From: Alcaligenaceae bacterium
GTDB lineage: Bacteria; Pseudomonadota; Gammaproteobacteria; Burkholderiales; Burkholderiaceae_B
Reading direction: 5' to 3'
Length of the DNA: 35,931 bases
Assembly (NCBI GenBank): GCA_013205565.1
Contig: JABMMM010000187.1
Coordinates: 1 to 35,931, forward strand
Below are positions 1 to 35,931 of this stretch, in pieces. The notes beneath the pieces are model-generated. The model saw nothing but the letters and a program-made list of their open reading frames with translations. It was not told the DNA's origin and searched no databases. Numbering within the stretch: position 1 is the first letter of the stretch; each line of letters starts with the position of its first letter. A program made the position numbers and the translations under genes.

Positions 1-2500
1 GGGTGTGCATACCGGTGATTCGATCACGGTGGCACCTGCCCAAACGCTGACAGATAAAGAATATCAAATCATGCGTAACGCCTCAATCGCGGTGTTGCGC
101 GAAATCGGTGTCGATACCGGTGGCTCGAACGTACAGTTCGCGGTCAATCCGCATAATGGCCGAATGATTGTGATCGAGATGAATCCGCGCGTGTCACGCT
201 CATCTGCGTTGGCGTCAAAAGCCACGGGCTTTCCGATCGCTAAAGTTGCAGCCCGCTTGGCCGTGGGATACACCTTAGACGAACTTAAAAACGAGATCAC
301 GGGTGGTGCAACGCCTGCTTCGTTTGAACCTACGATCGATTATGTGGTTACCAAGGTGCCCCGTTTTGCTTTCGAAAAATTTCCAACAGCTGACGCACGC
401 TTAACCACGCAGATGAAGTCGGTTGGCGAAGTCATGGCAATTGGTCGCACCTTTCAAGAATCCTTTCAAAAAGCGCTGCGCGGGTTAGAGGTTGGCGTAG
501 ACGGCCTGAATCAAAAAACCACGGATCGTGAAAAGATTCAAATCGAACTGGGTGAGCCGGGCCCCGAGCGTATTTGGTATGTGGGTGATGCCTTTGCGCA
601 AGGCTTCACGATGGAAGAAGTGCATCAACTCACCAAGATTGATCCTTGGTTCTTGGCGCAGATTAAAGAAATTGTCGATATTGAATTGGCGCTTGAGCAG
701 CGCACGCTGGCCGACCTTGATTACAAAACATTGTGGCAACTGAAGCGCCGCGGCTTCTCTGATCGCCGGTTAGCCTTTTTGTTGGATACTGTTGAGGGCG
801 AGGTGCGCAAACTGCGCCATCAGTTGAATGTGCGCCCGGTCTTTAAGCGGGTGGATACTTGCGCGGCAGAGTTTGCAACGAACACGGCATATTTATATTC
901 AACCTACGAGCAAGAGTGCGAGGCCAAACCCACCAATCGTAAAAAGATCATTGTGCTCGGCGGTGGCCCGAATCGTATCGGCCAAGGTATTGAGTTTGAT
1001 TATTGCTGCGTGCATGCCGCGCTGGCGTTAAGCGAAGATGGTTTTGAAACCATCATGATCAATTGCAACCCTGAAACCGTCTCGACCGATTACGACACGT
1101 CTGACCGTTTGTACTTTGAGCCCGTCACACTCGAAGATGTACTTGAAATCGTACATATTGAAAAGCCTGTGGGCATGATCGTGCAGTATGGCGGTCAAAC
1201 GCCGTTAAAGCTCGCGCGCGCGCTTGAAGCCAACGGTGTGCCAATTATTGGGACTAGCCCCGAGTCAATCGACGTGGCGGAAGATCGCGAGCGTTTTCAA
1301 AAATTGTTAACCAAGCTCAACTTGCGTCAGCCGCCTAACCGCACTGCGCGCACTGAAAGCGAAGCCTTGGCGCATGCTCAAGAAATCGGCTACCCCTTGG
1401 TGGTGCGCCCGAGCTATGTGCTCGGTGGTCGCGCCATGGAAATCGTGCACGAACAGGGTGATCTCGAGCGCTACATGCGCGAGGCCGTGAAAGTCAGCAA
1501 TGACTCGCCGGTGTTGCTCGATCGCTTTTTGAATGACGCGATTGAGATTGATGTTGATTGTCTGTGCGATGGGCAAGAGGTGTTTATTGGTGGTGTGATG
1601 GAACACATTGAGCAAGCGGGCGTGCACTCTGGCGACTCTGCATGCAGCTTGCCGCCGTTTTCGCTTTCTATTGAGATGACGACCGAAATCAAACGCCAAA
1701 CTGCGCTGATGGCGCGTGCGTTGAATGTCTCTGGTTTAATGAACGTGCAGTTCGCCGTGCAAAAAGGTGACGTCTACGTGCTTGAAGTGAACCCGCGTGC
1801 TTCGCGCACGGTTCCGTTTGTGTCTAAAGCAACAGGCTTGCAACTGGCAAAGATTGCCGCGCGCGTGATGGCTGGTCAAACCTTGGCTGCGCAAGGCATC
1901 ACCAAAGAGGTAGTGCCGCATTATTTCTCAGTCAAAGAGGCAGTGTTTCCGTTTGTGAAGTTTCCAGGTGTCGACACCATTCTTGGCCCCGAAATGAAAT
2001 CCACCGGTGAGGTGATGGGCGTAGGTGTGACCTTTGGCGAAGCGTTTGTGAAGTCGCAAATGGCCGCAAGCGTGAATTTGCCCGAATCGGGCACAGTCTT
2101 TATTAGCGTTAAAAATCAAGATAAGCCTAAAGCGGTTGAAGTCGCGCGCGGCTTGCATGGCTTGGGTTTTAAATTGGTGGCAACGCGCGGTACCGCAGCC
2201 GCGATCAAAGCCGCTGGCATCCCTGTCACGATCGTGAATAAGGTGGCCGAGGGGCGTCCGCATATTGTCGACATGCTGAAAAATGGCGAAGTCGCGCTGG
2301 TGATTAATTCGGTTGAAGAACGCCGCAACGCGATCACCGATTCGCGTGCAATTCGCACACAGGCTTTAGCTGCCAGGGTCACTTACTACACCACAATCGC
2401 CGGTGCACGCGCGGCCGTTGAAGGCATGCAGTATTTGCGCGAAGGGCTTGGGATTAAGGTGTATTCTTTACAAGAACTGCATCAGTCGCTGGCGAACTAA
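1..2500 (+). CDS. carB: Carbamoyl-phosphate synthase large subunit (5' truncated by window)
   Basis: This is the C-terminal part, about 832 codons, of the large subunit that makes carbamoyl phosphate from bicarbonate, ammonia (from glutamine via CarA) and two ATP, feeding pyrimidine and arginine synthesis. The reading frame is open from base 2, so the gene starts upstream of the window. The visible part begins inside the first ATP-grasp half with a VHTGDS motif. It continues through [18 protein letters not shown] and the oligomerisation region, then the second ATP-grasp half, where the paired motifs VHSGDS and [18 protein letters not shown] recur. It ends in an MGS-like allosteric domain, and the last residues match the usual family end. 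The stop lies 1 bp before the next start codon. Identification is firm; only the N-terminus is missing. Confidence 0.97.
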
Positions 2501-2501
2501 C

Positions 2502-3689
2502 ATGACACCGACCCCTCTCCCTTATACCGGCCTACGCGTTTTAGACATCAGCCAGGGTATTGCCGGCCCATATTGCGCCCACATACTCTGGCAGCAGGGC
2601 GCGCACGTGTTAAAGGTCGAACCCCCGGTTGGTGATTGGATTCGCTTTGTTGGTGTGGGCAAGGGTGACTTGAGCGCACTGGCGATTCAGTTCAATGCGG
2701 GTAAGCAAGCGTTGGCACTAGATGCGCGTACAGAGGCGGGCAAGAAAGTGTTGTTCGATCTCGCATTACAAGCCGATGTGATTGTGCAAAATTTTCGACC
2801 AGGTGTCGCCGATCGTATGGGCGTGGGTTACGCCACGCTTTCAAAAATAAAGCCTGACCTAGTGTATGTGTCAGTCAGTGGTTATGGTCAGGATGGACCC
2901 TATGCGAGCGCGCCTGCTACGGATTCAGTCATGCAGGCCGACAGCGGCTTGATGTTTTCCAATCAAGACGAGCAGGGCATCCCGAGGCGCGTGGGTCTGT
3001 TAGCGGTTGATGTTATGACCGGACTGTATGCTTCGCAGGGGGCTGCAACGGCGTTGTACCAGCGCTTGGCGCATAAGCTGGGGACACATGTTCAGGTCAG
3101 CCTGTTTGAAGCCTGCACGGCCTTTCAAGGTGCTTGTTTTATCGAACAAACCATGGCAGGCAAACGTCCGTTTGGGGCGGTCAGTGCACCGAATGCGGTG
3201 TTTGATACTCTCGATGGCAAACTTTCTGTGGTGACTGTCAACACCGATCATTTTCATCGCGTATGTAAAGCTCTTGACCGTGAAGTCTGGATCACAGACC
3301 CCCGTTATCTCGAAAACGAAATTCGTTTTTCGAACCGAGCCGCGCTGCAGGCTGATATTGCCGCATTGCTCAAAACGCAGACGACCGCTCATTGGGTAGG
3401 CTTATTACAAAAGCACGATGTGTTGCACGCACAGGTGCGCAATTACACCGAAGTACTCGAGCACCCCCAGGCCGTGCACTTGAATTTGGCGCAACAACTT
3501 GAGCAGGCTGGTGTCGGCAAGCTACCCTATATTGGTTTGCCCTCGCATCCGCTGCATCGCCCAGTGACCAGCGCACCACGCATTGGAGAAAACTCAATCC
3601 AGGCGCTCACTGAGGCCGGCTTAAGTGCCGAGTCGATTCAGCAACTGCTAGAGGCCGGTGTCGTGACTCAGGCGCCGGCGCTCTCTTGA
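2502..3689 (+). CDS. CaiB/BaiF (class III) CoA-transferase
   Basis: A 395-residue family III CoA-transferase, which moves CoA between carboxylic acids through enzyme-bound anhydride and thioester intermediates in the cytoplasm. Family signs are the N-terminal LRVLDISQGIAGPYCA, the VLKVEPPVGDWIR segment, VIVQNFRPGVADRMG, and GYGQDGPYA. Asp170, in LAVDVMTG, aligns by position with the catalytic aspartate of formyl-CoA transferase. ATG at 2502 was chosen over an earlier in-frame ATG at 2403 because the extension would lie inside carB and does not look like protein of this family. It starts 1 bp after the carB stop with no clear Shine-Dalgarno, so translational coupling is likely. The acyl substrate cannot be told from sequence. 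A role on glutarate or another product of the nearby ring-cleavage pathway is possible but unproven. Confidence 0.9.
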   Translation: MTPTPLPYTGLRVLDISQGIAGPYCAHILWQQGAHVLKVEPPVGDWIRFVGVGKGDLSALAIQFNAGKQALALDARTEAGKKVLFDLALQADVIVQNFRPGVADRMGVGYATLSKIKPDLVYVSVSGYGQDGPYASAPATDSVMQADSGLMFSNQDEQGIPRRVGLLAVDVMTGLYASQGAATALYQRLAHKLGTHVQVSLFEACTAFQGACFIEQTMAGKRPFGAVSAPNAVFDTLDGKLSVVTVNTDHFHRVCKALDREVWITDPRYLENEIRFSNRAALQADIAALLKTQTTAHWVGLLQKHDVLHAQVRNYTEVLEHPQAVHLNLAQQLEQAGVGKLPYIGLPSHPLHRPVTSAPRIGENSIQALTEAGLSAESIQQLLEAGVVTQAPALS

Positions 3690-3799
3690 CACCAGACTAC
3701 GTGAGTATTTTTATGTTGACTGAATTTGCTAAGTACAACGAAACTGAACGCGTCAAGTGGGAAAAAATCGTGCGTGCCTCGGGTGCAAAGGCCAATTAA
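3690..3799 (+). pseudogene. C-terminal remnant of a Bug/TctC-type solute-binding protein
   Basis: Between the CoA-transferase stop and the SDR start is a short open frame ending in TAA at 3797-3799. Its last residues, EFAKYNETERVKWEKIVRA followed by SGAKAN, look like the extreme C-terminus of Bug proteins (periplasmic binding proteins of the tripartite tricarboxylate transporter family, abundant in Bordetella-like bacteria), which typically end E-x-x-KW-x-x-(I/V)V-x-x-(S/A)G-x-K. The other roughly 300 residues are absent, and upstream the frame runs straight into the CoA-transferase end. The simplest reading is a deletion scar. An ATG at 3713 could still give a 28-residue peptide, but the match to a protein tail makes a relic more likely. 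Confidence 0.6.
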
Positions 3800-4558
3800 A
3801 TGGCGGTGTTTATTACCGGTGCAAGCAGCGGGTTAGGCGCGGCACTCGCCAAACAGTTTGCACTGCAGGGTCATACGCTCGGTTTATTGGCGCGTCGACG
3901 CGATCGGCTACACGAACTCGTTTCGAGTTTGCCCGGGCGGCACTTTCTTTACGTGGTCGATGTGCAAGATCGCGCCGAGCTTCACGCCGCCGCACATAAC
4001 TTTATCGAACAAGTGGGTGAGGTGGATGTCGTGATCGCCTGTGCGGGTGTCAGCGCAGGCACGCTAACTGAAGAAGCCGATGATTTCGGTGTATTCAAAG
4101 CGATCTTTGAAACTAACGTGATGGCCACTGTTTCAACGTTTGAGCCCTTTTTGCGGCAAATGATCAAGCGTCAAGGCGGCACGCTCGTGGGGATCGCGAG
4201 TGTGGCAGGTGTAAGAGGATTGCCGGGTGCTGGGGCGTACAGCGCCTCAAAGTCAGCCGTGACCACGTATTGCGAAAGCTTACGCTTAGAACTCAAGCCC
4301 CACAACGTGGGCGTCGTGACGATTGCGCCTGGCTTTATTCGTACAGAGATGACTGCAAAGAATCCTTATCACATGCCATTCTTGATGGATGCCGAGGTGT
4401 TTGCAGTGAAAGCGCTCGCGGCGATCCAACAAAAAAAATCTTATGTCGTGATCCCGTGGCAGATGGGGGTGGTGGGCAAGCTGATGCGCCTGCTGCCCAA
4501 TTGGCTTTACGACAGGTTGGCCGTGAACGGCCCGCGCAAACCCAGGCAGGCTGGCTGA
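3800..4558 (+). CDS. Short-chain dehydrogenase/reductase (SDR)
   Basis: A 252-residue classical SDR, an NAD(P)-dependent alcohol/ketone oxidoreductase. Seen directly are the cofactor motif TGASSGLG near residue 7, an Arg-rich stretch after the second strand (LLARRRDRL) that suggests NADP preference, the CAGVS segment standing in for NNAG, the active-site serine in VGIASVAGVRG, and the YSASK catalytic pair. A C-terminal extension with hydrophobic and basic residues (KLMRLLPNWLYDRL) may touch the membrane. The ATG directly follows the TAA of the preceding relic, with AAAGG about 10 bp upstream as a ribosome-binding site. The substrate is unknown. It probably shares a transcript with the CoA-transferase. 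Confidence 0.9.
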   Translation: MAVFITGASSGLGAALAKQFALQGHTLGLLARRRDRLHELVSSLPGRHFLYVVDVQDRAELHAAAHNFIEQVGEVDVVIACAGVSAGTLTEEADDFGVFKAIFETNVMATVSTFEPFLRQMIKRQGGTLVGIASVAGVRGLPGAGAYSASKSAVTTYCESLRLELKPHNVGVVTIAPGFIRTEMTAKNPYHMPFLMDAEVFAVKALAAIQQKKSYVVIPWQMGVVGKLMRLLPNWLYDRLAVNGPRKPRQAG

Positions 4559-4585
4559 GTATCATCAGCCAGTTTGCCACGAGAG

Positions 4586-4711
4586 TCACATCAGTATCAT
4601 GATAATGATAAAGGCCAAGAAGGCGAAAGCGCAGTAGGTGAGCGAAACGACGCACATTGTTGTTTTTGCTTTTTCTGCGTCACTGAACCGGTATCTGATG
4701 TAATTCAGCAT
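4586..4711 (-). CDS. Small single-pass membrane peptide, 41 aa
   Basis: A minus-strand frame of 41 codons starts MLNYIRYRFSDAEKAKTT and continues as an uninterrupted hydrophobic stretch to the end (LAFIIIMILM), giving one predicted transmembrane helix over roughly residues 19-41 with a basic N-terminus likely in the cytoplasm. An AGAGGG Shine-Dalgarno lies about 7 bp before the ATG, which supports real translation. It begins 21 bp after the stop of the membrane protein gene upstream on the same strand, so the two probably form an operon. I do not recognise a family. It is convergent with the SDR gene. Confidence 0.55.
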   Translation of the reverse strand: MLNYIRYRFSDAEKAKTTMCVVSLTYCAFAFLAFIIIMILM

Positions 4712-4732
4712 AGAAATCCCTCTGGTAAGAAT

Positions 4733-5167
4733 TTAAGTAGAAAAATGTAGGGCGGATGAAAATATCGCAGTTAAGAAACTGATGCCGATCGAAGTGATCA
4801 AGGTTTTGTAGTGGATGAGCCACTGTTTGAGCGAGTAGGGTTTTGCTAGATAGGGGGTGTTGAACACGGCACCCCCAGCGGCCAAACCGACTGATAAAAA
4901 CGTTGTCAAACCAAGTAAAAATAAAAATAAACTGTCGCGAAAAAAGGTTGAAGTGCTAATGCGATGTGTATTCAAGTATTCAAACACCGTTGATGCGCTC
5001 AAAGCAATGGCAGTCCAGCACCACTGCCCATCTTTTATTAGCGCAATAAATCTGACCTCAATCGCAGCAGGAAGTGGCAAGATTTTAAACGACAAAAGAC
5101 CCAGTATGGGTAAGAAAAATGGTAACAAAATGTTAACGACTAGCCACCCTAGATGCTCGAATGTCAT
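4733..5167 (-). CDS. Hypothetical multi-pass membrane protein
   Basis: A 144-residue protein with four predicted membrane segments: about residues 8-30 (VVNILLPFFLPILGLLSF), 48-62 (WCWTAIALSASTVFEYL), 78-100 (LFLFLLGLTTFLSVGLAAGG) and 122-140 (LITSIGISFLTAIFSSAL). AAAGG lies about 7 bp before the ATG. I do not recognise the family, and no catalytic or binding motif is visible. Base composition is more A/T-rich than in the neighbours, which fits an acquired or fast-evolving orphan. It is followed by a 41-residue membrane peptide gene, so the two may act together, but that is inference. Confidence 0.7.
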   Translation of the reverse strand: MTFEHLGWLVVNILLPFFLPILGLLSFKILPLPAAIEVRFIALIKDGQWCWTAIALSASTVFEYLNTHRISTSTFFRDSLFLFLLGLTTFLSVGLAAGGAVFNTPYLAKPYSLKQWLIHYKTLITSIGISFLTAIFSSALHFST

Positions 5168-5233
5168 GACGAACCTTTAGCAAAATTTTCATTCAGCCAA
5201 GGTTTTTAGCATGCGTTGAATTTCGATTCAAAG

Positions 5234-5259
5234 AGAGCGAGACAGTTTTGTCTCGCTCT
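5234..5259. terminator. 11-bp perfect inverted repeat, possible terminator
   Basis: AGAGCGAGACA, a GTTT loop and TGTCTCGCTCT form a strong hairpin in the gap between the membrane protein gene and the histidine phosphatase gene. Neither strand has a long T tract after it (TTTC on plus, CTTTG on minus). It may end transcripts of the phosphatase gene on the minus strand, or be a protein-binding dyad. Confidence 0.45.
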
Positions 5260-5329
5260 TTCAGTTGCCACTAAAGAAGTACGTCACTCATATCGAGTCA
5301 ATCAAACACTTGTGTTGAGCGCAGCAGTA

Positions 5330-5980
5330 TCAAGACGACGTAATGTCATCACTGGCGCCGCGTTCTAGGTGGCGCACGTCGCCCCAGTTGATGAGCTTCC
5401 AACCCTCTTTTGAAACGCTTAAACGATTCAAGCTGGCGTTCAGCAACGGTGCTTCGCGCGGGACGCGCAGGCTGACTTGGGTGGCGTGGCGCCAAATGAT
5501 ATCCATGGCACCACCGTGACTCACTACCATCACGCGTTGACCACAATGTTTTGCTGCGATGTCATCAATCGCTTGCACCACGCGCCGATGAAAAAATCCT
5601 AACGATTCGCCGCTAGGCAGTTCGGCATCGGGGTCGCGGCTGCGCCACACTTTTGCGGCCTCGGGGGCGTGTTGATCCATCTCGCCATAGATCAACCCTT
5701 GCAACACACCGAAGTGGCGCTCACGTACACCGGGCTCGATATTGAGAGGCAAGCCAAGCGCGTCTGCCAAAATTGTGGCGGTATGGTGCGCGCGCTTGAG
5801 GTCGCTGGTGTAGATCGCATCAACGCCGTCGCCCGATGCCTTGAGCGTTGCAAGATGCTTGCCCAGTGCTTGTGCCTGTTCGATGCCTTTTTCGTTAAGC
5901 GGGATATCTTCCCAGCCTTGCACGCGGCGTACGACATTCCATGGCGTTTCGCCGTGTCTCACTACCCAAATTTCGGTCAT
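5330..5980 (-). CDS. Histidine phosphatase family protein (phosphoglycerate mutase-like)
   Basis: A 216-residue cytoplasmic member of the histidine phosphatase superfamily. The catalytic RHGE motif is at residues 8-11 (VVRHGETPWN), followed by the GWEDIPLNEKG segment, TSDLKRAHHTA, the acid residue in VRERHFG, and the second catalytic histidine in VVSHGGAM. Such proteins hydrolyse small phosphate esters; a true cofactor-dependent mutase cannot be distinguished here. The start at 5980 was taken because MTEIWVVRHGET is the usual N-terminus; an upstream in-frame ATG would add 11 residues with no family match. It lies 89 bp after the enamidase gene on the same strand and may be read from the same promoter. 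Confidence 0.88.
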   Translation of the reverse strand: MTEIWVVRHGETPWNVVRRVQGWEDIPLNEKGIEQAQALGKHLATLKASGDGVDAIYTSDLKRAHHTATILADALGLPLNIEPGVRERHFGVLQGLIYGEMDQHAPEAAKVWRSRDPDAELPSGESLGFFHRRVVQAIDDIAAKHCGQRVMVVSHGGAMDIIWRHATQVSLRVPREAPLLNASLNRLSVSKEGWKLINWGDVRHLERGASDDITSS

Positions 5981-6069
5981 GCTAAGTATCCAAATTGTAG
6001 GAACATACCCCACTGACTGTTAACGTGTTGGTAATAAACGTGCTGAGCGACTTGTATTGCGGTGACGTC

Positions 6070-7263
6070 TCAGTGATGAACAACGCTCGGGATGACGGTG
6101 GCAGGAGGCGTATTGCGGCTGCGCCCACAGCGTACCAAGCCATCAATCATCACCATGCCAATGCCAGGTATATCGCCAAGTTTGACGCTGTCGAGTAGGT
6201 CGCGCCCCGCGGTGTGTTGTGCGCGATCCATAAACACTAAATCGGCTGCGCGTCCAGGCTCAATCAGGCCGCAGTTTAAATCACGCATGCGTGCGGTGTT
6301 GCCCGTGGCAAAACAGAATACCAATTCAGGGGGGATGTTGCCCAGGCTTGAAAGCAAGGCGATCATGCGCAAAATACCCAGAGGCTGTACGCCAGAGCCT
6401 GCGGGCCCGTCGGTACCCAAAATGACTCGATGCGGGCACTTCAGTTGCAAAGCCGCTTGCGCTGCAGCGATCGCGATTTTTTCGTTACCGTTGTGTACGA
6501 TCTCGATACCGCGTGTGGATTTTTCACACAGTTCACAGACATGTGCTTCAGAGAGCGACGTGTGACCGCCGTTGATGTGACCGATAATATCGGCGTCGGC
6601 CTCAAGGACCACATCTTTATCGATCAAGCCAGAGCCAGGGATCGAGGGGCCGCCCGTGTGGATGGTGCTTTGAATGCCGTATTTGCGCGCCCACGCTACC
6701 ATTTTTGCGGCTTCTTCGCCTGCCTTGACTGAACCCAAGCCCACTTCACCTAACAGCTTGACGCCGGCCTCAGCTAATTCTTTAAAATCTTGTTCGACCA
6801 TACCCTGTTCGATGACCGGTGCACCCGCTAAGACTTTGACGCCACCCGGGCGAAAGTTATCAAACGCACGCTGCGCTGTGATGGCAAGTGCTTTGAGGCC
6901 AACGATATCCTTAGGCCGGCCAGGCAAGTGCACCTCGCCCGCAGAAATCATTGTGGTGACACCGCCATTGAGCGTCGACTCGATCCAGCCGATTTGATTT
7001 TGGCGCGGTGTCCAATCGCCAAACACAGGATGCACATGGCTATCAATCAAGCCGGGTGCCACGCACGTGTTGTGCGCGTCAATGGTTGCTTTGGCATGAG
7101 AGATATCGCAGTCTTTTTCTTTACCGACTGCCACAATCAACCCATCGTTGATCACAATCGTATCCGCAGACAGGATCGGTTGGTCTAGATCGCCTGACAA
7201 AAGCAAACCAATGTTTTTAATAACGACTTTGCCTGATTTTTCGCTTGCTAGAACTTCTGCCAT
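6070..7263 (-). CDS. Enamidase-like amidohydrolase (1,4,5,6-tetrahydro-6-oxonicotinate ring opening)
   Basis: A 397-residue metal-dependent amidohydrolase that resembles Eubacterium barkeri enamidase along its length as I recall that sequence: IKNIGLLLSGD at the start, GGVTTMISAGE, HLPGRPKD, and SRNTPPA near the end. Enamidase hydrolyses 1,4,5,6-tetrahydro-6-oxonicotinate to 2-formylglutarate and ammonia using a binuclear metal site. Visible metal ligands are His76 and His78 (SHVHP), Glu173 (GEVGLG, the likely bridging glutamate), His202 (IHTGG), His229 (GHINGGH) and Asp285 (GTDGPAGSG). An AGGAGA ribosome-binding site lies 6 bp before the ATG. It is the last gene of fpr-tetR-enamidase, divergent from the reductase that would make its substrate. 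A related dihydropyrimidinase-like activity cannot be excluded without assay. Confidence 0.87.
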   Translation of the reverse strand: MAEVLASEKSGKVVIKNIGLLLSGDLDQPILSADTIVINDGLIVAVGKEKDCDISHAKATIDAHNTCVAPGLIDSHVHPVFGDWTPRQNQIGWIESTLNGGVTTMISAGEVHLPGRPKDIVGLKALAITAQRAFDNFRPGGVKVLAGAPVIEQGMVEQDFKELAEAGVKLLGEVGLGSVKAGEEAAKMVAWARKYGIQSTIHTGGPSIPGSGLIDKDVVLEADADIIGHINGGHTSLSEAHVCELCEKSTRGIEIVHNGNEKIAIAAAQAALQLKCPHRVILGTDGPAGSGVQPLGILRMIALLSSLGNIPPELVFCFATGNTARMRDLNCGLIEPGRAADLVFMDRAQHTAGRDLLDSVKLGDIPGIGMVMIDGLVRCGRSRNTPPATVIPSVVHH

Positions 7264-7295
7264 GCTGATCTCCTGGATAACTCAAGCACCACGAT

Positions 7296-7961
7296 TTAAC
7301 GGACCACAGTTCGTTGCACCGCATCGACAACAAACGCTTCCCACTGTTTGAAAATGACTGGTGCTTCGAGATTTTCGCCTAAAAAGGCGGACAACGTGAA
7401 GCGATTTGACTGATAAAAATAACCTAGAGCGGCGATCATCATGTACAGATCGCGCGAGGACAGGTCTTTTCTAAAGACTCCTTGTTCGACGCCGCAAACC
7501 AAGACCTGATCGACCACGCCAATTGCAGGCGAAGAATATTCGCGGGCCTTGCTCGATTTTGCAATATGCTTGCCGCCGTGTAGGTTCTCGCTGTTTAACA
7601 GCGTCACAAATTCTGGATTTTTTTTGTAATACTGCAAAATGAATTGCACTACTTGTTTTAGCGCGACTAAAGGTTGTGTGGTGTCGAGTTTGAGTGCAGC
7701 TTCGGCATCGTTAAAGCGCCTGTAGGTCTCTTCAAGCGCCGCCACAAACAAGCCTTCTTTGTTGCCAAAGTAGTAATAGATCATGCGATCGTGCGAGTTG
7801 GCGGCTTTCGAGATCTGATCAATGCTGCCGCCGTCTAAGCCATGCTTGGCGAAGATTTTGATGGCAGCGCGCAAGATGTTCTCGCGCGTGGTTTCCGCCG
7901 AGCGTTCTCTGGCCCCTGTTTGTCGCGGCGACTTAATGGGTGTCGGCGCGGTGGGACTCAT
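7296..7961 (-). CDS. TetR-family transcriptional regulator of the catabolic locus
   Basis: A 221-residue regulator. The N-terminal TetR helix-turn-helix runs over about residues 24-70 (ENILRAAIKIFAKHG, IDQISKAAN, YYYFGNKEGLFVAAL). The C-terminal ligand domain (about 85-215) is of the RutR-like kind, with LNSENLHGGKHI and IGVVDQVLVCGVEQGVFRKD. The start codon overlaps the fpr stop as ATGA, so it is translationally coupled to fpr. The most likely job is repression of both divergent operons through the paired dyads at 8823-8860, relieved by nicotinate or a pathway intermediate. Target and ligand are inferred from position only. Confidence 0.88.
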   Translation of the reverse strand: MSPTAPTPIKSPRQTGARERSAETTRENILRAAIKIFAKHGLDGGSIDQISKAANSHDRMIYYYFGNKEGLFVAALEETYRRFNDAEAALKLDTTQPLVALKQVVQFILQYYKKNPEFVTLLNSENLHGGKHIAKSSKAREYSSPAIGVVDQVLVCGVEQGVFRKDLSSRDLYMMIAALGYFYQSNRFTLSAFLGENLEAPVIFKQWEAFVVDAVQRTVVR

Positions 7962-8731
7962 TGTTCGACGAAAGCCCGTTCAATCACATAGTCGCCTGGT
8001 TTGGTGGTGTTACCTTCGTTAAAGCCGCGCTGCTCGAGCATGGTCTTTAAATCGCGCAATAAGCCGGGGCTGCCGCAAATCATGATGCGGTCTTGCAAGC
8101 GGTCTAAAGCAGGCAGGGCTAGGTCTTTAAAGAGCTTTTCGTTTTCGATCAGGGTAGTGATCCGGCCCATTTGTTTATATTGCTCACGCGTGACGGTTGG
8201 GTAGTAGCGTAACTGTTTAGTGACCATTTCACCTAAAAATTCGTGTTGCGGAAGTTCTTGTGTCAGGTAATCATGGTAGGCGAGTTCGGCGACCTCACGC
8301 ACCGAATGCACCAAAATGACCTCTTCAAATTTTTCGTAGGTTTCGGGGTCACGGATCACGCTTAAAAAGGGTGCCAGCCCCGTGCCAGACGCAAACATAT
8401 ACAAGCGTTTGGCCGGTAACAGATAATCAATCAGCAGCGTGCCGGTGGGTTTGCGGCCCACCACGATTGAATCACCGACCTTGATGTGTTGCAGCTTTGA
8501 GGTGAGCGGGCCGTTTTCGACCTTGATGCTTAGAAACTCAAGGTGCTCTTCGTAATTGGCACTCACAATACTGTAGGCGCGTAACAGCGGTTTGTGATTG
8601 ACTCGCAGTCCGATCATGGTGAAGTGTCCGTTACTAAAACGTAAAGACGGATCGCGGGTGGTGGTGAAGCTAAACAGGCCCTCAGTCCAGTGGTGTACGG
8701 ATAAAACGGTTTCTTCGTTAAAGGCGCTCAT
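7958..8731 (-). CDS. fpr: Ferredoxin/flavodoxin-NADP+ reductase
   Basis: A 257-residue FAD enzyme that passes electrons between NADPH and ferredoxin or flavodoxin. The FAD-binding RAYSI motif is in the first domain, TGTLLIDYLLPA links the domains, and SGTGLAPFLSVIRD and ICGSPGLLRDLK form the NADP domain; the end IERAFVEQ is typical of bacterial Fpr. The start at 8731 (MSAFNEETVLSVHHWT) matches the family N-terminus. The longer frame to 8839 would run past the predicted minus-strand promoter. In this locus it is the first gene of the enamidase transcript and is divergent from the 6-hydroxynicotinate reductase gene, an enzyme known as ferredoxin-dependent, so it may supply its electrons. It could instead be the cell's general Fpr. 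Confidence 0.9.
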   Translation of the reverse strand: MSAFNEETVLSVHHWTEGLFSFTTTRDPSLRFSNGHFTMIGLRVNHKPLLRAYSIVSANYEEHLEFLSIKVENGPLTSKLQHIKVGDSIVVGRKPTGTLLIDYLLPAKRLYMFASGTGLAPFLSVIRDPETYEKFEEVILVHSVREVAELAYHDYLTQELPQHEFLGEMVTKQLRYYPTVTREQYKQMGRITTLIENEKLFKDLALPALDRLQDRIMICGSPGLLRDLKTMLEQRGFNEGNTTKPGDYVIERAFVEQ

Positions 8732-8807
8732 GGTCGGGTAGGGGTCAGATAAATTGAAAGTAGGGGCCGCTCCAACAAATACATTGCGAGCTTGCGGAGG
8801 ATGCATT

Positions 8808-8836
8808 AAATTAAACAATAAATGTAGTGAATGCAA
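8808..8836 (-). promoter_or_regulatory. Predicted promoter of the fpr-tetR-enamidase operon
   Basis: On the minus strand TTGCAT (8836-8831), a 17-bp spacer and TAATTT (8813-8808) make a plausible sigma-70 promoter about 75 bp before the fpr start. The -35 hexamer lies inside the left dyad at 8823-8838, so a bound repressor would cover it. Found by eye only. Confidence 0.45.
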
Positions 8837-8838
8837 CA
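8823..8838. promoter_or_regulatory. Left operator-like dyad
   Basis: TGTAGTGAATGCAACA is an imperfect inverted repeat and matches the right-hand dyad at 13 of 16 positions. Centre-to-centre spacing is 22 bp, about two DNA turns, so bound proteins would sit on one face. It overlaps the predicted minus-strand promoter. The likely ligand is the TetR protein encoded at 7296-7961. Confidence 0.6.
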
Positions 8839-8844
8839 CTAAAT

Positions 8845-8860
8845 TGTAGCAAATGCTACA
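8845..8860. promoter_or_regulatory. Right operator-like dyad
   Basis: TGTAGCAAATGCTACA is a perfect 6-4-6 inverted repeat in the 198-bp divergent gap between fpr and the 6-hydroxynicotinate reductase gene. It is probably the main regulator site controlling the plus-strand catabolic operon. I saw no convincing -35/-10 pair for the plus strand. Confidence 0.65.
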
Positions 8861-8929
8861 TTAAATGTTAGCCTTGTGTTGTAATTTAACCAACGATTAA
8901 AAGGCAATAAGCCTTCAAACCGCCGCGAC

Positions 8930-10519
8930 ATGACCGAACACACAAAAACCGACGGGCTGTCTGCACAGCAGTCCGAAACAGAGAAAGAGGCGACTGCGGG
9001 AGTGTCGGCAGGGCAGTCGCGCGCCTCAGGCGCAGTCAAGATTGAATGCAACGCGTGTCCAGTGTTGTGCCAGATCAGCGCCGGGCGCACAGGCGCCTGC
9101 GATCGGTATGCCAACCAAGAGGGAGTTTTGATTCGGGTCGACCCCGTGGTGGTGCTCAAGCGCGCCTTGCAGTCGGCTGAGCCTACCTTAGTGCCCTTTG
9201 CGCCCAGTGCCTCTGACGACGCGTGGGGCGGGGATCTGATGCACACCAATGAGGTCTTCATCACGGGCGTGGGATCGTCAACGACCTACCCAGATTACAA
9301 GCCAGCGCCGTTTATTGTGGGCTCGCAAATAGACGGCGTCGATATGGTGACCGTCGTGACCGAAGGTATCTTTAGTTACTGCAGCTTAAAAGTCAAAATT
9401 GACACTGACCGCTATTTGGGACCAGAGCAGGCCAACGTGCTGTGCCGCGGCGAGGTGGTTGGCCACGTCACGACCGCCGAGTACGGTTCGCAGATGCTCT
9501 CTTTAGGCGGCGTTCATCACTTAACCGGTGGCAGCAAAAAAGAAGGCCGCATCACAATGGAACTGATGCAGGCGCTTGGTAACAAAGCGGCGGCTGAGTT
9601 GAGTATCGAGGGTGGTGCCACCCTTGTGATTCAGGCTGGGTGTGCGCCCATTGTCAATGGCGTGGTCGAACAGCGCATGCGGGTGGGTTGCGGCTCGGCC
9701 GCGATTGGTATTTTTGCGCAACAATTTTTTGAGCTGGCCGATGAGGTCGTGGTGGTTGACGATCACATCACAGGTGTCTTGACCGAACACCAGGCGGGGT
9801 GTTGCTTGAACATGCCCGCCTCGGGGATCAGCATACGCGGGCGCCGCTCGACGCCTGGACGATACTTTCAAGTGGCGAACCCTGGTACCGGCTGGGGGGG
9901 AACAGATATTTCAGACCCCTTGGCGATCATTGAAAAGTGGGATCCTAAGCGCGCCTGGCCCGGTTTGCGCTTACTCATGACCTCGACCACCGGCGAGCAT
10001 GCTGCCTGGTATGTGCTCGATGAACAGCTCAGTCCCGTGCAGCAGCCGATGCCCGAGGCGGTGCAGGACGTGATCGACCGTATTGGCGAAAACTGCGAAC
10101 CATCGCTAACTACCGTATTGTTTTTAGGTGGGGCCGGAGGCAGTTTGCGAGCGGGTGTCACCGACAACCCAGTGCGACTCACGCGTGCAATTAAAAAAGC
10201 CTTGGTCAATGTGACCTGCGGCGGTGCACCCGCTTATGTCTGGCCCGGAGGGGGGATCACTGTCATGGTCGATGTTTTGCGCATGCCCGACAACAGCTTT
10301 GGCACGGTGCCCACGCCGGCGATCGTCGCGCCCTTTGAATTCAGCATGCGTGCCGACGAATTCAAGCGGCTCGGAGGGCATATCGCTTATGTGCGGCCGC
10401 TGCAAGAGGTGTTGCAGCGTGGCGCCTGGCATCACGATGGCGCACCCACTGCGCGCAAGTGGGTGGTACAGCCAACAGAAAACGCGTGGCCTTTGGGCCA
10501 GCCACCCCTGCTTGGATAA
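8930..10519 (+). CDS. 6-hydroxynicotinate reductase-like iron-sulfur protein
   Basis: A 529-residue protein resembling proteins annotated as 6-hydroxynicotinate reductase, the ferredoxin-dependent enzyme that reduces 6-hydroxynicotinate to 1,4,5,6-tetrahydro-6-oxonicotinate. A low-complexity polar N-terminus (1-37) precedes a four-cysteine motif, Cys40, Cys43, Cys47 and Cys57 (IECNACPVLC, TGACDRYAN), likely to bind a [4Fe-4S] cluster. The rest has conserved Gly-rich and Cys motifs (IQAGCAPIVNG, MRVGCGSAAIG, HQAGCCLNMPASG, FLGGAGGSLRAGVT). No signal peptide, so cytoplasmic. It is the first gene of the plus-strand operon and 5 bp before the next gene. No good Shine-Dalgarno precedes ATG 8930, so a start further downstream but before Cys40 is possible. 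Family assignment is from memory of sequence; activity is inferred. Confidence 0.82.
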   Translation: MTEHTKTDGLSAQQSETEKEATAGVSAGQSRASGAVKIECNACPVLCQISAGRTGACDRYANQEGVLIRVDPVVVLKRALQSAEPTLVPFAPSASDDAWGGDLMHTNEVFITGVGSSTTYPDYKPAPFIVGSQIDGVDMVTVVTEGIFSYCSLKVKIDTDRYLGPEQANVLCRGEVVGHVTTAEYGSQMLSLGGVHHLTGGSKKEGRITMELMQALGNKAAAELSIEGGATLVIQAGCAPIVNGVVEQRMRVGCGSAAIGIFAQQFFELADEVVVVDDHITGVLTEHQAGCCLNMPASGISIRGRRSTPGRYFQVANPGTGWGGTDISDPLAIIEKWDPKRAWPGLRLLMTSTTGEHAAWYVLDEQLSPVQQPMPEAVQDVIDRIGENCEPSLTTVLFLGGAGGSLRAGVTDNPVRLTRAIKKALVNVTCGGAPAYVWPGGGITVMVDVLRMPDNSFGTVPTPAIVAPFEFSMRADEFKRLGGHIAYVRPLQEVLQRGAWHHDGAPTARKWVVQPTENAWPLGQPPLLG

Positions 10520-10524
10520 GCGAG

Positions 10525-11409
10525 ATGGAGCCGACCTTACAAGAACTGCCGCAAGGGCGCCGCCATTTTCAGCACGGACCCATTGACATCATCGCGTACG
10601 CTGAAGGTGACGCGGCGAGTGTTGCGCGCGCACACGAGGCAGCCTGGCACAGATTTGGTCAAATCCTGCCCGAGTTAGTGTGCGAACTCACTGAGCTTCG
10701 CAGGCCGGTGCTCTGCCCGGTCGCGTTAAAGGGCCCCATCGCGCAGTTGATGTGGCAAGCGTGCAAGGACTGCTTAATCGAAGCGGATTCCGAGGCGTTT
10801 TTAACTCCCATGGCTGCAGTGGCGGGTTCGGTTGCGCAAGATTTAAGCGCCTGTTATCACGTGCCGGGGATCCGACGCGCTTGGCTCAACAATGGTGGGG
10901 ATATCGCGTTGTATCTCACCGAAGATACCGCTGTTTCGGTGGGGCTGTTTGCTGATCTGGCGCGCTTTGACGAGACCCAACTCGTGGCTGGCGTACAGAC
11001 CGATGCCGTGTTTGAGGTCAGACATGGAATGGGGATTGGCGGTATCGCAACGAGCGGCTGGCGCGGTAGAAGTTTTTCGTTAGGGATCGCCGATAGCGTG
11101 ACCGTCTTTGCCGCGAGTGCGTCGCAGGCTGACGCAGCCGCAACCGTGATTGCCAATGCGGTCAACGTGGTGGATGCGCGCATCGGTCGCGAACCTGCAG
11201 CGACGCTCAAAGACGACTCTGACCTCGGGCAGCGTCTGGTGACAGTGGCCGTTCCCGAGCTCAGCCAAGAACAAGTCCGCAGTGCGCTTGAGGCGGGTCT
11301 AAAAAAAGCACACACGCTCAGGCAGAACGGTTTAATCTGTGCCAGTGTTTTAAGTTGTCAGGGGTGGTTTGTCAGTACCGAAACCACTCGCATCCAACGT
11401 CTGTCCTAG
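10525..11409 (+). CDS. UPF0280 family (ApbE-like fold) protein
   Basis: A 294-residue protein of the UPF0280 family, which shares a fold superfamily with the flavin transferase ApbE; its biochemical role is not established. Family-like motifs are FQHGPIDIIAY near the start, MAAVAGSVAQ, WLNNGGDIALYL, GIGGIATSGWRGRSFSLGIADSVTVFA and DAAATVIANAVNV. The start at 10525 was chosen because it lies just after the upstream stop; a longer frame from 10459 would overlap the reductase. Its place between the 6-hydroxynicotinate reductase gene and an AA_synth gene suggests a part in the reductive step, perhaps handling a flavin cofactor, but this is only inference. Confidence 0.82.
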   Translation: MEPTLQELPQGRRHFQHGPIDIIAYAEGDAASVARAHEAAWHRFGQILPELVCELTELRRPVLCPVALKGPIAQLMWQACKDCLIEADSEAFLTPMAAVAGSVAQDLSACYHVPGIRRAWLNNGGDIALYLTEDTAVSVGLFADLARFDETQLVAGVQTDAVFEVRHGMGIGGIATSGWRGRSFSLGIADSVTVFAASASQADAAATVIANAVNVVDARIGREPAATLKDDSDLGQRLVTVAVPELSQEQVRSALEAGLKKAHTLRQNGLICASVLSCQGWFVSTETTRIQRLS

Positions 11410-11416
11410 GGTCACT

Positions 11417-12001
11417 ATGCAAGCAAATATTCGTAGAATCGTGGTGCAAGTCGACGAGGTCTTGAGCGAAAACGGTCAGGTCGTCGCGCCTGCGACACGG
11501 CGCGCGTTAGCGATGGCTGTCATCGAGAACCCCTATGCTGGGCGTTACGTTGAAAATCTAGACGAACTCATCGCCATCGGCGAGGAATTGGGTGCCTTGC
11601 TTGGCCAACGCTGTGTGCAAGCCTTAGGCATCCAGCCCGCTCAAGCGCAAAGCTACGGCAAGGCGGCCATCGTAGGCGAGGCGGGTGAACTTGAACACGC
11701 GGCCGCACTTTTGCATCCAAAATTGGGCGCGCCCTTGCGCATGGCGGTAGAAAAAGGCGCGGCACTTGTGCCGTCAAGCAAAAAAATGGGCGTGATGGGG
11801 ACGGCGATTGATGTGCCGCTTGGGCATAAAGACGCGGCCTTCGTGCGTAGTCATTTTGACGCGATCGAGGCGCGCGTCACTGACGCACCACGCGCGAACG
11901 AAATCGTTGTCTGTGTGGCGGTAACCGACAGTGGGCGTCCGAAGCCCCGTGTGGGTGGTTTGCAGCATAATGAAATGATCGGAAAAGATGGTTTGCGTTA
12001 A
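11417..12001 (+). CDS. AA_synth (DUF1185) family protein
   Basis: A 194-residue cytoplasmic protein of the family called amino acid synthesis (PF06684/DUF1185), found in Bordetella relatives and alphaproteobacteria; its function is not known. Family-like segments are IRRIVVQVDEVLSENG, AVIENPYAGRYVENL, YGKAAIVGEAGELEHAAALLHP, PSSKKMGVMGTAIDVPLGHKDA and VVCVAVTDSGRPKPRVGG. ATG 11417 was chosen because the longer frame from 11369 overlaps the UPF0280 gene; only 7 bp separate the two genes. Operon position implies a role in the same ring-degradation pathway, possibly an auxiliary hydrolase or isomerase. I cannot assign a reaction. Confidence 0.82.
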   Translation: MQANIRRIVVQVDEVLSENGQVVAPATRRALAMAVIENPYAGRYVENLDELIAIGEELGALLGQRCVQALGIQPAQAQSYGKAAIVGEAGELEHAAALLHPKLGAPLRMAVEKGAALVPSSKKMGVMGTAIDVPLGHKDAAFVRSHFDAIEARVTDAPRANEIVVCVAVTDSGRPKPRVGGLQHNEMIGKDGLR

Positions 12002-12052
12002 TCCTTTATCTTTTGAAAGCTAGGGCTCAAGCCCTTTTAACCGGAGAGTAAG

Positions 12053-13267
12053 ATGAAACAGCACCGACTCAGTCGCTTTGCAAAACTCAGCGTCGCAGTA
12101 ATGACCTTGCTCACTGCCTCGGCAGGTGTGTTGGCGCAAGGTGTCATCAAAATTGGCGAGATCAATAGCTACAAAGCCCAACCCGCGTTTCTTGAGCCCT
12201 ATAAAAAGGGCATGGAACTCGCAATCGAGCAAATTAATGCCGCAGGTGGCTTGAACGGCAAAAAAGTCGAGCTCATCACACGCGACGACAACGCGAACCC
12301 GGGTGACGCTGTGCGGGTCGCCGAAGAATTAGTATCGCGCGATCAGGTTGACGTCTTGACCGGTTCATTTTTGTCGCACATCGGTTTGGCGCTGACTGAT
12401 TTCTCGAAACAAAAGAAGATGTTTTTTTTGGCCAGCGAACCATTGACTGACAAGATTGTGTGGCAAAACGGCCATCGCTATACCTTTAGATTGCGCACCT
12501 CAACGTACATGCAGGTGGCGATGCTTGTGCCAGACGCGGTTGCCATGAAGAAAAAACGCTGGGCGATCGTGTATCCCAATTACGAGTACGGCCAGTCAGC
12601 AGTGGCGAGTTTCAAAGCCTTACTCAAAGCCGCACAACCCGATGTCGAGTTTGTAGCTGAACAGGCACCACCGTTGGGAAAACTTGATGCGGGCAGCGTT
12701 GTGCAAGCTTTGGCTGACGCCAAGCCCGATGCTATTTTCAACGTCTTGTTCGGCGCAGACTTGGCCAAGTTCGTACGAGAAGGCAACACCCGCGGTTTGT
12801 TTAAAGACCGTGAAGTGGTGAGCTTATTAACCGGTGAACCCGAATACCTTGATCCACTTAAAGACGAGACCCCGAATGGCTGGTTAGTCACCGGATATCC
12901 CTGGTATGGCATCAAAACGCCAGAGCACGCCGCGTTTTTGAAAGCGTATCAAGACAAGTTTAAAGACTACCCACGTTTAGGTTCGGTGGTGGGCTACAGC
13001 TCCATCATGTCGCTCGCAGCTGGCATCAAAAAAGCGCAAAGTACCGAGACCGAAAAGCTTGTGACAGCCTTTAAAGGCTTGAGCTTGATGACCCCTTTTG
13101 GCCCGATTACTTACCGTCCCGAGGATCATCAGTCCACCATGGGTAGTTTTGTTGGCCGCACCAAAAACGACGGCGGCAAAGGGGTCATGGTTGATTTTCG
13201 TTTCTTGGACGGCGCTCAGTTCTTACCTTCAGCTGCCGAGGTCAAAAAACTTCGTCCAGCAGAATAA
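12053..13267 (+). CDS. HAAT/Liv-type ABC transporter substrate-binding protein
   Basis: A 404-residue periplasmic binding protein of the type I fold (Peripla_BP_6, LivK-like). A signal peptide with basic start (MKQHRLSRFAK), hydrophobic core and a likely cut after GVLA at about residue 28 directs export. The mature part starts VIKIGEINSYK and has the family segments GMELAIEQINAAGGLNGKKVEL, DDNANPGDAVRVAEEL and WAIVYPNYEYGQSAV. A GGAGAG ribosome-binding site lies about 6 bp before the ATG, in a 51-bp gap after the AA_synth gene. The two genes after it encode the fused permease and ATPase. From context the ligand is probably nicotinate or another N-heterocyclic acid rather than a branched-chain amino acid. 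Confidence 0.92.
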   Translation: MKQHRLSRFAKLSVAVMTLLTASAGVLAQGVIKIGEINSYKAQPAFLEPYKKGMELAIEQINAAGGLNGKKVELITRDDNANPGDAVRVAEELVSRDQVDVLTGSFLSHIGLALTDFSKQKKMFFLASEPLTDKIVWQNGHRYTFRLRTSTYMQVAMLVPDAVAMKKKRWAIVYPNYEYGQSAVASFKALLKAAQPDVEFVAEQAPPLGKLDAGSVVQALADAKPDAIFNVLFGADLAKFVREGNTRGLFKDREVVSLLTGEPEYLDPLKDETPNGWLVTGYPWYGIKTPEHAAFLKAYQDKFKDYPRLGSVVGYSSIMSLAAGIKKAQSTETEKLVTAFKGLSLMTPFGPITYRPEDHQSTMGSFVGRTKNDGGKGVMVDFRFLDGAQFLPSAAEVKKLRPAE

Positions 13268-13299
13268 TGCTTCGCGCTTGATTGCTGGTTGAGTTCTTG

Positions 13300-15192
13300 A
13301 TGGATTTATCTGGCTTTATCGTTCAGTTGCTCAATGGCCTGGCTGGGGCTTCGTCTCTCTTTTTGGTCTCGGCCGGGCTTTCACTGATTTTTGGTGTTAC
13401 GCGAATCGTGAACTTTGCTCACGGTTCTTTTTTTATGGTGGGCATTTATCTTGCCTACACCTTGGTCACACGCTTTGCTGACACGCTCGGCTTTTGGCCG
13501 GCGCTGCTAAGCGCGGCAGTGCTGGTGGGTATGTTGGGTGCTCTGGTCGAGATCACCTTGATGCGCCGCATCTATCGTGCGCCCGAGCTTTTTCAGTTGT
13601 TAGCGACTTTTGCGCTGGTCTTAGTGATCAAAGACGCGGTGCTCTGGCTCTGGGGGCCCGAAGAGCTTCTTGGACCGCGCGCACCGGGTCTAAAAGCGGC
13701 GGTGCAAATTTTAGGGCGTAGTTTTCCGACCTATGATTTGTTTTTAATTGTTGTGGGCCCCGTTTTATTGGGCTTGCTTTGGTTGTTACTCACGCGTACC
13801 CGCTGGGGAACGTTTATTCGGGCTGCGACACAAGATCGCGAGATGGTGGCGGCCCTTGGGGTCAATCAAGCTTGGCTATTTACCAGTGTGTTCGCATTGG
13901 GCGCTCTGTTGGCAGGTTTAGGCGGCGCCCTGCAATTACCGCGTGAACCCGCCAGCCTTGAAATGGACTTGAACACCATTGGCGCGGCCTTTGTGGTGGT
14001 CGTGGTGGGGGGGATGGGGTCGATTCCTGGCGCCTTCATCGCGGCGCTATTGATCGCTGAACTCAAAGCCATTTGTATTTGGTTGGGCGTCGTGAATATA
14101 TTTGGGACTGAGCTCTCATTTTCAAAACTCACGCTTGTTGTTGAGTTTTTGGTGATGGCGTTTGTGCTGGTGCTACGTCCTTGGGGTTTGCTGGGCAAGC
14201 CACAACCTCTGTCACGCCACGCTGCGCACACCGAGGCGCCCTTGCTTGCGCCTACACGCATGACCCTGGCGCTGCAACTTGGGGCGGTGGCGTTGCTGGT
14301 GTTACTACCCTGGTTAACCTCGGCCTCGCCTTACTTCACCGTGTTAAGCATTGATCTGCTGGTGGCTGTGCTGTTTGCCACAAGCCTGCATTTCATTATG
14401 GGTCCCGGCGGCATGCACTCGTTCGGACATGCAGCGTACTTTGGCTTAGGTGCGTACGGCGCCGCTTTATTATTTAAAGCACTCGGTTTGCCGATGGAGT
14501 TTGCGCTGGTGCTCGCGCCACTTGTGGCTGGTTTGGGCGCTGTATTGTTTGGTTGGTTCAGCGTGCGTTTATCGGGTGTGTATTTGGCTATGCTGACGCT
14601 CGCTTTTGCTCAAATCACGTGGGCGGTGGTGTTTCAGTGGGACGCCTTCACCGGCGGGAGCAACGGCTTGACGGGGGTATGGCCAGCCCCGTGGTTGGCG
14701 AACAAACAACGCTATTACTTTTTGACGCTGACCTGCGTGGTGCTAAGCGTTTGGTGTCTCAGGCGCCTGTTGTACGCCCCACTGGGTTACGCCATGCGCG
14801 CAGGTCGTGATTCACCGATGCGAGCCGATGCAATTGGTATCGATGTAAAACGCGTGCAGTGGGTAGCGTTTGTCGTGGCAGGTGTTTTTGCCGGTGTCGC
14901 TGGTGCGCTTTTCGCTTTTTCAAAAGGCAGTATTTCGCCCGAGACCTTGCACGTCAGCCGCTCAGTCGATGGCTTAGTGATGGTTTTGCTCGGAGGCATA
15001 CAAACCTTGGCGGGCCCCATCGTGGGGGCAATCAGTTTTACCTGGTTGCATGACGCGATCGCGCGCAATACAGAGTACTGGCGCGCAATGCTGGGCGGCA
15101 TCATTCTGTTTCTTGTCTTATTGTTTCCGCAGGGCTTGGCTGGTTTTACCCGCAGTGTCAGCCAGCGCTTTTCTCCTAAGGGGCAAACGTGA
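13300..15192 (+). CDS. Fused LivH-LivM type ABC transporter permease
   Basis: A 630-residue inner-membrane protein in which the two permeases of a HAAT system are joined. The LivH-like half (about 1-300) has LIFGVTRIVNFAHGSFFMVG and VVVVGGMGSIPGAFIAALL. A short polar linker (PQPLSRHAAHTEAPLLAP) leads to the LivM-like half (about 325-630) with MGPGGMHSFGHAAYFGLGAYG, AMRAGRDSPMRADAIGID and VLLGGIQTLAGPIVGAI. The ATG at 13300 gives a normal N-terminus; an in-frame TTG at 13282 would add six residues. The end overlaps the ATPase gene by 4 bp (GTGA), so the two are translationally coupled. Substrate is assigned by context only. Confidence 0.93.
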   Translation: MDLSGFIVQLLNGLAGASSLFLVSAGLSLIFGVTRIVNFAHGSFFMVGIYLAYTLVTRFADTLGFWPALLSAAVLVGMLGALVEITLMRRIYRAPELFQLLATFALVLVIKDAVLWLWGPEELLGPRAPGLKAAVQILGRSFPTYDLFLIVVGPVLLGLLWLLLTRTRWGTFIRAATQDREMVAALGVNQAWLFTSVFALGALLAGLGGALQLPREPASLEMDLNTIGAAFVVVVVGGMGSIPGAFIAALLIAELKAICIWLGVVNIFGTELSFSKLTLVVEFLVMAFVLVLRPWGLLGKPQPLSRHAAHTEAPLLAPTRMTLALQLGAVALLVLLPWLTSASPYFTVLSIDLLVAVLFATSLHFIMGPGGMHSFGHAAYFGLGAYGAALLFKALGLPMEFALVLAPLVAGLGAVLFGWFSVRLSGVYLAMLTLAFAQITWAVVFQWDAFTGGSNGLTGVWPAPWLANKQRYYFLTLTCVVLSVWCLRRLLYAPLGYAMRAGRDSPMRADAIGIDVKRVQWVAFVVAGVFAGVAGALFAFSKGSISPETLHVSRSVDGLVMVLLGGIQTLAGPIVGAISFTWLHDAIARNTEYWRAMLGGIILFLVLLFPQGLAGFTRSVSQRFSPKGQT

Positions 15193-16757
15193 GCCTGCTG
15201 GTGGTAAAGGACCTGGGCAAGTCGTTTGGTGGCGTCAAGGCTGTTGACGGGATTTCGTTCGAGATTGACGCGGGCGAACTCTTGGCGCTGATCGGTCCGA
15301 ACGGTGCCGGCAAATCAACTACCTTTAACATGGTCAACGGACAACTCCAGGCGGAGCGTGGATCGATACAGTTTGACGGACAAGAACTGGTTGGACTCGC
15401 CCCTAGGCAGATTTGGCGCTTGGGCGTAGGCCGAACTTTTCAAATTGCCGAAACCTTTTCTTCGCTGACGGTTCTTGAAAATGTACAAATGGCCTTGCTG
15501 TCGCACGCGGGGCAGGTGTTTTCTTTTTTTAAACCAGCGCGAGCGCATGAACGCCAGCGCGCGCTTGAGTTGCTTGATCAAGTTGGTATGGCTTCGCAAG
15601 CAGAGCGCCCCTGCAGCGCGTTAGCCTACAGCGATGTTAAGCGCGTAGAGCTTGCCATTGCGCTGGCAAATTGCCCACGCTTATTGTTGATGGACGAGCC
15701 CACTGCAGGGATGGCACCCAAAGAGCGTCACGCCTTGATGACCCTGACTAAAAAACTAGTCGTCGAGCAAAAGATTGCTGTGCTGTTCACTGAGCACAGC
15801 ATGGATGTAGTGTTCGCGCATGCCGATCGCTTGATTGTTTTAGCGCGAGGCCGCCTGATTGCGCAGGGCGAGGCCCAAGACATTCGCAGACACCCCAAGG
15901 TTCAAGAAGTATATTTTGGTGCTGGCACGACCTTCGAGCAAGCAGTGGGCGCTGCACCGGTCTTAAACAACACGCTCGCAGCTCAGGGTAGCGCAGTCAG
16001 TGCCCAAACCGCGCTCGAGCCCGAGGTCATGGCATCCCCGCTTTTGTCGGTTGCAAGATTGAACGCCTGGTACGGTGCCGCCCATATTTTGTTTGACGTG
16101 AGTTTTCAGGTCAGGCGTGGTGAGGTCGTAGCTTTGATGGGACGCAATGGCGCGGGCAAATCGACCACCATGAAAGCGTTGATGGGCTTGCTAGAAGCGC
16201 GGAGCGGCACCGTGCAGTTTATGGAACGCGATATTTCTAAAGAGGCGGCGCATCGTATTGCGGCCAGTGGCCTGGGCTATGTGCCTGAAGACCGCCGAAT
16301 CTTTACCGATTTAACCGTGCTAGAAAATCTTGAGGTGGGGCGCCAGCCGTCTCGGCACTGGCCGGATGGCTCGCCTGCTCCTGCCTGGACCATTGAGCAA
16401 TTATTTACCTTGTTTCCTAATCTGGGCGAGATGCCCCGACGACCCGGCGGTCAGATGAGTGGCGGTGAGCAACAGATGCTAACGGTCGCGCGCAGTCTGA
16501 TGGGCAATCCCTATCTGGTGCTGCTTGATGAACCCTCTGAGGGCGTTGCTCCGGTGATCGTCGAGCAGATGGTACAAATGATTTTGGCTTTAAAAAAACA
16601 AGGCGTGAGTATTTTGTTGTCTGAGCAAAACTTACACTTCGCACGTTTGGTGTGTGACAGAGCCTACGTGCTTGAAAAAGGGCAGATCCGTTTTAGTGGC
16701 AGTATGGCCGAGCTCGAGGCCAATGAGCACGTCCGACAAACCTACTTGAGCGTCTGA
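15189..16757 (+). CDS. Fused LivG-LivF type ABC transporter ATPase
   Basis: A 522-residue cytoplasmic protein with two ABC ATPase domains in tandem, starting at a GTG coupled to the permease stop. Domain 1 (about 1-245, LivG-like) has Walker A GPNGAGKST and Walker B LLLMDEPTAGMAPKE. Domain 2 (about 280-522, LivF-like) has Walker A GRNGAGKST, signature MSGGEQQ and Walker B LVLLDEPSEG. An Ala/Thr-rich linker separates them. The signature of domain 1 reads LAYSD at residues 145-149, with Ser148 where the family has an almost invariant Gly (LSGGQ type), so one composite ATP site may be weak. It is the last transporter gene, 5 bp before the dehydrogenase small subunit. Confidence 0.93.
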   Translation: MSLLVVKDLGKSFGGVKAVDGISFEIDAGELLALIGPNGAGKSTTFNMVNGQLQAERGSIQFDGQELVGLAPRQIWRLGVGRTFQIAETFSSLTVLENVQMALLSHAGQVFSFFKPARAHERQRALELLDQVGMASQAERPCSALAYSDVKRVELAIALANCPRLLLMDEPTAGMAPKERHALMTLTKKLVVEQKIAVLFTEHSMDVVFAHADRLIVLARGRLIAQGEAQDIRRHPKVQEVYFGAGTTFEQAVGAAPVLNNTLAAQGSAVSAQTALEPEVMASPLLSVARLNAWYGAAHILFDVSFQVRRGEVVALMGRNGAGKSTTMKALMGLLEARSGTVQFMERDISKEAAHRIAASGLGYVPEDRRIFTDLTVLENLEVGRQPSRHWPDGSPAPAWTIEQLFTLFPNLGEMPRRPGGQMSGGEQQMLTVARSLMGNPYLVLLDEPSEGVAPVIVEQMVQMILALKKQGVSILLSEQNLHFARLVCDRAYVLEKGQIRFSGSMAELEANEHVRQTYLSV

Positions 16758-16762
16758 GAGGC

Positions 16763-17275
16763 ATGGTGAATCCGCCCGAATCGTCACCTTGCAGCCTGCT
16801 GGTCAATGGTCAGCAGCACGATCTGTTTTTATCAGGCGAAGCCTCGCTCATGCACGTGCTGCGTAACGATCTGGCCTTAAATAGCCCTAAGTACGGGTGT
16901 GGCCTAGGCCAGTGCGGTGCCTGTACGGTGTTAATTGACGGCGTTGCGGCGCGTGCGTGTGTAGTGCCAGCCCAAGAAGTGCAAGGCCGTGCGATCACCA
17001 CGCTTGAAGGCCTGGGTTCGCGCACTCAATTGCATCCTGTGCAGCAAGCGTTTGTCGACGAACAGGCCGCGCAATGTGGCTACTGCTTAAGCGGCATGAT
17101 TCTGATGACGGTCTCTTTGTTGGCGCACACCCCTGAGCCAAGTGAGATCGAGATTCGTAACGCCCTCGCCGGTAATTTTTGTCGCTGCGGCACGCACGTT
17201 GAAATCCTAAGTGCGGTTAAGCGTGCAGCCCTGCTCATGCAAAAAGCAAAAGAGCACGCCCATGGCACGCCTTAA
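16763..17275 (+). CDS. Molybdenum hydroxylase 2Fe-2S subunit (nicotinate dehydrogenase small subunit-like)
   Basis: A 170-residue electron-transfer subunit of the xanthine dehydrogenase family, similar in layout to NicA. The plant-type [2Fe-2S] domain carries Cys46, Cys51, Cys54 and Cys66 (YGCGLGQCGACTV). The helical second domain carries Cys105, Cys108, Cys140 and Cys142 (CGYC and NFCRCG). It passes electrons from the molybdenum site of the large subunit to the haems. The end overlaps the large subunit by 14 bp. The probable reaction is nicotinate hydroxylation at C6, given the 6-hydroxynicotinate reductase gene in the same operon; other N-heterocycles are possible. Confidence 0.92.
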   Translation: MVNPPESSPCSLLVNGQQHDLFLSGEASLMHVLRNDLALNSPKYGCGLGQCGACTVLIDGVAARACVVPAQEVQGRAITTLEGLGSRTQLHPVQQAFVDEQAAQCGYCLSGMILMTVSLLAHTPEPSEIEIRNALAGNFCRCGTHVEILSAVKRAALLMQKAKEHAHGTP

Positions 17276-20200
17276 CGACTTGCGTACGCGCGCAGATTTT
17301 TTAAAGGCGACCGGCGTCTTGCTGGTCGTGCGCGACCCTGCGCCCGCGCCCATGCCTGCAGTCGGCCAACCGGTCGCCGTTCCCGGCAACCCCGCCGAGG
17401 GTGTCGAACTTTTGTTGTCGCTTTGGCAAGATGGTCGAGTCACCGCCTTACACGGCCACGTTGATCTCGGGACTGGCTTACAAACTGCTTTTGCCCAAAT
17501 CGTTGCCGAAGAGCTTGATGTCGCACTTGAGCAAGTCGACGTGATCCTCGGTGACACCGCAACCGTGCCTAATCAAGGGCCCACCATTGCAAGTGGTTCG
17601 ATACAAAACCATGCAGCACCCCTGCGAGCCGCCGCTGCTCAGGCACGAAAGTATTTGCTTGAATTGGCGTCCACACGCTTGGGCGTGCCAGTCGGTCAAC
17701 TCACGGTCGAGGCCGGCGTGGTGTCAAACCGGGGCTCAAATCCAGACCCGAACTCAGGTTCAGGCTTAACGCTTCGCTATGCTGATTTAGTGGCTGGGCA
17801 ACGCATTCATCTTAAGCTTGAGTTGACCACGCCGGTCAAAGACCCCGCGACCTACCGCGTGGTCGGGCAATCCTCACCACGAGTCGACATCCCCGCCAAG
17901 GCGACTGGCGAGTTGGTGTTCGTGCACGATATGCGACTGCCTGGCATGTTGCACGGTCGGGTGATTCGTCCACCGTATGCGGGTGCCGATCACGGCGACT
18001 TTATTGGTAACTTGCTTGAGTCAGTCGACGAGTCGTCGATCGCGCATATTCCGGGCGTTCGCGCGGTCGTGGTGATTCGGGATTTTGTTGGTGTGGTGGC
18101 AGAGCGTGAAGAGTTTGCTGAATTGGCGGCCAACACCTTGAGCGTGCATTGGAAACCTTGGGCCGGCTTACCCGATCTGTCAAACATCGAACAAGCGTTG
18201 CGTAACAACCCAGCGACGCCGCGTCAGCTTGTCGATGAAGGCGATGTCGATCAGGCGCTTGCGCAGGCCGCGCAGTCGATGCCCCGCACCTACATCTGGC
18301 CCTATCAGATGCACGCGTCGATCGGCCCCTCGTGCGCCGTGGCAGAGTTCAACGCTGATCCGACCGCGCCGTTTGCTTTAACCGTTTGGGCGGGCACGCA
18401 AAACCCTCATGTGTTGCGTGCAGACTTGGCGCGCCTGACCGCGCTGCAAGATACCGCGATTGAAATCGTACGAATGGAAGCCTCGGGGTGCTATGGGCGC
18501 AACGGTGCGGACGACGTGGCGGCAGATGCTGTATTGCTGGCGCGTGCGGTCGGTGCGCCAGTGCGCGTGCAGCTGACACGTGAGCAAGAAAATCTTTGGG
18601 AGCCCAAGGGCGCGGCGCAATGGATGGATGTTCGCGGTGGCTTGCACGCAGACGGCTCGATCGCGGCCTATGATTTTTCAACGTCGTATCCTTCGAACGG
18701 TGCACCCACGCTTGCATTGCTGCTTACTCGTACGATTGAACCTAACGCACAAGCGTATGAAATGGGTGATCGCACTGCGCGTCCACCTTACACCTTGCAA
18801 AATTTGCGCGTCACGGTCAATGATATGCCGCCCATTTTGCGCGCCTCATGGTTGCGTGGCGTGTCGGCGATGCCTAATTCGTTTGCTCACGAATCCTACA
18901 TCGATGAGCTTGCGACGGCCGCTGGGGTCGATCCTCTGACTTTTAGGTTGCGCTACCTCGATGATCCGCGTGCGCGCGAATTATTACAAGCGACGGCAAC
19001 TAAAGCCGGTTGGAAAATACACGAGCAGCCGCAGCAGCAGGGCGCAGAGGGCGATATTTTGCACGGTCAGGGCATCGCGTGGGCGCGCTATGTTCACAGC
19101 AAGTGGCCCGGGTTCGGTGCCGCGTGGGCCGCCTGGATCGCGGATGTGGAAGTCAACAAGCGCACAGGTGAGGTTCACGTCAAACGGGTGGTGGTGGGTC
19201 ACGATGCGGGCTTAACGATTAATCCTGCCGGTGTTGAACATCAAATTCATGGCAACGTGGTGCAGACCACCAGTCGCACCCTGCTTGAACAAGTACCAAC
19301 CGAACGCGCGCGCAACACCGTGGCAACCCGTGAATGGGGCTCGTATCCAATTTTGAGTTTTAGGCAGGTGCCTGTCATCGAAGTGATGCAGATGCCCCGT
19401 CACAACGAGCCCGCGCTTGGAGTCGGTGAGTCAGCGTCGGTGCCTGGCACGGCTGCGATTGCTAATGCAATTTTCGATGCAACGGGTGTGCGTTTTAGGC
19501 AGCCGCCTTTTACCCCTGAGATTGTGCGCGCGGCTTTGAATCCGTTGCTGTATCCAGACGACTCAGCCACGCACGCCTCTGGCAAGCCTCAATTGGCGGC
19601 TCAAGCCTCAGATAAACTTCAGGTGGCCTCGCAAACAAGTGACCCGCAGCTAACAGGTCCCGCGCGCCAACAGGCAGATCACGCCGACGCACGTTGGCCG
19701 CGGCCGCGTGCGTGGTGGTTGCGCGCAGCGGCGTTGACGGGGGCGTTCGGCGTTACGCTGTTGGGCGCGACTGGGTCACTGTTTGGTCAGCGCACGTCGC
19801 TGGCGCCCCTCACGCCACAAACCACGCAACAAACCACAACCTATTCGGCGGCAACGCTTGGGCGTGGTCGTGAGTTAGCAGCGCTAGGGAATTGCGTGAC
19901 CTGTCATACCAGCGCGCAAGGTAAACCGAATGCTGGAGGCCTCGGAATTCAAACCCCTTTTGGCACGGTCTATAGCACCAACCTGACCCCCGACACACAA
20001 ACGGGCATCGGCCTGTGGTCGCAGCAAGCGTTTAATCGTGCCATGCGTGAAGGCATCTCACGCGATGGTCATCACTTGTATCCGGCGTTTCCGTACACCT
20101 CGTTTACGCGCACGAGCGACGAAGATCTGACCGCGCTGTACGGGTGGCTGATGTCGCAAGAGCCTGTGCGCCAGGCAACGCCTGAAACCAAGCTGGCGTT

Positions 20201-21065
20201 TCCATTTAGTCTGCGTCCGCTCATGGCTTTTTGGAATGCGCTGTACCTCACGCCTGGGCCCGCCGCCCCGCCAACACAGACCGAAGTCGATCGCGCACCT
20301 GCCTGGTTGCGCGGCGAATATCTGGTGAATGGGTTGGGGCACTGTTCGGCCTGCCACACCTCGCGTGACGCCTTGGGCGGCGAACGCTCGGGGCTGGCCT
20401 ATTTGAGTGGCGCCACCATTGAGGGCTGGCAGGCTCCTGCACTCAACGCGCGTTCGCCTAGCCCGGTGCCTTGGACTGAAGCCGCGTTCTATGATTATTT
20501 GCGCAACGGCCACAGCGCCCAACACGGCAGTGCCTCGGGGCCGATGGCACCGGTTGTCAGGCAATTAGCGCAAGTGCCCAACGCAGATATTGCTGCCATG
20601 GCGCATTACCTGGCGTCGTTTCAAGAGCCAATGTCGGCGCAGGGCTTAACAGAGCAAACGACTGCAGCGGCGCAGATCGCCCAAACTTACGTTGCGCAGG
20701 CGGCGGCACGCGAGCCCCTGCTACTGGGCCCCGCACAGCGCATGTTTCAGGCCGCCTGTGGGTCGTGTCACCACGACGGCGCTGGCCCGCGTTTGCTTGG
20801 AGTCAATATCCCGCTTGCGCTCAGTACCGGCATGCACAGCGCGCAACCTGATAACGTGATTCGCGTGGTGCTTGAAGGGATCCGCAAGCCTGCCAGTGAG
20901 CAAATCGGATTTATGCAAGGTTTTGCTAAACAATTTGACGACCAGCAATTAAGTGAGCTGTTGACTTTTATGCGCAGTCGTTTTGCCCCAACTCAGCCAC
21001 CCTGGCAAAACCTTGAAGAGAAGATTGGGGCAATCCGCATGTCGCCAAGCTTGCATTTACCGTAA
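17262..21065 (+). CDS. Molybdopterin-binding dehydrogenase large subunit fused to triheme cytochrome c (NicB-like)
   Basis: A 1267-residue NicB-like protein. Residues 1 to about 760 are a molybdenum hydroxylase of the isoquinoline 1-oxidoreductase type, with [12 protein letters not shown] near the start, an internal hammerhead part ([20 protein letters not shown]), [19 protein letters not shown], and the catalytic glutamate Glu723 in GVGESAS. A polar repeat linker (about 772-801) leads to one membrane helix at about 820-842, preceded by arginines, so the N-terminal part should face the cytoplasm. Three haem c motifs follow: CVTCH at 878, CSACH at 1028 and CGSCH at 1166, which must lie in the periplasm. 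The N-terminus [14 protein letters not shown] recalls a Tat signal that has lost its second arginine. ATG 17262 was preferred to the in-frame start at 17211. Electrons would pass to a terminal oxidase. Confidence 0.9.
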
Positions 21066-21079
21066 AGTTTGCTCACAAT
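21051..21079 (+). promoter_or_regulatory. Possible greA promoter upstream of the leader terminator
   Basis: TTGCAT (21051-21056), a 17-bp spacer and CACAAT (21074-21079) form a weak sigma-70-like promoter overlapping the end of the dehydrogenase gene. It is placed so that its transcript would run through the hairpin at 21097. This is an eye match only. Confidence 0.25.
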
Positions 21080-21096
21080 AGCAATATTGTTGATCA

Positions 21097-21132
21097 CCCC
21101 GGTTCTGACCCGAGCCGGGGTTTTGCTTTTTT
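21097..21132 (+). terminator. Strong rho-independent terminator in the greA leader
   Basis: CCCCGGTTC, a 6-base loop and GAGCCGGGG give a 9-bp stem (one G-T pair), followed by TTTTGCTTTTTT. It should end the catabolic operon transcript. The T tract runs directly into the greA ribosome-binding site (GGAAAA), so the same element may also attenuate greA. Confidence 0.88.
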
Positions 21133-21142
21133 GGAAAACACC

Positions 21143-21619
21143 ATGGCGACTATTCCACTTACCGTGCGCGGGGCCGAGCGCTTGCAAGCCGAGCTGCAGC
21201 GGCTTAAGCAGGTCGATCGCCCCGCGGTCATTAGCGCCATTGCTGAAGCGCGTTCGCACGGCGATTTGTCTGAAAACGCCGAGTACGATGCAGCGCGTGA
21301 GCGACAAGGCTTTATCGAAGGGCGAATTGCCGAGCTCGATGGCACGCTTTCAAATGCCCAACTCATTGAACCGAGCAGCATTGATGCCGATGGCCGTATC
21401 GTGTTTGGCGCAACCGTTGAGATCGAAGATCTTGAGTCGGGTGCCAAAGTCACTTACCAAATCGTTGGTGATGTTGAGGCCGATATTCGTTCGAATTTAA
21501 TTTCGGTGTCTAGCCCTGTGGCGCGTGCGTTGATTGGCAAGTATGAGGGCGATGTCGTCGAAGTGAAGGCCCCGGCTGGGTCACGCGAATATGAAATCAT
21601 TAGTATCAAATACGTGTGA
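21143..21619 (+). CDS. greA: Transcription elongation factor GreA
   Basis: A 158-residue factor that enters the RNA polymerase secondary channel and triggers cleavage of backtracked RNA. The N-terminal coiled coil has the typical acidic tip ([20 protein letters not shown]), and the C-terminal FKBP-like domain has [15 protein letters not shown] and [24 protein letters not shown] 21143 gives the usual [12 protein letters not shown] start; an upstream ATG at 21131 lies in the T tract of the terminator. Ribosome-binding site GGA at 21133. Length is normal for the family. Confidence 0.97.
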
Positions 21620-21647
21620 AAAAGAACAGCACCGCGAAGGGTGCTGT
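21618..21647 (-). terminator. Terminator between greA and yhbY
   Basis: ACAGCACC, loop and GGTGCTGT form an 8-bp stem at 21626-21647. On the minus strand it is followed by TCTTTTTC, a good tail for ending the yhbY transcript. On the plus strand the tail is poor, though the hairpin could still protect the greA mRNA 3' end. Confidence 0.65.
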
Positions 21648-21715
21648 CAGTCGAAGTTTGTGTGATGGTAGCGTTGCTGTACGTGGTGCAAGTGTTAATC
21701 CGCTAGTAGGTTTTT

Positions 21716-22330
21716 CTAGCGTTTAACCGGTGCGCGTTTACGCACTGTAGAGCCAAGTGCGCCACGCCGGGCTCCGGCACGCAGCGACAACGCACTGCCG
21801 CTGCGACGCGGAATCCCATGTGCGGTATTCTTGGCGCTTGCGGTGCGTTTGCTTGGGCGTGCAGGCCGGTCGCCCGAGTAAACGGTGGGGCGATCAGTAT
21901 CTAAATCGGTTTGCTCGCGTTCTGGGCGATTGCGCCGGCTTGGTTTTTGAACCTTCTTGCCTGCTGCGGCCAGCTTTTTAGGTGTATGGGGTTCGTTGGG
22001 CTTGCGCTTGGCTGGGGTCGCAGGCACAGCCGGCGGTTTAAGGTAAGTGCCCTTTGCGCCAAAGCGATACAAAATTAGCATTTTGCCCAAGTGGTGCACC
22101 GTTGCGCACGATAGGGTGTCGCAAATCGTTGCAAGCATGGCATCGCGCTCGTCGCGGTCAGCACTGCCAGCCCGAACTTTAATCAGTTCGTGTGCCGAAA
22201 GATTCAGGTCGATTTCTTTTAATACGGCCTCTGTCAGGCCATTGTCGCCAATCAGTACAACAGGGCGTAACGGATGAGCGGCAGAGCGAAGCGAACTTCG
22301 TTCGCGGGGGGTAAGTTCCATAATAGTCAT
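21716..22330 (-). CDS. yhbY: YhbY-type CRM-domain RNA-binding protein with basic C-terminal tail
   Basis: A 204-residue protein. Residues 1 to about 97 are a CRS1-YhbY (CRM) domain, an IF3-C-like RNA-binding fold linked to ribosome assembly. Motifs are [44 protein letters not shown] and the conserved [11 protein letters not shown] end. The remaining roughly 105 residues are Pro/Lys/Arg-rich, repeat-like and probably unstructured, and bring the protein to about twice the size of E. coli YhbY. ATG 22330 ([10 protein letters not shown]) was chosen; the ATG three codons later is also possible. It is divergent from rlmE with 18 bp between starts, an arrangement usual in betaproteobacteria. Confidence 0.9.
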
Positions 22331-22348
22331 AAGGTAGATTGTACGGTA

Positions 22349-22984
22349 ATGGCCAAGAACAAATTTTCTAAAGAGTGGGTCATGCAGCACATCAATGACC
22401 CTTTCGTCAAAATGGCGACTCAAAAAGGCTATCGCGCCCGAGCGGCATTTAAGCTAACCGAGATTCTTGACGCCGAAAAACTCATGCGGCGAGGCGACGT
22501 GATTGTTGACTTAGGCTCGACCCCCGGAAGCTGGTCTCAGGTGGCGCGTGAGCGGCTCGTGGGCAAGGGCGGTATCGTGGATGGTCGAATCATCGCCTTG
22601 GATCTGTTGCCGATGGAACCCGTCGCTGGCGTTGAGTTCATTTTGGGCGATTTTAGTGAAGAGGCGATCCTCGAGCAGCTCAGTCTGACGCTCGAAGGCA
22701 CCAAGGTAGACTTGGTGATGTCGGATATGGCCCCAAATTTATCGGGGGTTGGCTTGGCGGATGCGGCCAGAATTCAGCACGTGATTGATTTAGCCCTTGA
22801 ATTTTCGCTGATTCACCTCAAAACAGACGGAGCATTGATCGTGAAAGCGTTTCACGGGAGTGGGTTTTCGCAAACCGTTGAAACCTTCAAACGTCACTTC
22901 AAGCGTGTGGTCGAGCGCAAACCTAAAGCATCCAGAGACCGTTCTTCTGAAACTTTCTTGATTGCCAAGGGTCGAAAGGGCTAG
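22349..22984 (+). CDS. rlmE: 23S rRNA 2'-O-ribose U2552 methyltransferase RlmE (FtsJ/RrmJ)
   Basis: A 211-residue SAM-dependent methyltransferase that modifies the A-loop of 23S rRNA in the 50S subunit. The substrate lysine lies in [12 protein letters not shown], the SAM-binding motif is [13 protein letters not shown], and the remaining catalytic residues lie in [11 protein letters not shown] (Asp), [13 protein letters not shown] (Lys) and [13 protein letters not shown] (Glu). ATG 22349 gives [11 protein letters not shown], the normal start; a longer frame from 22274 would overlap yhbY on the other strand. It is followed by ftsH, the same order as in E. coli and most relatives. Confidence 0.96.
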
Positions 22985-23130
22985 AACGTCGCAATTTCGG
23001 TTCCATCGCTGAGTAAGGGATTACTGCGAATGGTCTTTTTTAACAGGTAGAATGCACTTTTGCCCCGTTGCAACGTGCCCTTTAGGCCAAAGGGGTATGG
23101 CGCGTCAGATTGACAAGCTGGAGATCGGCC

Positions 23131-25017
23131 TTGAACAACTCTTTTTCGAAAGTCGCGGTATGGATGGTGATAGGTTTGGTGTTGTTTACTGTTTTTAAAC
23201 AGTTCGACAGCCGCGCACCCGTGCAAGACACCGTGAGCTACACACAATTTATGGATGATGCCAAGTCTGGCAAGGTCCGGCGTGTCGACGTCCAAAACGA
23301 TGTCCTGCACGTCACACCTGATTCCGGCCGGCCGTACACGCTGACCTCGCCTGGTGATCTTTGGATGGTGTCTGATCTGCTCAAGGCGGGCGTGTCTGTC
23401 TCAGGCAAGCCACGCGAAGAGCCCTCGCTACTCATGAATATCTTTGTGTCATGGTTCCCAATGTTGCTCTTGATCGGCGTCTGGGTGTTTTTCATGCGCC
23501 AGATGCAGGGTGGTGGCAAGGGCGGAGCCTTTAGTTTTGGTAAGTCGCGTGCACGTTTGCTTGACGAGGGCACCAATGCCATCACGTTTGCTGACGTTGC
23601 CGGTTGCGATGAAGCAAAAGATGACGTCCAAGAAATCGTTGATTTTTTACGCGATCCCTCCAAGTTTCAAAAACTCGGTGGCCGGATCCCGCGCGGTGTG
23701 CTGATGGTGGGTTCGCCTGGTACTGGTAAAACATTGTTAGCCAAAGCGATTGCTGGCGAAGCGAAGGTGCCGTTTTTTAGTATCTCGGGTTCTGACTTTG
23801 TCGAGATGTTTGTAGGTGTGGGCGCAGCTCGCGTGCGCGACATGTTTGAAAACGCTAAAAAACACTCGCCCTGCATTATTTTTATTGATGAGATCGATGC
23901 GGTTGGCCGCCAGCGTGGCGCAGGTCTCGGTGGTGGTAACGATGAGCGAGAACAAACGCTGAACCAAATGCTCGTTGAAATGGACGGCTTTGAGTCTGGC
24001 GTTGGCGTGATTGTGATTGCTGCAACCAATCGCCCCGATGTGCTTGACCCTGCGTTACTGCGTCCTGGTCGGTTCGATCGCCAAGTGGTTGTGCCGTTGC
24101 CAGATATTCGTGGCCGCGAACAAATCCTCAAAGTTCACATGCGTAAAGTGCCTTTGTCACAAAACGTTGATGCGCACACCCTTGCACGCGGCTGCCCTGG
24201 TTTTTCGGGCGCTGATCTGGCCAATCTGGTCAACGAATCGGCCTTATTTGCCGCGCGTCGCAACGGCCGCACTGTTGATATGTCTGACTTTGAAAAAGCA
24301 AAAGACAAGATCATCATGGGTGCTGAACGTCGCTCAATCGTGATGCCCGAAGAAGAGCGTCGGAATACCGCATATCACGAATCGGGTCACGCGATTGTGG
24401 CGCGCATGCTGCCTAAAACGGATCCCGTACACAAAGTCACCATCATTCCGCGTGGACGTGCCTTAGGCGTGACGATGCAGTTGCCCGAAGGCGATCGCTA
24501 CAGCATGGACAAAGAACGTCTGTTGTGCACGATTGCGGTGTTGTTTGGCGGTCGTATCGCTGAAGAACTGTTCATGAACCAAATGACCACAGGCGCCTCG
24601 AACGACTTTGAACGTGCCACAGCGATTGCTCGCGACATGGTCACGCGTTATGGTATGACCGACAATCTTGGCCCAGTGGTCTACGCTGAAAACGAAGGCG
24701 AAATCTTCTTAGGTCGTAGCGTGACAAAAACGACGCACATGTCTGAAGCAACGATGCAGAAAGTCGATAACGAAATTCGTAAGATTATTGACGAGCAGTA
24801 CGCACGGGCACGCGCGATTCTTGAAAGCAGCCGTGAAAAAGTCGAGATCATGACGAAAGCGTTGCTCGAATGGGAAACCATCGACGCCGATCAGATTGGC
24901 GACATTATCGAAGGCCGTCCGCCTCGTCCGCCCAAGGTTCCTCAGGCGCCAGCAGACTCTTCTGACACGCCGCCAACGGGCGCAGCACCAACCAACGATC
25001 CGGCCGCAGTCGTCTGA
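23131..25017 (+). CDS. ftsH: ATP-dependent zinc metalloprotease FtsH
   Basis: A 628-residue membrane AAA+ protease that degrades unstable cytoplasmic and membrane proteins. Two membrane helices (about 5-24 and 100-120) flank a periplasmic domain. The AAA module has Walker A GSPGTGKT at 194-201, Walker [12 protein letters not shown], and the pore motif FVGVG. The zinc site is H416-E417-S-G-H420, with a third acidic ligand downstream. A proline-rich tail ends the protein. The start is read as TTG at 23131, giving [11 protein letters not shown], the family N-terminus, with GGAG at 23120 as ribosome-binding site. Another TTG at 23110 would add seven residues. The hairpin CCCTTT/AAAGGG just upstream may affect expression. 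Confidence 0.96.
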
Positions 25018-25036
25018 GGCAAAAAAGCCAAACGTA

Positions 25037-25882
25037 ATGTCAGACTATTGGTCCTGCGGGCGTTTTGAGTTCTCACTCAAACGCCCGCTTTTAATGGGAA
25101 TCGTCAACGTCACGCCTGATTCGTTTTCAGACGGTGGGCAGCACCTAAGCGCTAAGGCAGCCATTGCTCATGCTCGGGCCCTAATCGTTGAGGGTGCGCA
25201 AATTATCGACCTTGGGGCAGAATCTACTCGCCCAGGTGCTTTGCCGGTTTCGGTTCAAGAAGAGCTCGCCCGCTTGTTACCAGTCATTGCTGCCCTGCGC
25301 GACAGCGGTGCAGCACTATCGGTTGACACTTGCAAAGCTGAGGTGATGCAGGCCGCACTCGATGCAGGGGCAGATATTATTAATGATGTCACCGGCATGC
25401 GAGATCCTCAGGCTCAGCGTGTGGTGGCAGGGCATCCAAGCTGCGGGGTTTGTGTCATGCATATGCAGGGTGAACCGCGCAACATGCAACTAAATCCCCA
25501 CTACCTAAACGTCGTGACTGAGGTCAGTGCCGCCTTGGTCGCTCAGGCGCAGTTGCTCGAAAAACTTGGCGTGCAGCGCGCGCGTATCAGCCTGGATCCT
25601 GGTTTAGGTTTTGGTAAGACTGTCGAACAAAACTATCAATTGCTTAAGGGTTTGGCGACGCTGGTTCATAGCGGCTATCCCGTCGTGTTGGGTGCCTCTC
25701 GCAAATCAATGCTTGGTGCAATAACTGGAAAGCCTGTCGATCAGCGCTTGAGTGGTAGTATTGCGGCGGCACTGGCTGGTGTAGCCAGAGGTGCCGCGGT
25801 GTTGCGCGTGCACGATGTGGATGCCACTCACGATGCTTTGAAAGTTTGGCAGTCGGTTCAGGCTGCAGAGGATTTTAAATGA
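25037..25882 (+). CDS. folP: Dihydropteroate synthase
   Basis: A 281-residue cytoplasmic TIM-barrel enzyme that joins p-aminobenzoate to the pterin pyrophosphate in folate synthesis, the sulfonamide target. Motifs are [15 protein letters not shown] near residue 19, [58 protein letters not shown] and GASRKSMLG. The start at 25037 was chosen because an earlier frame start at 24896 lies inside ftsH. It overlaps glmM by 4 bp (ATGA), so the two are coupled, as in many proteobacteria. Confidence 0.96.
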
Positions 25883-27225
25883 GTCAAAGAAAGTATTTTG
25901 GTACCGACGGCGTCCGCGGCAAAGTGGGCGGTGAGGTCATCAATGCCGAATTCGCGCTCAGGCTTGGCTACGCAGCCGGCAAAGTTTTGGCCAAAGAGCA
26001 CTCGGCGCGGCGTGGTCGCCCGACCGTTTTAATTGGTAAAGACACACGCATTAGTGGCTATATGCTTGAGTCGGCACTAGAGGCGGGCTTTGCCTCGGCC
26101 GGGATCGAGGTGTTGTTGGCCGGACCTTTACCAACCCCTGCGGTAGCGTATCTGACGCGCACTTGGCGCCTGGTCGCGGGCATTGTCATTAGTGCCTCGC
26201 ACAACCCGTATGACGACAACGGCATCAAGTTTTTTTCGTCTAAAGGCATGAAGTTGCCCGACGAAACCGAGGCCGCAATAGAAGCCGCACTTGACGAACC
26301 GATGCAGTGCGTAAGTTCTGAAAAACTCGGTCGAGCGCGTCGGATTGATGATGCGCCTGGCCGTTACATCGAGTTTTGTAAAAGTACGTTTCCCTCGGAT
26401 TTAGATTTGGGTGGGTTAAAACTCGTGGTTGATGCCGCTAATGGTGCGGCATACCACATCGCACCGCACGTTTTTCGTGAACTCGGTGCAGTAGTGACTG
26501 CGATTGGCGTGTCACCGGATGGTTTCAATATCAATAAAGATGTCGGGGCACTGCACCCCGAGAGCTTGGCGGTTGAAGTGCGCGCGCGCGGTGCTGACCT
26601 AGGAATCGCCTTAGACGGCGATGCCGATCGGGTTCAAATGGTCGACGCCTCGGGGCGCATCTACAACGGTGACGAACTTCTTTACGCGGTCCTTCGCGAA
26701 CGTCTCTTGCGCGGCCCGGTGGCTGGTGTCGTGGGTACCCTCATGACAAACTTTGGCTTTGAGCGTCAGCTTAAGGCAATGGGCATTCCGTTCGAACGCG
26801 CGCAAGTCGGCGATCGCTATGTTCTTGAACAATTACGTAACCGCGGCTGGCTGTATGGCGGCGAAAGTTCTGGCCACTTGTTGTGCCTCGACTCACACAC
26901 CACGGGTGACGGCATCGTTGCAGCCTTGCAAGTCTTGGCTGCCTTGCAGCGCAGTGGCGAAACCCTTGCCCAATGGGTGTCAGCGCTACGGTTGTACCCA
27001 CAAAAAATGATCAATGTCGCACTCAGACCCGGAACTGACTGGGCCACGCATGCTGGCTTGCAGGCGGCCAAAAAACAAGCTGAAGCCTGGTTGGGCGAGC
27101 GTGGTCGCGTGTTGATTCGCGCTTCGGGCACCGAGCCTAAGCTTCGCCTGATGGTCGAGGCTGATGACGAAGCTTTGGCGACAAAGTGCGTTGACCTCTT
27201 GGCAGCGGTTGATTTAACGAGCTAG
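25879..27225 (+). CDS. glmM: Phosphoglucosamine mutase
   Basis: A 448-residue alpha-D-phosphohexomutase that turns glucosamine-6-phosphate into glucosamine-1-phosphate for peptidoglycan and lipopolysaccharide. The start [12 protein letters not shown] is typical. The phosphoserine loop is [17 protein letters not shown] (active Ser at about 107), the metal loop is [10 protein letters not shown], the sugar-binding loop is GGESSGHLL, and the phosphate-binding end is [14 protein letters not shown]. Length is normal. A terminator follows about 10 bp after the stop. Confidence 0.97.
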
Positions 27226-27234
27226 GGCGAGTTG

Positions 27235-27256
27235 CTTTGCGCGCAAAGGGTTTTTT
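27235..27256 (+). terminator. Terminator after glmM
   Basis: The perfect palindrome CTTTGCGCGCAAAG, then GG and six T residues, looks like a rho-independent terminator ending the ftsH-folP-glmM transcript. The loop is very short if all bases pair. Confidence 0.6.
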
Positions 27257-27270
27257 ACCGTCGCCCGCCT

Positions 27271-27299
27271 AAGTCAAAAAAACTTCATCATTTCGTCAC
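27271..27299 (+). promoter_or_regulatory. Candidate Pho box before the OlsB-like gene
   Basis: Three heptamers spaced 11 bp apart, AAGTCAA, ACTTCAT and TCGTCAC, each contain TCA at the same place as in the PhoB half-site CTGTCAT. The match is weaker than before pstS. It lies 51 bp ahead of the acyltransferase start. I see no clear -10. Confidence 0.42.
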
Positions 27300-27350
27300 C
27301 TTCATGCAACGTGTTTTGGTCAAACTAGGTAAACCTAGGAGACCAACCTC

Positions 27351-28154
27351 ATGCTTGAGCTTGTACGCAGCGCCTCTAGTTTCTTTACGCTTCCCACGGC
27401 TTCAAGTGATTCGCAAGGTCTGGTGGTGGGCCTGGCACAGTCAGCAAAAGAAATTGAACTCGCACAGCGATTACGCCATGACGTCTTTAGCGCTGAGTAT
27501 GGGGTGACCCTAGGGCGCGAACATGATGGCGTGGATCGCGACGAATTCGATCCGTGGTGCACGCATTTGTTGGTGCGAGAACATGGCTCGGATCGCGTGG
27601 TGGGCACCTATCGGATTTTGACGCCACAACAGGCAAAGCGCGCTGGCGGCTATTATTCTGAATCAGAGTTTGACCTCAGCGGCTTGGGTGCGTTGCGTGA
27701 GTCTCTGGTTGAGTTTGGTCGGGCCTGCATTCATGAAGAGCATCGTCAGGGTGGCGTTTTAATGATGCTTTGGTCAGGCTTGGCCGAAATCCTCAAACAA
27801 GGCAATTATGAGCACGTTTTTGGGTGTGCGAGCGTTAGTCTGCGCGACGACGGTGTGACAGCCGCTGAGGCTTGGCGCCAGATTAAAGAACGTGCGCTTT
27901 TTACTGAGACGGTTGGTGTGCGGCCTTTGCATCGCTACCCTGTTGAGCAACTTGACAGTCAGTTGCCAGCTTCTGTGCCCGCGTTACTCAAAGGCTATTT
28001 AAAACTTGGTGCCCGCGTCTGTGGAGAACCCGCTTGGGATCCAGATTTTCATACGGCTGATTTTCCTTTATTGCTCTCGGTGAGTGGGATGGCCCAGCGC
28101 TACCGCAAGCACTTTGGCTTTGAGCGCACTAAACCGGGATCAGCGCAAAATTAA
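27351..28154 (+). CDS. OlsB-like N-acyltransferase (GNAT-related)
   Basis: A 267-residue protein of the ornithine-acyl-ACP N-acyltransferase / hemolysin-like family. Visible segments are LRHDVFSAEYG, DEFDPWCTHLLV, VVGTYRIL, LVEFGRACIHEEHRQGGVLMMLW, FGCASVSL, and the typical C-terminal LLKGYLKLGARVCGEPAWDPDFHTADF followed by RYRKHFG. OlsB makes lyso-ornithine lipid, the first step to phosphorus-free ornithine lipids, from ornithine and acyl-ACP. A GGAGA ribosome-binding site lies 8 bp before the ATG. No olsA is in the window, so ornithine lipid synthesis is not proven. The setting beside ppx, ppk and pst and the candidate Pho box support a phosphate-starvation role. Its end overlaps ppx on the other strand by 26 bp. 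Confidence 0.78.
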   Translation: MLELVRSASSFFTLPTASSDSQGLVVGLAQSAKEIELAQRLRHDVFSAEYGVTLGREHDGVDRDEFDPWCTHLLVREHGSDRVVGTYRILTPQQAKRAGGYYSESEFDLSGLGALRESLVEFGRACIHEEHRQGGVLMMLWSGLAEILKQGNYEHVFGCASVSLRDDGVTAAEAWRQIKERALFTETVGVRPLHRYPVEQLDSQLPASVPALLKGYLKLGARVCGEPAWDPDFHTADFPLLLSVSGMAQRYRKHFGFERTKPGSAQN

Positions 28155-29616
28155 AGCCAACTTTCGCCCACTCTGCTTCTTCTCCGTGTAACGAAAAATC
28201 TGTTAACGGGTGAGAGTCGAGCCATTTTTTATCGACCTGGCAAACAATAGAAGTGCCCTTGATACTTAGTGAGAGCGGCAACTTGGAGACGTCTTCACGG
28301 CGTCGGCAAAGTAAAACCGATAGGCGCAGACACAAAATTGTGAGCCATTGGTCACGATTTTTGACTAGATTCTGAGCCTTGGTGAGTTTGCCAGTGTGCG
28401 CTAACGCTAACAACCCCAATTGCGCTTGATCGACTCTTGAAAACCCGGGCATGTCGGCGTGATTCAAAATGTAGGCACTGTGCTTGTGATAACCAGCCTG
28501 TGCGATCGACAGACCCACTTCGTGCAGGTCACAAGCCCAATTTAGGGTGTGTCTTAATTCGTCTTGTTCTGCGCGCTCAGGTAAAACAGAAGCAAATAAA
28601 CTCAAGGCGCTACGCTTGACCCGAGTCGCCTGACGCATATCGACGTGGTAACGCTTGGTAAAAGCCAGCACCGACACGTCGCGCCGATCGTGTGCCTCTT
28701 CGCGACCGGCCAGATCAACTAAAACGCCTAAACGTAAGGCGCCATCACCGGTTTTCATAACCTCGACACGCATCTCGGCAAAAAAAGCGCTCATGATCGC
28801 CAGACCGCCCGTTAAAACGTCGGCGCGCTCAAGCTTTATCCCAGGCAGGTCATCTGGAATCACGCGCCCGGCGCGCACCAGTTTGGCTTTTAGTTTTTCA
28901 AGCCCATCACGCGTGATGCCATCGGGCGACAGGCGCCCTTCGGTCAAAATCGCGTACAGTGCTTTGGCAGTGCCCGAAGAGCCAAAGGCGGCATCCCAGC
29001 CCATTTTGCGGTAAGGCTTGGTGATCACCTCTATCTCGCGACGAGCGGCGAGTTCGGCCAGCTTCATGGAATAGTTGTCGATGACGCCGTCAGGAAAAAA
29101 CTTTCGACTGTAGCTGACGCAGCCCATGTAAAGCGAAGAGGTAAGCAAGGGCTCGTCGCCGCGACCAATAATCACCTCGGTCGAGCCCCCGCCAATATCG
29201 ACCACCAGGCGTCTGTCGTTCGAGATGGGTAGCGTGTGGCTGACCCCAGAATAGATTAAACGTGCTTCTTCGCGTCCGGCGATGACCTCAATCGGAAACC
29301 CTAGCGCCTCTTCGGCGCGGGGTAAAAAATCCGCGACGTTGCGCGCGACTCGGAAGGTGTTGGTGGCAACCGCACGCACCCGGTCTGGGTGAAAGCTGCG
29401 TAAGCGCTCGCCAAAGCGTTTGAGGACCTCGATGGCGCGTTCAACCGATTCGTCATCCAGTATTTTGGCTGAACTCAACCCCGCGGCTAAGCGCACGGTT
29501 TCTTTGAGGCGATCGATTTGATAGATGTGCTTGGCACCGTTTTGCTCGGCGACCCGTCCAATCGAAAGCCTAAAGCTGTTCGACCCCAGATCCACTGCTG
29601 CCAAAAGGTGTTCCAT
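28129..29616 (-). CDS. ppx: Exopolyphosphatase
   Basis: A 495-residue Ppx/GppA enzyme that releases phosphate from the ends of polyphosphate, or acts on guanosine pentaphosphate. The ASKHA-fold motifs are VDLGSNSFRL near residue 8, VVDIGGGSTEVIIG and FGSSGTAKAL, and the C-terminal half is an HD-like helical domain (WACDLHEVGLSIAQAGYHKHSAYI). The start at 29616 (MEHLLAAVDLGSNSF) matches the family; nine residues upstream in frame are not conserved. The 154-bp gap to ppk is shared by the two divergent genes and holds a Pho-box-like repeat, so both could respond to phosphate. Confidence 0.94.
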   Translation of the reverse strand: MEHLLAAVDLGSNSFRLSIGRVAEQNGAKHIYQIDRLKETVRLAAGLSSAKILDDESVERAIEVLKRFGERLRSFHPDRVRAVATNTFRVARNVADFLPRAEEALGFPIEVIAGREEARLIYSGVSHTLPISNDRRLVVDIGGGSTEVIIGRGDEPLLTSSLYMGCVSYSRKFFPDGVIDNYSMKLAELAARREIEVITKPYRKMGWDAAFGSSGTAKALYAILTEGRLSPDGITRDGLEKLKAKLVRAGRVIPDDLPGIKLERADVLTGGLAIMSAFFAEMRVEVMKTGDGALRLGVLVDLAGREEAHDRRDVSVLAFTKRYHVDMRQATRVKRSALSLFASVLPERAEQDELRHTLNWACDLHEVGLSIAQAGYHKHSAYILNHADMPGFSRVDQAQLGLLALAHTGKLTKAQNLVKNRDQWLTILCLRLSVLLCRRREDVSKLPLSLSIKGTSIVCQVDKKWLDSHPLTDFSLHGEEAEWAKVGFNFALIPV

Positions 29617-29703
29617 CAACGTCAATCCGTAACCAAAGTACACGTATTATAAAAGGGTATCCTAAAGGAACCTCAAAGTTGAGGAAACGGCCAAGGGGCG
29701 GGA

Positions 29704-29732
29704 ATGTTACTAAACTGTAACCTTACTGTTGT
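29704..29732 (+). promoter_or_regulatory. Pho-box-like triple repeat before ppk
   Basis: ATGTTAC, CTGTAAC and CTGTTGT recur at exactly 11-bp steps (29704, 29715, 29726), the PhoB half-site period, though they differ from CTGTCAT in the second half. An A/T-rich stretch with CATTTA about 13 bp on could serve as -10. It lies 38 bp ahead of the ppk start and between the divergent ppx and ppk. Confidence 0.55.
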
Positions 29733-29770
29733 AAAAAACTAAAACATTTAAAAAATTAAGGTCATTCGTC

Positions 29771-31849
29771 ATGCCAGCGCGTAAAAAAGCCGAACCGCTG
29801 TTTCTGAACAGAGAATTATCGTTGCTTCAGTTCAACGAGCGAGTTTTGGCGATGGCCGAACACCCAGACACCCCGTTGCTAGAACGACTGCGCTACGTTT
29901 GTATCGTGAGCTCGAATTTAGACGAGTTTTTTGAAATTCGGGTCTCAAGCTTAAAAGAGCAGTTGGCGCAGCACCCCACCTTGCTGGGGCCAGATGGCAT
30001 GACGACTGAACAAGCCTACGAACGGGTGCAACTTGAAGTGCACAGCATGGTGGATCGGCAGTACGCCTTGCTCAATGATGATATTTATCCACGCTTGCGC
30101 ACCGAGGGTATTTATCTGCACCATGCCAGTGAATGGAACGAGGCGCAAACCGCCTGGGCAAAAGAAGTGTTTCATCGCGATGTGATGCCGCTGCTGACAC
30201 CAATCGGCCTGGATCCAGCGCATCCGTTTCCCCGTGTCTACAACAAAAGCTTGAATTTCATTGTGCCCTTGACTGGGCAGGATGCCTTTGGTCGCAAGGC
30301 AACGATTGCGATCGTACAAGCCCCAAGAGCGTTACCGCGCCTGATCCAAATGCCACCTGAGGTGTCGGGTCAGCCCCACAGCTTTATCTTGTTGACCAGT
30401 CTGTTGCGTGCGTTTGTCGGTGAATTATTTCCGGGTATGACCATGCAGGGTTGCCATCAATGGCGTGTGACGCGCAACAGTGATCTGTTCGTAGACGAAG
30501 AAGAAGTCACCAATCTGCGGCAGGCGCTGCAAGGTGAGTTGTCACAGCGTAATTTCGGCTCAGCCGTACGGCTTGAAATTGATGTGCTGACCCCGGTTGA
30601 AATCGCCAACTTTTTGCAAAAAGAGTTTTCGTTGACCGAGGCAGATACCTACCGGGTTAACGGGCCGGCCAACGTATCTCGCCTGATGCAGATCTGCAAT
30701 TTAGTCAAACGACCAGATTTGTTATTTCCAGAGTTTCAAGGGCCGATTCCTCCGCCGTTTGATCGTTTGCCGAATCGGCCTTCTGCCATTTTTGAAGCCA
30801 TCGCGAAAGAGGACCGTTTATTGCATCATCCCTATCAATCTTTTCAACCGGTCATCGATTTTTTGACCGCAGCCGCGGTCGATCCTGATGTGGTTGCGAT
30901 TAAACAGACGATTTATCGAACCGGCGAAGACTCAGAGCTGATGCGGTTGTTGCTCGCTGCGGCTAAGGCGGGTAAAGAAGTGACCGTTGTCGTTGAGCTG
31001 ATGGCGCGCTTTGATGAGCAGACCAATATCAATTGGGCAGCTCGCCTCGAAGAGGTTGGCGCGCACGTGGTGTACGGCGTAGTGGGTCATAAAACGCACG
31101 CCAAAATGGCGCTGGTGCTGCGCCGTGAAAAGGGTCGAATCAGGCGCTATGGTCACTTAGGCACGGGCAACTATCACCCGCGCACGGCAAGTCTCTATAC
31201 CGACTTTGGCTTGCTGACTGCCGAACCGCGGCTGTGTGAAGACATGGACAAGGTGTTTTCGCAACTGACCGGGCTAGGCTCGCGACGGATATTAAAAGAG
31301 TTGCTGCAGGCACCTTTTACGCTGCATGACACGGTCGTGTCGCTGATTCGCGCTGAGGCGCGGGCCGCACGTGCCGGTGAAAAAGCACGGATTTTGGTGA
31401 AACTCAATTCCTTACTTGAACCGATCGTGATTCAAGAACTCTACAAGGCCAGTCAAGCGGGCGTGAAAATCGATTTGATTATTCGTGGGGTGTGTGCACT
31501 GCGTTCAGGCGTACCCGAGCTGTCTGAAAATATCACGGTGCGTTCAATTGTTGGCCGTTTTCTTGAACATTCTAGGGTGTTCTACTTCTACAGTGGGGGG
31601 GCTGAGTCGGTTTACCTGTCGTCTGCCGACTGGATGGATCGCAACTTTTTCAGGCGCGTTGAGATTGCGTTTCCGGTCTTAGAAAAAACGCTCAAGAAGC
31701 GCGTGATTGATGAGGCGTTTACGTTTGCCCTGCGCGACAATCGCTTGGCCTGGCTACAACAACCCGATGGCAGTTACACCGTGGTGTCAAATCGTCGCGC
31801 TGCCTTCAAACTGCACGAGCATTTGATGAATTTAGATAAAAATACTTAA
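29771..31849 (+). CDS. ppk: Polyphosphate kinase 1
   Basis: A 692-residue PPK1 that reversibly makes polyphosphate from ATP. The N-terminal start FLNRELSLLQFNERVLAMA and SSNLDEFFEIRVS are typical. The two phospholipase-D-like catalytic parts show HHPYQSFQPV, IKQTIYRTG, VELMARFDEQTNINWA, GHKTHAKMALV (catalytic His), GHLGTGNYHPRTA, and later GVCALRSG and SSADWMDRNFFRRVE. Length is normal for the family. AAGG lies about 10 bp before the ATG. It is transcribed alone, since a terminator follows before pstS. Confidence 0.97.
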   Translation: MPARKKAEPLFLNRELSLLQFNERVLAMAEHPDTPLLERLRYVCIVSSNLDEFFEIRVSSLKEQLAQHPTLLGPDGMTTEQAYERVQLEVHSMVDRQYALLNDDIYPRLRTEGIYLHHASEWNEAQTAWAKEVFHRDVMPLLTPIGLDPAHPFPRVYNKSLNFIVPLTGQDAFGRKATIAIVQAPRALPRLIQMPPEVSGQPHSFILLTSLLRAFVGELFPGMTMQGCHQWRVTRNSDLFVDEEEVTNLRQALQGELSQRNFGSAVRLEIDVLTPVEIANFLQKEFSLTEADTYRVNGPANVSRLMQICNLVKRPDLLFPEFQGPIPPPFDRLPNRPSAIFEAIAKEDRLLHHPYQSFQPVIDFLTAAAVDPDVVAIKQTIYRTGEDSELMRLLLAAAKAGKEVTVVVELMARFDEQTNINWAARLEEVGAHVVYGVVGHKTHAKMALVLRREKGRIRRYGHLGTGNYHPRTASLYTDFGLLTAEPRLCEDMDKVFSQLTGLGSRRILKELLQAPFTLHDTVVSLIRAEARAARAGEKARILVKLNSLLEPIVIQELYKASQAGVKIDLIIRGVCALRSGVPELSENITVRSIVGRFLEHSRVFYFYSGGAESVYLSSADWMDRNFFRRVEIAFPVLEKTLKKRVIDEAFTFALRDNRLAWLQQPDGSYTVVSNRRAAFKLHEHLMNLDKNT

Positions 31850-31875
31850 TAATCAATAGTTTACCATTTTATTTC

Positions 31876-31908
31876 AAAATAACCTCTGCGGAGGTTATTT
31901 TTGTTTGT
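31876..31908 (+). terminator. Terminator between ppk and pstS
   Basis: AAAATAACCTC, a TGCG loop and GAGGTTATTTT form an 11-bp stem (31876-31901), followed by TTGTTTG. It separates the ppk transcript from the pst promoter, which starts directly after it. Confidence 0.85.
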
Positions 31909-31910
31909 GA

Positions 31911-31944
31911 CTGTCATAAAGCCGTCATGTTCGCTCGATATCAT
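31911..31944 (+). promoter_or_regulatory. Pho box and promoter of pstSCAB
   Basis: CTGTCAT (31911), AAAG, CCGTCAT (31922) is close to the PhoB consensus of two CTGTCAT heptamers with a 4-bp A/T-rich spacer. TATCAT at 31939-31944 fits a -10 element at the right distance, with the Pho box in place of the -35. It lies 65 bp ahead of the pstS start and implies PhoB activation under phosphate limitation. Confidence 0.87.
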
Positions 31945-32008
31945 CAAGAGTCTAGTGTCAAAAAAGGCTCTAGATATCGTCATAAATTAAACTTTAAAAG
32001 GTCAAGAC

Positions 32009-33034
32009 ATGTTCAAACGCTCACTCGTCAAACTCTCAGCGGCGCTCGCATTCAGCGTGCTGGGCTTCGCTTCGCAAGCAGCAGATATCACCGGTGCAGG
32101 CGCAACGTTCCCATACCCAATTTTCGCTAAATGGGCAGAAGTCTACAAAAAAATCGAAAACGTGGGTTTGAATTACCAGTCGATCGGTTCTTCAGGTGGC
32201 CTGCGTCAGATTCGCGCTAAAACTGTGACCTTCGGTGCGTCGGATGCGCCCGTGGATGGTCCTACGCTCGAAAAAGACGGCATGGTCCAGTTTCCAGCGA
32301 TTCTGGGTGGCGTTGTGCCGATCGTCAACATCGAGGGCTTTAAGCAAGCCGAACTCAAACTGACCGGCGCAGTATTGGCTGATATTTTTATGGGTACCAT
32401 TAAAAACTGGAACGACCCCAAGATTGGTGCACTCAATCCGGGTAAAACGTTGCCCAACCAGGCAATTACTGTTGTCCACCGTGCGGATGGTTCGGGTACA
32501 ACCTTTATTTTTACTGACTACCTGAACGAAGTCAGCAAGGATTGGTCAGGCAAGGTTGGCAAGGGTGCCGCAGTGAAATGGCCTGCAGACAGCTCAGTCG
32601 GTGGTAAGGGTAATGAAGGTGTTGCAGCGAACGTCATTCGCGTGAAAGGTGCAATTGGTTACGTAGAGTACGCGTATGCCAAGAAAAACAACATCACATA
32701 CTTGCAAATGATGAACAAAGATGGTCAGTACGTGGCCCCAAGCGAAAAGTCTTTCGCTGCGGCAGCGGCTGGTGCAGACTGGTTCAGCGTTCCAGGTATG
32801 GGAATCTCGTTGGTTGAGCAAAAGGGTGCTTCATCCTGGCCGATCACCGGCGCCTCGTTTGTCTTGATGTACAAAGAGCCAGCCGACAAGGCGGCCTCTA
32901 AAGACGTGATCAAGTTCTTTACTTGGGCCTTCAAAGACGGTCAGCAACTGGCGCTTGACCTTGACTACGTGCCACTGCCTGATGCCTTGACCAAGGCGAT
33001 TGCTAGCAAGGTTTGGTCACAGATCAAGAACTAA
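32009..33034 (+). CDS. pstS: Periplasmic phosphate-binding protein PstS
   Basis: A 341-residue high-affinity phosphate receptor. A signal peptide (MFKRSLVKLSAALAFSVLG) with a cut after SQA (about residue 23) sends it to the periplasm. Mature PstS starts ADITGAGATFPYPIFAKW; phosphate-contact segments are SIGSSGGLRQI, FGASDAPV and VVHRADGSGTTFIF. AAAGG lies 8 bp before the ATG. It is the first gene of pstSCAB, separated from pstC by 124 bp with a strong hairpin, which fits the larger amount of receptor needed. Confidence 0.97.
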   Translation: MFKRSLVKLSAALAFSVLGFASQAADITGAGATFPYPIFAKWAEVYKKIENVGLNYQSIGSSGGLRQIRAKTVTFGASDAPVDGPTLEKDGMVQFPAILGGVVPIVNIEGFKQAELKLTGAVLADIFMGTIKNWNDPKIGALNPGKTLPNQAITVVHRADGSGTTFIFTDYLNEVSKDWSGKVGKGAAVKWPADSSVGGKGNEGVAANVIRVKGAIGYVEYAYAKKNNITYLQMMNKDGQYVAPSEKSFAAAAAGADWFSVPGMGISLVEQKGASSWPITGASFVLMYKEPADKAASKDVIKFFTWAFKDGQQLALDLDYVPLPDALTKAIASKVWSQIKN

Positions 33035-33112
33035 GCTTTGAGATCTTAGTTTTTAAAACGTAGTACTCAGTACGATCGCAATTGAGCTGTTTTGTAGAAC
33101 GTGTAATCAGTC

Positions 33113-33137
33113 TGTCCAGACCCGGTGGGTCTGGACA
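33113..33137 (+). terminator. Strong hairpin between pstS and pstC
   Basis: TGTCCAGACCC, loop GGT, GGGTCTGGACA is a perfect 11-bp stem. It is followed by TTCGGTTC rather than a T run, so it is more likely a partial terminator or an mRNA 3' stabiliser for pstS than a full stop. The pstC ribosome-binding site AAGGAG lies about 9 bp after it. Confidence 0.75.
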
Positions 33138-33158
33138 TTCGGTTCTAAGGAGTAGTAG

Positions 33159-34145
33159 ATGGGTACGCCCCCAACGACGAGTGGCATGATGGACCCGCGC
33201 ATGGTTGCCGTGGTTAAAAAGCAGCGTATTCAGGACTTTTTGTTTCACAAAGTCACGATGTTGTTTGCCCTACTCGTGTTAATCGCACTAGCCGGGATCT
33301 TGGTTTCGCTGATGATCAGCGCCTGGCCCGCTTTTCAAAAGTTCGGTATCGACTTTATCTGGACCGTTGAGTGGGACATCATCAACGAAGACTTTGGTGC
33401 CGCGATCGCGATCTACGGCACGCTGATCAGCTCTGTGATTGCGCTCTTAATCGCAGTCCCGTTGGCCTTCGGTATCGCACTATTTTTAACCGAAATGTGC
33501 CCGCTCTTGCTGCGCCGCCCTCTGGGCACGGCTATTGAACTGCTTGCTGCTGTGCCTTCTATTATTTACGGCATGTTCGGGCTGTTTATTTTTGCGCCTC
33601 TTTTTGCCGACTACGGTCAGCCAGCCCTGCAGTCTACTCTTGGTCAAATGCCTTTGATCGGCCCCCTTTTCGGTGGCGCCATGAATGGTATCGGTCTCTT
33701 AGCTGCAGGCATTATTCTGGCTTTTATGGTGTTGCCGTTTATCGCCGCGGTGATGCGCGATGTGTTTGAAATTGTGCCTCCGATTTTGCGCGAGTCTGCC
33801 TATGGCTTGGGCTGTACGACTTGGGAGGTTGTGCGTTATATCGTATTGCCCTACACACAAAAAGGCGTGATCGGCGGCATCATGTTAGGTCTTGGTCGCG
33901 CACTGGGCGAAACGATGGCGGTCACCTTTGTGATCGGCAACTCTCAACGCATCAGAGAGTCTTTGTTTGCACCTGGCACCTCGATTGCTTCGACGCTAGC
34001 AAATGAATTTGGTGAAGCGGATGATTTTCACCTATCGACATTGTTCGCTCTCGGTTTTCTCTTATTCGTGATTACCTTTGTCGTACTCGCTATCGCAAAG
34101 ATCATGATTATGCGTAGTGAAAGAGCTCAAGGGGTAAAGACCTAA
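33159..34145 (+). CDS. pstC: Phosphate ABC transporter permease PstC
   Basis: A 328-residue inner-membrane permease with about six helices, forming the phosphate channel with PstA. Visible are the first helix after residue 30 ([20 protein letters not shown]), [17 protein letters not shown], the coupling loop [18 protein letters not shown], and [22 protein letters not shown] lies about 8 bp before the ATG. The stop overlaps the pstA start by 1 base (TAATG), so the two are translationally coupled. Confidence 0.97.
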
Positions 34146-34993
34146 TGAATACCAACCTGTATCGGCGTCGTAAGTTCGTCAACAAGCTTGGTCTGTTTGC
34201 CTCAATGTTGGCGATGGTTTTAGGCCTGTTTGTTTTACTGTGGATTTTGTTCATTCTTTTTAAGAACGGTTTTGCTGGCTTGAGTCTGGCGATCTTCACT
34301 GAGTCCACTCCCGCGCCTGGTTCTGAGGGTGGTGGTTTGGCCAACGCAATCGTCGGTAGTTTGATGATGGTGGGTGTCAGCGTTTTGATCAGTACACCTA
34401 TTGGCATTTTTGCGGGTGTTTATTTGGCTGAGTTTGGTGACGACAACAAACTGGCCGCGGTGACGCGTTTTGTGACGGATATTATGTTGTCCGCGCCGTC
34501 CATCGTTCTGGGCTTGTTTGTTTACGCAGTGCTGGTGGCGCAGGTTAAACACTTTTCGGGCTGGGCGGGTTCGTTAGCACTTGCTCTGATCGCCATCCCC
34601 GTGGTGCTCAAAACCACCGAAAATATGTTACGCCTTGTACCCGGTAGCTTACGCGAGGCAGCTTTCGCTCTTGGCGCTCCGCATTGGAAGGTCACGAATT
34701 ATGTGACGCTGCGTGCGGCGCGTGCAGGCGTCATGACAGGCCTTCTGCTTGCGCTTGCGCGGATCAGCGGTGAGACTGCTCCACTGCTATTTACGGCTTT
34801 AAATAATCAGTTTTTCTCTACCAACATGAATGCGCCGATGGCCAACTTGCCTGTGGTGATCTTCCAGTTTGCAATGAGCCCTTATGACAACTGGGTGAGC
34901 CTCGCTTGGGCGGGTGCTCTGCTAATTACGCTCTCCGTATTGGCGCTTAATATTGTCGCGCGCGTCTTGTTCCGCGAACGCACCGCTGGTTAA
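34145..34993 (+). CDS. pstA: Phosphate ABC transporter permease PstA
   Basis: A 282-residue inner-membrane permease, partner of PstC. Visible are the first helix ([20 protein letters not shown]), [36 protein letters not shown], the coupling loop [19 protein letters not shown] and [20 protein letters not shown]. Length is normal. It is 16 bp before pstB in the same operon. Confidence 0.97.
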
Positions 34994-35009
34994 CTTCCTG
35001 GATATCGCT

Positions 35010-35792
35010 ATGAATAATCAAGCAAATGAATTGCCTTTGAAAAATGCACTCGAGGTGCGTGGTTTAAACTTTTTCTACGGCAAGTTCCAAGGTCTAAAAA
35101 ATATTGATCTGGATATTGCCGAGGGTAAGGTAACAGCCTTTATTGGTCCGTCAGGTTGCGGCAAATCGACCCTGTTACGCGCTTTAAATCGTATGTATAG
35201 CTTGTATCCTGGTCAGCGCGCCGAGGGACAAGTTAACTTTTATGGTGAAAACATATTGGATCCAAAGCAGGATCTCAACATGTTGCGCGCTCGCATCGGC
35301 ATGGTGTTTCAAAAGCCGACGCCTTTTCCGATGTCAATTTATGACAACGTAGCGTTTGGTGTGCGTCTGTATGAAAACTTAAGCAAAGGCGAGATGGACG
35401 CGCGTGTCGAGTGGGCGTTGAGCAAGGCTGCATTGTGGGGCGAATCGAAGGACAAGTTGAACCAAAGCGGTCTATCCCTCTCGGGTGGTCAGCAACAGAG
35501 ACTTTGTATTGCTCGTTCGGTCGCGGTCAAGCCTTCAATTATCTTGTTTGACGAACCGACTTCGGCACTTGATCCGATTTCGACTGGCAAAATCGAAGAA
35601 TTGCTGCATGAGTTGAAATCGGATTACACCGTGGCGATTGTGACCCACAATATGCAGCAGGCTGCTCGCGTATCCGACTTTACGGCGTTTATGTATTTGG
35701 GCGAGTTGATGGAATTCGGCCAGACTGACAAGATTTTCGTCAAACCCAAGCGCAAAGAAACCGAAGACTACATTACAGGCCGTTTTGGTTAA
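35010..35792 (+). CDS. pstB: Phosphate ABC transporter ATPase PstB
   Basis: A 260-residue cytoplasmic ATPase driving phosphate import. Motifs are Walker [11 protein letters not shown]-loop [20 protein letters not shown], signature [14 protein letters not shown], Walker [14 protein letters not shown] and the switch histidine in [14 protein letters not shown]. The start at 35010 ([16 protein letters not shown]) was preferred to a longer frame from 34953 that overlaps pstA. It is the last protein gene seen. phoU, which usually follows, is not in the next 95 bp. Confidence 0.97.
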
Positions 35793-35848
35793 GTTTGACG
35801 GCTGATTAGCAAGGTCTTTATTAGCAATCAATACCTCAGTGCACAGAA

Positions 35849-35877
35849 TGGGACGTCCAGCATTATTCTGTTACAAT
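35849..35877 (+). promoter_or_regulatory. Possible tRNA-Pro promoter
   Basis: TACAAT at 35872-35877 is a good -10 about 10 bp ahead of the tRNA. TGGGAC at 35849 is a poor -35 at 17-bp spacing. The 95 bp between pstB and the tRNA hold nothing else I can name. Confidence 0.4.
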
Positions 35878-35887
35878 GCTCATCTTT

Positions 35888-35931
35888 CGGGGCGTAGCGC
35901 AGCCTGGTAGCGCATCTGCTTTGGGAGCAGA
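35888..35931 (+). tRNA. tRNA-Pro (anticodon UGG), 3' part beyond the window
   Basis: The 5' acceptor strand CGGGGCG, the D arm (GCGC AGCCTGGTA GCGC) and the anticodon arm (TCTGC, loop TTTGGGA, GCAGA) fit bacterial tRNA-Pro. The anticodon is TGG. The window ends right after the anticodon stem, so the T arm and acceptor 3' strand are not seen. Confidence 0.93.

Follow-up and report, generated by a model that had tools for sequence, protein, structure and literature searches.

A probable nicotinate-type gene cluster in which a 6-hydroxynicotinate reductase-like protein is strictly partnered by UPF0280, a protein of predicted flavin-transferase fold

Which catabolic route is encoded by a locus that joins a cytochrome-linked molybdenum hydroxylase to a reductase-like and an enamidase-like protein, and what does the UPF0280 protein among them do? 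Our analysis of a stretch of 35,931 nucleotides (the window) indicates that the cluster is very probably of the nicotinate catabolic type of Azorhizobium, with a route through NicAB, Hnr and Ena and with UPF0280 as the strict partner of Hnr. An earlier note on this DNA had listed a NicAB-like hydroxylase, an Hnr-like and an Ena-like protein, a transporter and a regulator; open reading frames and a Pfam/NCBIfam scan of 6070-21065 place all of them at or very near where it had put them, including the fused permeases and fused ATPases of the transporter (12053-16757) and the TetR regulator (Table 1). UPF0280, AA_synth and the ferredoxin-NADP reductase (FNR) were missing from that list. FNR probably starts near 8731 and AA_synth probably at 11417, while the residue numbering of UPF0280 used here begins at 10504, seven codons 5' of the ATG. 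The solved relatives of AA_synth found in a PDB search, 2QTP and 3BYQ, are both named as uncharacterised.

Table 1. Predicted features of the cluster, with positions in the window.
Feature	Position	Strand	Evidence
Ena: enamidase, 1,4,5,6-tetrahydro-6-oxonicotinate hydrolase (predicted)	6070..7263	-	2VUN E 6.1e-111; Amidohydro_1
TetR-family regulator	7296..7961	-	TetR_N + TetR_C_29
Ferredoxin--NADP reductase-like (FNR)	7958..8839	-	NCBIfam PRK10926 147.4 bits, under 390 cut-off
Tandem 16-bp palindromes, probable TetR operator	8823..8860		repeat scan
Hnr: 6-hydroxynicotinate reductase-like, 529 aa	8930..10519	+	plasmid relatives; conserved Cys motif
UPF0280/COG2122, ApbE-like fold	10525..11409	+	NCBIfam NF003322 over cut-off; fold; hhalign
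AA_synth (DUF1185)	11369..12001	+	PF06684 E 3.9e-72
ABC importer substrate-binding protein	12053..13267	+	Peripla_BP_6
Fused ABC permease, LivH-LivM type	13282..15192	+	BPD_transp_2 in two stretches
Fused ABC ATPases, LivG-LivF / UrtD-UrtE type	15189..16757	+	two stretches; UrtE, UrtD models over cut-off
NicA-like [2Fe-2S] subunit	16763..17275	+	Fer2 + Fer2_2; Cys positions
NicB-like molybdopterin + tri-haem cytochrome c subunit	17262..21065	+	MoCoBD_1, MoCoBD_2, Cytochrom_C; three CXXCH

The comparison of Ena with the characterised Eubacterium barkeri enzyme, which the earlier note had called for, gave a close match: the solved enamidase 2VUN is found at E 6.1e-111 and the next PDB entry at 1.7e-05. 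The alignment to 2VUN shows the HxH, two further histidines and one aspartate expected of an amidohydrolase metal site, residues that we take to be the metal ligands. NicAB-type dehydrogenases are defined by a 2Fe-2S subunit and a molybdopterin subunit with cytochrome c domains, and this is the architecture found here, with haem-c motifs (CXXCH) at residues 878, 1028 and 1166 of the molybdopterin protein NicB and with NicA as the 2Fe-2S protein. The same architecture also occurs in other dehydrogenases in the PDB search, and we give the name NicAB by architecture alone. Among solved structures, NicB matches subunits of an aldehyde dehydrogenase (8GY3) best; the E. barkeri nicotinate dehydrogenase subunits match as well (3HRD_B, 9.3e-26; 3HRD_A, 3.3e-12). 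NicB-like proteins are common: 1194 plasmid records have a match, and in 263 of them a single place covers 80% or more of the query. Because of that best match and this wide occurrence, we only infer nicotinate as the substrate, for hydroxylase genes that share their locus with hnr and ena.

The best reading of the genes is a sequence of steps from NicAB through Hnr to Ena. Nicotinate (vitamin B3) would be taken up by the ABC importer and hydroxylated by NicAB to 6-hydroxynicotinate, with the cytochrome c domain of NicAB handing the electrons on to the respiratory chain. Hnr would then reduce the ring to 1,4,5,6-tetrahydro-6-oxonicotinate, with NADPH as the probable electron source through the ferredoxin-NADP reductase, and Ena would convert this product to 2-formylglutarate and ammonia, a final step that we infer from homology only. 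No gene for the use of 2-formylglutarate was recognised within the window.

Papers by Kitts reportedly describe the nicotinate pathway of Azorhizobium, and Alhapel (2006) is said to describe the fermentation of nicotinate by E. barkeri. The window shares the Hnr and Ena steps with that fermentation, but has a cytochrome-linked hydroxylase in place of the four-subunit dehydrogenase, and no methyleneglutarate genes were recognised in it. With the nic cluster of Pseudomonas putida it has the NicAB-type hydroxylase architecture in common; in contrast, no NicC/NicX-type gene was recognised in the window cluster, and the ring would be reduced rather than oxygenated. The pathway itself is already known in related bacteria. 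According to one paper, a conserved cluster with genes for the first three steps occurs in Azorhizobium, Bradyrhizobium, Rhodopseudomonas and strain SG-6C, the last of which degrades nicotinate as sole carbon source (PMC3511419). The view of the earlier note that this gene set is poorly described therefore does not hold. Unlike the clusters of Azorhizobium caulinodans and these other bacteria, the Hnr of the window is closest to proteins of Alcaligenaceae and other Burkholderiales.

Hnr reached the cut-off of no Pfam or NCBIfam family, and the PDB search gave no credible match for it. Its name comes from annotated plasmid relatives and from the conserved cluster in PMC3511419; the plasmid proteins are 57-74% identical to it, several being annotated as "6-hydroxynicotinate reductase" and others as "hypothetical protein". 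Within the order, Hnr was found in 30 of 399 genomes, with one weak match (G006) dropped as it sits in a RibD-like protein. The motif Cys40-x2-Cys43-x3-Cys47-x9-Cys57 (CxxCxxxCx9C) is invariant in 29 aligned sequences. A Foldseek search with the Hnr model returned no whole-fold match at E<=0.001, and the highest VIA score was Z 3.6 (T-protein 1WOO, model residues 151-238); the model is of medium confidence (pLDDT 73.1), and the absence of a fold match is no proof of a new fold. The Hnr of E. barkeri carries one [2Fe-2S] and two [4Fe-4S] clusters. The aligned sequences hold only seven invariant cysteines, fewer than such clusters need, which counts against the nicotinate reading of the cluster.

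How closely are these genes tied to one another? Hnr and UPF0280 were found in identical genome sets, the same 32 of 398 Pseudomonadota genomes, and in all 32 they lie on the same contig and strand with 18-501 bases between the matched stretches. Counted here are a genome with Hnr in two pieces (G414) and one whose UPF0280 has one internal stop (G753); two weak UPF0280 matches under the family cut-off (G673, G742) were left out. In the same 398 genomes the association of AA_synth with Hnr is looser. Among 48 Hnr loci on genome contigs with 10 kb on each side, UPF0280, AA_synth and the permease occur in all 48, NicA in 47, Ena in 46 and FNR in 35; FNR is thus absent from 13 of these loci, and it is also absent from 18 of 20 wider regions. 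A CoA transferase-like gene at 2403-3689 was considered as a further pathway gene and rejected, with no match in the ORFs of the 48 loci.

A wider search for neighbours, blurred by antisense ORFs, pointed to a nicotinamidase-like gene, which was then searched for separately in 109 related loci and the window. It is present in 39 of the 109 (34 of the 80 on genome contigs), and the one example scanned (locus L053) scored 182.6 against the NCBIfam nicotinamidase cut-off of 174; no such gene lies in the window itself. Its presence in the related loci supports nicotinate as the substrate and strengthens the NicAB, Hnr and Ena route that the earlier note had proposed. Could the cluster instead serve another N-heterocycle? 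In two stretches (L032, L033) the hnr-UPF0280-AA_synth trio adjoins acetophenone carboxylase-type or hydantoinase/oxoprolinase-type genes without Ena, as might be expected if so, but the close match of the window Ena to 2VUN, the nicotinamidase-like genes and the NicAB architecture in the locus make this very improbable for the window. Of the 20 wider regions, only seven include a recognisable Ena and only four a NicB, so that the substrates of some Hnr-like proteins may be different ones, or their remaining pathway genes may lie elsewhere. Since the trio is also found without a nearby enamidase, the label "Hnr" by itself should not be equated with nicotinate catabolism.

Upstream of hnr lie two 16-bp palindromes, TGTAGTGAATGCAACA (8823-8838) and TGTAGCAAATGCTACA (8845-8860), whose starts are 22 bp apart. 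A strict scan gave 34 matching loci, 14 of them with two matches, and the spacing is 22 bp in all 14 (about 11 distinct places); with a looser scan, the same holds for 11 of 13 hand-picked loci. They are probably the operator of the TetR protein, which would act at these tandem sites in the divergent promoter region.

The exact co-occurrence of Hnr with UPF0280, an uncharacterised partner shaped like a flavin transferase, is new; in the literature searched, including the available parts of PMC5764234, PMC8238504, PMC11334425 and PMC12052999, we found no link of UPF0280/COG2122 to Hnr. A PDB search with the UPF0280 profile gave 2O34 as the sole credible match and did not find ApbE, so the link to ApbE needed fold comparison and hhalign. 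The AlphaFold model (pLDDT 90.2) has the ApbE fold: in the VIA comparison the top entry is 2O34, of its own family (Z 20.4), rows 2-20 are ApbE, Ftp and FmnB (Z 14.0-17.1 over 205-222 residues), and the first unrelated fold has Z 7.5. Foldseek aligned the model to 4IFW at E 8.6e-06 and a TM of about 0.5. Against an eight-sequence ApbE alignment, hhalign gave a probability of 95.1 (E 3.3e-08, 97 columns), versus 0.2 for UPF0280 against Hnr. Pfam ApbE matched 13 of 18 UPF0280 members at E<=1 (best 2.9e-07), but the UPF0280 of the window reached only E 2.

The GGD and ATSG motifs and the Asp and Thr of ADAAAT are conserved among 136 UPF0280 sequences, and hhalign places the Asp (1.00 conserved) and Thr (0.98) on the ApbE metal ligands, which are Asp284 and Thr288 in T. 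pallidum (PMC5655446), the equivalent Asp in E. coli ApbE being D283 (PMC4767422). By contrast, the catalytic His257 of V. cholerae ApbE, essential and called absolutely conserved (PMC5655446), falls opposite a gap in UPF0280, for which reason we do not class UPF0280 as ApbE. Also unlike the ApbE/Ftp flavin transferases, it shows neither a lipobox nor a signal peptide on inspection by eye.

We propose that UPF0280 may mature Hnr, perhaps by attaching flavin, and a maturation factor of Hnr is what it would most likely be. That it attaches flavin covalently to Hnr, as a cytosolic counterpart of ApbE, seems to us quite possible, if short of probable. The Hnr of E. barkeri has a covalent flavin, and besides the fold, the profile match and the conserved motifs, the exclusive partnership with Hnr and the absence of a Pfam ApbE match from this draft genome and from one other (G171) speak for such a role. 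Against it stand the gap at the catalytic histidine, the missing Pfam ApbE call in the window, the absence of [ST]GA[ST] from all 29 Hnr sequences and an ordinary ApbE that is present in four of the five further Hnr genomes examined. The invariant CxxCxxxCx9C of Hnr would also fit a UPF0280 that delivers sulfur or helps to build Fe-S clusters in Hnr, and PMC5764234 suggests that in methanogens COG2122 acts with DUF39 and SepCysS in persulfide modification; this alternative we hold to be unlikely, as UPF0280 is predicted to fold like a flavin transferase and its conserved columns listed include no cysteine.

The homocysteine pathway resembles the present case in that COG2122/UPF0280 is needed together with a partner protein, as stated in PMC5764234. 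The partner differs: DUF39 (HcyBio) was found in none of 378 Pseudomonadota genomes searched, and homology of Hnr to DUF39 found no support in hmmscan, with no PF01837 match among 29 Hnr members.

Tentatively, and as one possibility among others, UPF0280/COG2122 might form a second, cytosolic class of flavin transferases with the ApbE fold, serving, in Pseudomonadota, ring reductases of the Hnr type and, by extension, DUF39 in methanogens and Desulfovibrio. If this is true, the second class would account for the flavin bound covalently to Hnr, and COG2122 would have the same function in both pathways. What this family does matters for homocysteine synthesis as well as for ring reduction, and the one-to-one partnership with Hnr makes UPF0280 testable in easily grown aerobes.

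Open reading frame listing and family scans placed in the cluster an enamidase (Ena), a regulator of the TetR family, a ferredoxin-NADP reductase-like protein (FNR), a 6-hydroxynicotinate reductase-like protein (Hnr), the COG2122 protein UPF0280, the DUF1185 protein AA_synth, an ABC importer, a [2Fe-2S] protein (NicA) and NicB, a molybdopterin protein bearing three haem-c motifs; the hydroxylase, reductase-like protein, enamidase, transporter and regulator claimed by the earlier note are thus all located there. The importer is of the branched-chain type, with fused permeases and fused ATPases. Among solved structures, Ena matches the E. barkeri enzyme 2VUN (E 6.1e-111) far ahead of the next entry, a hydantoinase (1.7e-05), and therefore a pyrimidine or hydantoin enzyme is not its best match.

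Coordinates of the features in the window
Feature	Position	Strand	Remark
CaiB/BaiF-type CoA transferase	2403-3689		read from sequence; adjoins carB
Histidine-phosphatase-like gene	5330-6013		read from sequence; cluster flank
Interval between the flanks	6013-21143		second flank is greA
Cluster	6070-21065
Ena	6070-7263	-
Tandem 16-bp palindromes	8823-8860		TGTAGTGAATGCAACA and TGTAGCAAATGCTACA; upstream of hnr; starts 22 bp apart
Hnr	8930-10519	+
Hnr residues 152-187	9383-9490		T-protein-like stretch
UPF0280	10525-11409	+
AA_synth	11369-12001	+	single gene

Family scans and a search of solved structures returned no curated family and no credible solved relative for Hnr. It is 57-74% identical to plasmid proteins, several of which are annotated as 6-hydroxynicotinate reductase, and its putative name rests on these relatives and on the conserved neighbourhood. 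The T-protein-like stretch weakly matches the C-terminal barrel of the glycine-cleavage T-protein in 29/29 members (best E 5.7e-04; window protein 0.0099), and a fold search points to the same residues (T-protein; Z 3.6). Because the [ST]GA[ST] motif is absent from all 29 Hnr sequences and only seven cysteines are invariant across them, the cofactor content may differ from that of E. barkeri Hnr. For NicB, the top solved matches are aldehyde dehydrogenase subunits (8GY3), which outrank the E. barkeri nicotinate dehydrogenase (3HRD), and NicB-like proteins are common on plasmids (1194 records); for these reasons we infer its role on nicotinate from architecture and gene company.

A profile-guided scan of the genome_contigs set gave at least 591 stretches encoding Hnr relatives among 595 candidates. 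In the best 80, which were analysed, the genes accompanying Hnr are UPF0280 (79 loci), AA_synth (76), Ena (67), NicA (64) and FNR (61); the sole locus lacking UPF0280, L070, is a contig of 3,055 bases. The 48 of these loci with 10 kb on each flank all carry UPF0280, AA_synth and the permease, followed by NicA (47), Ena (46), NicB (38, some absences falling at the edge of the analysed stretch), the binding protein (38) and FNR (35). In 20 wider regions the counts are UPF0280 20, AA_synth 18, NicA-like 18, Ena 7, NicB 4 and FNR 2. The loci counted in these sets are partly non-independent (e.g. L038 and L199 overlap in genome G317). Many related loci have two tandem AA_synth matches. Since the annotated plasmid loci L032 and L033 carry hnr-UPF0280-AA_synth beside acetophenone carboxylase-type and hydantoinase/oxoprolinase-type genes, respectively, with Ena absent within the stretch, the trio looks like a module, whose nicotinate version would be marked by Ena and NicAB. 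The two plasmid trios possibly serve other ring substrates.

Hnr is tied more tightly to UPF0280 than to AA_synth. In an even sample of 398 Pseudomonadota genomes, 32 carry Hnr (A1 profile) and 32 carry UPF0280 (over the cut-off). The two sets are identical, a co-occurrence that a chance estimate ignoring kinship overstates, as the Hnr-bearing genomes are related (16 genera). The pair always lies on one contig and one strand, with 18-501 bases between the matched stretches. AA_synth was found in 59 of the 398; it is present in all but one of the 32 Hnr genomes and in 28 that lack Hnr. All 26 plasmid records with Hnr also have UPF0280; the 27th UPF0280 record, the Hydrogenophaga BPS33 plasmid (L203), has repeated units with IS1071 and adjoining UPF0280, and no Hnr match anywhere. 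The partner described for COG2122 in a homocysteine pathway is DUF39 (PMC5764234), which was found in none of 378 Pseudomonadota genomes searched.

The AlphaFold model of UPF0280 (pLDDT 90.2) is closest to a family member from Desulfovibrio, 2O34 (Z 20.4), with the flavin transferases ApbE, Ftp and FmnB next (Z 14.0-17.1); no unrelated structure ranks above urate oxidase (Z 7.5). A comparison with an eight-sequence ApbE profile gave a probability of 95.1 (E 3.3e-08, 97 columns), pairing the UPF0280 motifs GGD, ATSG and SVTV...ADAAAT with ApbE counterparts, against a probability of 0.2 for UPF0280 versus Hnr. A UPF0280 profile search of PDB sequences alone did not find ApbE, 2O34 being the sole match. 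The Asp and Thr aligned to the ApbE metal ligands (Asp284/Thr288 in T. pallidum, PMC5655446; D283 in E. coli Ftp, PMC4767422) are conserved in 136 UPF0280 sequences (Asp 1.00, Thr 0.98) and are thus shared with the flavin transferases. By its modelled fold UPF0280 is ApbE-like, and we do not class it as an ApbE. Pfam ApbE has no match in the draft genome of the window (95.85% complete) or in the Hnr genome G171; of the five Hnr genomes tested besides that of the window, four have an ordinary ApbE. E. barkeri Hnr reportedly carries a covalently bound flavin, and through this link the fold suggests a flavin-related function for UPF0280.

Upstream of hnr, the palindrome pattern with up to two mismatches gives 3 matches at the 2 sites, against 0.22 expected, and none elsewhere in the window. 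A related strict pattern matched 34/252 loci, and in all 14 loci with two strict matches (~11 distinct places, the window among them) the spacing is 22 bp. A looser scan of 13 hand-picked places including the window, counted without a shuffle control and with some second sites weak (10-12/16 bases), found two sites 22 bp apart in 11/13, and no such pair in L043 and L108. The tandem palindromes are probably an operator to which TetR would bind.

From carB to greA the window spans 18.6 kb, versus 1.6-6.7 kb in 12 relatives and <0.2 kb in 2. In 5 other relatives carB lies beyond the analysed stretch; as two of these have ~7 kb from the phosphatase gene to greA, the interval varies in length. Hnr was absent from all 12 further members of the family that were listed, so the cluster was probably gained horizontally. 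The CoA transferase had no match in the relatives' greA stretches or in the ORFs of the 48 Hnr loci.

A nicotinamidase-like gene was matched in 39/109 Hnr loci searched, though not in the window itself, and in 34 of the best 80 of the genome_contigs set; two of the 39 (L184, L192) reach just 51-55% identity. The one example scanned, from L053 (18724-19446), lies above the NCBIfam nicotinamidase cut-off. By eye, this protein has an apparent Tat signal at its start.

The gene set, which to the earlier note looked poorly described, proves to be of an already known kind, because PMC3511419 reports the conserved cluster, including its transporter and a pair of conserved unknown proteins, as well as strain SG-6C degrading nicotinate as sole carbon source. 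PMC9304392 summarizes the route of E. barkeri and Azorhizobium. The worth of the finding is the lead on UPF0280.
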